Shown here: one piece after another, positions 1-55,291 of the stretch
Numbering within the stretch: position 1 is the first letter of the stretch
How the letters are laid out: each line of letters begins with the position of its first letter
Origin: Verrucomicrobiota bacterium JB024
GTDB lineage: Bacteria > Verrucomicrobiota > Verrucomicrobiia > Opitutales > Cerasicoccaceae
DNA length: 55,291 nucleotides
Direction of reading: 5' to 3'
NCBI GenBank assembly: GCA_030673825.1
Contig: JAUTCS010000129.1
Span: 1 to 55,291, forward strand
Notes under the pieces: model-generated
Told to the model about the DNA's origin: nothing
What the model saw: only the letters and a program-made list of their open reading frames with translations
Database searches by the model: none
Made by a program: the position numbers and the translations under genes

Positions 1-101
1 CCCAAGCAGGGGAGACCGAGCGTGGAAAAGTCAAACAGTTGCGCTTTCTTGAGGGCAGGGATGTCCTGCTCCTCGACGGGGTTTTCAATCACTTCGCTCA
101 T
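1..101 (-). CDS. N-terminus of an unidentified protein (partial, cut by window edge)
   Basis: An open frame starts at an ATG (99-101) on the minus strand and runs off the left edge. About 33 residues are visible, beginning MSEVIENPVEEQDIPALKKA. The start is acidic and has no signal peptide in the visible part. It begins 5 bp after the stop of the dehydratase gene, so the two are very likely co-transcribed. A transporter or the next catabolic enzyme would suit the position, but no family can be recognised from this fragment. Confidence 0.6.
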   Translation of the reverse strand, partial: MSEVIENPVEEQDIPALKKAQLFDFSTLGLPCL

Positions 102-106
102 GGGAT

Positions 107-1282
107 TTACTTTTTAAAGATGTACTCGGCATTGGCCGGGCGGATGTCGGTGAGGGTACCCTTGTAGTGGCGCAGGTCCTGCGGCTGGTAGGGGTGTTTG
201 GCGAGGGCTTCGATGTCGATGTCGACGCCGAGACCGGGAGTGTTCGGGATGGTCAAGGAACCATCGATGAAGTCAGTGTCTTCACGGGCGACTTCCGCGC
301 GCCAAGGCACGTCCGTGGCCATCGTTTCGAGGCGGCGGATGTTGAGCGTGGCGGCGGCGGCGTGGAGGGTAGCGGCGTTGGCCACCGGGCCGCAGGGGTT
401 GTGCGGGCAGCACGGCAGGAACTGCGCCTCAGCCATGTCCGAGATACGGCGCAGCTCGGCGATCCCGCCTACGTGCGTTACGTCCGGCTGGGCGAAGTCC
501 GCGCAGCGCGTGGCAAAGAACGGCACATAGTCCCAGCGGCTGTAAAGACGTTCGCCCGCGGCGATGGGGACCTTTGTCCGGCGGCGGACATCGGCGACGG
601 CGTCGAGGTTGCCCGGAGGCAGCGGCTCCTCGAACCACCCGACGTTGTGGGCCGCAAGCATGTCCCCGGCGCGCACCGCCGTGGGCACATTAAAGCGCCC
701 GTGGCCCTCGATGAGCAGCTCGGCACGTCCGGCCACGACCTCGGCCACGGCGGCCACGCAGGCCTCCGCCGTGACGAACTCTTCCGGCGTCAGATCCAGG
801 TAGGCCGAGCCGAAGGGGTCCCACTTGAGCCCTTTGTAGCCCGCCTCGATCGCGGTCCGCGCCTTTTGCGCAAATTCCTCAGGCTTCTTCGCCCCGGCGA
901 ACCAGGCATTAGCGTAGCACTGGATGCTGTCGCGCACCCGGCCGCCCAGCAGCTCGTACACCGGCACGCCGAGAGCCTTGCCCTTGATGTCCCAGAGAGC
1001 CATCTCCAGCGCCCCGAGCGCGGACATGTAGACGGGTCCACCGCGAAAATACACCTCGCGGTTCGCATCCTGCCAGATCGCCTCGATGTCCCCGGCCCGG
1101 CGTCCGATCACGCCCCGACCGAGCTCCAGCATGGCCTCGGCCACGGTCTTTTCACGGTATTCGAGCGAAGCCTCGCCCCAGCCATAGAGGCCCGCGTCGG
1201 TCTCGACTTTGAGGAACACCCAGTTGGTGCGGAAGCAATCGGCGATGTACGGGGTCAGGGAAACGATTTTCATGGATTTCAT
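107..1282 (-). CDS. Enolase-superfamily sugar-acid dehydratase (mandelate racemase / galactonate dehydratase type)
   Basis: A 391-residue cytoplasmic protein of normal family length. The N-terminal capping domain covers about residues 1-125 and a (beta/alpha)7-beta barrel follows. The Mg ligands and catalytic residues of the GalD-like subgroup are visible: E192 and H194 in IEGHGR, E219 in WFEEP, E244 in AAGERL, and H294 in CCPHNP. Family members remove water from an aldonate or related acid sugar to give a 2-keto-3-deoxy acid. The substrate cannot be read from sequence; galactonate, mannonate-like and rhamnonate-like acids are all possible. ATG at 1282 is used here; MKIVSLTP at 1273 is an equally good start, and neither has a clear Shine-Dalgarno. 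It is divergent from the GH5-like gene and upstream of the partial gene at 101. Confidence 0.88.
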   Translation of the reverse strand: MKSMKIVSLTPYIADCFRTNWVFLKVETDAGLYGWGEASLEYREKTVAEAMLELGRGVIGRRAGDIEAIWQDANREVYFRGGPVYMSALGALEMALWDIKGKALGVPVYELLGGRVRDSIQCYANAWFAGAKKPEEFAQKARTAIEAGYKGLKWDPFGSAYLDLTPEEFVTAEACVAAVAEVVAGRAELLIEGHGRFNVPTAVRAGDMLAAHNVGWFEEPLPPGNLDAVADVRRRTKVPIAAGERLYSRWDYVPFFATRCADFAQPDVTHVGGIAELRRISDMAEAQFLPCCPHNPCGPVANAATLHAAAATLNIRRLETMATDVPWRAEVAREDTDFIDGSLTIPNTPGLGVDIDIEALAKHPYQPQDLRHYKGTLTDIRPANAEYIFKK

Positions 1283-1378
1283 TATGCTCGTTTCAGGAAT
1301 AGCCGAAACTCCCTTTCAATGCACGCACAGCTGCTTCACGACAGTCAGCTTAAAGTTAACAATTATGGGCCCACGTTT

Positions 1379-1406
1379 ATGACAAACCCCTTGCCATCGT
1401 TGTCAT
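1379..1406. promoter_or_regulatory. Inverted repeat ATGACAA-N14-TTGTCAT in the divergent 1283-1523 region
   Basis: Perfect 7-bp arms (1379-1385 and 1400-1406) lie between the dehydratase (minus) and the GH5-like gene (plus). The octamer GTTAACAA also occurs twice in the same region (1355-1362 and 1496-1503), and the stretch 1425-1450 is very AT-rich, as expected of a promoter. This is a candidate operator for a local repressor; which one is unknown. Confidence 0.35.
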
Positions 1407-1523
1407 GTTTTTGCTTGCGCAAATTAGTTTTATATAAAAATATATACATCATCCATTAACGACTAGCTCCGTTTCTTTGTATAACACCAAGCGGCGTTAA
1501 CAACTCCAGAGACCCTCCTTTTC

Positions 1524-2819
1524 ATGAAAACCCTCGATACTCTGCAAGAACCGCTGGCCATCGCCATGTGGGATTCCTCCTGGCTTCGGCGCCGTTACCG
1601 CGGTGGCGGCTTCGAAGACTGGGACAAGGCCCTGTGCGAACTGGTTGAGCGCGGCTACAACGCCGTGCGCCTGGATGTATTTCCGCACCTGATCGCCCCC
1701 TCCCCCGCGGGCGAGATCGTCGAGGTCTTCAAGGACGTGCCCAACCAGTACCCGCAGTTCTACGGGCTGGCCATGTGGGGCAACCCGTGGACGATGTACA
1801 TCCGCCCGCGCCAGGCGCTGATCGAGTTCATGACCAAGTGCCGCGAGTACGGCGTCAAGGTCGGCCTGGCCACCTGGTTCAAGCCGACCGACGACCGGCG
1901 CAACGAACAGATCGAGGGTGTGCGGGAATTTATCCGCGTATGGGACCAGACGCTGGAGTTCATCGACGCGCACGGGCTGATGGACACCGTCGTGTACCTC
2001 GACCTGCTCAACGAGTACCCCGAGGGCCATTGCCTGAAGTGGTTTCACAAGATGCTCGGCACGATGACCCAACCCCGGGCGACATCGGGTCGCCTGAACG
2101 CCGCTCAGCTCGCCTTCGTCCGCGACTTTCTGGGCGAGTCCATCGACGCGCTCCGGACCAAGTGGCCCACCCTCTCCATCGCCACCAGCCTGACCTGGAA
2201 ACATCTCGACGAGTACTTCATGCAGGCGGAGGTGCCCAGTCTGGATTTCCTGAACGACATGGACTTTCTCGACGTGCACATCTGGATCACCCAGAACAGC
2301 GACTTCTGCGCGGGGACCGACTACCACACAACCATCGCCCAGCATGGCAACCCGCATACGCTCTTCACGGTGGAGCGTAGCGGCGGGGCTTACGCCGGTC
2401 TCTCCGAGCGTGTCATCCCCGCCGACTACCACTACGACGAAGTTTACCAAAAAATGCTCATCCGCTGGCGCGAGGATAAAGACCTCTGGACGAGCTGGTA
2501 TGCCCGGACACTCGACACGCTAGCCGGGCTCGCCCGGCGGTACGACTGCCACCTCGGCCAGACTGAGGCCTGGGGCCCGGTCAACTGGACCGACCACCCG
2601 CTGCTGGAGTGGGACATCCACCGTGAGGCAGCGGAGATCGGGGTCAAACTCGCCGCCGAGCGCGGCTACCTTTTTGACTGTTCGGCCAACTTCTGCCACC
2701 CGCATTTCCTCGGGTTCTGGGAAGACCCCGAGTGGCACCGCGGGATTGCCAGCGTCATTCGCGGGGCCACCCCGTGGAAGCTCCGTGGCCAGAAAACGTT
2801 GGCCGGCTCACACGCCTGA
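1524..2819 (+). CDS. GH5-like (clan A) glycoside hydrolase, cytoplasmic
   Basis: A 431-residue protein without a signal peptide, predicted to be a single TIM barrel. The clan A signature is visible: N163-E164 in LDLLNEYPEG (acid/base at the end of strand 4), H252 in LDVHIW, and E348 in GQTEAWG as the likely nucleophile. This fits a cellulase-like GH5 or a related uncharacterised group; the substrate is not predictable. Lack of export suggests action on imported oligosaccharides. It is transcribed away from the acid-sugar dehydratase, so the two may share one substrate pathway. The ATG at 1524 follows a C-rich leader without a clear Shine-Dalgarno. Confidence 0.78.
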   Translation: MKTLDTLQEPLAIAMWDSSWLRRRYRGGGFEDWDKALCELVERGYNAVRLDVFPHLIAPSPAGEIVEVFKDVPNQYPQFYGLAMWGNPWTMYIRPRQALIEFMTKCREYGVKVGLATWFKPTDDRRNEQIEGVREFIRVWDQTLEFIDAHGLMDTVVYLDLLNEYPEGHCLKWFHKMLGTMTQPRATSGRLNAAQLAFVRDFLGESIDALRTKWPTLSIATSLTWKHLDEYFMQAEVPSLDFLNDMDFLDVHIWITQNSDFCAGTDYHTTIAQHGNPHTLFTVERSGGAYAGLSERVIPADYHYDEVYQKMLIRWREDKDLWTSWYARTLDTLAGLARRYDCHLGQTEAWGPVNWTDHPLLEWDIHREAAEIGVKLAAERGYLFDCSANFCHPHFLGFWEDPEWHRGIASVIRGATPWKLRGQKTLAGSHA

Positions 2820-2850
2820 TTTTTCCCAAGGCCATCCCTGCAGGAGCATC

Positions 2851-2894
2851 AAAAAAGCCCCGCCCGGCGATGCCGGCATAATCCGGCACCGCCG
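2851..2894 (-). terminator. Rho-independent terminator for the 2945-3814 gene
   Basis: Read on the minus strand, a 12-bp stem with one mismatch (arms 2883-2894 and 2865-2876, loop 2877-2882) is followed by a GC-rich stretch and six T (2856-2851). It lies 50 bp after the stop of the PEP-CTERM gene and 30 bp after the convergent GH5-like gene. Confidence 0.7.
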
Positions 2895-2944
2895 AGGCGA
2901 GGACCAGTGTGCTTATTACCTGTGTGCTTTGGAAAAGGTAAGCG

Positions 2945-3814
2945 CTACCGGCGCTTACGACCGAAGAGGACGCCGCCAAGCAGGACAATCCCCAGCAACC
3001 CATAGAGTGCGCCATTGGCGGGCTCGGGGATCACGACCGTGTCCCAGGACGAGCCCATGCGCAGGTCGTCGTAGTGGAAGACGTCGCCACTGGCATCCAG
3101 ATTATATGTGCGGAAGATAACTCCACGGTACCCGTCGGCTCCGGTGGTGCTGCTGGCGGTGATGGAGATCGACGTGTTGTTCTCATCCGCGATGGTCGGG
3201 TTGAGCCACACGGTCATGGTCTTGTACACGCCGTCTTCCCAGCCACTGAGCTTGCCCACGACGAGAAAGGTCGTCTGGTACGTGATCGGCGTGTCCATGA
3301 TCCGCTCGGTCACGTTGTTGACGCGCGCGCCAACGCGGCCGCTGGTGATGACCGCGAAGTTGTCCACCGCCACGCTGATGTTGCTGTCCAGCACGCCCAC
3401 GCTCATGAACGAGCCGGAGTTGATCACGCCCGTGGTGCTGCCGTTGGTCACCTGGAAGATAAAGCTGAAGTAGATATCGGCCCCACTGGTGTTGGTGCTG
3501 GAAGCGAAGGTGCGGCTGGCCGCGTTTTGCGTGCTCGCACCGGAGAATGCAACCGAGTTGCCGCTGCCGTAAACGACGCCGTTACCGTCGGTAAAGCTAA
3601 TGGCATCGTCCGTCGTGATGATCGTGGCCGTACCGGAGCCGGTCCAGCGGTTGTTCCAGCCGGTGCCACCGGCGCCGTCCGGACCGGAGCCCTGGATCAG
3701 GGCCGAGCCGTTCGTGTAGTCAAAGCCCTCGAAGGTGGGCAGGTCGGCCTGGGCGAAAGCGAACGGCAGACAGCCGGCGGCTATCCACGCGCTGAGTTTG
3801 ATCAAGTTGTTCAT
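2945..3814 (-). CDS. PEP-CTERM sorting-domain protein, LamG/concanavalin-like
   Basis: A 289-residue secreted protein. Residues 1-23 form a signal peptide ending in FAFAQA. The body (25-255) is rich in Ser/Thr/Asn/Gly with alternating beta pattern and resembles a jelly-roll lectin-like fold. The C-terminus carries the PEP-CTERM signal: VIPEP, then a hydrophobic helix GALYGLLGIVLLGGVLF, then RKRR. Such tails are recognised by exosortase and are common in Verrucomicrobiota with exopolysaccharide loci; no exosortase gene is in this window. The ATG at 3814 is preceded by CAACTCCAACCCCC rather than a Shine-Dalgarno. It is probably last in a minus-strand unit with the pyruvyl transferase and lyase genes. 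Confidence 0.85.
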   Translation of the reverse strand: MNNLIKLSAWIAAGCLPFAFAQADLPTFEGFDYTNGSALIQGSGPDGAGGTGWNNRWTGSGTATIITTDDAISFTDGNGVVYGSGNSVAFSGASTQNAASRTFASSTNTSGADIYFSFIFQVTNGSTTGVINSGSFMSVGVLDSNISVAVDNFAVITSGRVGARVNNVTERIMDTPITYQTTFLVVGKLSGWEDGVYKTMTVWLNPTIADENNTSISITASSTTGADGYRGVIFRTYNLDASGDVFHYDDLRMGSSWDTVVIPEPANGALYGLLGIVLLGGVLFGRKRR

Positions 3815-3915
3815 GGTGCTCGGGGGTTGGAGTTGTTCCCGTCAGGCTGGGTTAATGACGGCCCGACGTTGAGAATGTCTGTGTGTTAGAGTGAAAATAT
3901 CAAAGGTACTGCGGA

Positions 3916-5244
3916 CTAGCGGGTGCTTGGCTGAGCGGCGACAAGCTCGGCACCCACCTGCGCCATCGTATCGCGTTGCCAGGCGTGGACCCGCTCCATG
4001 ATTTTCGCCACGCGTTCGCGGGCTTCATCCGGGCGGTCGGCGATGCGCAGCAACGCGGCAGAGATTGCGTCGGCCGGGCAGGCGTCGATCTCGAAGAACC
4101 ACTCGTCCATGCCGACGTCGTGCCACATCTGGCCCTTGATCGTGTCGGTGGGCTGGCGCATGAATACCGTCGGGATCCCGGCGGCGAGCGCGAAGATCGG
4201 CGAATGGTTGTCCATGCTCAGCACCGCGCACGAGCGCGCGAAGGTCGAGCAGGCTTCGTCCGGCAACCAGTAGTCGGGCCGCCACACGACGCGCTCGCGG
4301 ACACGCTCGGGCAGATACTCGTCGCGCAGGAGTCGCCCGAGCTCGACCTGGTAGGTCATCTCCGGACATATCAGCGCGGGCAGGCCGGCGTGGTCGATCC
4401 AGCGGGTTACGACCTCGGCCAGCTTACTCATGTCCGCATCGATGTGACGGGCGCTGATCTCTGCGCGGCGCTTCGTGACAGGCGTCTGCGGCGTATTGTG
4501 AATCTCGTGATACGGCGTGTAACGCAGCCGAGGGATGACACTGATGAATCGCCCAGCCTCAAGACCATGAGCGCCCATGAACGCATCCGCGGAGGCGTCG
4601 TCACGCAGGTCGCAGCCAAAGGCCCCGTCCGGCGCAAAAGCGAGTTGGCCCGGTGTGACGCCCTGCTTACGCAGGTAATCCAGGGTCATCGTATCCCGGC
4701 AGAACACGAAACGCGCCCCGTCAAGCACCTCCCGGTCTTCAGGCGAAAGGTCGTCTGCGGGCAGCGCCATGACGGTCTCCCGCTGGCGCTCGATCAGGTC
4801 GCCGCCGTCGGGCTCGCCCGACTTCATCAGCGGGTCAATTGTGATCCCGTAGAGGCCGTAGGGCTTGCCGGTCGCCCGCGACCAGGCCAGCACATCATCG
4901 CGTGCGACGATGCTCGGCCCCGAACCATGCAGAAGCAGGTCCGCCTCCGACACCGCCCGTTCCAAGGCCTCGGAAGCGTCCTCGCCGCTGCCGCCGATTC
5001 TGCCCTGGACGATCTCCATCTGTGGAAAACGGTGCAGCAACATTTCGCGCACACCGCGGTCCACGTTCTGCGCCCAGAGGATGACCCGCGCCTGCGGCAG
5101 GTGCTTTTCCAGCAGGCTGAGAACGCCGGGGGAGTGACCGATGTCCCCGATATTGACGGTCTGCCACGAGGAACGCAGCAGGATGCAAGCGTCCTTTCCA
5201 GACGGTGTCAGGGGAAGGGGTGAATCCTGGGTGGGGGAAGGCAT
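3916..5244 (-). CDS. Polysaccharide pyruvyl transferase family protein
   Basis: A 442-residue cytoplasmic protein. The N-terminal NIGDIGHSPGVLSLLEKHLP segment (residues about 32-52) and the LLLHGSGPSIVARDD segment (near 108) match the two-domain GT-B-like fold of the CsaB/WcaK pyruvyl transferase family. Classical members add pyruvate ketals to surface polysaccharide from phosphoenolpyruvate. This gene sits 39 bp downstream of an exported heparinase-type lyase and among catabolic genes, which is odd for a biosynthetic enzyme; a role in modifying or handling pyruvylated glycans is only inference. It is very likely co-transcribed with the lyase. Confidence 0.8.
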   Translation of the reverse strand: MPSPTQDSPLPLTPSGKDACILLRSSWQTVNIGDIGHSPGVLSLLEKHLPQARVILWAQNVDRGVREMLLHRFPQMEIVQGRIGGSGEDASEALERAVSEADLLLHGSGPSIVARDDVLAWSRATGKPYGLYGITIDPLMKSGEPDGGDLIERQRETVMALPADDLSPEDREVLDGARFVFCRDTMTLDYLRKQGVTPGQLAFAPDGAFGCDLRDDASADAFMGAHGLEAGRFISVIPRLRYTPYHEIHNTPQTPVTKRRAEISARHIDADMSKLAEVVTRWIDHAGLPALICPEMTYQVELGRLLRDEYLPERVRERVVWRPDYWLPDEACSTFARSCAVLSMDNHSPIFALAAGIPTVFMRQPTDTIKGQMWHDVGMDEWFFEIDACPADAISAALLRIADRPDEARERVAKIMERVHAWQRDTMAQVGAELVAAQPSTR

Positions 5245-5283
5245 AAGTCTTGATGTATCGAAAAGTGAATACGAAGGTTAATG

Positions 5284-7257
5284 TCAGTCTGGCTGGGCGG
5301 TACTCTCCACGCGATCGATGCGGGAGACGGTGCCGTCGACGACCGGAAGGTCCGCCAGTGAGACGAAGGTGTGGAGGGTGAAGCTGGTGACGGGTTCTCG
5401 GGTTCGGGTCTGCACGCAGACGTGCTCGCCGACCTCCCGGCGGTGAAGCGTCGCGTCCGGGACGCTTTCAAAGAGAATCTCGATGGGCGCATCGGGCTCA
5501 AACTCCAGCCTCACCGGCCCGGCCTGCGCCGTATCGTCGTCGAGATGCTGCGGAGCTCCTGCGGGCGTGCCCGTGTTCCAGTAAAAGACGACCATCTCCG
5601 GCTGGCTGAGCACGACCTCGTCTACGATCTCCATCTCCTCGGTGTCCCAGATCACGCGGCGAACCCAGCGTTCGGCATGTGGATAGCAGGCGGAAGCATC
5701 CACCGTGACGTCACCGCCGTCCGGACCGATCTCGTTGACGGTAATCGGCGCAACGCGACGATAGGGCTTCGGGTCGGCGGGCAGATTGGCCCCGATCTGG
5801 AGCACGTTATGGCCCTTGAGTCCGGTTGCAATTTTCTCCACCGGACTGCCGTAGGGCGGGCGTCCGGCCTCGATCAGCAACGGCGTTTCCCCGATGATGA
5901 AGTTCACGTGCCCGCGGTCGGGATGGTCGTGGTAATCGCTTGCACCTCCGCCGCGAATCCACACGCCCGTGGCGTCGTCATCCCAACTGCTACGCCAGTT
6001 CAGGCGGGTGCCGACCGGGTAGTTCGCCCACAGCGGCGCGGCGGGCAGGTCGGAACCGAAAGCCGCGGCGGCCAAAATCGCGTCGAGCGAGGAAGTGTTC
6101 ATGTCAAAGGCCTGCACGGCCCAGTACGCGTCGGAGTTGCCGGTAAAGACCGCGATCTTCGAGAGCACATCGCCGTAAACCTTGAACCCGTGGCGGTCCG
6201 TGTTGAAGGCGTCGAAGTCGTTGACGACAAAACCGCCAGGCTGCGCGTGATGCGCGAACCACGTGCCCGTCTTGCGCATAAAAGGGTGCTCATACAGCCG
6301 GGAGTCTCCGGCGACGTGGGCCGCCCGCGCCGCCGAGATCATGCCGCGCACCGTGATGCTCGCGTAGGAAAGACCCTCGGAAAACTCGCCCTCGTCCCCC
6401 ATCGCGTCCAAGGACTCCAGCATCCACTGGACGCCCTGCTCGTAAGCCTCGGGGTATTGGTCGCGCCCAAGAAACACCGTTGCGCGGATCAGCCCCTCGA
6501 CCGGCACGACCCACTGGTTGCTCATCACCTTGCGTGACTGCACGTACCAGGGCACGCCTTCCTCGAAATCGGCCAGGATGCGTGTCATGGAATTCTCGAT
6601 ACGCGCGTCCAGCTTCGCCCGCAGTTCCGGGCTCAGGCTGTGCGGGGGAAGTATCTCCAGCGTGTCGGCCACAGCACGGATGTCCCAACCCGTGGCCAGC
6701 CAGACACCATCCCCGCGCTCTGACAGAGTCTCACCCCGGGCGGACTTCGATCGCAGCGTCCAACCGGGGCGCTGAAAGGGCTCCCACGTGGTCATCTCCT
6801 CCAGTTGCTCGGTCAGGTATGCGAGAAAGGCCGGGTCCTGTGTCAGCACATAGGCCGCCGCCACCTTGGGCATTTCGACCGCGACGACGGAACCCGCCTG
6901 CGAATCGGACGAGGCGAGCAGAAATTGTTCGCGGATCACCGGGTCGGCCACCGTGCTCGCGGAGGAAAGATTACCCGAGACACGAACCTGCGACAGTTCT
7001 TCCTCGCTGTAAGCGCGACGCACGATCCCCGAGTCCACAATCCGGCGCGCCTCCTCGATCAGCCCGGCACGTGCTTCGTCCGTGGCGGGCTCGGCCTGCG
7101 CCTTGAGCAGCAGCGTCCGCAGATCCGGCGCGGTCGCTTCGGTCATTACGGGGTCCGCCGCCTCCTGCGCCGAGGCGCCGACGCCCTGTGCCGCCAGCGC
7201 AAGAAGCGCCAGTCCGCAACAGTGCGTTCTGAAAAAAAGCGGAAAACCCGAGATCAT
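5284..7257 (-). CDS. Exported heparinase II/III-like polysaccharide lyase
   Basis: A 657-residue protein with a signal peptide (about 1-30, ending VGASAQ). An all-helical (alpha/alpha) toroid covers about residues 40-400. A heparinase II/III-like beta-sandwich follows, with the typical DYHDHPDRGHVNF segment (two His, Asp, Arg) and GRPPYGSPVEK. Family enzymes cleave uronate-containing polysaccharides (heparin, alginate, glucuronans) by beta-elimination. The exact PL family is not decidable by eye. It is first in a likely operon with the pyruvyl transferase-family gene (39 bp) and is divergent from the LacI regulator (76 bp), which probably controls it. Confidence 0.82.
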   Translation of the reverse strand: MISGFPLFFRTHCCGLALLALAAQGVGASAQEAADPVMTEATAPDLRTLLLKAQAEPATDEARAGLIEEARRIVDSGIVRRAYSEEELSQVRVSGNLSSASTVADPVIREQFLLASSDSQAGSVVAVEMPKVAAAYVLTQDPAFLAYLTEQLEEMTTWEPFQRPGWTLRSKSARGETLSERGDGVWLATGWDIRAVADTLEILPPHSLSPELRAKLDARIENSMTRILADFEEGVPWYVQSRKVMSNQWVVPVEGLIRATVFLGRDQYPEAYEQGVQWMLESLDAMGDEGEFSEGLSYASITVRGMISAARAAHVAGDSRLYEHPFMRKTGTWFAHHAQPGGFVVNDFDAFNTDRHGFKVYGDVLSKIAVFTGNSDAYWAVQAFDMNTSSLDAILAAAAFGSDLPAAPLWANYPVGTRLNWRSSWDDDATGVWIRGGGASDYHDHPDRGHVNFIIGETPLLIEAGRPPYGSPVEKIATGLKGHNVLQIGANLPADPKPYRRVAPITVNEIGPDGGDVTVDASACYPHAERWVRRVIWDTEEMEIVDEVVLSQPEMVVFYWNTGTPAGAPQHLDDDTAQAGPVRLEFEPDAPIEILFESVPDATLHRREVGEHVCVQTRTREPVTSFTLHTFVSLADLPVVDGTVSRIDRVESTAQPD

Positions 7258-7333
7258 GGCTTGAAACTAACGCGAACTGGTCCGATTTAAATACAGCCGC
7301 GACTTTACTCGTTGAGCCAATCCCCTACCCACC

Positions 7334-8389
7334 ATGCCCGAGGAAAACCGAAAGATCACGTTGCAGGATATCGCCGACGACGTCGGCCTGAGCCGCTCGG
7401 CCATCTCGCTCGCCCTGCGCAACCACCCCAGCATTTCGCAGAAAACGCGGGAGCGCGTCCACGCCGCCGCCGAGCGCCTGGGCTACCGCCCCAGCCCGCT
7501 GGTCTCCGCGCTGATGTGCCAGATCCGGGACAAACGCCGCACCCACACCGAATCCATCGCCCTGATCAGTCGACTAAAGGAGCCGGTTTCCGAAAAGACT
7601 TCGGCCAGCCCATTTTACCTGATGCTCTACCGCTCGATCATTGAGCAGGCCAAGGCGAAGGGCTACCGTATCGACGAGTTTTACCTGGCCAAAGATCCGC
7701 TCTCCGGCCAGCGGCTGTCGAAGATTCTCGTCTCTCGCGGAATCCACGGGGTCATTCTGTTCCCTGGTAACGACACCCCGAACCTCGACTTTCCGCAACT
7801 GGATTGGGAACAGTTTGCGACGGTGCTGATCGGCTACAATTCGGTCAACTCCCAACTCCACCAGATCGCCTCCGACTACACCTACGACATCGAGTACGCG
7901 CTCGACTATATCCGCAAGGGCGGTAACCGCCGCATCGGCCTCGTCATCACAGAAGGGCGTAGTCGCACCAGTAATCACGCCTGGCTCTCGCGTTTCCTGC
8001 TTTTCCAGCACTTCACCCCAAAGGCGGACCGCGTCACCCCGTACATTCAGTCCGGCGAGCACTTCGAGGCGGACAAACTGCTGGCGTGGTACGCCCGGGA
8101 AAAACCCGACGTGGTACTCTTGTCAGACGAGCATCTACACCAGTATTTCCGCGAAGCCGGTCTCCGTATCCCCGGCGATGTCCAGCTCGTCAACCTCGTA
8201 CTGCGAGACTCCACCTCCGGGCTCGCCGGGATGAACCCGCACACCGAGGAGGTCGGGCGCGTCGCCGTGGACCTCGTCTCGACCCTCTTGCAGACGAACC
8301 AGATCGGCATCAGCCCCTACCCCCAGGCCATCACGATCAAGGGCCACTGGGTCCCCGGCAGCTCCTACATCGAAAAGACAGCGCCGTGA
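7334..8389 (+). CDS. LacI-family transcriptional regulator
   Basis: 351 residues. An N-terminal helix-turn-helix (residues 8-30, TLQDIADDVGLSRSAISLAL) and hinge helix are followed by LGYRPSPLVSALM. A periplasmic-binding-protein-like effector domain covers about 70-345 (HGVILFPGN, RIGLVITEGR, GDVQLVNLVLRD). This is the usual length for the family. It is divergent from the lyase/pyruvyl transferase unit, so it most likely senses an oligosaccharide and represses that unit and itself. No long perfect operator stands out in the 76-bp gap; only an 8-bp ATTTAAAT is visible. The gene is convergent with the next hydrolase with no obvious terminator in 8390-8468. Confidence 0.93.
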   Translation: MPEENRKITLQDIADDVGLSRSAISLALRNHPSISQKTRERVHAAAERLGYRPSPLVSALMCQIRDKRRTHTESIALISRLKEPVSEKTSASPFYLMLYRSIIEQAKAKGYRIDEFYLAKDPLSGQRLSKILVSRGIHGVILFPGNDTPNLDFPQLDWEQFATVLIGYNSVNSQLHQIASDYTYDIEYALDYIRKGGNRRIGLVITEGRSRTSNHAWLSRFLLFQHFTPKADRVTPYIQSGEHFEADKLLAWYAREKPDVVLLSDEHLHQYFREAGLRIPGDVQLVNLVLRDSTSGLAGMNPHTEEVGRVAVDLVSTLLQTNQIGISPYPQAITIKGHWVPGSSYIEKTAP

Positions 8390-8468
8390 GCGGTCCCCTC
8401 CCGGCGCAGTTAGTAAAATAAAACACCCGCGGGAGCGAAGATGTCCAGCCCGGCAGTGGAGACGCTCC

Positions 8469-10160
8469 TTAGTGAGCGATTGTCTTGGGCCGGATCCACT
8501 TGATCAGCAGCGGATAGTCGCGCACCTCGATGTCCCTCAGTAGGACGCCATACGGCGTAGCCAGGGCCTGGAGCTGTTCCGGGTCGCGCCGATCAACGAA
8601 ATCGGACCGGATCAGCTCGACGATCTCGTTTTTCGGCCGCTTGGCCGGCATCGCCATCAAGTCGATCTGCAGCGGAGCCTGCCACCCCTGCTCAGTAATC
8701 TCCATGCGCGCGGGGTAGCGAATGTGCACGTCGCCCGATGGCTCAGCGGACCAGAAAAACACCAGCATTTCCTCGAACTCGGGCGTCTCGCGCCGATACA
8801 CCTGCTGGTACAGTGGCGGAGTGGCGGCAGTGGTGGAGCCATCCGATGAGGTCACGGACTCCTGCGGGTTATGTGGATTAACCGACAAGGTGCGGCGGGG
8901 CCCGGTCACCTCCACCGTGACGGGAGCGTCCTCGTCGAGCGTGTAACGGGAGTCCAGGACGGCATTCAGGTTCTGTGAGGCGAGGTACTGCGGCTTTTTC
9001 TGGAAGTCAGCGGTCACGATACTGAACGTCGCCTGCTTATCGTAGGAAAGCTCGCGGGCGGGCCGGTAGAGGCAGAACTGCGTGCGCGGGTACACCCCGA
9101 GCTCAAAGTCCAGCAAGGCGCGCCGCAGCTCGTACTTGGCGCCCACGACCCAGGAGATTTGCTGCTCACCGTTTCCGTCGATGACATTGGTCAAGCCATC
9201 CTCCGTCGTGGCCAGCGGCAGATCGTAGCCGTCGTTGTGATCGCGAATTTGCTGGCGCAGGTCAGCCACCTGGTCGCGGTAATCCTCCCACCAGGTCCAG
9301 GGATAAAATTGCGAAGCGTTTTCGGGGATGTTGTGTCGCCAGGCCGGAGCCCGGTACGGATGGTAGGAAAAGACGTCGATCTCGTCAGCCAGCCCGGCTT
9401 CGAGCGCGCGCGGGATCCATGGGTACGGGTACTCGTCGAGGCACTGGAGCATGGCCGTGCCCGGGCCGTAGATAACGGCGTCAGGCTGCTCCCGGCAGAT
9501 AATCCCGGCCAGAAAACGCACAACCTTCACGTAGTTTTCCGGGGTGATGTGCGGAGCCTGGTTGCCAATGTTGGGCTCGTTCCAAATCTGCCAGTGGTTG
9601 ACGTAGGGCTTGAGCTGACGCACGCACGCACGGACAAAGGCCGCCGCCCGCTGCATGTCGGGGGAATCCTCCTCGTAGGAATACTCGGCCGCCCCGTTCC
9701 ACGGCTCCCAGGGAAACGGATCGAGCCGCACGAGCAGGCTCACATCCGCCTCACGCAAGAGCTCCGCATACTGGACGCAACGCGGCGGCAAGGGATCGAA
9801 GCGGGCCTGGACCTGCTCCGGGGTCATGGAGCGGGCGTTACCGATGGTCAGGTAGTCCGTCACCCATTTGAAGCCACCTTCGGTGACGAGGTCGGCGAGC
9901 TTGCGGACGGTGGCGTCGTCGGCTCCCTCTGCCATGACAGTCGTATGGATGCCGAAGGGGCTGTCCTCAATTTCCCGGGAATTTCGCGGTGTCCCCAAGG
10001 GCACCTGAGCCCGGATCTCGGGAGACAGTTCCGAGAAGCGCGGAACCGACTCTGTGGAATCGGCCCTCGCACCAAAAGGCATAGACAGAGACACAATGAC
10101 GACGGTTGCCAGGGGTAAAAAGACAGCGGGAGTCACTTTACGCATAGGGAGGGCATTCAT
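8469..10160 (-). CDS. Exported clan-A glycoside hydrolase, GH39-like
   Basis: 563 residues. A signal peptide covers about residues 1-33 (basic start, hydrophobic core, SMPFGARA). The TIM barrel carries E195 in WQIWNEPNIG (acid/base after strand 4) and E320 in LATTEDGLTN (candidate nucleophile after strand 7), a pattern seen in GH39, GH30 and related clan A families. A beta-sandwich C-terminal part follows. Substrate unknown; xylan- or iduronate-type linkages are possible by family analogy only. It is divergent from the DUF5648 gene at 10430, with a promoter and a palindromic operator between them. A second start (MRKVTP at 10145) is possible. Confidence 0.78.
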   Translation of the reverse strand: MNALPMRKVTPAVFLPLATVVIVSLSMPFGARADSTESVPRFSELSPEIRAQVPLGTPRNSREIEDSPFGIHTTVMAEGADDATVRKLADLVTEGGFKWVTDYLTIGNARSMTPEQVQARFDPLPPRCVQYAELLREADVSLLVRLDPFPWEPWNGAAEYSYEEDSPDMQRAAAFVRACVRQLKPYVNHWQIWNEPNIGNQAPHITPENYVKVVRFLAGIICREQPDAVIYGPGTAMLQCLDEYPYPWIPRALEAGLADEIDVFSYHPYRAPAWRHNIPENASQFYPWTWWEDYRDQVADLRQQIRDHNDGYDLPLATTEDGLTNVIDGNGEQQISWVVGAKYELRRALLDFELGVYPRTQFCLYRPARELSYDKQATFSIVTADFQKKPQYLASQNLNAVLDSRYTLDEDAPVTVEVTGPRRTLSVNPHNPQESVTSSDGSTTAATPPLYQQVYRRETPEFEEMLVFFWSAEPSGDVHIRYPARMEITEQGWQAPLQIDLMAMPAKRPKNEIVELIRSDFVDRRDPEQLQALATPYGVLLRDIEVRDYPLLIKWIRPKTIAH

Positions 10161-10190
10161 ATAGGGATGTCGAGACGGGTTGTGTGTTGC

Positions 10191-10220
10191 AATATGGGGC
10201 AGCGATATTCAGCTTGTCAA
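10191..10220 (-). promoter_or_regulatory. Sigma-70-type promoter of the 8469-10160 gene
   Basis: On the minus strand TTGACA (10220-10215) and CATATT (10196-10191) are separated by 18 bp and point to the hydrolase start at 10160. The palindrome at 10225-10248 sits directly upstream of the -35 box. Confidence 0.55.
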
Positions 10221-10224
10221 CCCT

Positions 10225-10248
10225 AATGGTATTATTAAAAATACCATT
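10225..10248. promoter_or_regulatory. Palindromic operator AATGGTATT-N6-AATACCATT
   Basis: Perfect 9-bp arms (10225-10233, 10240-10248) lie in the 269-bp divergent region between the hydrolase (10160, minus) and the DUF5648 protein (10430, plus). The TGGTAT/ATACCA half-sites match those beside the GntR/LacI regulator gene (16904-16915) and in two more intergenic regions. The regulator at 15720-16892 is the likely binder. Confidence 0.55.
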
Positions 10249-10429
10249 TGAGTTTCAAGGTGATAACCGCCGTTTAAAGCCTTTATAAGAGGTATATCCG
10301 TTAGATTTTGCCATATCTTAATGAAATCGACTTGATTATTTGGACTATTTATATTTACAATCAATCCACAATTCTCTTCGCCACGCAAATAAGCAGTGGC
10401 ACTCACCCCAACCCCAACAAGGAGAATAT

Positions 10430-11842
10430 ATGACCAACCCGCATCCCTTGCGGAGCCTCATGGGCTTCGCCTGTCTGTTGATCCTGACCTGTCTAGGTCT
10501 CCAGGCGCAAAGCAGCGGCCCGATAACGTGGTTTTGCCCGGCTGAGTATAACAACCCGGCCAAGCTCGGCGCATCCCTCGACTACCCCAACCTGTTCAAC
10601 ACGCAATACGACTCCCAGTGGAGCACGGCCCGCGGCCACATCCAGGTGCTCAAGATCTACCCCGGCATGCTGTCTCTCTCGACCGATGCCCAACTCAGCG
10701 CACTGTTCAGCTACCTGGAGTCTAAAAACATCGCCCTTGCCATCGAATGGGGGATGCTGAGCCGCGACCCGGACACCTATATCGGCTATGGTGTGGAAGG
10801 CTACGCCGCGCCGACGGAGGCCGCCACTACCGCCGCCCGCATTTATAATCTCGGCGGCGAGCTGGCCTACATCGCTATGGACGAGCCGCTCTACTACGGC
10901 CATTACTACACCGGCACAAATTCCGCACAGGCCGACGTGGAAGCGCTGGCTGCGGATGTCGCCACCAACATCGCGGCCTTCCGGGCCTATTTTCCCAACG
11001 TCATCGTCGGGGACATCGAACCGGTGGACGCGATGCCCGAGGACTGGTACGAGACGACCGCCGCCTGGCTGGCCGCTTATGAAGATGCCGTGGGCGAGCC
11101 GCTGGGCTTCTTCCACCTCGACATCTTGTGGGGAGCTGTCTGGCAAGTCCGGACGCCGTACATCGCCGCGCTGCTCGAAGACGAATCCATCCCGATGGGG
11201 GTGATCTTCAACGCCGCCGGGGGCAACATCACTGACGCCCAGTGGATGGAGCGGGCCAAGGTGAATATCCAGCGCTACAACGGCTCACTCTGTCCGGACC
11301 CCGACCATGTCGTCATCCAGAACTGGATGACCGTACCCGCGTACATCCTGCCCGAGACCAGCCCGACCGCCTACTCCTACCTGGTCAACTACTACTACGG
11401 CAGCTATGCCACCGCAGCCGCGCCGAAGTCCTTCTTCCGCCTCTATAACCCGGTCCTGCACCGACACTTCTACACCATGAACGAGGTGGAGAAAAACAAC
11501 TGCCTGGCGGGCAACTGGATTTCTGAAGGCTCAGCCGGAACGGTGTATCCGGGCACGACGAGCGCAACGAACCTCATCCCGCTCTACCGCCTGTACAAGA
11601 GCTCCATCAATAACCACTTCTACACGACCAACACAACCGAGCGCGACAACGCCATAAACGCCGGGTACATCAGCGAAGGCGTCGCCGGATATGTCTTCGC
11701 CAATGCCAGCTCGGGCGGCACTCCGCTCTACCGGGCCAATGGCGGCCTCGCGTACGGGCATTTCTACACCACATCCCTGTCCGAATACGAAAACCTCAGC
11801 ACCGCCTGGACCAAGGAAGGCATCTCCTGTTACCTTCCCTAG
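10430..11842 (+). CDS. Secreted protein: uncharacterised barrel-like domain plus DUF5648 repeats
   Basis: 470 residues from ATG 10430, chosen because AAGGAG lies 6 bp upstream and a signal peptide (about 1-27, ending LGLQAQ) follows. The N-terminal 300 residues look like an alpha/beta barrel with acidic segments YIAMDEPLYYGHYY, GDIEPVDAMPEDW and HLDILWG; these could be catalytic, but no named family is recognised. The last 140 residues hold three DUF5648-type repeats, each with a HFYT core (HRHFYTMNEVEKN, NNHFYTTNTTERD, YGHFYTTSLSEYE). The repeats probably bind surface or sugar. The gene ends at a strong terminator and is convergent with the GH71-like gene. Confidence 0.75.
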   Translation: MTNPHPLRSLMGFACLLILTCLGLQAQSSGPITWFCPAEYNNPAKLGASLDYPNLFNTQYDSQWSTARGHIQVLKIYPGMLSLSTDAQLSALFSYLESKNIALAIEWGMLSRDPDTYIGYGVEGYAAPTEAATTAARIYNLGGELAYIAMDEPLYYGHYYTGTNSAQADVEALAADVATNIAAFRAYFPNVIVGDIEPVDAMPEDWYETTAAWLAAYEDAVGEPLGFFHLDILWGAVWQVRTPYIAALLEDESIPMGVIFNAAGGNITDAQWMERAKVNIQRYNGSLCPDPDHVVIQNWMTVPAYILPETSPTAYSYLVNYYYGSYATAAAPKSFFRLYNPVLHRHFYTMNEVEKNNCLAGNWISEGSAGTVYPGTTSATNLIPLYRLYKSSINNHFYTTNTTERDNAINAGYISEGVAGYVFANASSGGTPLYRANGGLAYGHFYTTSLSEYENLSTAWTKEGISCYLP

Positions 11843-11867
11843 AAAGGCGATCCTATCCACTTCCACA

Positions 11868-11903
11868 ACGGACGGTCCGGGCTCTCCCGGCCGTCCGTTT
11901 TTT
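11868..11903 (+). terminator. Rho-independent terminator after the DUF5648 gene
   Basis: The arms ACGGACGG/CCGTCCGT and CCGGG/CCCGG close a CTCT loop with one bulged T, followed by six T (11898-11903). It is 26 bp past the stop. Confidence 0.85.
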
Positions 11904-12102
11904 ATGGAAAAGCACAGTATCCCCGGGAGCAAAACACTTCGTGCCAGCCCCCCCCGCAACTCTGACGTTCGCGTATAGACCGGGCATGGACCCGGACGAA
12001 GAAATGGACCTCCACCCCAAACGTCATGGATTTTCCATGACAAGCAGACTCGACCGGATCGGCACGCCGTCAGTAAGCGGGAGCGTGGAAGCTATCCGAT
12101 GC

Positions 12103-13632
12103 TTACTGCTCCTCGAACGTGCTTAAGTTGACATAGCGGAAATCCAGGCCGCCCTCGTCACGCCGCGCCCGTTCCATCGAGGTACGAACGACATCGGGCA
12201 GGCTCATCGTGCGCTCGCCCAGGCTGACCTCGACCGGACCCGCAGCAATACAGCCCAGGTCGCCCATCCATACGCCGGGCTTGTGGAAAAAGACTTCCCC
12301 CACCCCCTCGACGCTGAGCCGCGTCGGCTCCTTCACGTAGGCCCAGTAAAAGACCTTGGGCTGATAGGTGGGCGCGTTCCACGTGCCCCCGCTCGGAGTC
12401 ATGTCGTTATCCAGCCGTCCGAAGGAGGGAGACTTCGAGACGATTGTGTCCGGGATGCGTACGGGATAGGCCAGGATAACCTGGTCCTCCGGCAGCTCGG
12501 GCTGATGGCCGCTCTTGAACCATCGATTATAAAAGCCGAATACATCGAGCAGGCAGCGCCCTTTATTAGCCGAGGGAGCGATATCGGTATTCTCTTCAAA
12601 GTCGTTCCAGGTCAGGACGCAGATACGCTGAGCGCCTTCGCGCATGGCTGCCATATAGGCATCATGGATGCGTGAAAAGTCGGGCTGGGTGTATGCGGTG
12701 CCACCCCGGTAGTAGCCTGGGCTGACAGTCCAGATATAGGGGATCGTCAGGTGCCGCATGAACAGCTGCTGCGCATCGACGAGCCCGCCATCCGGTGAGG
12801 CCGGGGCAAACATATAGGCAGCGTCGGCAATACCGTTCCACTCCCACACACTGGCGTGGGGGCGAATGTCGGCGATGAAGTAAAACGGCTCCCGGGTATC
12901 GCGCAGCGCCTGCACAATCTCACGCCAGCCCCGGTCAGGACGAGCGGCCTCCGGCGCAGGAGCCGAGCCGCCGTAATAGCTGTCCGTGCCGAAGTTAATC
13001 AGGACCGGCTTGTCGTCGATCTTCCACAACGCCGGGGAGTCCGGCAGCACTTCGAGCGTAGCGGTGAGGATGCGCGTCCACTCTTCCACCGTCGGGGTGC
13101 GGCGCTGCGGGTAGTCGCCGGACTGGTTGGCCACATCCGGCATGACACCGACCTTGATGCCAGAGTCCTCGGCTGCCTCCAGCCAGGTCAGGAATGTTTT
13201 AAAGTGCGCCAGCGGAGAGTTGAACTCATCCAGCGGCAAAGCCGGATCATACTCCGGCATCGGCAGCATATCGAAGATCATGACGTCGAAGCCACCGTCA
13301 AGCATCTGCTCCTGAGTGGCCAGAGCCGCGTCAAACTGCAACTCGTAAAAGGCATCGCTTCCGATCGGTGGCGGCGTATCTGGCCAGTCTATGTCCGGCG
13401 GCAGCGGGTAGTTGCGCACGCCGTCACTCGCGATATCTCCCGCGTAGCGGTAACCTTGCTGCCCCCAGGCCCGGGTGCCATTAAAGCGCCCCACCGGCGA
13501 AAACCACGAGATGTAGCAGACGATGGTTTCCTTGTCGCCGACCTCGGTCGTATCAGATTGGGCGGTTATCACCGGAGCGGACGCGGCCATTGCGAACGCT
13601 GCCAGCAGGATTTTTTTTGGGGAAAAGAGCAT
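12103..13632 (-). CDS. Exported GH71/GH99-like glycoside hydrolase
   Basis: 509 residues from ATG 13632, which gives a clean signal peptide (MLFSPKKILLAAFAMAASA to VITAQ). A GTG at 13653 would add seven residues. Segments CYISWFSPVGRF, FDVMIFDMLPMPEY, IKVGVMPDVANQSGD and VLTWNDFEENTDIAPS match the barrel of GH71 (alpha-1,3-glucanase) and its GH99 relatives; the last resembles their conserved WN(D/E)..E..I motif. A small beta-sandwich domain follows from about residue 390. Family function is endo-cleavage of alpha-1,3-glucan, or of alpha-mannan in GH99; which applies is open. It lies 151 bp downstream of the pseudopilin gene on the same strand. Confidence 0.7.
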   Translation of the reverse strand: MLFSPKKILLAAFAMAASAPVITAQSDTTEVGDKETIVCYISWFSPVGRFNGTRAWGQQGYRYAGDIASDGVRNYPLPPDIDWPDTPPPIGSDAFYELQFDAALATQEQMLDGGFDVMIFDMLPMPEYDPALPLDEFNSPLAHFKTFLTWLEAAEDSGIKVGVMPDVANQSGDYPQRRTPTVEEWTRILTATLEVLPDSPALWKIDDKPVLINFGTDSYYGGSAPAPEAARPDRGWREIVQALRDTREPFYFIADIRPHASVWEWNGIADAAYMFAPASPDGGLVDAQQLFMRHLTIPYIWTVSPGYYRGGTAYTQPDFSRIHDAYMAAMREGAQRICVLTWNDFEENTDIAPSANKGRCLLDVFGFYNRWFKSGHQPELPEDQVILAYPVRIPDTIVSKSPSFGRLDNDMTPSGGTWNAPTYQPKVFYWAYVKEPTRLSVEGVGEVFFHKPGVWMGDLGCIAAGPVEVSLGERTMSLPDVVRTSMERARRDEGGLDFRYVNLSTFEEQ

Positions 13633-13783
13633 GACGATTGTGTGCAGTCGCACCGCGTATATTCAGCAACAGTTGGAAATGAAAAAACTTTCGATGACGG
13701 CGCAAACGGCCTCGTCTCGACAACCACGAAGACAACAGGCCTGCGCCACTGGGGGGGGGCAGAACCAGCCCGGACGCCCATGA

Positions 13784-14488
13784 TTACTCCGGAGGCAGGA
13801 TGCAATAGTCGGCCCAGGCGCCGCCCGCCATTTCGTCTTCGGTGAAGGAGGAGACGTGCCCGTCGGCGAAGAGCGCATTGGCCCTGCCATCGTGCCGGTA
13901 CTCCAGATTCCAGGCGGCATTGCCTTCCGTGCGGTAGGTGTCGAACTCGGGCGTGACGCGGCCTTCCGAAACCAGGATAAAGCGAGCGGGGTTAGGGATA
14001 CGGGCCATGTGCAGTCCCTGGGTCACATTAAGCGCGGTACCGGAGTTACGCAGGCGGACCTGGACGTTCATCTTGTAGCTGACCCAGCCGTTAAAGGCGT
14101 ACTTGCTCGGATATGGGGCCGATACGTCCGGGCAGTTGAACGGCTGCTCAAGCATGACATTCTTGATGCAGTTGGCGCCTTCTGACCAACTCATCGCCAT
14201 GGGCTTGTCCGTATATTGGCTGGTGCGGTACCACCAGTTGTTCGTCGGGCCGTTATTGTTGATTTCGTACCCCACCGGCAGGCGTCCCTCATTGTCGGCA
14301 CAAAAGAGCTGGAGCGAGCCCGAGAGCGCACGCAGGTTGGCGGCGCAGGTGGTTTCACGGCTGCGGGCCATGATTCCCTGAACAACAGGGATCAGAATGG
14401 CCGCCAGGATCGCGATCACGGCGATAGTGATCAGCAGCTCGATAAGGGAGAAGCCTCGGGGAGACTTACGTATGGGGTGAACCTTCAC
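13784..14488 (-). CDS. Type II secretion-type pseudopilin (prepilin-like)
   Basis: 234 residues. A prepilin peptidase site G12|F13SLIE with E17 at mature position 5 is followed by the hydrophobic helix LLITIAVIAILAAILIPVV. A C-terminal FADGHVSSF motif (Asp-Gly-His) is typical of the large Planctomycetes/Verrucomicrobia H-X9-DG pseudopilin group. No secretion ATPase, platform protein or peptidase is nearby, so it is an orphan filament subunit inside a carbohydrate cluster. It lies between a PEP-CTERM gene (109 bp) and the GH71-like gene. A run of nine G (13751-13759, plus strand) lies just after its stop. Confidence 0.85.
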   Translation of the reverse strand: MKVHPIRKSPRGFSLIELLITIAVIAILAAILIPVVQGIMARSRETTCAANLRALSGSLQLFCADNEGRLPVGYEINNNGPTNNWWYRTSQYTDKPMAMSWSEGANCIKNVMLEQPFNCPDVSAPYPSKYAFNGWVSYKMNVQVRLRNSGTALNVTQGLHMARIPNPARFILVSEGRVTPEFDTYRTEGNAAWNLEYRHDGRANALFADGHVSSFTEDEMAGGAWADYCILPPE

Positions 14489-14596
14489 GGCGGGGCAGCT
14501 CGATAAAAGGAAGGGTTGACCGGCCCGGCTGAGGAACCGGCCAACCCATCGGATTCAATCAATGATGTCTCTGCAAGTTATATTTCTATCGTGGCA

Positions 14597-15427
14597 CTAG
14601 CGACGACGGCGCAGGTAGGCCAGACCAGCCAGCAGGGCGGCGGCAGCACCGATCATCAACGAGCCGGCGGCAGGCTCAGGAATCGCGGAGGCCGAGTAGC
14701 TGAAGTTGTCGATAGTGGGCACACCGGCTTGGATCCCCGCACCCTGCATACGCATACCGACGTAATCGTAGGACGCATTGGTGGGGTCGCCGACGTTGAT
14801 GGAGTTGTTGTTGATCTTGTTGCCGTCCACAAAGACATCGAGTGTCTTGGTCGTGCGGTCATACTGGATCTCGAAACTGTGGACAGCCGAGTTGCTCCAG
14901 CCGGAGATCGGCGAACCGGTCTGGTAGAGATTCGTCGAGGTGCCATTTTTAAAAACCTGAATGTAGCCTGTGGCATTGAGCAGGACCAGCAGCGTACTGC
15001 TGCTATCGTAAAATACCTGCGAGCTGCCCATGAGCGTAAAAGCGATCCAGTCAGCGGACTGCACCTTGACGTCGGCCGAAAGCGTCAGCAACCCCTCGGA
15101 CTGGCTCGGTGTAGCCACCTGAAATTGCACACTCGCACCGCTCGCACCTGCGGTAACACTGGTGCCCGTGCTCGAGTAAACCATATTAGTAAAGCTTCCA
15201 CCGTTGTAGGTGGTCCAGGTCGGAGCGCTTTCGTAAACCGAGCTGTTCCAGGTTTCAACGTCAGTACCGTTCAGCGCGGTAGTGGCGGGGCCGTCGAAAC
15301 TGTCGGCGATGACGACCGCGCCCGAGGCGAGCGGGGCGGCAGCGAAAGCCACAAGCGCAAACGTGCCCATGGCGGCGTACTTCTTCAGAACGGAGTTATC
15401 ACTGATCGTTTTCATCCTTGTTGTCAT
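14597..15427 (-). CDS. PEP-CTERM sorting-domain protein, LamG-like
   Basis: 276 residues from ATG 15427 (MTTRMKTISDN); the inner ATG at 15415 is also possible. A signal peptide ends at LASGA. The body has the jelly-roll pattern of a LamG/concanavalin lectin-like domain (IAFTLMGSSQVFYD, SFEIQYDRTTKTLDVFVDG). The tail is IPEPAAGSLMIGAAAALLAGLAY then LRRRR, a PEP-CTERM anchor. CAACCCCAACC precedes the start instead of a Shine-Dalgarno. TTGGT-type operators lie 34-61 bp upstream, placing it in the regulon of the neighbouring GntR/LacI protein. Confidence 0.83.
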   Translation of the reverse strand: MTTRMKTISDNSVLKKYAAMGTFALVAFAAAPLASGAVVIADSFDGPATTALNGTDVETWNSSVYESAPTWTTYNGGSFTNMVYSSTGTSVTAGASGASVQFQVATPSQSEGLLTLSADVKVQSADWIAFTLMGSSQVFYDSSSTLLVLLNATGYIQVFKNGTSTNLYQTGSPISGWSNSAVHSFEIQYDRTTKTLDVFVDGNKINNNSINVGDPTNASYDYVGMRMQGAGIQAGVPTIDNFSYSASAIPEPAAGSLMIGAAAALLAGLAYLRRRR

Positions 15428-15460
15428 GAGGTTGGGGTTGAATAAGAAGTTGAATGTAAT

Positions 15461-15488
15461 TTGGTATCTACATATAGACCAATTGGTC
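15461..15488. promoter_or_regulatory. Overlapping TTGGT/ACCAA operators upstream of the PEP-CTERM gene
   Basis: Three half-sites occur in a row: TTGGT (15461-15465), ACCAA (15478-15482), TTGGT (15483-15487). The first two form an imperfect 22-bp dyad (8 of 10 arm positions pair). The last two form the perfect 12-bp palindrome GACCAATTGGTC (15477-15488). The rest of the gap to 15719 shows nothing recognisable. Confidence 0.5.
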
Positions 15489-15719
15489 GTCAAGTCATTT
15501 CTGCCGCATTTGCTAACGGTTTTTTCAATTTAGTGAATGACAGGGCTGTTTACCCGCCGGCGACCAGGATATCCACGGCCAGCAACGCGGTACAGCGGCT
15601 AAGGTACGGAGCGGGTTCTCTCTATTTACCGCCGGGCAGCAACGGGCCCCGGCTTCTCAATATGAATGGGGTTATGAGTGGGAAACTAGCGGGATGAGCA
15701 CAACAACGGTGGAGACGCC

Positions 15720-16892
15720 CTAGAGCGTCCCACCGGGGGCGGCCTGCGCCACGCCCTGCCCGCATGAACTGCGCACAACGAGACGGGGCTTGAGCAGGGT
15801 GTGCAGGGCGCGCGTCTGAGAGGCGGCCCCGCGCAGGCGCGAGATAAGCTGGCGGGCGGCCTCACGGCCGATCTCCTCTGCCGGCTGGTCAATACTGCTC
15901 AAATGCAGACCGGAAACAGAAAAAAGCTCGCGATCCAGGTTGTCGTAGCCGACGAGGCTCACGTCCTTGGGAACCTCCAGCCCGGCTTCGCGCAAAGCCA
16001 CATAGGCGCCATAGGCCATGTTGTCCTGCATCGTGACGATACCGTCAAACGGGCACCCTTCCCCACTCGCGTCCTTAAGCCACTTGGCGACCGCTTTGTG
16101 GGCCGTTTCCTCGTGGCCGCTGACGCCGATATCCGCTTCGTATGCCGGCATCCGCTTCAGACCATAGTCCTGCATGGCCATGATAAAGCCTTTACGACGC
16201 TCACGGTCGGGCACTCCCGCATCCGCCCCGAAGGCCAGCAGCGCAAGTCGACGACACCCAGCAGCGATCATATGCTGGGTCGCAGTGTACATACCCGCGA
16301 AGTTGTCTGAAAGGACGCTACAGACCTCCATATCGGGGATGTAGCGGTCGATCATCACCAGCGGGATAGACTGCTTGTCGATCTCTTGAATAAGGTTGCG
16401 AAACTCAGCGCTCTGTAGATTGCACGTATCCGGGTAAACGGCGATGCCACCCAACCCGCTCTCCACCATGCGACGCAACTGCTTGATCTGGTAGTCGGGA
16501 TCTCCGTGGTCATGGGCCACCGCAATATGGAAGCCCGACTCGGCCGCAAAGGACTCAGCCCCCTGCACGATACGGGAAATCAGGGGATTCTCGACCGTAG
16601 GGACCACCAGACCGATAATCTGCTGGCTGACACCGTCCATCGGAACGGGCGCCTGCACCTCACGCACCAGCCAGGTCCCCCCGCCACGCCGTGTGTTCAA
16701 AAAGCCTTCGCGGTGGAGCGGCTCCATGGCCCGCCGCAGCGTGACCCGGCTTACCCCGAGCGAAGTGCACAGCTGCCGTTCGGCGGGCAGCCGGTCACCG
16801 ACCTCCATACCGGAGAGCTGACGTTGAATTTCCCGGGCCACGCGCGCGTAAACCGGAAGAAGCTCTTCTGAATTGGTACTCATGGTCGCCAT
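15720..16892 (-). CDS. GntR/LacI chimeric repressor (AraR-type)
   Basis: 390 residues from ATG 16892 (MATMSTNSEE); ATG 16883 is an alternative. An N-terminal GntR winged helix (about 15-80: YARVAREIQRQLSGMEVGDRLPAERQLCTSLGVSRVTLRRAM) is fused to a LacI/periplasmic-binding effector domain (about 95-375: IIGLVVPTVENPLISRIVQGAE, LVGYDNLDRELFSVSGLHLSSIDQP). This architecture is that of AraR-like repressors, which bind TTTGTA..TACAAA-type palindromes and are released by a sugar. A perfect palindrome TTGGTATACCAA lies 12 bp before its start, so autoregulation is likely. It is divergent from the GH38 mannosidase. Confidence 0.9.
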   Translation of the reverse strand: MATMSTNSEELLPVYARVAREIQRQLSGMEVGDRLPAERQLCTSLGVSRVTLRRAMEPLHREGFLNTRRGGGTWLVREVQAPVPMDGVSQQIIGLVVPTVENPLISRIVQGAESFAAESGFHIAVAHDHGDPDYQIKQLRRMVESGLGGIAVYPDTCNLQSAEFRNLIQEIDKQSIPLVMIDRYIPDMEVCSVLSDNFAGMYTATQHMIAAGCRRLALLAFGADAGVPDRERRKGFIMAMQDYGLKRMPAYEADIGVSGHEETAHKAVAKWLKDASGEGCPFDGIVTMQDNMAYGAYVALREAGLEVPKDVSLVGYDNLDRELFSVSGLHLSSIDQPAEEIGREAARQLISRLRGAASQTRALHTLLKPRLVVRSSCGQGVAQAAPGGTL

Positions 16893-16903
16893 CTTAATGG
16901 ACT

Positions 16904-16915
16904 TTGGTATACCAA
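16904..16915. promoter_or_regulatory. Perfect palindrome TTGGTATACCAA at the regulator start
   Basis: A 12-bp perfect palindrome lies 12 bp upstream of the GntR/LacI gene start, in the divergent region with the mannosidase. Its half-sites match those at 10225-10248, 15461-15488 and 24817-24836. A separate AT-rich dyad GATTTTT-N5-AAAAATC lies at 16991-17009. Confidence 0.55.
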
Positions 16916-17022
16916 TCCTCCCAATCTTGGTCAAGTCCGCTTTTCTACTTTCATCCAAATTACGCAAGACGCAGATATTCAGCAATAAATGATTTTTAAA
17001 TAAAAAATCCACAAATCGACGC

Positions 17023-17036
17023 TTTGTATTTACAAA
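17023..17036. promoter_or_regulatory. Palindrome TTTGTA-TT-TACAAA before the mannosidase
   Basis: Perfect 6-bp arms closely resemble the known AraR operator core of Bacillus. It overlaps the spacer expected upstream of a TATATT -10 box (17043-17048), a good place for repression of the alpha-mannosidase gene. Confidence 0.5.
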
Positions 17037-17079
17037 TAGACTTATATTCCCCATGTTAATGCGAGTAACCCTTTTGACC

Positions 17080-19629
17080 ATGCCAACATCCATCGACCCG
17101 CACACCAAGACATCCTCCCTTCCCCGGAAGCAAACCAGTACCCCCGTCGCCACAACGATCCACTTGATCGGGAATGCACACCTGGACCCGGTTTGGCTCT
17201 GGGACTGGCGGGAGGGGCTCAACGAAGGCATCTCGACCTGCCAGGCCATGGTCAAGTTGCTGGAAGAGTTTCCGGAGACGACGTTTGTCCGCGGGGAAGC
17301 CGCCATCTACGCCCATATCGAGCGGCACGCCCCCTCTCTCTTTGAAAAGATACGCGAACTGGCCGCCCAAGGCCGCTGGGACATCGTCGGGGGCAACTAC
17401 ATCCAGCCAGACACCAACCTTCCCACTGCCGAGGCGCTGTTGCGCCAGTTCGTCCGCGGTAAGCGCTACTTCCGCCAGAAGTTCGGCGTCGAGGTCACCG
17501 CCGCCTGGGCCGCAGACTCGTTCGGCCACAGCACCGGGCTGCCCGATATCCTTCACGCCGCGGGAATGACCAGCTTTGCCTTTACCCGCCCCCAGGCCAA
17601 CATCCTGCCGCTTCCGAAGCAGGCTTTCTGGTGGCTGGGCGCGGGCGGCAGCCGCATCCTCGCCTTCCGCCCCTACGACGGCTGGTACACCTGCGAACGC
17701 GCCAACCTCGGTAAGCGGCTCGACGCCTGCCTGGAACGCGCCCGCCTCGAAAAGCTCGACAACGTCGCTTTCTTCTACGGACTGGGTAACCATGGCGGTG
17801 GCCCGACCCGTGGGCTGTTACGGCAGATCCGCGAGTGGACCCAGAGCAATCCCGACGTCCATGTCGAGTATTCGGGCCTCCACGCCTACTTCGACGGGCT
17901 GCACGAGGAACTGGCCGGCAAGCCGGACGGCTTTCTGCCCGAGCATCGCGGGGAGCTGAACTTCTGCCTGCGCGGGTGCAGCGCCGCCGCCGCGCGGATC
18001 AAGTTTTCCTACCGTCAGGCTGAGACGGCACTCCTGCAGGCCGAGCGCACCAGCGCGGCCACTTCGCTGGCCGGAGGCATCGCCCCCGCGGCCCTGGATT
18101 CGGCTTGGGATGGGCTCCTTTTCAACGCCTTCCACGACATCCTGCCGGGCTCGTCCATCGAGCGCGCACTTGACCAGCAACAGGCGCTCAACGGCAGCAT
18201 CAGCGTCCAGGCCACTCGGGCTGAAACAGATGCCCTGACGGACCTGGCCGCCCACATCGACACACGCCCGCGCCAAGTGCCCACGACCGACGAGCACCCG
18301 CTGCCCGTCCCTGTTCTTTTGTGGAACCCCCACCCTTGGCCTTGCACCCTGATGCCGGAGATCGAGGTCTCACTCGACCACCGTCCGCTGTGGACCTACC
18401 ACAAACGGCCCGACGCTGTGCCAGTCTTTATCACCGACGAGACCGGCCAGTCTTGCCCGATTCAGATCGTGCGAGAAGAGCACGACAGTATGCGCGACCT
18501 GGCCTGGCGCAAACGGGCCGTCACACCCGTCACGCTCCCCCCCATGGGCTGGAAAGTCTTGCACATGGGGCTGGCGGAGAAACCGGTCGAGCCGCCGTCG
18601 GTGGAAAACCCCGCCACCGCCATGGGCGACGACGGGATCACCAACGGTCATCTGAGCATCCGCGCGAGTGTTGGCAACGAAGCGGTTTCTTTCCTTAAGG
18701 ACGGCCAGCCGTGGCTCGGCGAAGGCTTACAGGCTCGCGTGTATGAAGACCCGTGGGGCTCCTGGGGTGGCCTGCTGGAAGAGCCCGAATCCTGGCTGCT
18801 GACCAACGAGCTCGAACGCTGGAAGATCGACGCGGTAAAGGTGCTTGAAACCGGTCCGCTTCGCGCCGCTCTCTGGGTCCGCCTGAGTGGTGCCCGCTCA
18901 CGGATCGAGCTCACCTTCCGCCTCGAGCAGGGCGCGGACAGCGTCCGGGTCGAGGCCCGCACGCTCTGGAACGAGCGCTGCGCCCGCCTCAAGCTCGTTC
19001 TGCCCGGCGGTGGCCCCGCCGACTACGAGGTGCCCGGCGCCATCGTGCGCCGCGAACCCTGCGGAGAAGTACCCGGTGGCCGCTGGGTGCGCTTCGGCCT
19101 CAACGGCGAGGCGGCGGGCTTCGCCAGCGACGCGCTGTACGGCTTTGACACGACGGCAGACGAGTTTCGGGCGACGGTGTGCCGCGCCTCGCGCTACGCC
19201 AGCGATGTGCGCACCACGGCGGATGAGGCCCCATGGATGCCCGTCTGCGACAGCGGCGAACTCAAGTTCCGCTTCCTGCTTGCAACCGAGACAGACAGCC
19301 TGCCCCGGCTGGCTGCCCAGTTGGAATCTCCTCCCGTCGTCCTGCCCGTGCCCGCCACCGAGGGGCCGCTTCCGGCCTGCGGCGGAACACTCGGCATCGA
19401 GCCATCAAGCCTCCGTCTCCTGGCTCTCAAAACTCTCGGAGACGACGTTCTCGAAGTACGCTTACAGTCTGCCGCATGTTCTGTCGAGCACGCCAGCCTG
19501 TTGATCCAGAATACGCACATCAACCTCGGCACGATTGGCGCAGGCGAAATTCTCACCTGGCGGCTGACGCGGACCTCCGGCGGTTGGCAAGCCGAACGGG
19601 TCCCCGCCACGGGACCGGCCCACGGCTAA
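17080..19629 (+). CDS. GH38 alpha-mannosidase, cytoplasmic
   Basis: 849 residues from ATG 17080; ATGs at 17053 and 17059 exist, but a TATATT -10 box at 17043-17048 would place transcription start near 17055. No signal peptide. The catalytic domain shows the zinc site HLDPVWLWD (H34, D36), the nucleophile D146 in WAADSFGHSTG, GNHGGGPTRG, and the late FNAFHDILPGSS motif, all diagnostic of GH38. Middle-helix and beta-sandwich domains follow to about residue 845. The enzyme removes alpha-linked mannose from oligosaccharides. It is controlled from the divergent region shared with the GntR/LacI repressor and ends at a bidirectional terminator. Confidence 0.93.
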   Translation: MPTSIDPHTKTSSLPRKQTSTPVATTIHLIGNAHLDPVWLWDWREGLNEGISTCQAMVKLLEEFPETTFVRGEAAIYAHIERHAPSLFEKIRELAAQGRWDIVGGNYIQPDTNLPTAEALLRQFVRGKRYFRQKFGVEVTAAWAADSFGHSTGLPDILHAAGMTSFAFTRPQANILPLPKQAFWWLGAGGSRILAFRPYDGWYTCERANLGKRLDACLERARLEKLDNVAFFYGLGNHGGGPTRGLLRQIREWTQSNPDVHVEYSGLHAYFDGLHEELAGKPDGFLPEHRGELNFCLRGCSAAAARIKFSYRQAETALLQAERTSAATSLAGGIAPAALDSAWDGLLFNAFHDILPGSSIERALDQQQALNGSISVQATRAETDALTDLAAHIDTRPRQVPTTDEHPLPVPVLLWNPHPWPCTLMPEIEVSLDHRPLWTYHKRPDAVPVFITDETGQSCPIQIVREEHDSMRDLAWRKRAVTPVTLPPMGWKVLHMGLAEKPVEPPSVENPATAMGDDGITNGHLSIRASVGNEAVSFLKDGQPWLGEGLQARVYEDPWGSWGGLLEEPESWLLTNELERWKIDAVKVLETGPLRAALWVRLSGARSRIELTFRLEQGADSVRVEARTLWNERCARLKLVLPGGGPADYEVPGAIVRREPCGEVPGGRWVRFGLNGEAAGFASDALYGFDTTADEFRATVCRASRYASDVRTTADEAPWMPVCDSGELKFRFLLATETDSLPRLAAQLESPPVVLPVPATEGPLPACGGTLGIEPSSLRLLALKTLGDDVLEVRLQSAACSVEHASLLIQNTHINLGTIGAGEILTWRLTRTSGGWQAERVPATGPAHG

Positions 19630-19659
19630 TCGCTTTCCCAGGCGGATAGCCCATGTTTA

Positions 19660-19696
19660 AAGGCCCGGCCAAGTGTGCTCACACCGGCCGGGCCTT
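19660..19696. terminator. Bidirectional hairpin terminator between convergent genes
   Basis: An 11-bp perfect stem AAGGCCCGGCC/GGCCGGGCCTT has an inner GTGTG/CACAC pairing. Short T stretches follow on both strands. It lies between the mannosidase stop (19629) and the large beta-repeat gene end (19725). Confidence 0.75.
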
Positions 19697-19724
19697 ACTG
19701 TTTGTCAGGTTTGATCCCTCCAGC

Positions 19725-22700
19725 CTATTCCGCACTGTCGATGACCAGGCGGTAAAAGCATGGGACGTCGCTGGCGTCCGCGTCTTCCCAGGAGCGGTCC
19801 ACATCGTCCCCCGCAGACACGGTACCGAGCGTTTCCCACGAACCGGGCTGGAGCGTGTAGCTGCGCTGAAGCTCGTAGCTGTGTCCAGCCACGGCCCCGT
19901 ATGCAACGCTGTCCCGGCCATTCGCCCCGCGCGCGAGATCGAGCTTTGGAGGCTGGGCTGGCCGGTTGACATCCAATCGGCGCAGCCGCTCCAGCCTTGC
20001 CAGCGAAAGCGCCCCGGTCGCATCCTCCAGCGAGCCATAGAGCCGGATGTTGTCCAGCAGGCCGACAAAGGAGGCGTTCGCGTTGGTGCTGGTCGGCGAA
20101 CTGGCGGCCCAGGTCGTTTTATTACCGATGATGAGGGCATTCGCATTCGCGTCGAGCGCCCCGGCGTTGATCGTACGTGTGTTCACGAGCGTAACCGGCG
20201 TGTTGCGGGTGCCGATGTAGAAGCGGGCATTGTTTACGGTCTGCGTCCCGTCATAGGTGAAGGCGAAAAAGACCCACTCGCCAACCTGCGTGTAAACAGC
20301 ATCCGACTCCACGCCGATGGCATCGATCACGCAAGCCATGCGCCCTTCACCACCGGGGTTAATACTGCCGCGCAGCTGGATGGATGTGTTGCCGCCTTTG
20401 TCCAGCAGACGAGCGCGCCCCGCGAAGACTTCCGAGCTTTTGAACCAACCCTGCACCGTGAGCGAGCGCAGCCATTCGCCGGAGACCGGGTCGAGATCGC
20501 CGACCAGGATGCGCCCACCCGTGGGTGAGTTGTCCACGGTCATGGGCAGGTCGGCATCGCGGCCATCATAGGCGCGGTCTCCGATCCGGCCGGAAACCCC
20601 CAGCATGGAAACGGTCCGCAACGGGGTCGCCTCAAAGCTGGCGTTCTGAATCTTGCCCGGCAGCTCGGGGTGATGGCGGTTACGTGCCTGCGTCCCCCAG
20701 TCGTCGAAGCAATACTCCAAGAGCGGATGGTCCGCATTGAGGACAGCGGGCGACTGCACTGCGCCGTTGCCGTTCAGCCCGGCGGGCAGTTTCTGAGGGG
20801 CGGCTGTCCCCATGGTGAGCGTACCCGTATTGTCAAAGACACCCCAAACAGACAGATAAGCGTAACCGGAAACGGCGAATTCCCCGGTGTTCTCGACCGC
20901 GCCGGTTACGGTCAGGACCGTGCCCGTTCCGTCGGCAGTAAAGCTGCCCCGGTTCTCGACCAGCACGGCCTGAAGCGTGCCGCTGCCCAGGAACTGGCCG
21001 CCCTCACTCACGACCACCGTATGCGCGGTGATGTTGCCGTTGACCTTGAGAATCGCCCCCGGACCAACCTCGATGCGCTGGACTTTCGGCAGATCGCCGT
21101 TGAGCTCGAAGACCGCTCCCGGCTCCAGCAGGATGCGGCGGGCCTGGTTCAAATCCCCGTTCATTTCGAAAATCGCGCCCGCAGCCACCTCCACACGTAT
21201 CGTGCCGCTCAGGTCGCCGTTAACCAACAGGCGGCCCTGCGAGACGACGGTTCGGTTCGTATAGGTATGCGTGCCTGTCAGCTCCAGTGTGCCCGCGCCG
21301 GTCTTGTCGATCCCCCAGCCCCGCGCCCCGGAGCTGATCACGCCGGTCATGCGCGCGTCCACATCAGCCCGGCCATCGGCCACCTCGATCCGGCGCAGGC
21401 CCGCTGCGGTATTGCCCAGGTTGATCGGATTCTGAAAAACCACTGTCGCATCCGAGCCCTCGGAGGAGAAACGCAGCGTCTTGCCCGAAGCGAGAAAACC
21501 GGTCTGCCCGCCCCAGATGCACTGGGCTCCGCCGCCCCCGAGATTAACCACGCGCGTCACGCTCATGGCCGAAAATCCTCCGTGCCCGGCAATGTTCACC
21601 TGCCCGGCCCCCGTCCCCACGGCTCGGGTGAAATTCAGGCCCGAGAGCTCCAGCACACCGCCGTCAAGCACGAGCGGACTGCCGGAGGGCAAAGCGCCGG
21701 GCCCCACCCGCAGCACACCTCCGGAGATTTGTGTGTTGCCCGTATAGGTGTTCGCGCCCGTTAACTCCAGCGTACCCGCACCGGCTTTCGTCAGGCCGCC
21801 ATTGCTGATAACACCGGCCAGACGAGCGTCCACCGCTGCCGAACCGTTGGCCACATCCACCGTTTGCGTGGTCCCGGCCAGGTTCAAGGCATTCGCCCAG
21901 ATCAGGGTCGCGTCCGAGGCTGTAGGGCTGAGGTACAGCGTGGAGCCGCTCGGCAAAAACGATCCGCTGCCCCAGGTCAGGACACCGCCGCCGTCGAGCG
22001 AGACGGTGCGATCCGCGCCCCACGCCCCGAAGCCCCCCGAACTCATGAACCGCACCTGCCCGTCACCGGTTCCCAGATCCCGTTCAAAGTCGCCACTGCC
22101 CAGCAGGAGTACCCCGCCGTCGCGCAGGATGAGGTTGCCGGTGCCCAGGCCGTCCTCGGCCAGCGCCAGCAGGCCACCCCCGGCCACCTGAACGGAGTCG
22201 GGGCGATAGATGTCGGGTGGCAGCTCAAGCACACCGTCGCCCGTTTTGTAGAGCACCCCATTGTAAAAGCCGCCGCTGAGCCTTGCATCCACCCCGGCGG
22301 CCCCGTCGAGCACCTGCAGCTTGCGCGTACTGCCGCCCCCATTGATCGGATTGACGAAATCGACTGTGGCATCCGCCGCCTGGGAGGAAAGGATGAGATT
22401 CTGCCCGTTGGGGATGAAATTACCGGAGGCCCACACCACCGTCTCGCCTGCGCCGCCGAGATCGACCCGGCGCGTCGCGCCCCGGGCACCGAATCCGCCC
22501 GAGTTCGTAAACCGGACCTCTCCCGCCGCCGTTCCCAACGAGCGGGTGAAATCTCCCGCTCCCAGCACAAGCGCTCCGGAGTTAATCGTCAGGGAGCCCG
22601 AGCCCAAAGCCTGCGGGTGTGAGAGCACCACCGTGCCGCCGCTCATCTGGGTGTCGCCGTAGGAATTGGCTGCCGCCAATTCCAGCACGCCGCCCCCCTG

Positions 22701-24713
22701 CTTGACGAGGGTTCCGTTCGTAACCTCGCCCTCCAGACGGACCTCGATCACGGCGTCGCCGCCGTTGACGTAAAAGACGCGCGAGCCTTGGGTAAGGTTG
22801 AGCCGATTACGGATCACCAGCTCGCCATCCCCGGTCTGAGCCGCGAGCATGAAATACGCCCCGTTGGGAAGGAATCCGCCCTGCCCCCAGCCCAAGGTAC
22901 GACCATCGCCCCCGAGGTTCACGATGCGGATTCCCTCATCCGCACTAAAGCCGCCCGAACCGCTAAAACTGATCTGACCGGGCCCAGTCCCCGGTGCCAG
23001 CGTCAGGTCGGCAGCGCCGAGTTCCAGGAGGGCATTCCCACCGATGCGCACCCCGGCACCCGCCGGGAGAGCGCCGGCATCGGCCAACCGCACCGTGCCC
23101 GCCTCCAGCGTCAGGTCTCCGGTGAAGCTGTTTGCTCCTCCCAAGCTCCAGAAACCCGCCCCGCTTTTCACCACCGAGCCAGCCCCCTCGATCGAGCCTT
23201 CATAGAAGTAGATACCGCCCCAGGCTGCGTCCAGGCGCCGCGTCGCCCCACCCAACACGATACGACCCCTTCCGCCCCGCGCCGAGCTGATGTCCGTGAA
23301 GCGTTGCGCGTGTCCATTCAGGTCGAGTACGGCTTCATTTCCGGCGATAAAGCAAAGCCGGGTTTCGGGCAGGGTCCCTTCGCCGATGAGCCGCAGCGTC
23401 CCGTTGTGGAGAAAGGTCGTACCGGCGTAGCTGGCGGGCGCGCTCAGGGTGAGCGTCCCCGCCCCGTCCTTGGCCAGCGAACCACTGCCAGAGACCGCCG
23501 CGGAGATGTCACTGGCATAGTCCCCGTCCATCACCAGCAAATATCCGGCGGTATCGACCGGCCCCGCAATTTCCAGCGGACCGGCGGCGGCTTCCCAGTT
23601 CTGGGAGCCGGCGAGCGTCACCGGCATGGTGAAACGTTGCAGCGCGACGGACTCGTTGCGTACGCCGACCGCGCCCAATGTCAGCGCATCGCCTCCGAAA
23701 AGGGTGAACCCCTCGGCGGCATTTCCGGGCCGAAAGAGAATCCCCCGCAGCTCGGCGCCGGGCGTGATGTGAACCGCCCGTTCGGTCGCTGCCGAGCTGT
23801 CGAAGACTACTGGCCGCGACTGAAACAACCCCGTACTCCAGTTCGCACTCACGTTGAAATCGTTCGTTGTCCCCGCGCCTGTCCACAACCCGGCGGAGTG
23901 GACGCCTTTCGAGGGCTCGTCGTAAATGGTCCATTTCAGCGCGTAGCCGTGTTGCGCCAGCCGTGCGTTGACAGGTGTAATGGGGTCGTAGCTGCCATAT
24001 TTTGGCAGGATGGAGCTGGACTGTCCTCCCGCATACCAGGCCGCCCCGGCAATCGCCAGCTTCCCCTTGTACGGGATGAAAACCGGGCTTCCGGAATCCC
24101 CGCCCTCCCAAATCATAAAACTGCTCGTGGCGTCAGTGCTGTGGGTTTTTACGGTAAAGGTCGTCGTGTACTGCGTGAGCAAAGACGCCGTCGCCACCTG
24201 CGAGCCCACCGTCATGCCATCGCTTCCCAGCATAAAGAGCCGCTGCCCCGAATAGCTGTTGCTGGCGATATCGAGCAGGCGCACGGGCTCGATCCGGTCA
24301 GCTGCTGTCAACGCCGCCTCCATCCGCGTCACATCGATATCGGACACCCCGATGGCTGCCGTTATCGAAAGCGGTTCTATCGTCCGCTCCACGATCTGGC
24401 CGTAGGCGTTCACCATCTGCACATTGCTCCCGATCACACTGATTGCCGCATGGCGCGCGCCGTAGCAGTGCATCGGGCTGATCACCGTGGCATGGGGCAC
24501 GCGCCCCGTCGGCGTATCCTCCAGCCAGCCCAGCGGAGTCCAGTCGTACCGGGCCCCGACGAAGGACGGATCGGTGTTGCGGAGCGGAGATTCCGTATTA
24601 AAACCGGAGGTGAAGACGTCATTCACCGCGGACGAACTGTCGTAGATATTGATCCCCCAGGCCGGGACCGTGGACAGTACGAACGCGCAAAACAGCAAGG
24701 GGGTGTTACGCAT
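19725..24713 (-). CDS. Secreted trypsin-like / autotransporter-associated beta-strand repeat / LamG protein
   Basis: 1662 residues from ATG 24713, the start with a proper signal peptide (MRNTPLLFCAFVLSTVPAWG). Residues about 25-250 look like an S1 serine protease: H82 in VISPMHC, D127 in VSDIDVTRM, and S207 in GGDSGSPVF could be the triad. About 300-1290 consists of beta-helix repeats with the pattern G(A/S)GTL.L.G.NTYTG.T...GG.L, the autotransporter-associated repeat family, including four longer copies. About 1400-1620 is a LamG lectin-like domain. There is no C-terminal beta-barrel, so it is not a type V autotransporter, and no PEP-CTERM tail. It is probably a surface adhesin or glycan-binding protein with a protease head. 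Confidence 0.8.
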   Translation of the reverse strand: MRNTPLLFCAFVLSTVPAWGINIYDSSSAVNDVFTSGFNTESPLRNTDPSFVGARYDWTPLGWLEDTPTGRVPHATVISPMHCYGARHAAISVIGSNVQMVNAYGQIVERTIEPLSITAAIGVSDIDVTRMEAALTAADRIEPVRLLDIASNSYSGQRLFMLGSDGMTVGSQVATASLLTQYTTTFTVKTHSTDATSSFMIWEGGDSGSPVFIPYKGKLAIAGAAWYAGGQSSSILPKYGSYDPITPVNARLAQHGYALKWTIYDEPSKGVHSAGLWTGAGTTNDFNVSANWSTGLFQSRPVVFDSSAATERAVHITPGAELRGILFRPGNAAEGFTLFGGDALTLGAVGVRNESVALQRFTMPVTLAGSQNWEAAAGPLEIAGPVDTAGYLLVMDGDYASDISAAVSGSGSLAKDGAGTLTLSAPASYAGTTFLHNGTLRLIGEGTLPETRLCFIAGNEAVLDLNGHAQRFTDISSARGGRGRIVLGGATRRLDAAWGGIYFYEGSIEGAGSVVKSGAGFWSLGGANSFTGDLTLEAGTVRLADAGALPAGAGVRIGGNALLELGAADLTLAPGTGPGQISFSGSGGFSADEGIRIVNLGGDGRTLGWGQGGFLPNGAYFMLAAQTGDGELVIRNRLNLTQGSRVFYVNGGDAVIEVRLEGEVTNGTLVKQGGGVLELAAANSYGDTQMSGGTVVLSHPQALGSGSLTINSGALVLGAGDFTRSLGTAAGEVRFTNSGGFGARGATRRVDLGGAGETVVWASGNFIPNGQNLILSSQAADATVDFVNPINGGGSTRKLQVLDGAAGVDARLSGGFYNGVLYKTGDGVLELPPDIYRPDSVQVAGGGLLALAEDGLGTGNLILRDGGVLLLGSGDFERDLGTGDGQVRFMSSGGFGAWGADRTVSLDGGGVLTWGSGSFLPSGSTLYLSPTASDATLIWANALNLAGTTQTVDVANGSAAVDARLAGVISNGGLTKAGAGTLELTGANTYTGNTQISGGVLRVGPGALPSGSPLVLDGGVLELSGLNFTRAVGTGAGQVNIAGHGGFSAMSVTRVVNLGGGGAQCIWGGQTGFLASGKTLRFSSEGSDATVVFQNPINLGNTAAGLRRIEVADGRADVDARMTGVISSGARGWGIDKTGAGTLELTGTHTYTNRTVVSQGRLLVNGDLSGTIRVEVAAGAIFEMNGDLNQARRILLEPGAVFELNGDLPKVQRIEVGPGAILKVNGNITAHTVVVSEGGQFLGSGTLQAVLVENRGSFTADGTGTVLTVTGAVENTGEFAVSGYAYLSVWGVFDNTGTLTMGTAAPQKLPAGLNGNGAVQSPAVLNADHPLLEYCFDDWGTQARNRHHPELPGKIQNASFEATPLRTVSMLGVSGRIGDRAYDGRDADLPMTVDNSPTGGRILVGDLDPVSGEWLRSLTVQGWFKSSEVFAGRARLLDKGGNTSIQLRGSINPGGEGRMACVIDAIGVESDAVYTQVGEWVFFAFTYDGTQTVNNARFYIGTRNTPVTLVNTRTINAGALDANANALIIGNKTTWAASSPTSTNANASFVGLLDNIRLYGSLEDATGALSLARLERLRRLDVNRPAQPPKLDLARGANGRDSVAYGAVAGHSYELQRSYTLQPGSWETLGTVSAGDDVDRSWEDADASDVPCFYRLVIDSAE
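21220..23130 (-). repeat. Four tandem copies of a ~155-residue module inside the large protein
   Basis: The segments SGGFSADEG, SGGFGARGA, SGGFGAWGA and HGGFSAMSV start equivalent modules spaced about 460-465 bp (near 22960, 22495, 22035 and 21570). Each continues with R.V.LGG.G....WG.G.FLP.G..L..S....DATV...NP.N...... .V.DG.A.VDARL.G. The copies are diverged, so recent slippage is unlikely. Confidence 0.65.
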
Positions 24714-24768
24714 GATGGGGAGGGGTTGAAGGCGTACGGAGCACGAAGACCAAATAAAGCCCAATCAG

Positions 24769-24778
24769 ACATCGATGT
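24769..24778. promoter_or_regulatory. Palindrome ACATCGATGT upstream of the large repeat gene
   Basis: A perfect 10-bp palindrome lies 55 bp upstream of the 24713 start. The same 11-mer GACATCGATGT recurs at 52555-52565 upstream of the PEP-CTERM gene at 52684. Confidence 0.3.
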
Positions 24779-24816
24779 AATGTCCAGCTTTATTTTTATA
24801 TAGAATTTTAACCATG

Positions 24817-24836
24817 TGGTATTTTTGTATTTACCA
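24817..24836. promoter_or_regulatory. TGGTA-N10-TACCA operator in the divergent region
   Basis: The dyad has TGGTA (24817-24821) and TACCA (24832-24836) and is flanked by another ACCA-TG-TGGT (24811-24820). It lies between the large repeat protein (minus) and the GH39-like enzyme (plus), in very AT-rich DNA. It is the fourth intergenic site carrying the half-sites of the GntR/LacI cluster. Confidence 0.5.
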
Positions 24837-24929
24837 TTTTACCGTTTTTCAAGTTAATAAATAAATCAGCTTGAGACAGAGAGACAGCCGTGCCGTTGTT
24901 TGTGCAGGGCTTCCGACTCTACCGGCCCC

Positions 24930-27770
24930 ATGAAAACCCTTCCTTCACCCGTTATCAGCTTGGCTGCGCTGCTGGCGATCAGCGCCACTACCACGAGCTT
25001 TGCCGAGCCCGTCCAAACCCACCTGAGTTACCAGGAGGATTTCGCGCCCACCTCCACCGACGATAGCCTGGCGGGCCGTGTGATCGGCGAAGAATATTCG
25101 GCGGACTGGTGCGTGGACCGCTCGGTCATGGTGACACCTGACGGCACTGCCACGACGAACGCCTCCGGCGCTGCATGGTTTGCCCTGCCCCCGGGCGTCC
25201 AGAGCGTCGAGATCCAAGCGGAGATCCTGCCCGGGGGCAGCGACTGGGTGGCGCTTGCGCTGGGCGGCAAGTGGTACACGGCCTTCTACGACACCGCTCA
25301 GCTCTGGGTACTGCTGCGCCCGAGTGGTTACTATGAGCTCCATGCCAAAGGCAGTCAGCTCATGCTTCAGGAAGGACAGGCCCCCGGCTACAAGTCCGGT
25401 CAGCCCAGCCTTGTCATGCTCGGGTATGACAAAGCCGCCAACACCGCGACCCTCTGTATTAACGGCGAAACGGTGGTCGATGCCCAGTCACTCGACCCTG
25501 CCGGATTCACGCCCGAACTGGGCTCGGCGGGTTTTCGCATCAATGGCCCGCTGTCCGGAACCGCGACACCACGAGTGGATAATTTCAAACTGACCGCCGC
25601 TGCCGCCATCGAACCCGGCCTGGCCATCCACCTCGGTAACGAACTGGCCGTGTACAAGCCCGGCGAAGCCGTTGACGCGCGGTTCGCGATCCGGGGCCTT
25701 CCCACCGGTGACATCGCGCTCAACCTGAGCCTGATGGATTTCTATGGGAAAGTCCGCTGGACGCAACGCCTGCCCCTGCACGCCGACTCGATCCGTCCCG
25801 GCGTAAGCCTGACGATCCCCTCCCCCGGTGAAGACGGGTACTTCCAGCTACGGGCGGAACTGATCGATAGCGGACGGCCGCTCGCCTCAGCCACCAAACC
25901 TATCGCTGTCATCCCGGAGCCCCCGGCCGTCACCCGTACCGACGCCAACGCCTTCGGCGCGATGGTCTATCCGCACCTCAATTATCCCCTCGCGGACAAG
26001 GAGCTCGACGCGCGCTTCATGCGGCGCATCGGCCTGCGCCATGTCCGCACCCACCGGCTCAACTGGATCCATGCGCAGCGTTCGCCCGACGGCCCTTTCC
26101 TCTGGGCCAGCCTCGACGACGAGGTCGCCCTCTATCAGAAATACGGCCTGAACATCATCGCCACCACCGCCTGGCCCATCCCGAACTGGGCCTCGCAAGC
26201 CCGCGACATCGACCTGCCCGAGAGCAAAAGCAACTTCATGCCAACGCCGGAAGCAATGGAGCAGGCCAGCCGCTTTTACCGGGAAATGGCCGAGCGCTAC
26301 CGCGGACAGATCGAGCTCTACGAAATCGGCAACGAAGTGGACGCGCATTTCTGGCTGGGCAGTCTCGACAGCTACCGCGAGCACGATGTCCCCGGCGTCA
26401 TGGCGGACTACTACGACTACTTTTCTGAGTTGGCTGAGGCGATTTACGCGGGCGATCCCGACGCTCGGGTGGCCCCCAATACCACCTCGGAGACCGAAGG
26501 GCACTCCTACCGCCCCTGGCTGACCACTCAGCTCGACCTGGGCCTGGGCGACGTCATGACCGCTTACTCCACCCACTACGACGCCGACCTCGACTACGCC
26601 AACGCGAAGTTAGCGGAGTACGGCGTCAACGTGCCGGTTTACTTCACCGAGATTGGCGGCTTCACGCGCGGCCAACGCGGTGACGATCCTCTGGGACCGG
26701 ACATGAAAGCCATCATCCGCGAGGACTACCGGCAGTTCGTCACCCAGCTCACGCACCCGAATGTGCGGGCCATGTGCAAGTTTCTCCTGCGCGAACAGCC
26801 CACCTACGGCGGCGAGGGCACCATCCGCGCCGGGCTGCTCGGTGTCGACTTCTCCATAAACCCCGCCTACCCGGCCTTCGCCACACTCGTGCGCGAGCTG
26901 GCCGGAGCGCGTTACGTGCGCCCCCTGAATATCACCGACGCCTCCAAAGCGGGCTGGCTGCGAGGCTACGCCTTCGAACGCGACGGGCAGAGCGTCAACG
27001 TCCTCTTTCTCAACGGCGGGACGGACAGCCCAATTACCCTGCAGACAGCGACGCCCGCCCTCCAGTTGGTCGATGTCATGGGCAACACCACTGAACTCCC
27101 GGCCAAGGACGGAGAGGTCAACTTCACCATGAGCCCGGAGCTGCCCGTCTTCATCCTCGGCGCGATCAGCGATGCCCCCGGAACGCCGGTCATCCCGCAA
27201 GACACCCTCGTGCGGGAGATTGTCATCCCCTTGGAAAATCCCGGCTTCGAGCTCGATCCGGAGGCTATCAGCGACATTCCCGGCTGGAGCGTCATGGCCA
27301 ATGAACAGGGCGACGGCAACGCTCTCTCCAACCGCATCTTTCTGGTCTCGGCTGACACGGACAAAGCTCACAGCGGTCAGGTATCGGCCCGCATGGACGC
27401 CCTCCAGCCCACCCAATGGTACGGGCTCTCGCAGGAGCTACCCGTCGGCCTCATTCCCCGCCCCGGCCCGAATGAATACCTCCTGTTCACCGTCTCCTGC
27501 TATGCCCGCGGGGAAAACATCTTCGGCAAGGGGTTGGGCTTCACCCTCGCCTTCCGGCAGCCGGACTTCACCCGCGTGTACTTCTCAGGCAGCGGCTACT
27601 TCGGCTTTGGCGGAACCTACGAGTGGAAGGAGCTCACCGCCACTCGCCGTCTCGATGTCTGGCCCGAACAGGCCGAGCGCATCACCCTCGACCTGCTTCT
27701 GGGCAAGTCCACAGGCACGGTCTGGATCGACGACGTCACAGTGACCGTTCAGCTCTGGAAGCAGCCTTAG
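24930..27770 (+). CDS. Exported multidomain GH39-like glycoside hydrolase
   Basis: 946 residues from ATG 24930, giving a signal peptide that ends TTTSFA. Domains in order: a concanavalin-like beta-sandwich (about 30-215), a linker/Ig-like part (215-330), a clan A TIM barrel (335-680) with E469 in YEIGNEVD as acid/base and E574 in VYFTEIGG as nucleophile, a small beta domain, and a C-terminal carbohydrate-binding-like sandwich beginning ENPGFELDPEA (about 755-946). The barrel motifs fit GH39 or GH5-type enzymes acting on beta-linked glycans. It is divergent from the large repeat gene under the TGGTA operator and is followed by a sulfatase 126 bp downstream on the same strand. Confidence 0.78.
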   Translation: MKTLPSPVISLAALLAISATTTSFAEPVQTHLSYQEDFAPTSTDDSLAGRVIGEEYSADWCVDRSVMVTPDGTATTNASGAAWFALPPGVQSVEIQAEILPGGSDWVALALGGKWYTAFYDTAQLWVLLRPSGYYELHAKGSQLMLQEGQAPGYKSGQPSLVMLGYDKAANTATLCINGETVVDAQSLDPAGFTPELGSAGFRINGPLSGTATPRVDNFKLTAAAAIEPGLAIHLGNELAVYKPGEAVDARFAIRGLPTGDIALNLSLMDFYGKVRWTQRLPLHADSIRPGVSLTIPSPGEDGYFQLRAELIDSGRPLASATKPIAVIPEPPAVTRTDANAFGAMVYPHLNYPLADKELDARFMRRIGLRHVRTHRLNWIHAQRSPDGPFLWASLDDEVALYQKYGLNIIATTAWPIPNWASQARDIDLPESKSNFMPTPEAMEQASRFYREMAERYRGQIELYEIGNEVDAHFWLGSLDSYREHDVPGVMADYYDYFSELAEAIYAGDPDARVAPNTTSETEGHSYRPWLTTQLDLGLGDVMTAYSTHYDADLDYANAKLAEYGVNVPVYFTEIGGFTRGQRGDDPLGPDMKAIIREDYRQFVTQLTHPNVRAMCKFLLREQPTYGGEGTIRAGLLGVDFSINPAYPAFATLVRELAGARYVRPLNITDASKAGWLRGYAFERDGQSVNVLFLNGGTDSPITLQTATPALQLVDVMGNTTELPAKDGEVNFTMSPELPVFILGAISDAPGTPVIPQDTLVREIVIPLENPGFELDPEAISDIPGWSVMANEQGDGNALSNRIFLVSADTDKAHSGQVSARMDALQPTQWYGLSQELPVGLIPRPGPNEYLLFTVSCYARGENIFGKGLGFTLAFRQPDFTRVYFSGSGYFGFGGTYEWKELTATRRLDVWPEQAERITLDLLLGKSTGTVWIDDVTVTVQLWKQP

Positions 27771-27896
27771 GCGACGGACTCCCCCTTTTATCATCCTGAC
27801 GCCGCCTGCCCGTGTGATAAACGCGTCTCGCAGCCCCGTTGGTTTAAGGCTGTTTTTGAGATTGGAGTCTTGGGCGAATCGTCCCAACATCGCAGG

Positions 27897-29426
27897 ATGA
27901 AGGTCATCTTTGTCTTGTTCGATTCGCTCAACCGCCACCTGCTGCCGCCCTACGGCGGCTCCATTATCGCGCCGAATTTCCAGCGCCTGGCCGAGCGGAG
28001 CGTGACCTTTGACACCTCGTACGTGTGCAGTATGCCCTGCATCCCCGCGCGACGGGACATGCACACGGGCCGTCCGAGCTTCCTGCACCGTGGCTGGGGC
28101 CCGATCGAGCCTTTCGACGACTCCATGCCGCGCATGCTCAAGGAGGCGGGCGTGTACACACACCTCATCAGTGACCACAGCCACTACTGGGAGGAAGGCG
28201 GCGCCAATTACCACACCAAGTACAACAGCTGGGAATGCATACGCGGCCAGGAGGGCGACCCGTGGATCCCCCAGGTGCGCGACCCCGAGCCGGACGAGTC
28301 CTCCGCCCTGCGTAATGCGAAGATCAACCGCCCGTGCAGCGGGCCGGACGCCATGGTGCGCCAGGACCTCGTCAACCGCCAGGTCATGCCCGAGCCGCAT
28401 CTCCAGCCCATGTCGCAGGTCTTCACTCAGGCGCGCGAGTTCCTCGACCGCAACCGTGGCGAGGACAACTGGTTCCTCCAGATCGAGACCTTCGACCCGC
28501 ACGAGCCTTTCTTCTCGCACCGGCGCTACAAGGACCTCTACCCCGAACATTACAAGAACTACCAGGGCCGCGATATCGACTGGCCGCCTTACCGGCACAT
28601 CGAGGAGAGCCCCGAGGAGGTCGAGCACATGCGCTATCAGTACGCCTCGCTCGTCTCCATGTGCGACGAGAAGCTCGGCCATGTCCTCGACTGGATGGAC
28701 CACGACAACCTGTGGGAGGACACCATGCTCATCGTCGGCACCGACCACGGCTTTCTGCTCGGCGAGCACGACTGCTGGGCCAAGTGCTGGATGCCCTTCT
28801 ACGAGGAGGTCGCCCGTACGCCTTTCTTTGTCTGGGACCCTCGTAGCGGCGCCCGCAACGAGCGGCGCAAGTCCCTTGTCCAGCCCGCCATCGACGTCGT
28901 CCCGACCGTATTGAAAGTCTTCGGCGTCGAGCCCACGCCCCGCATGACCGGGTGCGACCTCGCGGCCACCATCGCTACGGACGAGCCGGTGCGCGAAACC
29001 GGCGTCTTCGGAATGTTCGGCACGCACGTGAACATCACCGACGGCCGTTACGTGTACATGCGCGGCAACGGTGAGAACCAGACCAACCAACCGCTCTACG
29101 AGTACACGCTCATGCCCGCGAACATGCGCGCTGCCTTCACACACGACCGCTTCCGCGAGCCCTTCGAGGCCGTGCAGTTCGATTTCACGCAGGGCTGCCA
29201 CCTGATGAAGGTCCCCGCCGTCGGCGGCATGCCCGGCAACGAGGCCATGGCCAGAACCTTCGAAACGTATCTCTACGACCTGGAGAAAGATCCCACGCAG
29301 GAAGCCCCGGTCAGTGATCCCGCCGCCGAAGCTCGCCTGCTCGACGCACTCGACGCGCATCTGCACGCGCTCGATGCTCCGACCGAGCAGTGGGAACGCC
29401 TCGGTATGTGTAAAGAGCCCGCCTGA
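27897..29426 (+). CDS. Sulfatase (S1 family), cytoplasmic
   Basis: 509 residues from ATG 27897; the earlier TTG gives no better N-terminus. No signal peptide. The formylglycine motif C48-I-P-A-R52...HTGR is present, so C48 needs oxidation to formylglycine. Metal-site segments VLFDSLNRH (D9) and IVGTDHGFLLGEHD are intact. It removes sulfate esters from sugars. The cytoplasmic location implies that sulfated oligosaccharides are imported first. No sulfatase-maturating enzyme is encoded in the window. It is probably co-expressed with the GH39-like enzyme upstream; it is convergent with the next sulfatase, with only a weak CCCC-AA-GGGG hairpin in 29427-29521. Confidence 0.92.
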   Translation: MKVIFVLFDSLNRHLLPPYGGSIIAPNFQRLAERSVTFDTSYVCSMPCIPARRDMHTGRPSFLHRGWGPIEPFDDSMPRMLKEAGVYTHLISDHSHYWEEGGANYHTKYNSWECIRGQEGDPWIPQVRDPEPDESSALRNAKINRPCSGPDAMVRQDLVNRQVMPEPHLQPMSQVFTQAREFLDRNRGEDNWFLQIETFDPHEPFFSHRRYKDLYPEHYKNYQGRDIDWPPYRHIEESPEEVEHMRYQYASLVSMCDEKLGHVLDWMDHDNLWEDTMLIVGTDHGFLLGEHDCWAKCWMPFYEEVARTPFFVWDPRSGARNERRKSLVQPAIDVVPTVLKVFGVEPTPRMTGCDLAATIATDEPVRETGVFGMFGTHVNITDGRYVYMRGNGENQTNQPLYEYTLMPANMRAAFTHDRFREPFEAVQFDFTQGCHLMKVPAVGGMPGNEAMARTFETYLYDLEKDPTQEAPVSDPAAEARLLDALDAHLHALDAPTEQWERLGMCKEPA

Positions 29427-29521
29427 TACGAGCTGCCCTTGCCGCTCGGGTGTAGTCCTGCGTTAGCCCCAAGGGGTTGCGCAAGACACGCACCCACGCG
29501 GAGATATAGAGATATCAACGC

Positions 29522-30922
29522 CTAATCCTGCTCCTGGATCGGGTCTTTCTGCTTGTTTTTGAGCTGCCACCAGGCCACGCCGTTGACGAGGCGCTTGTCC
29601 AGGAACGACGGCGGCGGCAGGCCCTTGTCCCACGTGTCAAAGGCCGCGACCATGGCGTTGAACCTCTCCGGCATCTGCTTGGAGAGGTCCTTGCTTTCGG
29701 CGGGGTCCTCGACCACGTTGTAAAGCTTCCACTGTGGGTTCATGTCGCCGCCGACGCCGTTTTTGAGAATCTTGTAATCACCCTCGCGCATCGCGCACAT
29801 GGTCGGTCCGTAGCGCCAGTACAACCGCTCGTGCGGCAGCGCCTCGGTCTGCCCGCGCATCAGCGGTAGCAGGTTGACCCCGTCCAGTGCGTGCGGCCCG
29901 GAATGCTCCGTACCGGCGGCGGCCAGCGCCGTCGGAAAGATGTCCAACGCGCTCACCGGCTGATCGAAGCGTGCACCCTTTTCCAAGTTGCCGTCCGACC
30001 ACTGAACAAGGAACGGCGTGCGGATGCCACCCTCGTAGAGCTCGTACTTGCCGCCACGGAATGGCGCGTTGGACGCCCACTTGCGCGGGAACCCGCCGTT
30101 GTCGCTGAGGAAGAAAATCAGTGTGTTGTCGAGGAGGCCGTTCTTTTTAAGCGCGTCGAGCACGAGGCCGACATTGACGTCCATCGCGCTGGTCATAGCC
30201 GCGTACTTGCGGCGGCTCGGGTCCTTGATCGACTTGTACGGTTCCAGGTACTTCTCCGTCGCCTCCAGCGGCAGGTGCACGGCGCTGAACGCCAGGTACA
30301 GGAAGAACGGATCGTCGCGGTTCGTGTCGATAAACGCCGCCGCCTTCTCGCCGAAGTCGTCCGTCATGTATTGAGTTTTCGGTACAGTCTCGTTGTTGTG
30401 CCAGATGACGCCGGGACGGTCCGGGAAGTACGGCAGCGAGCCGTTGACGAAGCCGTAAAACTCGTCGAAGCCCTTCTGGTTCGGAAGGAACTCGGGCTTC
30501 TCTCCGAGGTGCCACTTACCCACGATACCCGTGGAGTAGCCCGCCTGCTTGAGCTCCTGGCCCAGTGTCGGTCGGTCGGTCGGAATGCCGAAGTCGCGGC
30601 TCCCGCCGGGACCGTCGAGCGTCTGCACGCCAAAGCTCTCCTGATACGTGCCCGTCATCAAGCCCATCCGGCTGGGCAGGCAGACCGGTGCGGTGATATA
30701 CGCGTTGGTGAAGCTGCACCCGTTCGCGGCGAGGCTATCTATGTTAGGCGTCTGAATCTCCGGAGCGCCGGTCAGCGATAGGTCCGCGTAGCCCAGGTCG
30801 TCCGAGACGATCACGATGATATTCGGGCGGTGAGCTGCGGAGTCGGTTTGCGCCTGAACGGCTGCGGTGGTGCCGAGTGTTATGGCTGCGGCGCAAAGGT
30901 TGACGGTGAGTTTTCCAAACAT
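29522..30922 (-). CDS. Exported arylsulfatase-like sulfatase (S1 family)
   Basis: 466 residues with a signal peptide (about 1-25, ending AAVQAQ). The N-terminal RPNIIVIVSDDLGYAD gives the metal ligands D41 and D42. The formylglycine site is C81-L-P-S-R85...MTG. FFLSDNGG supplies the late metal ligands. GAGAGAG-type Shine-Dalgarno (GAGAGG) lies 6-11 bp before ATG 30922, one of the few clear ones in the window. The enzyme should act outside the cytoplasmic membrane on polymeric or oligomeric sulfated glycan. It lies 131 bp downstream of the small secreted protein; a direct repeat of ACCGAAT lies in that gap (about 31018-31041), where its promoter may be. Confidence 0.93.
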   Translation of the reverse strand: MFGKLTVNLCAAAITLGTTAAVQAQTDSAAHRPNIIVIVSDDLGYADLSLTGAPEIQTPNIDSLAANGCSFTNAYITAPVCLPSRMGLMTGTYQESFGVQTLDGPGGSRDFGIPTDRPTLGQELKQAGYSTGIVGKWHLGEKPEFLPNQKGFDEFYGFVNGSLPYFPDRPGVIWHNNETVPKTQYMTDDFGEKAAAFIDTNRDDPFFLYLAFSAVHLPLEATEKYLEPYKSIKDPSRRKYAAMTSAMDVNVGLVLDALKKNGLLDNTLIFFLSDNGGFPRKWASNAPFRGGKYELYEGGIRTPFLVQWSDGNLEKGARFDQPVSALDIFPTALAAAGTEHSGPHALDGVNLLPLMRGQTEALPHERLYWRYGPTMCAMREGDYKILKNGVGGDMNPQWKLYNVVEDPAESKDLSKQMPERFNAMVAAFDTWDKGLPPPSFLDKRLVNGVAWWQLKNKQKDPIQEQD

Positions 30923-31053
30923 TTTTCCTCTCCCGTTAATCGGTCTTCGGGGATGATAGTTACTCTGCCTCCGGCCATACGCATTCGCAAATGCAAAGCC
31001 GGACGGGAACTGGTGATTCGGTTATCGAATTCGGTAGCTGCGGGCGCAGGGCC

Positions 31054-31767
31054 TCAGGGTTTCTGGTACTGGTCGATGGACTTAACCTTCAGCCGCGGGT
31101 TGCGCGCGCTCATGTCATCCGTCACAAAGACGATGCTACGGGCGTTTTTGCGGTAGAGCCAGCGGGTGTTCACCTTGGGCACCCACTGCCCCTCGATCAT
31201 CTGGCTGAAGTGAATCTGCACGTCCACGAGGTCGTCCGAATCCGGTGTGACGATTTTGGACTTCTTGCCGGGGATGGTAAATTTCTCGCTTCCGAAGATG
31301 CCGCCGATCTCATGCGCGCTGAGGTTGTAAATGCAGTACGAACCCCAAGGGAAACGCGCATCGCTGTCGTCGATGACCACGACATTATACTCCATCCCGC
31401 CGGGCTGATCCGGTGCGGCGGCGAGGAACAGCAGCAGCACTTCCCGTTGCCCTTCGGGAATGGTCGCGCTCGCCACAGGTCGCGGCTGCGTCGAGCCATC
31501 GGGCAACGTTATCGTGCCGCGGTAGAAAACCATCGGGTTCGCCCCCTGATAGGTGTACTGCTTGCTGCGATAGGATGAGGAGATACGCAGTGGCTCAAGT
31601 TGATCTCCCTTGCGGTAGGTGAGATCATTCGCTCGCACGCCGTCCCAAGCCAAACAGGTGAAGCGCACGCTCAACGCAGGTTCCTCCGTCTGCGCAGGCA
31701 GTGGTGCCCACACGGTCAGCAGCACCAGGGAAAAAAGAAAAATACGGATATGTTTTATCATGCCCAT
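31054..31767 (-). CDS. Secreted protein of unknown function
   Basis: 237 residues. A signal peptide covers about 1-26 (MIKHIRIFLFSLVLLTVWAPLPAQ). The rest is a beta-rich globular domain with no recognised motif; NPMVFYRGTITLPDG and REVLLLFLAAAPDQPGG suggest an immunoglobulin-like or cell-surface adaptor fold. It starts 7 bp after the stop of the giant pseudopilin gene, so the two are surely one transcript. This pairing suggests a role in filament assembly or surface display, but that is inference from position. Confidence 0.75.
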   Translation of the reverse strand: MGMIKHIRIFLFSLVLLTVWAPLPAQTEEPALSVRFTCLAWDGVRANDLTYRKGDQLEPLRISSSYRSKQYTYQGANPMVFYRGTITLPDGSTQPRPVASATIPEGQREVLLLFLAAAPDQPGGMEYNVVVIDDSDARFPWGSYCIYNLSAHEIGGIFGSEKFTIPGKKSKIVTPDSDDLVDVQIHFSQMIEGQWVPKVNTRWLYRKNARSIVFVTDDMSARNPRLKVKSIDQYQKP

Positions 31768-31774
31768 GGTCTGC

Positions 31775-34700
31775 CTATATCTGATCCTCGCTCAGCCAGC
31801 GGAACGACACAATCTCGAAACGCCGTCCGAAGCGCTCGTTAATCGCGCTCAGGTTCGCCGCCTTGTCCGCCGCGTCGGTCTCGTCCACATACTCCGGCAT
31901 GCGCTGGACGACCGCCTCGCACCAGGCCCGCATTTCCGCGCCGGTGATCGGGTTGACGGAGTCGCCATAGGCGCGAATGACAAAGGTATCCGAGCGGGCC
32001 GTCAGCACAGGCCCGAGCGTCTGCAACAGATCGGCCTGGCGCAGGTAGCCGGTAGCGCCCGATTCGGTCGGACCGACCGCGTGCTCCGGGAACCCCAGGT
32101 TCGAGCTGCTGATGTCCGAGTTGTTCACGTTGTAGTTAAAGTCGTCGTTGATGTTCGTCGCGTCGATGGCCGCCTGCAAGGGGCCCTTCAGGCCGGTATC
32201 GTCATCAGCCAGGCGGCGGTTGACGAAGTCAGACAGTGAGACAAACGGCCCGCGCTCCTTGACCTGCTCGACAATGGCCTCCGCCAGATCCTGGATCTGT
32301 GCGTCCGTCAGCGCCCGGAAACCGGTCCAAGGCTGTTCCGCCCGGTCATCGGGCAGACTCAGGCGCGTATAGGGGTTGCTCTGGCTGTTGGCCGTGCGCT
32401 CACTACCACCGCTGCTGTCGAGATAGGTCACGTCGAGTCCATTTGTCGAGCTGAGCAGGGCCTTCCACGCCTCGACCGAGGTGGAGTTGACATTGAAGGC
32501 ACCATCCACGGTCAGGTCCATCGCTACTTTTTCATAGGCGTCCGGGGCGATACTGTCTCCAGTCGCACTGCCCAGCACAGTCGCGACAAAAGCCTCGGTG
32601 TCGACACCCGGCAGCAGTCGGATGCGGGCATTGGCCAACTCGTAAGTGCCGTCGGCAAAACCCGTGACGAAGGTGTTCCAATCGCCATCGTCCATGCCCA
32701 GGTCCGCCCGCGGCACCAGCGTCGAAAAGAAATACTCATCCCACAGGGCGGTGTTGCTCAGGTACGACCAGTCAACCTGAGTCCACTCTGATGTGCTACC
32801 GGCGCGGGTCGCCGAGATCGTGCGTGTGACAGCTTCCGGGCCGATGAAGGGGTTGGCGTAAGAATTACCGATCGGATAGGCTGGGTTCTGCGCATAGTGG
32901 CTGACGTTATTGACGTGCTGCAAAGTTCCCAATGACTGAAGCGGAAGCGTCGGGAGGTCAAACAGGACTACACGCGTATGACCGCTGGAGTAGTCATCCC
33001 CCCAGGATGCCGGACTGGGAAGGTTTGTAATATTCGTGCCGGAGAGAGCGTTATAGCTGAAACCCCAGTTGCCAGGGTTCATTGCGTCCTCACCAAAAAT
33101 CGAATACCCGAGCAAGCCCGTTGCGCGCATGAAAGTGGTCGCACGCGGATTGTAATGCGTCAGGAACTGCACAGGATTATTGTCAGAGGCTGGCTTGAGG
33201 TACATATCAAGCACACCAAAGGTTATCGGCTCCGCCAACAAGCCGCTGGCGTCAAGCATAGCCAGAGTAACTCCACCCTCGCCGGGCCAGTTAATCGTTT
33301 CGCTGACATTGAGACGTCCAGACTGGACCTCTCTGATTTCGTTTGAGCCGCCCACTGAACGCCCAAGGCGAATATAGGTATTGATGAAGGATGATGCACC
33401 ACCCGTGATAGATAACACATCGTCCTCCCCTACAATCAAGTTCCGGCTGTTGTCCTGATCGAGCGTGTCATAGAGAATGCCAGGCAACTGAGCCACGGAG
33501 CCGGAGTACGGAGCGCAAGTGCTGCTTACCTTCGTGCCGGAGAAATCGATATTATCCGTCATGGCAAACGTCATGATCTCACCCGGATCAAGAGTGACAC
33601 TTCCCCCTCCCGACGATGCCAGCGTGAGTTCGATAGACTCATCCTTTAGCATGTCGGTGATGGCGTAATTTTCGGTCGTGTCACTCTCCACTCTGACAGT
33701 AGTGGCAATCGTTGGATTCACCAGAAGCACGACCAACGAAGAGAATTCCAACTTCACGTTATACGGATTCCAAATAGTGATAACGGGCGATATCCTGAGG
33801 TCGAGCTGGTACTCTTTCGGCGGTGTAACACCCGGCGTCGTCTCTTCCGGAGTCACGTCTATAACCGGCATGCTCATGAAAAACTGAGCCCGCAACATAA
33901 CCGGATTGATCGGCATGTCGGTCTCGCGCCCGAGGTCGATATCATTGCCGTTATAGGTGTAAGCATTCCTCACGACGGGTTCGGAGGTGGCATAATAATA
34001 ACCTTCAGTAATCCTGCCGTACTTCGAGGAATTATTCGACTGTGTCGGAAAGTAGGGGCGCGCGGCGATCTTGTAGCCGCCGCCGTCGGGTTCGACGCCC
34101 AAGGGGTTACCGGTCTTGTACGACTGGAAGCGGTCGGGGTCTTCTGTCTTGTAGAGGCGGTAGTAGTTGCGCAGAAGGTGCCAGGTCGGGCCGCGCACCA
34201 TGGCATCGGCTGTCGAGGGCGTCGGAGCGTCAAACTGGTCGAATTTGAAGAGATAGTTGACCTGGTGGGCCGTCAGGTTCGGGATGGACTCGTAGGCAGC
34301 GAAGGTCGTGTTGTCATTGAAGTCGTCCACGTCCATCTCAAAGGCCAGGCTCAGGTCCTTCTTCAGGCCGCCGCTGGCAGTGTTGGTCAGCAGGCCGTTA
34401 CTGGAGGTGGTCAGGTCGTGAAAGCGAATCTTGCGGACATCGTCCAGGCTGTTGTTGAGGATACCGAGTTGGTTGACGGAGGCCAGACGCGTGAGCTGCG
34501 ATTTGACGGTGGCATCCTGTGGGTCAATCACCTCGCCGAGGGGCTTGCCGTCGGTGGCCGCTTCCGAGGAGATGGCCTCGATGCCGTTACGCTGCGCGCT
34601 CATGAGGGAGTAGCGCTTCTGCGCGTCATCGCCACTGGGAGCCTCACGGTGCGGGTCGCTCAGGTTGATCTTGGCTTTCACACCCTCGTCCGAGACCCAA

Positions 34701-35236
34701 TAGGCAAAGTGTCCGGTCTCGGAACCATCGGAGGAAATCGCCACGCGGCCCACCTCGACCTGTGAGTCGGGATCGTCCACGCTCCCCTCCCCTACGATTG
34801 TGATACTGTCGCGGACCGAAACGCCCGGCTCCAGGCTGCTGCCGCCGTTATCTGTGCCCGACACCAGCCAACCCAAGGTAGCCGGGGCGGCAAAGGCGTC
34901 GTAGGGATTGCGACCGGAGACATCCCAAACGCCTGTCCAGTTCGCATGCTGCGGCTCGCTCATGCCTTCGATGAGTCCGGCGGTACCGGTCACGCGCTGG
35001 TCGGGGCCAGCCATTTCCTGCAGCTGTCCCATCGCCACTTGCAGGCCTAGAAGCGCATTCTGCCGGGCCATGCGCTGCTCGCCCTGCGTGGTCCCCACCT
35101 GCGACTCCAGACGCACGAGCGTGGAGAGGCTGAGGATGAGCAGGAAGATGAAAGACATCAGCCCCAGCGCCACGATCAGGGCAAAGGCTTCCCTCCGCTC
35201 GCGGGAGGACGTCTTTCCATCGTAAAATCTTTTCAT
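31775..35236 (-). CDS. Very large GspK/PilX-like minor pseudopilin
   Basis: 1153 residues from ATG 35236 (MKRFYDGKTSS). A short basic start is followed by one hydrophobic helix (about 17-42, AFALIVALGLMSFIFLLILS) and LES, as in minor pseudopilins and PilX, although the classical GFxxxE site is degenerate (EAFALIVAL). Most of the chain is a beta-rich extracellular part. Near residues 985-1005, KERGPFVSLSDFVNRRL resembles the helix-hairpin-helix of GspK. Typical GspK has about 320 residues, so this is over three times larger; Verrucomicrobiota carry such large cassette proteins. It is co-transcribed with the 31054-31767 gene. Other secretion-machine genes are absent nearby. Confidence 0.75.
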   Translation of the reverse strand: MKRFYDGKTSSRERREAFALIVALGLMSFIFLLILSLSTLVRLESQVGTTQGEQRMARQNALLGLQVAMGQLQEMAGPDQRVTGTAGLIEGMSEPQHANWTGVWDVSGRNPYDAFAAPATLGWLVSGTDNGGSSLEPGVSVRDSITIVGEGSVDDPDSQVEVGRVAISSDGSETGHFAYWVSDEGVKAKINLSDPHREAPSGDDAQKRYSLMSAQRNGIEAISSEAATDGKPLGEVIDPQDATVKSQLTRLASVNQLGILNNSLDDVRKIRFHDLTTSSNGLLTNTASGGLKKDLSLAFEMDVDDFNDNTTFAAYESIPNLTAHQVNYLFKFDQFDAPTPSTADAMVRGPTWHLLRNYYRLYKTEDPDRFQSYKTGNPLGVEPDGGGYKIAARPYFPTQSNNSSKYGRITEGYYYATSEPVVRNAYTYNGNDIDLGRETDMPINPVMLRAQFFMSMPVIDVTPEETTPGVTPPKEYQLDLRISPVITIWNPYNVKLEFSSLVVLLVNPTIATTVRVESDTTENYAITDMLKDESIELTLASSGGGSVTLDPGEIMTFAMTDNIDFSGTKVSSTCAPYSGSVAQLPGILYDTLDQDNSRNLIVGEDDVLSITGGASSFINTYIRLGRSVGGSNEIREVQSGRLNVSETINWPGEGGVTLAMLDASGLLAEPITFGVLDMYLKPASDNNPVQFLTHYNPRATTFMRATGLLGYSIFGEDAMNPGNWGFSYNALSGTNITNLPSPASWGDDYSSGHTRVVLFDLPTLPLQSLGTLQHVNNVSHYAQNPAYPIGNSYANPFIGPEAVTRTISATRAGSTSEWTQVDWSYLSNTALWDEYFFSTLVPRADLGMDDGDWNTFVTGFADGTYELANARIRLLPGVDTEAFVATVLGSATGDSIAPDAYEKVAMDLTVDGAFNVNSTSVEAWKALLSSTNGLDVTYLDSSGGSERTANSQSNPYTRLSLPDDRAEQPWTGFRALTDAQIQDLAEAIVEQVKERGPFVSLSDFVNRRLADDDTGLKGPLQAAIDATNINDDFNYNVNNSDISSSNLGFPEHAVGPTESGATGYLRQADLLQTLGPVLTARSDTFVIRAYGDSVNPITGAEMRAWCEAVVQRMPEYVDETDAADKAANLSAINERFGRRFEIVSFRWLSEDQI

Positions 35237-35746
35237 AACAAGCAAGGGTTGGCCAGCCGGAGCCGGGAGGGGTAATTGATAGTTTATTATCGGTTTAAAT
35301 GATCTCTGGCTCAAATCGTGCAGAGCGATTTTCTCAAGATTGGGATGGGTGGCTGGGAGCGATTATTCCGGCCTATCCGCACGTGAAGGAAAGTGTGTTG
35401 AGCCAAAAGCCAGCAAAGCGGGTGGCGCGGCCACTCCCCGTCCTGCGCCTTGGCGGGATAGGGCTCGCGCCACCGACCTTGAGCCTCGACCGCAGGGTGT
35501 CCCCGGCGAGACGGACGGCCAAGGATGCCGTCTTCACGGCTCGAAAGCCACGGCAGACGGGCAGCGTTTCCGCTGGCATCAGTCTGGCAAATACTTCTTC
35601 GACGCTGCCAAGGCGTGGCGTGGAAAAAGAAGCGCCCCACCGCATTCGCGGGCGACAAAACCGGTCTATCCTTGGTGATCATGCTGCGATTGGGTTGCTT
35701 TTTTTACCGGGCCACGTGTGCGGCCATATATCCTATATCCAATAAA
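35237..35746. other. 510-bp intergenic region with structured repeat-like DNA
   Basis: Near the pseudopilin start, AAATCG-N7-CGATTT (35313-35331) could be an operator or promoter element. Further left in gene terms, GGTGGCGCG (35421-35429) and CGCGCCACC (35466-35474) form a 9-bp inverted repeat with a partly self-paired loop. Open frames here (for example 35373-35645, minus) have Arg/Ser/Gly-rich translations unlike real proteins. I see no supported gene. The composition fits a dispersed non-coding repeat. Confidence 0.4.
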
Positions 35747-37618
35747 TCAATACGGCATCAGACGGGCGGGGACTTCCGTGTTGTCCTCGACTACGACCGT
35801 CGATTTCGGGTTCTGGGAGTCCACGTCGATCAAGCCGTCAGTGGTATTCTTCATCACCAGAATCGAGGCCGCGGAAACGTTTGGACGGATCGTGCCGACG
35901 ATGGCGTCCATCCAGCCGTAGATGGCGTTGTCCTCGACCAGAGCGAAGAACGGGCAGGTGGCCTCGATCGAGATCGCGGGCATATCCTCGCTCACGGCGC
36001 GCTCCTCGGCCTCGGCGCCAGGATCGTCGTCGGTGAAGAGGAAGTACGGCACCTTGTTGGCCTCGGAGGCGGCCTGCTGCGCGTCCGTGTTGGAGACGGG
36101 AGCCTCCTTGCGGAAGACGTTGCCCTTGATGATGGCCATGTCCGAGTCCTTCGGCATGATGTTGATCGTCAGCGGGTCGAAGGGCAGGCGCGAGACGAAC
36201 TCGTTGTCCATGACGGTGAGCTTGCCGGGGCCGAACTTGTTGACGCGGCCGTTGATGAACTTGTTACCCGCGACGGTGACGTCCCGTCCGGCCTGGATCG
36301 AGATGTCCACTGTGCGCGTGGAGAGCTCGTTGGAGAAAAGATTGCCGCTGATCATGACGGTGCCCGCGCCGTACTTGTCCTCGGGATTCGAGGGGCCATG
36401 GTGGAGCCGCACGAAGGGCCCGAGGTACTTGGCGGGGCTGTCCCACCAGCTCCACTCAGCCTCCCACGGCTCGTGACGGACCATGATCAGGTTACCCGTG
36501 ATGAGGAGCTTCTCGCCCCAGTACATGGAGACAATGCCGCCCGCGGTCGAGTTGATGGAGATGTTGTTGGAAAAGACGAGGTTCTCGCCGCCCTCGCTGC
36601 CGTAGGCGTAGTCGGCGATGAAGCGGGCGACGTTGCTGTCGATGATGACCTGGCGGCCCTTGTTACCCCAGGCCAGCGTGTTACCGTACTCGGCGTAGTT
36701 GTTCTGCACGAGCACGTCGAATGAGCCGGAAGTGTGCGGGTTGTAACCCGGCTCGCCAGCCTTGACTTCGCGGTTGGCCACGGTGGAGGAGCCGCGCGGC
36801 AGGTTCTTCTTGCGCGAGGGGTCGGGCGAGCCGCCGAACCAGTTGACCTGGTACTTCACGTCGCGCGACCAGTTATCGTGGTGACGGAGGTTTTCCGAGC
36901 CTTCGAGAAACTTCGTCATGTAGTTGCCACTGACCATGTGGTTGCCGCGCACCGTGACGTTGGCCGAGTTGCTGGCATGCATCATCGCGTGCAGCCGGAA
37001 GCCCTTGGAGTTCTCGAGCACGAGATCGCGGCTGTTAATCGCGAAGACCAGACACTGCGACTTGTAGTAGCCCATGTGGCTGTACTTCTCGGACGGGTCA
37101 GTGCCGTCCACGTTGAGCAGGCGACCACGGCGCTTGCGGTTTTCCAGCGGGACGGTGCCGCGTTCGTCGGTGTTGCCCACGTCGGCATCGGAGACGACGA
37201 GGTTGGCCACGCCGTCGGCGTAAACCAGGTTTAAGACGACGGTGTCCTTCAGGTCCTTGCCGCCGTCGGCGAAATCATAATGCAGCCCCTCGATACGCAC
37301 ATCGTCACCAGTGACGACGAACTGGTTCTGCTCGACGATCTTGGAAGCGACCGGGTGGATGACTGCCTCCGGGTCGAAAACCAATGTGTGGTTGCCCGGG
37401 ATCTTAACCGTGCCGAGATTATACGTCCCGGCGGGGAAGTAGAGCATGCCCGGCCCCTTGTCCAGAGCCCGCTGCACCGCCTCCGTGTTATCGGTGCCAG
37501 TGCCGGGCGTAACGCCCAGAGTGCTGACGTTGACCTGGGCTTCGGCGGAGGCCGTCAGGAGCCCGGCCAGCAGCAGTGCCCGGCCGATATTTACGAGAGA
37601 GGGTGTCATTGGCTTCAT
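35747..37618 (-). CDS. Secreted right-handed beta-helix protein (pectate lyase superfamily fold)
   Basis: 623 residues from ATG 37618; the frame opens with TTG at 37633. A signal peptide covers about 1-23 (GRALLLAGLLTASAEAQ). VNVSTLGVTPGTGTDNTEAVQ and GMLYFPAGTYNLG form the N-terminal cap typical of pectate-lyase/GH28-like beta-helices. Repeated strands such as ANVTVRGNHMVSGNYM, VIIDSNVARF and NLVFSNNISINS build the helix. It may be a polysaccharide lyase, hydrolase or binding protein; catalytic residues cannot be assigned by eye. No terminator is visible after its stop. It has its own upstream region of about 170 bp before the terminator of the next gene. Confidence 0.78.
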   Translation of the reverse strand: MKPMTPSLVNIGRALLLAGLLTASAEAQVNVSTLGVTPGTGTDNTEAVQRALDKGPGMLYFPAGTYNLGTVKIPGNHTLVFDPEAVIHPVASKIVEQNQFVVTGDDVRIEGLHYDFADGGKDLKDTVVLNLVYADGVANLVVSDADVGNTDERGTVPLENRKRRGRLLNVDGTDPSEKYSHMGYYKSQCLVFAINSRDLVLENSKGFRLHAMMHASNSANVTVRGNHMVSGNYMTKFLEGSENLRHHDNWSRDVKYQVNWFGGSPDPSRKKNLPRGSSTVANREVKAGEPGYNPHTSGSFDVLVQNNYAEYGNTLAWGNKGRQVIIDSNVARFIADYAYGSEGGENLVFSNNISINSTAGGIVSMYWGEKLLITGNLIMVRHEPWEAEWSWWDSPAKYLGPFVRLHHGPSNPEDKYGAGTVMISGNLFSNELSTRTVDISIQAGRDVTVAGNKFINGRVNKFGPGKLTVMDNEFVSRLPFDPLTINIMPKDSDMAIIKGNVFRKEAPVSNTDAQQAASEANKVPYFLFTDDDPGAEAEERAVSEDMPAISIEATCPFFALVEDNAIYGWMDAIVGTIRPNVSAASILVMKNTTDGLIDVDSQNPKSTVVVEDNTEVPARLMPY

Positions 37619-37788
37619 GGGATGTTTTTTCAAGGGTATTCGTTTTCGTGCGCATGCACAAGCTGGGGCCGAATATTGAGCCAGAGGCTGGCCGCAGCGG
37701 CGCTGGAAAGGAATGGATAAAGAACAGTTGGGCTATCCCCTCTGGGAGATATCTAAAGTTAGAAAAACGTTATTTCAGCTCAATCTTT

Positions 37789-37830
37789 AAAAATCGTCAG
37801 GGGCGGCGGCTTGGCCGCCCACTGACGATT
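37789..37830 (-). terminator. Strong rho-independent terminator of the 37845-39314 gene
   Basis: The stem pairs AATCGTCAG with CTGACGATT and GGGCGGC with GCCGCCC, with one bulged A and a 6-nt loop, 16 bp in all. On the minus strand it runs into five T (37793-37789). It lies 15 bp after the stop. Confidence 0.9.
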
Positions 37831-37844
37831 GAGGAATACGTGTG

Positions 37845-39314
37845 CTAGCGGCGCGCGCGGCGACGCAGGTAAACAAGGCCGATCACGGCCAGCCCCGCCA
37901 AGGCTGCGGTAGAGGCAGGCTCGGGGATGAACATGACACCAGCGACCGTGGCGTCGTTGCTGAAGTCGCTCAGGTCCCAGGCATAGTAGCCGGTCTCTGC
38001 GCCGGCCTCCATGGAGACGACCACGGTGTAGCCGGACTCGGTGGTGGTGGAAGCGACGATGCCATTGCTGGTCAGATAATTAACATAATCGGCGATGCTC
38101 ATGCCCGACCCGGCGTCAACGTTGAGATAGATATCTACGTTGGAACCGTTGGTCATACCCGTCATGATGACGTAGCCGATAGCGGCGGGGCCGAAGGTAG
38201 CGGCCTCGCCCGCGGCGATCGAGCCCTGCTGGGCAGCGCCGTTGAGGCTGAGCTGGAGCGCGTCGCGAGTGCCGCCACTAAGGGTGACCACGGCGACGTT
38301 CCACAGCGAGCTGTTCGGCAGCGTGCTGAGGTTGTTGGTGATGTTGCCGGTGTTCGCTTCGACGAGGTTGAACGTGTTGCCGGTGGTCAGTGTCATACCG
38401 CCGTTAAGATTCGCCTCAAGCGTGCCTTCGAGCGTCGCGGTACCCGTGCCGGTGAGGTTGACCTTGCTCACGCCACCGTTATCCAGCGTGTAGCTGAGAG
38501 TGGTGAAGCTCTTGTCTGAAGCGCGCATGGCGAGGTTGCCGCCGACGTTCACATTACTGCCAGAGCCGACGAGCTTAAAGGTCGAATAGACGGTGCCGAT
38601 GCCACTCGTGCTGTCGGCATTACCCATCGTGACGTTACCCGTCACGGAGAGATCGCCACCGGTCAGGTTGTACTCGGCTGTGTTGACGAAGTCACTGAAA
38701 GTCCCTCCATAACGCATGCTTCCGATGTCTAGGGAGCCGACCGTGGCGGTCCCACCCGATTGGTTAAAGATGCCCGTGGAGGTCGGAGCCGTGCTGTGAG
38801 CCAGCGAAAGCAATCCGGCAACATTGAAGGTGCCGGCATTCAGGTTGTAGGTACCCGAACCACCGCGGACCGTTGAGCTGAATCCACCTAAGAGAAAATT
38901 CAACTGAGCATCAAAACTGCCGCCGTTCTGCGTGACGATCGCCGTCGAGCCCAAAGACACGCCGACACCGCTAGCCGCCGCGCTCCCAGTCGTGATGCTG
39001 GCGCCATCGCCAAAGGTCAGCGAACTTGTGGAATTCTCCACGGTTCCCAGTCGCAGGAAACGCACCGACACGTCGCTGGAAAGGGTCACGTCTTCCAAGT
39101 TAATGTAGGTGTTGACGGAGGTCGCATTCGGCACGGAGTCGAGGCTCCAGTTTCCGGCGTCCTCCCAGGCGTTGCTTTCGCTGCCGTCCCAGAAGTTGTC
39201 GGTCGTCTGGGCTTGGGCGGCGGGGATGAGGGATACGCCAGCCAAAGCGGCGGCGAACAACCCGGCTCGACCGGGCAGGCCCGTCAGGGGGTTTGAGTGT
39301 TTCGTTAGGCGCAT
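37845..39314 (-). CDS. PEP-CTERM beta-strand repeat protein (anchored paralogue)
   Basis: 489 residues from ATG 39314, preceded by AAAGGAA at good spacing. A signal peptide ends LIPAAQA. The chain begins NFWDGSESNAWEDAGNWSLDSVPNA, the usual opening of autotransporter-associated beta-strand proteins. It continues with Gly/Ser/Thr-rich beta-helix repeats and a C-terminal domain ending WDLSDFSNDATVAGVM. Then comes the PEP-CTERM anchor: FIPEPASTAALAGLAVIGLVY then LRRRARR. It is paralogous over nearly its full length to the next gene (39666-41009), which lacks the anchor. It is the most distal member of the AraC-box cluster. Confidence 0.85.
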   Translation of the reverse strand: MRLTKHSNPLTGLPGRAGLFAAALAGVSLIPAAQAQTTDNFWDGSESNAWEDAGNWSLDSVPNATSVNTYINLEDVTLSSDVSVRFLRLGTVENSTSSLTFGDGASITTGSAAASGVGVSLGSTAIVTQNGGSFDAQLNFLLGGFSSTVRGGSGTYNLNAGTFNVAGLLSLAHSTAPTSTGIFNQSGGTATVGSLDIGSMRYGGTFSDFVNTAEYNLTGGDLSVTGNVTMGNADSTSGIGTVYSTFKLVGSGSNVNVGGNLAMRASDKSFTTLSYTLDNGGVSKVNLTGTGTATLEGTLEANLNGGMTLTTGNTFNLVEANTGNITNNLSTLPNSSLWNVAVVTLSGGTRDALQLSLNGAAQQGSIAAGEAATFGPAAIGYVIMTGMTNGSNVDIYLNVDAGSGMSIADYVNYLTSNGIVASTTTESGYTVVVSMEAGAETGYYAWDLSDFSNDATVAGVMFIPEPASTAALAGLAVIGLVYLRRRARR

Positions 39315-39390
39315 GATCACGATTCCTTTCGGTTTTGGAGTTAGAGGGATAGCAGGGTTTGCGGCTTCGTGGTGCCTTTGCTAAAACCTA

Positions 39391-39408
39391 TTTGCATAAA
39401 AATGCAAA
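39391..39408. promoter_or_regulatory. Palindrome TTTGCAT-N4-ATGCAAA in the promoter of the anchored paralogue
   Basis: An 18-bp dyad with perfect 7-bp arms lies 77 bp before the start. On the minus strand it sits between TTGACT (39415-39410) and a poor -10 AATAGG (39392-39387, 17-bp spacer), so a bound protein would block or assist polymerase. The adjoining 13-mer TGCCTTTGCTAAA (39373-39385) recurs inverted at 41203-41215 upstream of the paralogue. Confidence 0.45.
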
Positions 39409-39481
39409 AAGTCAAAAAAGACACAAAGACGAAGGGGCATACCAGGGGTTGAGGTTAGTTTAATATGGTTCCGATGGGGTC

Positions 39482-39643
39482 TTAATGACAACTGGAAAGG
39501 GTTGCAATAAACTGTCTGGATCGTATCCGATCCGGTAGGTGTTTAAAAACACGTTGGTGTTTCCTGCGGTAGCAGGCGTAACGGTATTTCCAGTAATCAT
39601 TCCCCGTCAGGCGATGCTTTTCGAGGTTGTTGGGGGTATTCAT
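39482..39643 (-). CDS. Possible 53-residue small ORF (doubtful)
   Basis: In the 351-bp gap between the paralogues, an ATG frame (MNTPNNLEKHRLTGNDYWKY onward) encodes a basic peptide rich in Arg, His, Tyr and Lys, ending ATLSSCH. It has no Shine-Dalgarno. The AraC-type box at 39523-39537 lies inside it, which argues that the region is regulatory rather than coding. The composition is protein-like enough to record. Confidence 0.2.
   Translation of the reverse strand: MNTPNNLEKHRLTGNDYWKYRYACYRRKHQRVFKHLPDRIRSRQFIATLSSCH
39523..39537 (+). promoter_or_regulatory. AraC-cluster box A: GTATCCGATCCGGTA
   Basis: A 15-bp box about 210 bp upstream of the anchored paralogue, identical in all 15 bases to the box at 45381-45395. 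Consensus over the cluster is GTATCCG-N4-GGTA. Confidence 0.55.
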
Positions 39644-39665
39644 GGGGGTATTGAGATTAAGTTAT

Positions 39666-41009
39666 TTATCGGCTGATTCCGGTCACGGATAAGCCAGGTG
39701 CCCGCACGGCGAGGTCCCAGGCAAGGGTCAGGGTTGGTGCCGATGCCGTCCCCGAAAGGGTCAATGCATTCGTTTGATCATCAGCAACTTCAACGCCGAA
39801 ACCTGCTTCTTTAAGGCTCGTGACCCATGCGTCCAACCCGTCCGCGGAATCGGCTTGCACGGACAGCGTCGTCTGGTACGGCTCACCGGCTGTAAGCCCC
39901 GTCAGAACGGCATAGCCCGTGGTGCTGGCGGCAAAGACCGCCGTCTCGCCCGCGCCGAGGCTAACCAACCGCGCCTGCGGGTTCAGGGTCAGGCGCAAAG
40001 CGCTGCGTTTTTTGTCAATGGCCTTGGACTCCAGGCTCCACAGCGAGGGGGCCGGAAGCGTGGAAAACTCGCCGCTGACTTTCCCGTTGCCCGCCTCAAG
40101 GAGGCTCAGGCTGTCTCCGGCGAAGGCGGTCAACCCGGCAGGCATTTCCAGCTGGAGCGTTCCCGCCAGGGAGACGTCCGCCGTATTCACCGCACGGAGC
40201 GTACCGGTGCCGGTACTGTCCAAAATGTAGCTGAGCGTAGGGTGGCTCTTGTCGTGGGCGTTAAAGACCACATTGCCGCGCACGAGAATGTCCGTCCCCG
40301 CACCGATGCGCAGCATCGCGTTGACAGAGCCATTACCGTCTGTGCTGGCCGAGCCGATGGTAAGCTCCTTGATGACCCGCAGGCTGCCACCGGTGATCAC
40401 GTATTCGGCCTCATTGACCGGGGATCCTTTCATGCCGAGGTAACGCCCCGAGCCAATGAGCAGTCCCCTCAGTTCGACTTCCCCACCCTGCTGCTCAAAG
40501 CGTGAGACCGAGGAGCCCGTGAGGTTGCCGCCCAGGACCAGGTCCCCGCGATAAACGCGCAGGGTCCCGTCCAGCAGTGTGTAGGCGCCCTTGGCGTCCC
40601 CGCTGGCGCGAAAACCGCCAATGTATACATTGTTGCCGACGACGACGCTGCCGCCCTTCTGGAGAATCGTCCCGGAGCTGCCGTCACCGGCTCCCAGCCG
40701 GGAGTTTCCTGCCGATCCAATTTCTAGCGTGCCGCCGGGCTCCACCGTCAAAGAGGCGCTTTTGCCCGCTTCGCAGCCGATCTGAAACAGCCGCGCGTTC
40801 GCGTAAGTGTTGAGCTCGACCTCGCCTTGTGGGATGGAGACGTTTTTCGCGCCATCGGGCAATCCGCCGCTCCACTCGGTCGCAGTGGACCAGGGACCAT
40901 TTGCGCCACTCCAGACCGTCTCGCTCACAGCCGATGCCACGACCGGCACCAGCAGCGCGAGGGCTACGGTGCAGACTTTCGAGGTTCGCTTGAGATCAAA
41001 AAAATTCAT
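39666..41009 (-). CDS. Secreted beta-strand repeat protein without anchor (paralogue)
   Basis: 447 residues from ATG 41009 (MNFFDLKRTSK), which gives a normal signal peptide ending VVASA. An ATG at 41063 directly after CAACCTCAACCCC would add 18 residues. The chain opens ETVWSGANGPWSTATEWSGGLPDGA, then beta-helix repeats. Aligned motifs with the 37845-39314 product include EAEYVITGGSL/AEYNLTGGDL, HDKSHPTLSYILD/SDKSFTTLSYTLD and FSTLPAPSLW/LSTLPNSSLW. It stops at GISR, exactly where the paralogue continues into its FIPEP anchor, so it is probably released or held by partners. Confidence 0.75.
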   Translation of the reverse strand: MNFFDLKRTSKVCTVALALLVPVVASAVSETVWSGANGPWSTATEWSGGLPDGAKNVSIPQGEVELNTYANARLFQIGCEAGKSASLTVEPGGTLEIGSAGNSRLGAGDGSSGTILQKGGSVVVGNNVYIGGFRASGDAKGAYTLLDGTLRVYRGDLVLGGNLTGSSVSRFEQQGGEVELRGLLIGSGRYLGMKGSPVNEAEYVITGGSLRVIKELTIGSASTDGNGSVNAMLRIGAGTDILVRGNVVFNAHDKSHPTLSYILDSTGTGTLRAVNTADVSLAGTLQLEMPAGLTAFAGDSLSLLEAGNGKVSGEFSTLPAPSLWSLESKAIDKKRSALRLTLNPQARLVSLGAGETAVFAASTTGYAVLTGLTAGEPYQTTLSVQADSADGLDAWVTSLKEAGFGVEVADDQTNALTLSGTASAPTLTLAWDLAVRAPGLSVTGISR

Positions 41010-41258
41010 TAATCGCAGGGTACTTGTGGCGTGGGCCCAGGCCCCGGTCAGGGGGACTCGCATGGGGTTGAGGTTGCTTGCGCAGGACCATCCTCCCGAC
41101 ACACGGTTGAGTTCTACTTGCGCCACATTATTCATCATTTCAAGGGTGAACGCCGGTTGTTAGACACTCGGCACAACGATTTATAACGTATAGCAAAAAC
41201 GGTTTAGCAAAGGCAGCTTCGAGTCAAACGGAAAGCCGTGTATTTTAAGGTGACTCCA

Positions 41259-41273
41259 GTATCCGATGTGGTA
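41259..41273 (+). promoter_or_regulatory. AraC-cluster box B: GTATCCGATGTGGTA
   Basis: 13 of 15 bases match box A. It lies in the gap between the AraC gene end (41345) and the anchor-less paralogue (41009), about 190-250 bp upstream of the latter's possible starts. CGGATATTTTCGGATC follows at 41281 and may hold further weak half-sites. Confidence 0.5.
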
Positions 41274-41344
41274 TCTCAGGCGGATATTTTCGGATCAAAA
41301 CGCTCCATTTTGACGCCCGCGATACCAGCGGATAGCGAGCGGGA

Positions 41345-42277
41345 CTAGACCTCGGAGCGAGCGCGGTACTCCTCCGGAGAGACGCCAGTGATCTGCTTGA
41401 AACGCCGGGAGAAGTACGGCTGGCTGCCGAAACCACACTCGAACGCGATCTCCTTGATCGAGGCGTTGCTGGTGATGAGCTGATGGCAGGCCTGCTCGAC
41501 AAGGTTGCGGGAGCGGAAGACCGTCGGCGTCACCCCGCACAGGCGCTTGAATTTTTTGCGAAAAGCCTGCTCGCCGAGGCCAAAGCTCTGCCCCAATTCG
41601 ACGAGGTCGAGCGGTTCCTCCGGCGAGAGCGCAATCAGCGCGGCGCGGGCGCGGTCCGCCCATTCGATGTTTTCGCTCAGCTTGGGTGTCTCCCAACTGG
41701 TGCACATCTCGGCGATCAGAGCCACCAACCTCCCGCTGTCACTGAGCGAGGGCTCCACCCCCACCCTGGCCAGAGGCAGGACGACCTCGTGGAAACGCTC
41801 CAGCCAGTACGGGATGCCGTGTGTCTCATTGGCCAGCGGGCGTACCGGTTGGTCCGGGTCGAGCAGGCCGGTGCCCATCCAGGCATCGAACAGCAGCCCG
41901 GAAAAGCTGATGTGGATCTCGTTCCAGGTCTGGCCCGCCTCCGGTCGGTACAGATGCCCCTGCCCCGGGAAAAGGCAGATAACGTCCCCGGCACGGACCC
42001 GGATGAGCTGCTCGTGCTGGTCGTCGGCGTACTCCCCCTCCCCGGCGTACACATAGGTCAGCCCGTAGGTGGTGAAGACACGCCGCTTCTCCTCCTGTCC
42101 CTGAAACTGCATCCCCCAATTGCCCTCGATCTGGAGACTGCGCCCGATCCACCCCGGATAGAGTGGATGAAACGACTCCATGATCAACCAGTAGTCCCGG
42201 GTCTGCCCGGCATTCGTACCGTTTTGCCTGGTGAATTTACCGCCATGGAGGCGACAGAGGGTTTCCAACGCAGACAT
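41345..42277 (-). CDS. AraC-family transcriptional regulator
   Basis: 310 residues. The N-terminal cupin-like sugar-sensing domain covers about 1-190 (TYVYAGEGEYADD, VRAGDVICLFPGQGHLYRPE). Two helix-turn-helix motifs fill the C-terminus: LDLVELGQSFGLGEQAFRKKFKR and ASIKEIAFECGFGSQPYFSRRFKQ, then TGVSPEEYRAR. Such proteins usually activate neighbouring sugar genes by binding direct repeats next to -35. It lies centrally in the region 4 cluster, and GTATCCG-N4-GGTA boxes occur in its own upstream region and those of its neighbours, so it is the prime candidate to bind them. Confidence 0.92.
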   Translation of the reverse strand: MSALETLCRLHGGKFTRQNGTNAGQTRDYWLIMESFHPLYPGWIGRSLQIEGNWGMQFQGQEEKRRVFTTYGLTYVYAGEGEYADDQHEQLIRVRAGDVICLFPGQGHLYRPEAGQTWNEIHISFSGLLFDAWMGTGLLDPDQPVRPLANETHGIPYWLERFHEVVLPLARVGVEPSLSDSGRLVALIAEMCTSWETPKLSENIEWADRARAALIALSPEEPLDLVELGQSFGLGEQAFRKKFKRLCGVTPTVFRSRNLVEQACHQLITSNASIKEIAFECGFGSQPYFSRRFKQITGVSPEEYRARSEV

Positions 42278-42418
42278 GGAGAGAGATTACCAGATAAGAG
42301 ATATACCGACAAGTTTTAATACCCAGCAGTATCCGTAATGGACGTATTCCCCTTTGCAGGTCAGCCCGGCGAGGCAACGCAAACACGATTCTCGACTCCA
42401 GCCTCACAAATCCAGGCT

Positions 42419-42433
42419 AACCGGATCGGATAC
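42419..42433 (-). promoter_or_regulatory. AraC-cluster box C: GTATCCGATCCGGTT
   Basis: 14 of 15 bases match box A, on the strand of the AraC gene and about 140 bp before its start. A half-site GTATCCG followed by TAATGG lies at 42329-42341, nearer the start. Both lie in the 198-bp gap 42278-42475; autoregulation is likely. Confidence 0.5.
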
Positions 42434-42475
42434 TTCCAGCAACCAAGACACGACCACGCGTGCTGCCCGGCGTCC

Positions 42476-44014
42476 TCAGGCAACGGCGCAGGGACGATGC
42501 TGCTGATACCAGGCCAGGAGCTGCTGACGGAGCTTTTCGCGACAGGGCGCCAGCGTGGTGTCTTCCCAGCGGTTGTCGAGCTCCCGCGGATCGGCCCTCA
42601 GGTCGAAAAGCTGCCCGTCAAAGCCCTTCTCTGGCTCGCCCGGCGGGAAGTACAGATTGAGCTTGTACCGTCCGTCAAAAATCATGGCCCCGTAGATCGG
42701 AGGGTCGAAGTAGCCGCCCTGGTCGCAAATGCCGGTCCCGTGGTACACGCAGACGCAGGTCTCACGGACCGGGTCTCCGGGGACCGCCAGCAGGTCGTAG
42801 GAGTCGGGCATGTGTTCCCCCAGCCAGCCGGAGGAAATCCCGGCTGCGTGCAGGAGTGTCGCGGTGAGGTCGTGGAGCTGCGCCGGGGCCTCGCTGACCA
42901 GCCCCGGGCGGATGCGACGCGGCCAGCGCAGCAGCAGTGGCACGCGTACCGAGGGTTCGTAGAAATACGCCCCCTTGGCCAGCAACGCGTGGTCCCCGAG
43001 CATGTCCCCATGGTCGCTGCAAAAGACGACCAGTGTGTTGTCCGCCAATCCCTCGGCCTCGAGGGCGTCGAGCACACGTCCCACCTCGGCATCAAGCAGG
43101 GCGATCGAGGCGAGGTAATCGACGCGGTCGCGCTGGATCGCTTCCTCCGTATAAAAATCCTCCACCGGCGCACGGGCGGGCGCGGCGGCGTCCGCCTCCT
43201 TCTTATCGCCCCAGGCGGGCCCCTTCGTCGTCCCCGCAAGCATATAGCCGTGCGCGTGCTCGCGCCGCACGGCCTCGGGCAGCGCTTCCATCCCTACCCT
43301 GTCCTTGATGACGCGCGGGATCTTCTCCACGGTGACCATTTCCCGGAATTCCGCCGGATAGTCGCGGTACGGGTTGTGCGGGTCGAACACGCTCATCTTA
43401 CAGAAAAACGGGCGGTCCCTGTCGCGCCCACGGATGTAGTCGATGGTGCGCCCGGCGGCCCAGTGCGTCATATGGCACACCTGCGGCACGTCCTGCACCT
43501 GGCGGCCATTTTCCAGCAACTCGCGGTAAAAGGCCGGGTGATTCGCCTCCAGCCAACGCCCGTAGGCCTGCCCAGGATGGTCCAGCAGCAGGCTCGGCTC
43601 TGGGCACCACTCGTACACCTCGAAGCCGTCGTTGGGCTTGCGGTGCTCAAGCTCGTGCCGGATCGCGCTCACGTGGAGCTTGCCAAAGAGCGCCGTCTGG
43701 TACCCCTGCTCGCGCAGGTGCTGCGGAAAGAGCGGCATCTCCGGCGCCATTACGTCGTAAAGCCGCTCGACGCCGTGCACCGGCACGGGCTGCCCCGTCA
43801 TCAGGCTGGCCCGCGAGGGCGTGCAGATCGGGTTCGAGCTGTAGCAGCGCTCGAAACGCATCCCCTCGCGCCCCAGTCGGTCGAGGTTGGGCGTGTCGAT
43901 CCCTTCGCACCCATAGCACGAGAGACTGTCCCAGCGCTGCTGGTCCGTCATGATCAGCAGGATGTTCGGGCGGGCGTCCACAGTGGACACAGGATCGGGA
44001 AAAGTTTGGTTCAT
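42476..44014 (-). CDS. Sulfatase (S1 family), cytoplasmic
   Basis: 512 residues from ATG 44014; the frame opens earlier with TTG. No signal peptide. RPNILLIMTDQQRWDSLSCYG provides the first metal ligands (D24, Q25). The formylglycine site is C64-T-P-S-R68...MTG, and VVFCSDHGDMLGDH gives the late ligands. It is a choline-sulfatase/N-sulfoglucosamine sulfohydrolase-like branch of S1 by appearance; the sugar substrate is unknown. It lies 61 bp downstream of the BNR-fold gene on the same strand, probably one transcript driven from the 45210-45613 region with its two boxes. Desulfation would then precede or accompany GH65 phosphorolysis in the cytoplasm. Confidence 0.92.
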   Translation of the reverse strand: MNQTFPDPVSTVDARPNILLIMTDQQRWDSLSCYGCEGIDTPNLDRLGREGMRFERCYSSNPICTPSRASLMTGQPVPVHGVERLYDVMAPEMPLFPQHLREQGYQTALFGKLHVSAIRHELEHRKPNDGFEVYEWCPEPSLLLDHPGQAYGRWLEANHPAFYRELLENGRQVQDVPQVCHMTHWAAGRTIDYIRGRDRDRPFFCKMSVFDPHNPYRDYPAEFREMVTVEKIPRVIKDRVGMEALPEAVRREHAHGYMLAGTTKGPAWGDKKEADAAAPARAPVEDFYTEEAIQRDRVDYLASIALLDAEVGRVLDALEAEGLADNTLVVFCSDHGDMLGDHALLAKGAYFYEPSVRVPLLLRWPRRIRPGLVSEAPAQLHDLTATLLHAAGISSGWLGEHMPDSYDLLAVPGDPVRETCVCVYHGTGICDQGGYFDPPIYGAMIFDGRYKLNLYFPPGEPEKGFDGQLFDLRADPRELDNRWEDTTLAPCREKLRQQLLAWYQQHRPCAVA

Positions 44015-44075
44015 GGTCGTCAGGGGTAGAAAATACGTTTTTTCCAAATGCGCTAAAAAAGCGTTGATCTTGGGC

Positions 44076-45209
44076 TCAGTCAGTCATGTCCGCGCAGAGG
44101 CGGCGGAAGTCCTTGAACAGGTGGTAGGTGATGCGGTTGGAGTCGTGGAAGCGGACCGCTCCGCGCCAGGCCGTACGCACGAGGGCAATGATGTCGTCCC
44201 CATCGAACTGCCAGTCGGCGTACTGGAAGCCGGTCAGGCGCAGGGAGTCTTTCTGGCTCAGGCCGGACTCGTCCACGACCATGGCCTTGAGCACCTTCCA
44301 CTCACGCAGGTCGCGCGAAGCTACAAGCGAGAGCACGTTGCGTTGGCTGGCCTTGCCGGGGACGGTGTTGTTGTTGCCGAGGGTAAAGTACAGGCCGGTC
44401 TGCGGGTCGCGCCGGATGGTGAACTTGTGCGTGCCTCCGGGCAGCCGGATGATGTCCCGGTCGTAATCGAAAGAGACCTCGCTGCCGTCGGCGGAAACCT
44501 TGACCATGGCCGCGTAGTCGGAGTGCGGCTCGGTGCTCATGCGCAGGATGTCCCAGAGCTGGCCGTCCGGTCCGGCGACCATGTTGCCCTCCAGAAAGCC
44601 CGGCCCGGTTTCGCCCCAGTCAGAGGGCACGCGCTTCGGGTCAAAGGGCAGCTTGTTGCTCATCGTCCAGCTGGAGGCCTTGAGCAGGTCGGCATTCGCG
44701 TCGGCGGAGATGACAAAGGCCTGGAAGCCGGAGGGCCACAGGGCGGTCACATTGTCCTCGTAAGCGCGGAAGATACGCCCCTCGTGCACGATGACCGGCG
44801 TCGGCGCGCAGTGGTAGTTCGGTGGCTCGGCCGCCTCACCGCCCTGAAAGAGCAGCCCGCGGTCGGCGTCGAAGGGAAAGGTCCAGGTAAAGCCGCCATC
44901 ATCGCTGCGGCGGATCACGATCGAGCCGTAGCGGCGGTTGCACCCGAGCATGTACAGCGCCCCCTTGTGCAGGAAAAGCGAGCTCCAGAAGGCCCCAATC
45001 AACTGCGAGCAGTTCACCCAGGTCGCACCGTCGTCCTCCGAGCGGTACACACTGCACATGCGCATCAGCCCGTCGTCAAAGCCCTGTTGCTCCGCGTAAA
45101 AATAATCGTGCGCGGCAACCAGCGTGCCGTCCTCCAGGCGGATAATGGCGGGACTGCCCAAAAACGTTTTACTGCGCTCGGGCATGTACTTGACTTCAGT
45201 GTAAACCAT
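44076..45209 (-). CDS. BNR/sialidase-fold six-bladed propeller protein
   Basis: 377 residues, no signal peptide. Asp-box motifs SEDDGATW and SDDGGFTW mark a sialidase-type propeller. GSPAIIRLEDGTLVAAHDY, CAPTPVIVHEGRIFRAYED and LTGFQYADWQFDGDDIIALVRTAWRG are typical of the exo-alpha-sialidase-like proteins common in Verrucomicrobiota and Planctomycetes sugar loci. True sialidase activity is not implied: the Arg triad cannot be verified by eye. Cytoplasmic, so it would act on imported oligosaccharide. CAACCCC lies 12 bp before the start. It is first in the unit with the sulfatase and divergent from GH65. Confidence 0.8.
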   Translation of the reverse strand: MVYTEVKYMPERSKTFLGSPAIIRLEDGTLVAAHDYFYAEQQGFDDGLMRMCSVYRSEDDGATWVNCSQLIGAFWSSLFLHKGALYMLGCNRRYGSIVIRRSDDGGFTWTFPFDADRGLLFQGGEAAEPPNYHCAPTPVIVHEGRIFRAYEDNVTALWPSGFQAFVISADANADLLKASSWTMSNKLPFDPKRVPSDWGETGPGFLEGNMVAGPDGQLWDILRMSTEPHSDYAAMVKVSADGSEVSFDYDRDIIRLPGGTHKFTIRRDPQTGLYFTLGNNNTVPGKASQRNVLSLVASRDLREWKVLKAMVVDESGLSQKDSLRLTGFQYADWQFDGDDIIALVRTAWRGAVRFHDSNRITYHLFKDFRRLCADMTD

Positions 45210-45380
45210 AACGAATGCGAAGGGGTTGAAAGGGGAAGCTGGGTACCGCTGCTGTGGAAGATTCCGATCCGAATGGACGATACATCAGAGTCAATTCCCA
45301 GTCAAACAGACTTGCAAATACGTTATAGCAGATTTTTTGCCTGCATAAAGACTCGAATATGGCAGATGCCGGTAACCCTG

Positions 45381-45395
45381 GTATCCGATCCGGTA
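45381..45395 (+). promoter_or_regulatory. AraC-cluster box E: GTATCCGATCCGGTA
   Basis: Identical to box A in all 15 bases. It lies 172 bp upstream of the BNR-fold gene and 219 bp upstream of the GH65 gene, in their shared 404-bp divergent region (45210-45613). Confidence 0.6.
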
Positions 45396-45442
45396 CGATC
45401 ATGAATAATTCCGAGGGGGCATTCACGTCGCTATAGATAGAA

Positions 45443-45460
45443 GCGATTTTCTCAAATCGC
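45443..45460. promoter_or_regulatory. Palindrome GCGATTT-TCTC-AAATCGC in the divergent region
   Basis: An 18-bp dyad with perfect 7-bp arms lies between boxes E and F. The 13-mer GCGATTTTCTCAA is shared with 35326-35338 upstream of the giant pseudopilin. It could be a second regulator's site or a small hairpin. Confidence 0.4.
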
Positions 45461-45488
45461 AAACCATTACCAAATCGTTCAGCCCATT

Positions 45489-45503
45489 TACCACGGCGGA
45501 TAC
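45489..45503 (-). promoter_or_regulatory. AraC-cluster box F: GTATCCGCCGTGGTA
   Basis: It matches the seven leading and four trailing consensus bases on the minus strand. It lies about 20 bp upstream of where the -35 would be for the TATATT -10 (45546-45551) of the GH65 gene. That promoter has no good -35, as expected for activator dependence. Confidence 0.45.
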
Positions 45504-45613
45504 CACTAGGCACTTGTGAGAGTCGCAATCCTGACGCAGTATGCTTATATTTAACAGACCCGGCTTACGCCATCCCAACTCAACCTCTTCTCTCCCCACC
45601 CTTTTCCGCAACA

Positions 45614-47935
45614 ATGAATCCAACAGCCTCCAGCAACCCGTCCCTGTGGTCGGTCAGCGCCAACGCCTTCTGCGCCGACGACATCGAAAAGAACGGCAAC
45701 AAATTTCTCATTGGTAACGGCTACCTCGGCCTGCGCGGTACGCTGGAGGAGCACGGCCCCCGTCAGTTGGCGGCCTGCGTCATCTCCGGTTTATATGACC
45801 GGAACGGTGACCAATGGCGCGAGCCGGTCAACGCTCCGGTCGCCTTTGGGGTAAAGGTCAGCGCGGACGGCGTCCCCTGCTCTACCCTCGACGCCGATGT
45901 GGCCGCACACCGCCAATGGGTCGAACTGGACAAGGTGCTTCACCACCGCGAGACGACACTGCGCATTCCCGGGGGTAACGATATCGTGCTTTCCTCCAGC
46001 CGCTTCCTCAGCCTGGAAGACAAACACCTCGGCGTGCTGCGCTTCAGCGTCAGCGTCACCGCCCCCTGCGAACTTGTTATCGAAACCGGTATCGACGGGG
46101 ACATCTGGGACATCAACGGCCCGCACCTGACCAGCTTCCGCTCCGAGAGCGACGAGGACACGCTCACCCTGCACGCCCAGACCGGCGAGGCAGGTATCCC
46201 GGTCGTCGTGGCCACCGCTTTTCAGAGTGAAACCCTCTCCTCCCCTGAGATCGTCGCCACCGACAAGGGTATACGCCACCGCTATCACATCCAGGCCGAG
46301 GCCGGACGAACGTATTCATTTATCAAATACATCGCGGTGCACACCGGCGCGGACTCCCGTGATCCCGCCGCTGCCGCAGTCGCGACCCTCGCCGTGGCCA
46401 CCGCCTCGGGTGTCACGCAGCTACTCGACACCCACGCGCGCCTATGGGCCGAGCGCTGGCGTAACAGCGACGTGCAAATCGCGGGGGACGACGAGGCCCA
46501 GCTTGCCCTGCGCTACTCGATCTACCACTTGCTCATCGCGGCCTCCACCTCCGACCGTGCCTCCATCCCCGCACGCGGCCTGTCCGGCCAAGTCTACAAG
46601 GGCGCCATTTTCTGGGACACGGAGATATTCATGCTCCCGTTCTTCGACCACACACAGCCCGAGCTGGCCCGGCATCTGGTGCGCTACCGCTACCACACGC
46701 TCGACGGTGCCCGCCGCAAGGCCGCCGAGTACGGCTTCCGCGGGGCCTACTACGCCTGGGAGAGCCAGGAGAGCGGCGACGACGCCTGCACGCTTTTCAA
46801 CATCACCGACGTGCTCACCAACCGCCCCATGCGCACCTACTTCCGCGACAAGCAGGTACACATCAGCGCGGATGTGGCGCTGGCCACCTGGCGCCACTAC
46901 AGCCTGACCGGGGATGCCAGCGTCCTGATCGACGGCGGGGCCGAGGTCATCCTCGAGTGCGCCCGCTTCTTTACCTCCTACGCCTGGTACAAGCCCGAAC
47001 GCGACCGCTACGAGCTGCTCGATGTCGTCGGCCCGGATGAGTACCACGAGCGCGTGGATAATAACGCTTTTACCAGCGCAATGGCGCGGGCCACGCTCGA
47101 TATAGCCCTGAAAACGCTGGACCTGCTTGAGCGCGAACACCCGGCCTTTTGTGAGACACTGATCGAGCGCCTCGACTACTCGGCGAACCGTGCACGGGTC
47201 GCCGAGATGCGCGCCAAGCTCTTCGTCCCCGAGCCCGATCCGAAGACCCACCTAATTGAGCAGTTCAGCGGCTACTACAAGCTCGAGGACAACACCCCCG
47301 CCGCGCTCAAGGAACGCCTGCTCAATCCGAACGAGTACTGGGGCGGCGCCAACGGCATCGCCACCTGCACGCAGGTGCTTAAGCAGGCCGACGTCGTTCT
47401 CATGCTGCACCTTTTCTCCAGTGAATACGCCGAGCAGATCAAGGCCGCCAACTGGGACTACTACGAGCCACGCACCGAGCATGGCTCCAGCCTCAGCCCC
47501 TGCGTGTACGCGCTCGTCGCCGCCGAACTCGGCCGCACCGAATGGGCCTACAAATACTTCCTGCGCACCGCCACGATCGACCTCACCGGCAAGTCCAAGC
47601 AGTTCGTCGGGCCGCTCTACATCGGCGGCACTCACCCGGCCGCCAATGGCGGCGCCTGGATGGCCGCGGTCCTGGGCTTCGGCGGACTCCGTGCAAACGG
47701 GCAGGACGGCACCGTCTCAATCCTCCCGCAGCTGCCCCAGGCCTGGACGGGGCTGAGCTTCCGCTTCTGCCGCCACGGCCAGTGGTTCACTGTCACCATC
47801 GGCGAAACAGAGGTAACTGTCAGCGCCGACGCCGAAAACACCGCCCCGCAAGACTTTGAACTCGGTGGCGTCGCGCGCTCCTGCCCTCCCGGCAAGGTCG
47901 TGACCGTCACCCGCAACGCCATGGCTGCCCATTGA
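45614..47935 (+). CDS. GH65 disaccharide phosphorylase
   Basis: 773 residues, cytoplasmic. The layout is that of GH65 maltose/trehalose/kojibiose/nigerose phosphorylases: N-terminal beta-sandwich (about 1-270, with NKFLIGNGYLGLRGTLEE), helical linker, (alpha/alpha)6 barrel (about 310-690) with FWDTEIFMLPFF and the general acid E476 in VVGPDEYHERVDNNAF, HGSSLSP phosphate loop, and a small C-terminal sheet. It splits an alpha-glucoside with phosphate, inverting, to give beta-glucose 1-phosphate. The linkage specificity cannot be read. The gene is followed after 4 bp by beta-phosphoglucomutase, the enzyme needed for its product. Confidence 0.93.
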   Translation: MNPTASSNPSLWSVSANAFCADDIEKNGNKFLIGNGYLGLRGTLEEHGPRQLAACVISGLYDRNGDQWREPVNAPVAFGVKVSADGVPCSTLDADVAAHRQWVELDKVLHHRETTLRIPGGNDIVLSSSRFLSLEDKHLGVLRFSVSVTAPCELVIETGIDGDIWDINGPHLTSFRSESDEDTLTLHAQTGEAGIPVVVATAFQSETLSSPEIVATDKGIRHRYHIQAEAGRTYSFIKYIAVHTGADSRDPAAAAVATLAVATASGVTQLLDTHARLWAERWRNSDVQIAGDDEAQLALRYSIYHLLIAASTSDRASIPARGLSGQVYKGAIFWDTEIFMLPFFDHTQPELARHLVRYRYHTLDGARRKAAEYGFRGAYYAWESQESGDDACTLFNITDVLTNRPMRTYFRDKQVHISADVALATWRHYSLTGDASVLIDGGAEVILECARFFTSYAWYKPERDRYELLDVVGPDEYHERVDNNAFTSAMARATLDIALKTLDLLEREHPAFCETLIERLDYSANRARVAEMRAKLFVPEPDPKTHLIEQFSGYYKLEDNTPAALKERLLNPNEYWGGANGIATCTQVLKQADVVLMLHLFSSEYAEQIKAANWDYYEPRTEHGSSLSPCVYALVAAELGRTEWAYKYFLRTATIDLTGKSKQFVGPLYIGGTHPAANGGAWMAAVLGFGGLRANGQDGTVSILPQLPQAWTGLSFRFCRHGQWFTVTIGETEVTVSADAENTAPQDFELGGVARSCPPGKVVTVTRNAMAAH

Positions 47936-47939
47936 GCTG

Positions 47940-48611
47940 ATGAACCACCTGCCCGACTTCCTTACCACTGCCCGCGGCGCGCTCTTCGACCTCGATGGCG
48001 TGATCGTGGACACCGCCAAGTACCATTACCAGGCCTGGAAACGCCTGGCGAACGAACTGCGCTTCGACTTCACAGAGCTCGACAACGAGCGCCTCAAAGG
48101 TGTCAGCCGCATGCGTTCGCTCGACATCCTGCTGGAGATCGGAAAGTTCGATATCGGCGAGGCCCTGCGCGAGCGCATGAGCATCCTCAAGGACAACTGG
48201 TACGTCGAGTACATCAGCCGGATGAGCGAGGACGAAATCCTCTCCGGCGCCCGCGAGTACATCCAGTATCTGCGCTCACAGGGGGTCAAGACCGCCCTCG
48301 GTTCCGCCAGCCGTAACGCGCCCCTGATCCTTGAAAAACTCCGCATCACCGACCTCTTTGACGCCATCATCGACGGCAACTGCGTCACCCACGCCAAGCC
48401 CGATCCCGAAGTCTTCCTGCGCGGGGCCGAGGCTCTCGGATTGCCGCCGGAGTCGTGCGTCGTGTACGAGGACGCCGAAGCCGGCGTCGAGGCCGCCCAC
48501 CGCGCCGGCATGAAAGCCGTCGGTATCGGCACCGCCGAAGCCCTCCCCGAGGCGGACTTCATTGTCGCCAGCCTGGGCGAACTCCTCGGCGACCACGCCG
48601 CGGTGCTTTAA
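47940..48611 (+). CDS. pgmB: Beta-phosphoglucomutase
   Basis: 223 residues, HAD superfamily. The nucleophile D17 and acid/base D19 are in LFDLDGVIVDTA, followed by KYHYQAW and the cap-domain LKGVSRMRSLDILL typical of beta-PGM. GSASRNA supplies the phosphate-binding Ser, KPDPEVFL the Lys, and VYEDAEAGVEAA the Mg ligands. It converts beta-glucose 1-phosphate from the GH65 phosphorylase to glucose 6-phosphate for glycolysis. It starts 4 bp after the GH65 stop codon, so the two are translationally linked. The alternative reading as another HAD mutase is unlikely given the partner. Confidence 0.95.
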   Translation: MNHLPDFLTTARGALFDLDGVIVDTAKYHYQAWKRLANELRFDFTELDNERLKGVSRMRSLDILLEIGKFDIGEALRERMSILKDNWYVEYISRMSEDEILSGAREYIQYLRSQGVKTALGSASRNAPLILEKLRITDLFDAIIDGNCVTHAKPDPEVFLRGAEALGLPPESCVVYEDAEAGVEAAHRAGMKAVGIGTAEALPEADFIVASLGELLGDHAAVL

Positions 48612-48655
48612 GCATAGATAGCGCGGATAAACACGGGGGCCTGCGATATATGTGC

Positions 48656-51600
48656 TCAATCCGTTATTTTGAGTCGGAAAAATACACTTGGAGTGCTGCC
48701 TTGGATATCTTCCAGAGCCGGAGTGACGACATAGGTCATGACATCAAAATCACCATCTACAATAGGTCCTCCAACTTGATTGATTTCTGGCATTAACGCT
48801 GACTCAGAAAAATCTGGGGCGGTGGCTGCCTGAGGCTCAACCAACAAATCGCCCAGCTCTCGTCTCACACTCGTAGTAAACGAGATATAATTCTTTGAAT
48901 CGTCCAAGCTCAGGTTCGGGTCGAAAGCATTTAGTTCGCGCCCACGAGACTTGGTCGGTTGCCCGGAGCTAGGCCGCTTATCAAACCGGGTAGGGTCTGT
49001 TCCCACAACAAATTCGACTAAAAGAGGCATTCCATCTGCATCCGAGTCGGCAGTCGCAAGAACATGCGATCCGGTCAAGCCATAAGCTCCCGCCCAAGTT
49101 TCAAATGGCGTCGCAATGTCAGTATTCTCAGGATAACCATTCAGGCGCATCAGATGGTTTACCGTAATCCCGTTGTAGGTGGTAAAGTCACCGCCTACCC
49201 AGATGCGCCCACCGGCGCCCGCTTCGATAACATTCGCGGGACTATCAAGACCACCCCCAACATCGAACCATGAATCGCGGTCTCCATCCTCATTCAGCTT
49301 CACCAGACACATGATCTCACCCAAGGCTTGCCAGGTATATGGCATGCTAACAATAACACCTCCATCCGGTGTCGCATAAATAGCAGTTGGACGATATTGG
49401 GAACTCGTGATATTGCTGTATAACTGCCCGAAAAACCTGTCCCTCGATCCATCAGCGTTTAAATGAGCGAGGAACTGTTGGGGAACACCACATATACGCA
49501 TAAAATAGCCGGACACGTATAGCTTTCCAGCCGGCGCGGCAGTAAAATGCTCTACCATATCATTGGCATCATAATACGGCTCTGGACTATCCAACACTCC
49601 AGAGACAGATGCTCGCCACAAGTGTGAAAGACTATATCTCGTAGATCCGTTATCAACAGGATGCCCCTGCCCTCCGAAATACAGCCATCCTTCAGAGTCT
49701 TGGACCACATCGATCATCACGTCAGTAGAAGTCAGAGGAAAACTGGTATCCAACACACCATCTGCATTTAATTTTGCAATGTGCCTGCGGTGGATACCGT
49801 CAATCACCCAAAAACTCCCAACAACAATGTGATTGCCGTCCCCCAGCATGAGAACTTTGCGAACAGGCTTGTCAGGGGCTGGCATGTAGCGGGTATCAAT
49901 AACACCGTTAAGAGATATTTTCACAAGATAGCGCCTCTCGATGATATCATTGACCCTCGAAAATATGCCGCCGACAAGAACATGTCCGTCTCCGGTCAAC
50001 ACCATGGTCCTGATCGTACCAGCAGGGATTCCCGGGTTCACAAAATCCGAGATGAGATTTCCCGAGCCATCGATTCGCATTAGCCCATTGACGATCTCGC
50101 CGTCCATTGCAGAAAAATCACCAGCGACCAGTGCTCCGCCATCAGGCAAGGGTAAGATACCAGTAACTGGCCCATCCAAACCGGCATCAAAATCTGACTC
50201 TGCCGCAGTATTCGTGACTTGACGCCATGTCCCGTCTAATGCTGCCGGGTTCGGAATGACAGAAAGCGACAGGCTTGTCGTAGCCAGCGTTCCATAGTCA
50301 TTTTGAACGACCAGTGTGTATGTGCCTGCATCGCCAAATCCTGAGGGCGAAATCGCCAGTGTCGGCGTAGTGCTTCCACTGACCCGTTCGCCATCGGACA
50401 GATTGGTACCGTTGCGCTTCCATTGATAAGTCAATGACGATGCCCCGCGCACTTCCACCGAAAATGCCCCCCCCTGCCCCACAACAAGGGTAAGATCATC
50501 CGACACACTCAGAATTTCGGGCTCGGTCAAAAAGATGAGATCGGCAATGGAAGACGTTACAGAATCTCCACTTTGGGTATCCGTCACAACAACGGTATAC
50601 TCGCCTTCGTCCGACTCAGTAGCCGAGGAAATGTCTAAGCTGGCATTGGTTTCCCCCGGCAATTCGACTCCATCTTTTTTCCACTGATACGCCAGTGAGC
50701 TATTCCCCACGGCGGAAACAGTGAACGTACCCTTTTCACCGGTCTCCAGTGACATACTGTTAGGCTGACCGGTAATGACTACATTCTTAGCATCCCCATT
50801 CAATCGAATCAGCCTGGAAACTGTCGTTCCCTGGTAGCTTGTAAAGTCTCCCGCAACCCAAACATTGCCCAACGGTTCAAGGGCAAGAGCATAGGCTCCT
50901 ACATTGAAACCTTCTCCAACCTCAAAGCCCGTGTCCACACTTCCATCACTATTCAAACGCACGATATAAGGGACGTCTGGTGGCGATGTTAATGTACTGG
51001 GACGGCATATCGCAATGATCTTCCCATCGGCCTGAACGGCGATATCAGAGATAAGAGTATTGAAATATTCATCCAAGCCGTGGACCTCAAAGCTTCTGTC
51101 CAAGGTTCCGTCTTTAGTCAGACGCGAGATCGTTGTGCCAGCGCCAGAAATGAGTATCTTGCCGTCGGCCAGTGGGGCAATCGCCAGCACCCAAGCACCA
51201 GTTTGAGCGATAAAATCGTCGTCGTTAGTTCCATCGTTAAAAAGACGGACCATAAAATTGCCGTCTAAACTGCCATAACTGTTAAAATACCCGCCAACAT
51301 AGATTTTACCATCCTCCGTCGGCACAACCAAAGAAACAGATGATTCTGGGTACACCGTAAACCCAGTATCTTGCGAACCATCCTCATTAAGTCTGATCAA
51401 ATAGCACCCAGCTCCGACATAGGTGTTGGTAAATGAACCGCCTGCCCATATTTGGCCATCGGAGTCCACCGCTACTGCATAAACAGAGCTATCACTGGGA
51501 CCACCGCTAGTGTCAAAACCGCTGTCCACGGTCAGATCTGCTTTAAAACGGGCCACCCGGTAACGCGTTAAGCCGCCTACAGCGGTAAAATCTCCCCCAA

Positions 51601-51958
51601 TGTATATACGCCCTGTTCGATCCGAACAGATCGAATGCACGGTGCTATTCACATCCGGGTCAAAGTCAGTATCGATAGACCCGTCTTCCTTAATCAATGC
51701 CAGGTACCTGACCGAGTCACTTGAACCACCACCATTCGCCGTCCAAGTCGCCATGGTAAATTCTCCGCCCACCAAGACCCGACCATCACCTAACAGATAT
51801 ATGGCTCGCACCACCCCATTAAAGCCCGGCGCGTCATAGCCACTGACCAGCTCCGCCGGAGCACCGTCCGCCCGTACACCATTCGGAAGAGCAAGCTGAA
51901 ACAAGAAAGCAACCAGAAGTATGAGCTTTGAGGTAAGCGAGAAACGACCACGCATCAT
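48656..51958 (-). CDS. Large secreted delta-60 repeat / Ig-like protein
   Basis: 1100 residues with a signal peptide (about 1-30, ending NGVRA). Delta-60 beta-propeller repeats of the form DG(R/K)(I/V)(Y/L)(I/V)GG.F...G fill about 30-390 and 590-985. Two Ig-like domains lie between (about 395-480 and 485-570), each ending GEYTVVVTD or GTYTLVVQN. A short calcium-binding-type segment ADSDADGMPLLVEFVVGTDPTRFD lies near residue 1010. It is probably a surface or released adhesin. The DNA is visibly poorer in GC than its neighbours and codons end more often in A/T, suggesting acquisition by transfer. The start ATGATG at 51958 is taken; 51955 is equivalent. Confidence 0.82.
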   Translation of the reverse strand: MMRGRFSLTSKLILLVAFLFQLALPNGVRADGAPAELVSGYDAPGFNGVVRAIYLLGDGRVLVGGEFTMATWTANGGGSSDSVRYLALIKEDGSIDTDFDPDVNSTVHSICSDRTGRIYIGGDFTAVGGLTRYRVARFKADLTVDSGFDTSGGPSDSSVYAVAVDSDGQIWAGGSFTNTYVGAGCYLIRLNEDGSQDTGFTVYPESSVSLVVPTEDGKIYVGGYFNSYGSLDGNFMVRLFNDGTNDDDFIAQTGAWVLAIAPLADGKILISGAGTTISRLTKDGTLDRSFEVHGLDEYFNTLISDIAVQADGKIIAICRPSTLTSPPDVPYIVRLNSDGSVDTGFEVGEGFNVGAYALALEPLGNVWVAGDFTSYQGTTVSRLIRLNGDAKNVVITGQPNSMSLETGEKGTFTVSAVGNSSLAYQWKKDGVELPGETNASLDISSATESDEGEYTVVVTDTQSGDSVTSSIADLIFLTEPEILSVSDDLTLVVGQGGAFSVEVRGASSLTYQWKRNGTNLSDGERVSGSTTPTLAISPSGFGDAGTYTLVVQNDYGTLATTSLSLSVIPNPAALDGTWRQVTNTAAESDFDAGLDGPVTGILPLPDGGALVAGDFSAMDGEIVNGLMRIDGSGNLISDFVNPGIPAGTIRTMVLTGDGHVLVGGIFSRVNDIIERRYLVKISLNGVIDTRYMPAPDKPVRKVLMLGDGNHIVVGSFWVIDGIHRRHIAKLNADGVLDTSFPLTSTDVMIDVVQDSEGWLYFGGQGHPVDNGSTRYSLSHLWRASVSGVLDSPEPYYDANDMVEHFTAAPAGKLYVSGYFMRICGVPQQFLAHLNADGSRDRFFGQLYSNITSSQYRPTAIYATPDGGVIVSMPYTWQALGEIMCLVKLNEDGDRDSWFDVGGGLDSPANVIEAGAGGRIWVGGDFTTYNGITVNHLMRLNGYPENTDIATPFETWAGAYGLTGSHVLATADSDADGMPLLVEFVVGTDPTRFDKRPSSGQPTKSRGRELNAFDPNLSLDDSKNYISFTTSVRRELGDLLVEPQAATAPDFSESALMPEINQVGGPIVDGDFDVMTYVVTPALEDIQGSTPSVFFRLKITD

Positions 51959-52302
51959 AATTGAGAGTAATAATCATTTTCCATTAATGAGTTTCAACTC
52001 TTAACTGAACACAGTGCACGAGTTAAAGGCCTGACATTCAAAGTACGTAAGCGTTTCTTATAGGCGATTTAGCCATTTTTCCGTTTGTTCGGCATGACAA
52101 TCCTCATCCCAAAGATATCCGATTCACCGGGACAGTTATTGTCCACCTAAACATGAAAAGAGGAGTGCAGGGTGAAAGCACCAGTGCTTATCCGCTCATT
52201 TCCCAGTTGCAGGCGAAGGAGAGTTTGCGGTCTTGCGTTCGCAGGGATTTTTTAATCTGCTTGCCGCTTCTTTTCACGAAGTCATTGTTTCCCAACAACA
52301 TT
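51959..52302. other. Intergenic region upstream of the delta-60 gene and tRNA
   Basis: 344 bp without a supported gene. It should hold the minus-strand promoter of the delta-60 gene (AT-rich at 51959-51985) and the plus-strand promoter of the tRNA. A short TGCG...CGCA hairpin followed by a T run (52225-52252) could be a weak terminator of unknown transcript. Nothing else is recognised. Confidence 0.4.
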
Positions 52303-52388
<86 letters not shown>

Positions 52389-52683
52389 CTTGCTTCAGGT
52401 GATGAGCAGATGAGAGATCGTTGGCCCAATTAAGGAAGAGATTGGGTTCCTAGCTGCTATCCTGGCACGGTTTGCTTTTGAAGTGAAGGGGTGCCCTTCA
52501 CCCCACGACTCGCGAGCGCCTGGCGTTTACTGTAAATACCCCAACCAAAACCTTGACATCGATGTTATATTTGGCAATAAGAGGCCCACACCCCTGATGT
52601 GCCTCTGAAGTTTACGTGAACGGAAAGATCGACACAGATTTAACTTTATTCCCTCCAGTATCCAACCCTACACCCAAACATCG
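52389..52683. promoter_or_regulatory. Leader/promoter region of the PEP-CTERM gene at 52684
   Basis: A hairpin GTGAAGG-GGTGC-CCTTCAC (52483-52501) follows the tRNA but lacks a T run. TTTAC-T-GTAAA lies at 52526-52536. A TTGACA -35-like box at 52553-52558 overlaps the palindrome ACATCGATGT (52556-52565). That palindrome also lies upstream of the large repeat gene (24769-24778), so both may share a regulator. Confidence 0.4.
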
Positions 52684-53685
52684 ATGACACTACACACGCA
52701 CTCCCAACAGCACTTAGCCCGGCTGACGGCCATCGCGGTCGCCTCCGGGATCCTGTTCGCGGGCCTCAGCGCCCAAGCCCAACTCGTGGACTTCTCCAGT
52801 TACTCCCCCGGGGTCCTCGCAGACGGCACTGCCGCAGACAACGTCAACCCCCCGACCTCCCAGTTTACTCTCACCGACAGCGAAGGCGCGGGTGTATTTT
52901 CCTACCGCGGCAGCGCCATCGCCAACACGGGCGTCACTACGACCTTCAACGCGCAAATAGTCGGGTCCGGCCCCTCAGGCAACTATCTCTCGATCTCCAG
53001 CACGAAAGCTGGCAGCGGCGGCGGCAACCCCATCTCTATGGTCTTTTCGTCCTCGGGCCATGCCACTACCGAAACCCAGGTCTGGACGATGGATTTCTCC
53101 GCCACAAAGCTGGCCACCCCCAGTGGCGAACTTTACATCGGTCTGTTCTCCTCCGCCGCCTCTTCCAGCAGTTACACACTGGATCAAATCTCAGGAGCGA
53201 GTACGTCCACCGTCGGTCAAGCCATCCGTTTCAGCTTGTCGAGCTCCAACGTCAGTCTCTACCGCACGGGTTCGACCAACGGCCTCGAAGGCTACAACGG
53301 CACGGAGTGGGTGAGCAATATCTCTCAAGTCTCTGGCGTGACTTGGACCCAGGGCGATAACTACCGCGTCATCCTCTCGCTCGACGGCACCACGGGCGCC
53401 ATGAACACCACGCTCCAGACCCTCAACGAGAGCCTCGAAGTCGTCAGCACGCTGTTCAGTGTGGACTCGAATGTTGCGGATGTGGGCAGCCAGGGCACTG
53501 CGGGCGGTTTCCGCTTTGTCACCGGTGACATCGGCTCGAACACAATTTTTGGGGTTGATGAGAGCATCTATTCGCTCTCCCTGAGCGACACCATTCCCGA
53601 GCCCTCCACCTACGCCGCCATGGCGGGTATGGCCGTCCTGGGGCTGGCCCTGCTACGTCGCCGCCTCCAGCGTCGCACCGCTTAA
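52684..53685 (+). CDS. PEP-CTERM sorting-domain protein
   Basis: 333 residues. A signal peptide covers about 1-32 (ASGILFAGLSAQAQ). The body is Ser/Thr/Gly-rich beta structure of the LamG/concanavalin kind (WTMDFSATKLATPSGELYIGLF, YRVILSLDGTTGAMNTTLQTL). The tail is IPEPSTYAAMAGMAVLGLALL followed by RRRLQRR, the PEP-CTERM signal. It is a lone gene between tRNA-Leu and a strong terminator, with its own promoter region. ATG 52684 follows a C-rich leader (CAACCCTACACCCAAACATCG) without a Shine-Dalgarno. Confidence 0.87.
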   Translation: MTLHTHSQQHLARLTAIAVASGILFAGLSAQAQLVDFSSYSPGVLADGTAADNVNPPTSQFTLTDSEGAGVFSYRGSAIANTGVTTTFNAQIVGSGPSGNYLSISSTKAGSGGGNPISMVFSSSGHATTETQVWTMDFSATKLATPSGELYIGLFSSAASSSSYTLDQISGASTSTVGQAIRFSLSSSNVSLYRTGSTNGLEGYNGTEWVSNISQVSGVTWTQGDNYRVILSLDGTTGAMNTTLQTLNESLEVVSTLFSVDSNVADVGSQGTAGGFRFVTGDIGSNTIFGVDESIYSLSLSDTIPEPSTYAAMAGMAVLGLALLRRRLQRRTA

Positions 53686-53749
53686 GGGCAGGCTCTAGCC
53701 GCTCCGCGCCAGCACGGAGTCCCGGCCATCGATATTCTTTACCAGCAAA

Positions 53750-53786
53750 GGCGGGGGCGCAGATACCATTGCCCCCCGCCTTTTTT
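53750..53786 (+). terminator. Rho-independent terminator after the PEP-CTERM gene
   Basis: GGCGGGGGC pairs with GCCCCCCGCC with one bulged base, followed by six T (53781-53786). It lies 64 bp past the stop. Confidence 0.85.
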
Positions 53787-54142
53787 ACATGGCCTTCAAG
53801 CAGGCCAGCGGGCTTTGATGACACTGCCTGAGTCCCACGTTTTGGTCCGGCAGTTATGAGAGATTTCCGGTCTGGTGGTTGTATTGTTGGTTTAGTGGGT
53901 TTTGTAGGTTCTGGCGTAGAGAGGCCGTAGGCCGAACGGAGCCGGAACCTGTGTTTAGTTGTTTGGCAAACTGAGTTGGTGTGGAGGTGGCGGGACTTCA
54001 ACATGCACCCGTAAGTTTTTGATCTTCAACACCAAGAAAAATGGCCTTCGGTCCCACTCACAGACAATCAAAAATCCCCATAGTTACGGGATAAAATCGG
54101 GTATCAGGGGATGCATCGTCAGGCATGCGTCAGCCACAAGGT
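53787..54142. other. Intergenic region with a long hairpin
   Basis: 356 bp with no supported gene. GGTTCTGGC (53907-53915) and GCCGGAACC (53941-53949) form a 9-bp stem with one G-T pair and a 25-nt loop that itself contains GGCC-GTA-GGCC. The flanks are T/G-rich low-complexity DNA. It looks like a repeat unit or a decayed remnant; no protein similarity is apparent in any frame. Confidence 0.35.
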
Positions 54143-54679
54143 TCATTTCAGTCTGGCTTCCAATTCCTCCAAGCGCCGGAGTTTTTCTTTCACACGTTGA
54201 CGATAACGGCGCTGGCGTTCGGCATTCTTTACCCGCTTTTGCGAGTTAGGAACCGATGGGCGTCCTGAGCGAAGGGTTAAGACATTTTCCGGAATCGTGA
54301 ACAGATGACGTTGACGAAAAGCCCCCGGACTCAGCACCAGCAACTGCTTCCAGTTTTTCGGGGTATCATACCAGGCCTTGTCGGCTACACGCTTCGAATC
54401 GTCAACCCAGTCCGGCGCGTCAATTCCAGCCTTCCCACACAGCCAGTCGACATAGGCGGCCAAGTACGCATCCCCCACCCCGCCGTCGCCCAAGCGGCTG
54501 CTGATAAGCGCGGGGGTCTCCCGTACGCGGCGGGCGAACTCAGGGCGTGCATGCACACGACGAAGCTCGTGCTGCCAGTCGCGCAGATTGCGACCGAAAG
54601 CCTCCGGCGTATCGCTCCATGCGGCGACTTCCGCCGCCGTCCGTGGGCGCTGCCATTTATTTTTCATGGGCTTCTCCAA
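54143..54679 (-). CDS. Hypothetical protein paired with the nucleotidyltransferase
   Basis: 178 residues, cytoplasmic, no recognised family. The N-terminal part (about 10-130) is helical with many Trp, Asp and Arg. The C-terminal 40 residues are highly basic and coiled (NAERQRRYRQRVKEKL then RRLEELEARL), suited to nucleic-acid binding. Its start overlaps the end of the nucleotidyltransferase gene by 23 bp, so translation is coupled. The pairing of a small nucleotidyltransferase with a partner resembles toxin-antitoxin-like modules (AbiEii/MenT or DUF6036 types), but which gene would be toxic is unknown. MKNK at 54667 is an alternative start. Confidence 0.65.
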   Translation of the reverse strand: MEKPMKNKWQRPRTAAEVAAWSDTPEAFGRNLRDWQHELRRVHARPEFARRVRETPALISSRLGDGGVGDAYLAAYVDWLCGKAGIDAPDWVDDSKRVADKAWYDTPKNWKQLLVLSPGAFRQRHLFTIPENVLTLRSGRPSVPNSQKRVKNAERQRRYRQRVKEKLRRLEELEARLK

Positions 54680-55100
54680 TCAATGTTTTCAAATAGAGCC
54701 GATTGCTCTCGGTGACCACATCATCCGGGAAAAACGCATCCACGGCCTCCTGAATCTGATCCACGGAACGAATATCCATCTTCTTGATCAGGAACCGTAA
54801 ATCCTCGGCATCTCCCTGGTACGCCCCGATCGGACGCCGGCAAGCGAGCGCCTTCATCGCAAGCAAATAGCGGGCGGTCGGCACGTGGACGATCAAACCG
54901 GTTTCCTCTTCAATCATCCGTAACCGCCGCTTCTCCTCCTTGACCGGCGAGACGAACTGGACGACATCCGAGTTGAGCCAATCTTCCGGCAAATCCAGTT
55001 CCCGTGCCACCGCACGCACCAGTCGTTCCCCTTCCTCACGCGGGATCAACACCGCGTCGATATCTTTGGTCGCAGCCCGCGAGTCATACGCCAACAGCAT
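54657..55100 (-). CDS. Nucleotidyltransferase-fold protein, 5' end lost to an IS
   Basis: 147 residues from ATG 55100, but the in-frame codons upstream (to 55151) still encode VRLEVSIYGGSA, the family's GGS motif, which pairs with DIDAV after the ATG. The functional protein must have begun further upstream. Reading on, the frame meets no start codon and enters the terminal repeat and stop codon of an IS5-type transposase. So the gene is 5'-truncated and probably inactive unless a part beyond the window is fused. Family appearance is DUF6036/AbiEii-like nucleotidyltransferase, often in abortive-infection or toxin-antitoxin pairs. Confidence 0.7.
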   Translation of the reverse strand: MLLAYDSRAATKDIDAVLIPREEGERLVRAVARELDLPEDWLNSDVVQFVSPVKEEKRRLRMIEEETGLIVHVPTARYLLAMKALACRRPIGAYQGDAEDLRFLIKKMDIRSVDQIQEAVDAFFPDDVVTESNRLYLKTLIGEAHEK

Positions 55101-55150
55101 GGCCGAGCCTCCATAGATGGAGACCTCCAGGCGTACCCCCGCCCCCTGTG

Positions 55151-55291
55151 CTAGGTTCTGTACGCAAACCTATGAGTATATCCATAGTTTGATAGCGGCC
55201 AGCTGTGCGAAAGCGATGTAGTGTCGTGCCCTTTTGTCGTATCGGGTGGCGAGTCTTCTTGAGTGTTTGAGCTTTGCGATGAGGTTCTCAA
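55151..55291 (-). mobile_element. End of an IS5-family insertion sequence (continues beyond window)
   Basis: The transposase end lies directly against a putative terminal inverted repeat (GTTCTGTACGCAAACC, 55155-55170). Next comes CTAG (55151-55154), a target commonly duplicated by the IS427 group of IS5. To its left is the interrupted nucleotidyltransferase. The other end is outside the window, so the boundary is inferred. Confidence 0.65.
55170..55291 (-). CDS. IS5-family transposase, C-terminal fragment (partial)
   Basis: The last 39 residues are visible, ending in TAG (55172-55170). ENLIAKLKHSRRLATRYDKR and ARHYIAFAQLAAIKLW match the conserved C-terminus of IS5/IS427-type DDE transposases, including the (R/K)RxATRYDK(L/R)A(R/K) segment that follows the last catalytic Glu. 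The rest of the gene lies beyond 55291. Only a few bases separate its stop from the terminal repeat, as usual in this family. Confidence 0.85.
   Translation of the reverse strand, partial: ENLIAKLKHSRRLATRYDKRARHYIAFAQLAAIKLWIYS

Follow-up and report, generated by a model that had tools for sequence, protein, structure and literature searches.

A 15-bp box as the probable operator half-site of an AraC-family regulator and its local regulon in Verrucomicrobiota bacterium JB024

The window analysed here, a stretch of 55,291 nucleotides from Verrucomicrobiota bacterium JB024, carries a 15-base box at which the adjacent sugar-sensing AraC-type regulator very probably docks. The site recurs with this regulator across species and is rare elsewhere. 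Judged from the sequence, the whole account, in which the AraC protein encoded at 41345-42277 binds the boxes as a dimer and thereby activates four transcription units, has a probability of roughly 0.85. Because the box can be read as an AraC site, lies at a fixed distance from promoters and is kept in relatives, it would mark jointly controlled polysaccharide-use and cell-surface genes. We know of no AraC-family operator that has been worked out in the Verrucomicrobiota, and a search of the open-access literature gave no paper on such a verrucomicrobial operator among the matches listed, judged by title. The type of switch is ordinary, while the regulon itself appears to be undescribed.

The regulator gene (41345..42277, minus strand) encodes a protein with an N-terminal sensing domain (AraC_binding) and a C-terminal tandem HTH domain (HTH_18), with domain matches to PF12833 (1.8e-20), PF00165 (1.5e-19) and PF02311 (1.4e-09); it is the probable binder of the box beside it. 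Also on the minus strand lie the genes for a repeat protein with a PEP-CTERM-like tail (37845..39314; tail read from the sequence, no Pfam family at 0.001), its anchor-less paralogue (39666..41138; 33% identity), a pectate-lyase-like beta-helix protein (35747..37633), a sulfatase recognised by domain search (42476..44014) and a BNR-repeat, sialidase-like protein (44076..45209; PF13088 below its curated cut-off), which is the first gene of a presumed operon with the sulfatase. A second sulfatase gene (29522..30922, minus strand) is a possible lineage-specific member of the regulon. The plus strand encodes a GH65 glycoside phosphorylase/hydrolase (45614..47935) and a beta-phosphoglucomutase (47940..48611; TIGR01990 above its cut-off). 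Two other regulators are encoded in the window, one LacI-type (7334-8389) and one of GntR/periplasmic-binding type (15720-17306).

The initial annotation had reported five copies of the box, and all five were recovered at their places and on their strands. Four match GTATCCGNNNNGGTA exactly: 39523..39537 (+), upstream of the PEP-CTERM repeat-protein gene; 41259..41273 (+), upstream of the anchor-less paralogue; 45381..45395 (+), upstream of the BNR-sulfatase operon; and 45489..45503 (-), upstream of GH65-pgmB. The first three are distal half-sites and the fourth a proximal one, in terms developed below. The fifth copy, at 42419..42433 (-), lies upstream of the AraC gene in the opposite orientation and has one mismatch, ending in GGTT. 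The identity of two copies over all 15 bases holds for those at 39523 and 45381, and the sequence around the box differs between the window copies. The full copies do lie between the accepted genes. Three of them overlap mechanical ORFs that are not regarded as genes, namely 43950-45404+ (45381 copy) and 42338-44029+ (42419 copy), both opposite the sulfatase/BNR genes, and a 110-codon ORF at 45196-45528- (45489 copy). The half-site proposed at 42329 exists as a two-mismatch match on the plus strand and was not recovered in the congeners.

No presumed transcription unit of the locus is without a box. The local regulon that the initial annotation had proposed is supported, and it is extended: the box is best taken as one half-site, and there are further sites. 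Beyond the copies known before, ATCTCTTATCTGGTA stands at 42288..42302 (-), immediately 5' of the AraC start codon, as a candidate autoregulatory site, which makes AraC itself a candidate member; a partner half-site stands at 45468-45482; and a candidate box, TTATCGAATTCGGTA, at 31022..31036 (+) precedes the second sulfatase gene, with TTGCGA at +46 and CACC at +21. This last candidate was not found upstream of the second-sulfatase orthologues in the congeners G054 and G039, so that it is tentative, and the second sulfatase perhaps belongs to the regulon. The pectate-lyase-like gene probably joins it, and a box precedes its orthologue in G039.

At up to two mismatches, the window holds 22 matches to the box where 10.7 are expected, a count reached in none of 100 shuffles. 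Pattern searches of the whole genome (4.6 Mb, 163 contigs) gave seven exact matches, four of them within 6 kb here, and two for the reversed box pattern used as control. Equally good matches scattered through coding regions, which the initial annotation had set against its own proposal, amount to the three remaining exact copies, all intragenic (ORFs of 581, 490 and 252 codons). Once a single mismatch is allowed, the genome-wide count (84) does not rise above background (118 with the reversed control), and therefore only the local cluster stands out. When a TTG at +46 is added to the box, one-mismatch counts stay near background as well (17 against 15 for the control in G000, 23 against 15 in G054, 18 against 12 in G039); searches of this kind are therefore unable to find further members.

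The box is conserved beside orthologous genes in both congeners that have the locus, G054 and G039, whereas the initial annotation had named a lack of such conservation as evidence against it. In G054 the boxes are clear at four places. In that genome ATATCCGATTTGGTA aligns with the 39523 box (L021 11915-), GTGTCCGAAACGGTA with the 41259 box (L021 10027-), GTGTCTTATCCGGTT with the 42419 box and ATCTCTTATTTGGTA with the 42288 box (L021 9011+). In G039 the box is clear before the pectate-lyase-like gene and weaker before GH65 and BNR; before AraC no box is recognisable, the place of the 42288 box having diverged and the 42419 box being unrecognisable. The 45381 box has a counterpart in G054 (L021 5912-) and a weak one in G039 (L022 6003-), and the 45489 box has counterparts in both (L021 5805+ and L022 5893+). 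The boxes of the two congeners lie in homologous intergenic regions with diverged flanks. G020 belongs to the same genus but lacks close orthologues of both this AraC and the GH65, and it has no copy of TRTCCGANNNGGTA.

Read toward the gene, the box is TACC-N6-GAYA, with TACC as A-box and GAYA as B-box, and its best interpretation is a single half-site within an operator of AraC/XylS type. Across 20 sites TACC and GAYA are conserved and the middle less so, a uniformity that is partly by construction since the boxes were chosen by similarity. Of 13 promoters, 10 have a -35-like TTG exactly at +46, counted from the first base of the box, whereas none of 2000 randomisations gave more than 5; these promoters are partly dependent, with flanks visibly related in L027/L028/L031 and in L029/L030. 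Phase testing places TTGTCA (39486..39491, -) at +46 of the 39523 copy and TTGACT (41222..41227, -) at +46 of the 41259 copy. The BNR promoter reads TTTATG at +46, without TTG, and has a -10-like TATAAC at +68 (45322..45327, -), with TATAAA in the same phase in G054; L026 also has no TTG at +46. At the GH65 promoter, in three species, the TTG is off the +46 position counted from the proximal box and on it when counted from a partner, distal half-site, CTGAACGATTTGGTA, which lies 21 bp upstream of the GH65 box (45468..45482, -) and is also found in G054 and G039. The -35-like element concerned is TTGTGA (45514..45519, +), in the same phase in the three congeners with the locus. Among nine further candidate sites, one has the TTG at +46.

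A second half-site at 21 bp is strong only at GH65 (three species) and at BNR (TACC at +21), and elsewhere it is weak. Of 92 shifts compared in one test, -21 scored highest (z about 2.9); it was best for window and distant sites together (z 2.6), third among the distant sites alone and outside the top five in a full-motif test of the window only. We infer a dimeric site: the box would form one half of it, and the partner, 21 bp away, is clear at some promoters only.

The association with the regulator extends well beyond the genus. Orthologues of the AraC protein were sought within the order in 273 genomes, with eight candidates scored per genome; widening the search to the phylum (387 genomes, five scored per genome, E up to 1e-60) brought no additional ones. 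Near 9 of 10 loci of distant orthologues (49-58% identity) related boxes are present, and when each locus was left out in turn they ranked first in seven of nine cases and fourth in the other two. L033, a locus of the cultivated Geminisphaera colitermitum TAV2, is among those with a related box. At a planctomycete locus kept out of training, the two best matrix matches lie directly upstream of AraC. A matrix derived solely from seven sites in relatives gives the top four scores among all window positions to four of the window boxes and ranks the 45489 box seventh. BNR homologues are found at nine of ten distant verrucomicrobial AraC loci.

The strict pattern of box plus TTG at +46 gave nine matches in the 10 AraC-bearing genomes, spread over seven of them (none in G117, G050 and G071): eight lie at AraC loci, and one lies elsewhere in the window at a distance of 10 kb from AraC. 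The 236 other genomes gave 15 matches. The reversed control gave 10 in all 246 genomes, and no AraC-bearing genome contributed to these. A looser form matched 14 times in the same 10 genomes (10 times at AraC loci or within the window), against three for the control. Searched in 20 genomes, TTGTCNNANNTGGTA has 15 matches, seven of them away from the AraC loci known here; six of these seven are inside ORFs and one is outside (G066, L070), and none has a TTG at +46. In G050 (L023) no box lies beside AraC except one within the AraC coding sequence, and its TTGTCNNANNTGGTA match (L063) is intergenic, about 11 kb from AraC, with TACC at +21 and no TTG at +46.

In the mechanism that we favour, the box would be the recognition sequence of one AraC DNA-binding domain, TACC and GAYA, about one helical turn apart, each offering a patch to one helix-turn-helix motif. 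A second, usually weaker half-site would follow 21 bp downstream, and the -35-like TTG would lie 46 bases from the start of the first half-site, a spacing by which the dimer would sit directly upstream of RNA polymerase. With its N-terminal sensing domain occupied, presumably by a sugar, the regulator would activate transcription of the anchor-less repeat protein, of the PEP-CTERM repeat protein (in a unit that probably includes the pectate-lyase-like gene), of BNR-sulfatase and of GH65-pgmB. Autorepression is suggested by the boxes that lie in the opposite orientation at the AraC start and upstream of it.

Several known systems share this design in part. XylS is a ligand-dependent activator with an N-terminal sensing domain, and its second half-site reaches or overlaps the -35, whereas the one here is degenerate at most promoters and stops about 10 bp short of the -35-like element; the E. 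coli araC gene adjoins its targets. In the excerpted text of PMC4514859, the XylS site is given as TGCA-N6-GGNTA-N6-TGCA-N6-GGNTA with a 21-bp period, and the operator of MekR, also of the AraC/XylS family, as CACC-N5-CTTCAA-N6-CACC-N5-CTTCAA. XylS/Pm resembles the site proposed here in two direct half-sites with A-box and B-box at that period, but its A-box is TGCA instead of TACC; MekR would share the period, has a near-identical A-box and differs in B-box and genes. At araI1-araI2 of E. coli, as described in excerpts of PMC4760080 and PMC4514859, a stronger and a weaker half-site adjoin and take a dimer, much as proposed here, but sequence, promoter distance and target genes differ, and no looping site was identified at the present locus. 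For the AraC-family protein CdhR of Pseudomonas aeruginosa, an excerpt of PMC5806209 describes two GGTCGC half-sites in direct repeat, separated by a 15-bp spacer and placed upstream of the promoter; the mode is termed class I activation, and CdhR is proposed to inhibit its own gene. Half-site plus spacer again give 21 bp, while the half-site sequence and the pathway, carnitine catabolism, are different.

The regulator might instead act as a repressor. Boxes 42288 and 42419 beside the AraC start are in opposite orientation, and AraC proteins can loop between distant half-sites, according to the part of PMC4760080 consulted, so that half-sites could block or loop promoters until sugar is present. 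At the target genes, however, the -35-like element lies downstream of the box in a fixed phase. This is the arrangement in which an activator contacts polymerase, whereas operators for repression are usually found overlapping the promoter or downstream of it, and this version is unlikely.

It is still less probable that another regulator, such as the LacI-type or the GntR/periplasmic-binding protein, binds the box and that the AraC gene is only a target. Both are encoded in the same window, and the two identical boxes show a weak dyad (TATCCG..CCGGTA), as in dimeric LacI/GntR operators. Yet the window boxes are only partly palindromic and distant ones such as TTGTCTGATTTGGTA are non-palindromic by inspection; asymmetric half-sites in a 21-bp direct repeat are the AraC/XylS design, and related boxes accompany AraC orthologues in other genera and in a second phylum, amid neighbourhoods that are otherwise different. 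A chance or composition-driven repeat, or the relic of a recent intergenic duplication, would fit the background-level one-mismatch count and the two identical copies, but the differing flanks, the recurrence across species, the +46 phase and the distribution of matches over 246 genomes make it very improbable.

A broader reading, which we hold tentatively and rate at somewhat under even odds, is that AraC and its box form an old regulator-operator pair, present in several families of the verrucomicrobial order and in a planctomycete. The HTH1 helix and the TACC box would be frozen, while the HTH2 helix (SQPYF versus SLFYF, SYYYF, SEFYF and others) would change together with the second box (mostly GATA-C/T versus GACAA). 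Its regulon would have been exchanged between two main loads, one being a pseudopilin / PATR-PEP-CTERM / about 520-aa secreted-protein set and the other a set of repeat protein, sulfatase and GH65; a BNR protein would accompany them in nearly every case. In several lineages the AraC gene may be controlled by an operator within its own coding sequence, GGTA-N17-GGTA, at synonymous positions in the codons for GGK and for a glycine seven codons on.

The proposed ruler (half-site, 21 bp, -35 at 46) would be a simple, testable predictor of genes that are switched together. The regulon would link enzymes for a sulfated or glucosylated substrate with surface proteins of the PEP-CTERM/PATR kind, which are poorly understood in their role, and may serve as a handle for finding the inducing sugar.

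The locus comprises an AraC-family regulator gene (41345-42277, minus strand), a sulfatase (42476-44014, minus), a BNR-like protein whose score is under the curated cut-off (44076-45209, minus), a GH65 enzyme (45614-47935, plus), a HAD protein (47940-48611, plus) and a pectate-lyase-like beta-helix protein (35747-37633, minus), all assigned by Pfam; NCBIfam identifies the HAD protein as beta-phosphoglucomutase. Two repeat proteins, one with a PEP-CTERM-like tail at its end (37845-39314, minus) and a second (39666-41138, minus), share 33% identity and matched no family in a Pfam search. The nearest solved structures to GH65 are 4ktp, presumably a glucosylglycerol phosphorylase, and 4ktr (E 3e-155), followed by kojibiose phosphorylase 3wiq. 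Among 12 genomes searched (nine AraC-bearing and three others of the family), GH65 had matches at E 1e-100 only in the two congeners with a close AraC orthologue. The window also encodes further sugar-type regulators, a LacI (7334-8389) and a GntR joined to a periplasmic-binding domain (15720-17306), which lie near GH38, heparinase-like and other carbohydrate genes.

The repeated intergenic box is real. A pattern search of the window recovered exact matches to GTATCCGNNNNGGTA at 39523 (+), 41259 (+), 45381 (+) and 45489 (-), a one-mismatch box at 42419 (-) and a two-mismatch half-site at 42329 (+), the five full copies being at the positions and on the strands claimed in the initial annotation. 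Across the home genome (4.6 Mb, 163 contigs), GTATCCGNNNNGGTA has 7 exact matches, 4 of them in the window, and its backwards-read control has 2. Allowing up to one mismatch gives 84 matches in the genome versus 118 for the reversed control, so the box is background outside the locus. The initial annotation had also proposed a local regulon, and this reading is supported: a check for good copies scattered elsewhere in the genome returned only three exact ones, all within ORFs (581, 490 and 252 codons).

Conservation of the box beside orthologous genes was likewise borne out in two congeners, G054 and G039, whose AraC orthologues are 85% and 80% identical and which share the gene order, repeat proteins excepted (these have no match in the 20-kb stretch of G039). 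One-mismatch boxes precede GH65, BNR and both repeat proteins in G054. G039 has a one-mismatch box before the pectate-lyase-like gene and, on its stretch L022, weaker boxes before GH65 (5893, +) and BNR (6003, -); its alignment reveals no recognisable box before AraC. Most box columns are retained in the congener alignments, with the flanks largely diverged. A matrix built from seven sites of relatives alone ranked 45381, 39523, 41259 and 42419 as the top four window positions, followed by 31022, 46077 (within GH65) and 45489. In G020, of the same genus, there is no close AraC orthologue (best 51%), no GH65 match at E 1e-100 and no copy of TRTCCGANNNGGTA.

The search was extended to ten distant loci (L023-L031 and L033, from the same order or Geminisphaera), with AraC proteins 49-58% identical, L026 and L027 being paralogues from the window's own genome, and to the planctomycete locus L034 (43%). 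Nine of the ten have a box that follows the general pattern TTGTC-N5-TGGTA (L025 starts CTGTC, L033 ends CGGTA); L023 has no box outside coding sequence. Seven of the nine lie within about 300 bp of the AraC 3′ end, those of L024 and L026 at 1-3 kb, and three (L026, L028, L033) fall within mechanical ORFs, at or near ORF ends. Scored with a matrix trained on the remaining loci, the box comes top among about 40,000 positions in seven of nine loci; in L025 and L030 it ranks fourth. In L034, excluded from training, both top hits are no more than about 150 bp upstream of AraC. Allowing up to one mismatch, TTGTCNGATTTGGTA has 5 matches in the eleven loci, and none of ten random sets has any; allowing up to two it has 10 (1.0 random), and up to three, 31 (12.7 random). 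L027, L028, L031 and L033 share a recurring set made up of AraC, the box, a PATR repeat protein (of PEP-CTERM type in Geminisphaera), an N-methyl pseudopilin-like protein and a ~520-aa protein with no Pfam family, and a BNR protein is close by. Relatives of the window's BNR protein are found in nine of the ten distant loci, with none in L026 or L034. The L027 paralogue (contig C125, 51%) carries one in-frame TAA, reflecting either a broken gene or a sequencing error; it has its own box and adjoins BNR, pseudopilin-like, PATR and ~520-aa genes.

In the direction of the controlled gene, the box reads TACC-N6-GAYA, and TTG stands exactly 46 bp from its start (+46) in 10 of 13 promoters, nine distant and four in the window, which are partly dependent, with related flanks in L027/L028/L031 and L029/L030. 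The mean over all offsets is 0.38, and no offset exceeded 5 TTG in 2000 runs with randomised flanks. The three promoters lacking it are those of L026, BNR and GH65. BNR has TTTATG instead, with TATAAC at +68. GH65 has a second half-site, TACCAAATCGTTCAG, positioned 21 bp upstream of its strong box, and TTG is at +46 from this second half-site in each of the three congeners that carry the locus; counted this way, the strong box is proximal at GH65 and distal at most promoters. Among nine weaker candidate sites, one has TTG at +46 (L024 8092, +), and two of the eight misses are off by one base. The L024 site, on the downstream side of the G129 BNR gene, perhaps serves the next gene (6205-7830, minus).

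The stricter pattern TACCNNATNNGAYA-N32-TTG, searched for across 246 genomes from the order, gave 9 matches spread over seven of the ten AraC-bearing genomes (none in G117, G050 or G071) and 15 in the other 236; reversed, it gave 10 in all and none in AraC-bearing genomes. Eight of the 9 lie at AraC loci, and the looser TACCNNANNNGAYA-N32-TTG has 10 of its 14 matches in the ten genomes at AraC loci or in the window (3 when reversed); because the patterns were drawn from those sites, matches there are partly by construction, which the scarcity elsewhere is not. The ninth strict match (30988-31036) falls in a candidate site at 30985-31036, its box being TACCGAATTCGATAA read toward the gene, which lies upstream of a second sulfatase (29522-30922, minus) and 10 kb from AraC and whose +21 and +46 positions hold CACC and TTG; no such site was found ahead of the G054 and G039 orthologues. 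In G050, an intergenic TACCACATCGGACAA (L063 4157) that is some 11 kb away from the AraC orthologue has TACC at +21 and no TTG at +46.

GGTA-N17-GGTA also lies within the window's AraC coding sequence (42217-42241) and in the 5′ portion of the AraC coding sequences of L023-L026, L029, L030 and L033. In these 8 of 13 AraC genes, GGT then A falls at the second GGK glycine and at the glycine seven codons on; GGT makes up 76 of 341 glycine codons. The repeat could be an operator inside the gene, which is only a lead. The boxes at 42288 and 42419, oriented opposite to the others, suggest that AraC may control its own gene.

XylS and MekR sites, as given in PMC4514859, share with the boxes two patches per half-site and the 21-bp period seen clearly at GH65, and MarA places its first helix-turn-helix into the A-box and its second into the B-box (PMC8279559). 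Across 14 aligned AraC proteins the first recognition helix reads GEQA, F or Y, RKKFK with no other variation, and TACC is likewise constant in 20 of 20 aligned sites, themselves chosen by box similarity. The second helix varies: the genus has SQPYF, and elsewhere it reads SEFYF, SLFYF, SDYYF, SYYYF or other sequences. The second patch varies too, the third position of GAYA being C in 9 of 9 distant sites and T in 9 of 11 genus sites. We infer that an AraC dimer would bind the boxes directly and would activate the target genes. The regulon appears to be new; its regulator is of a well-known kind.
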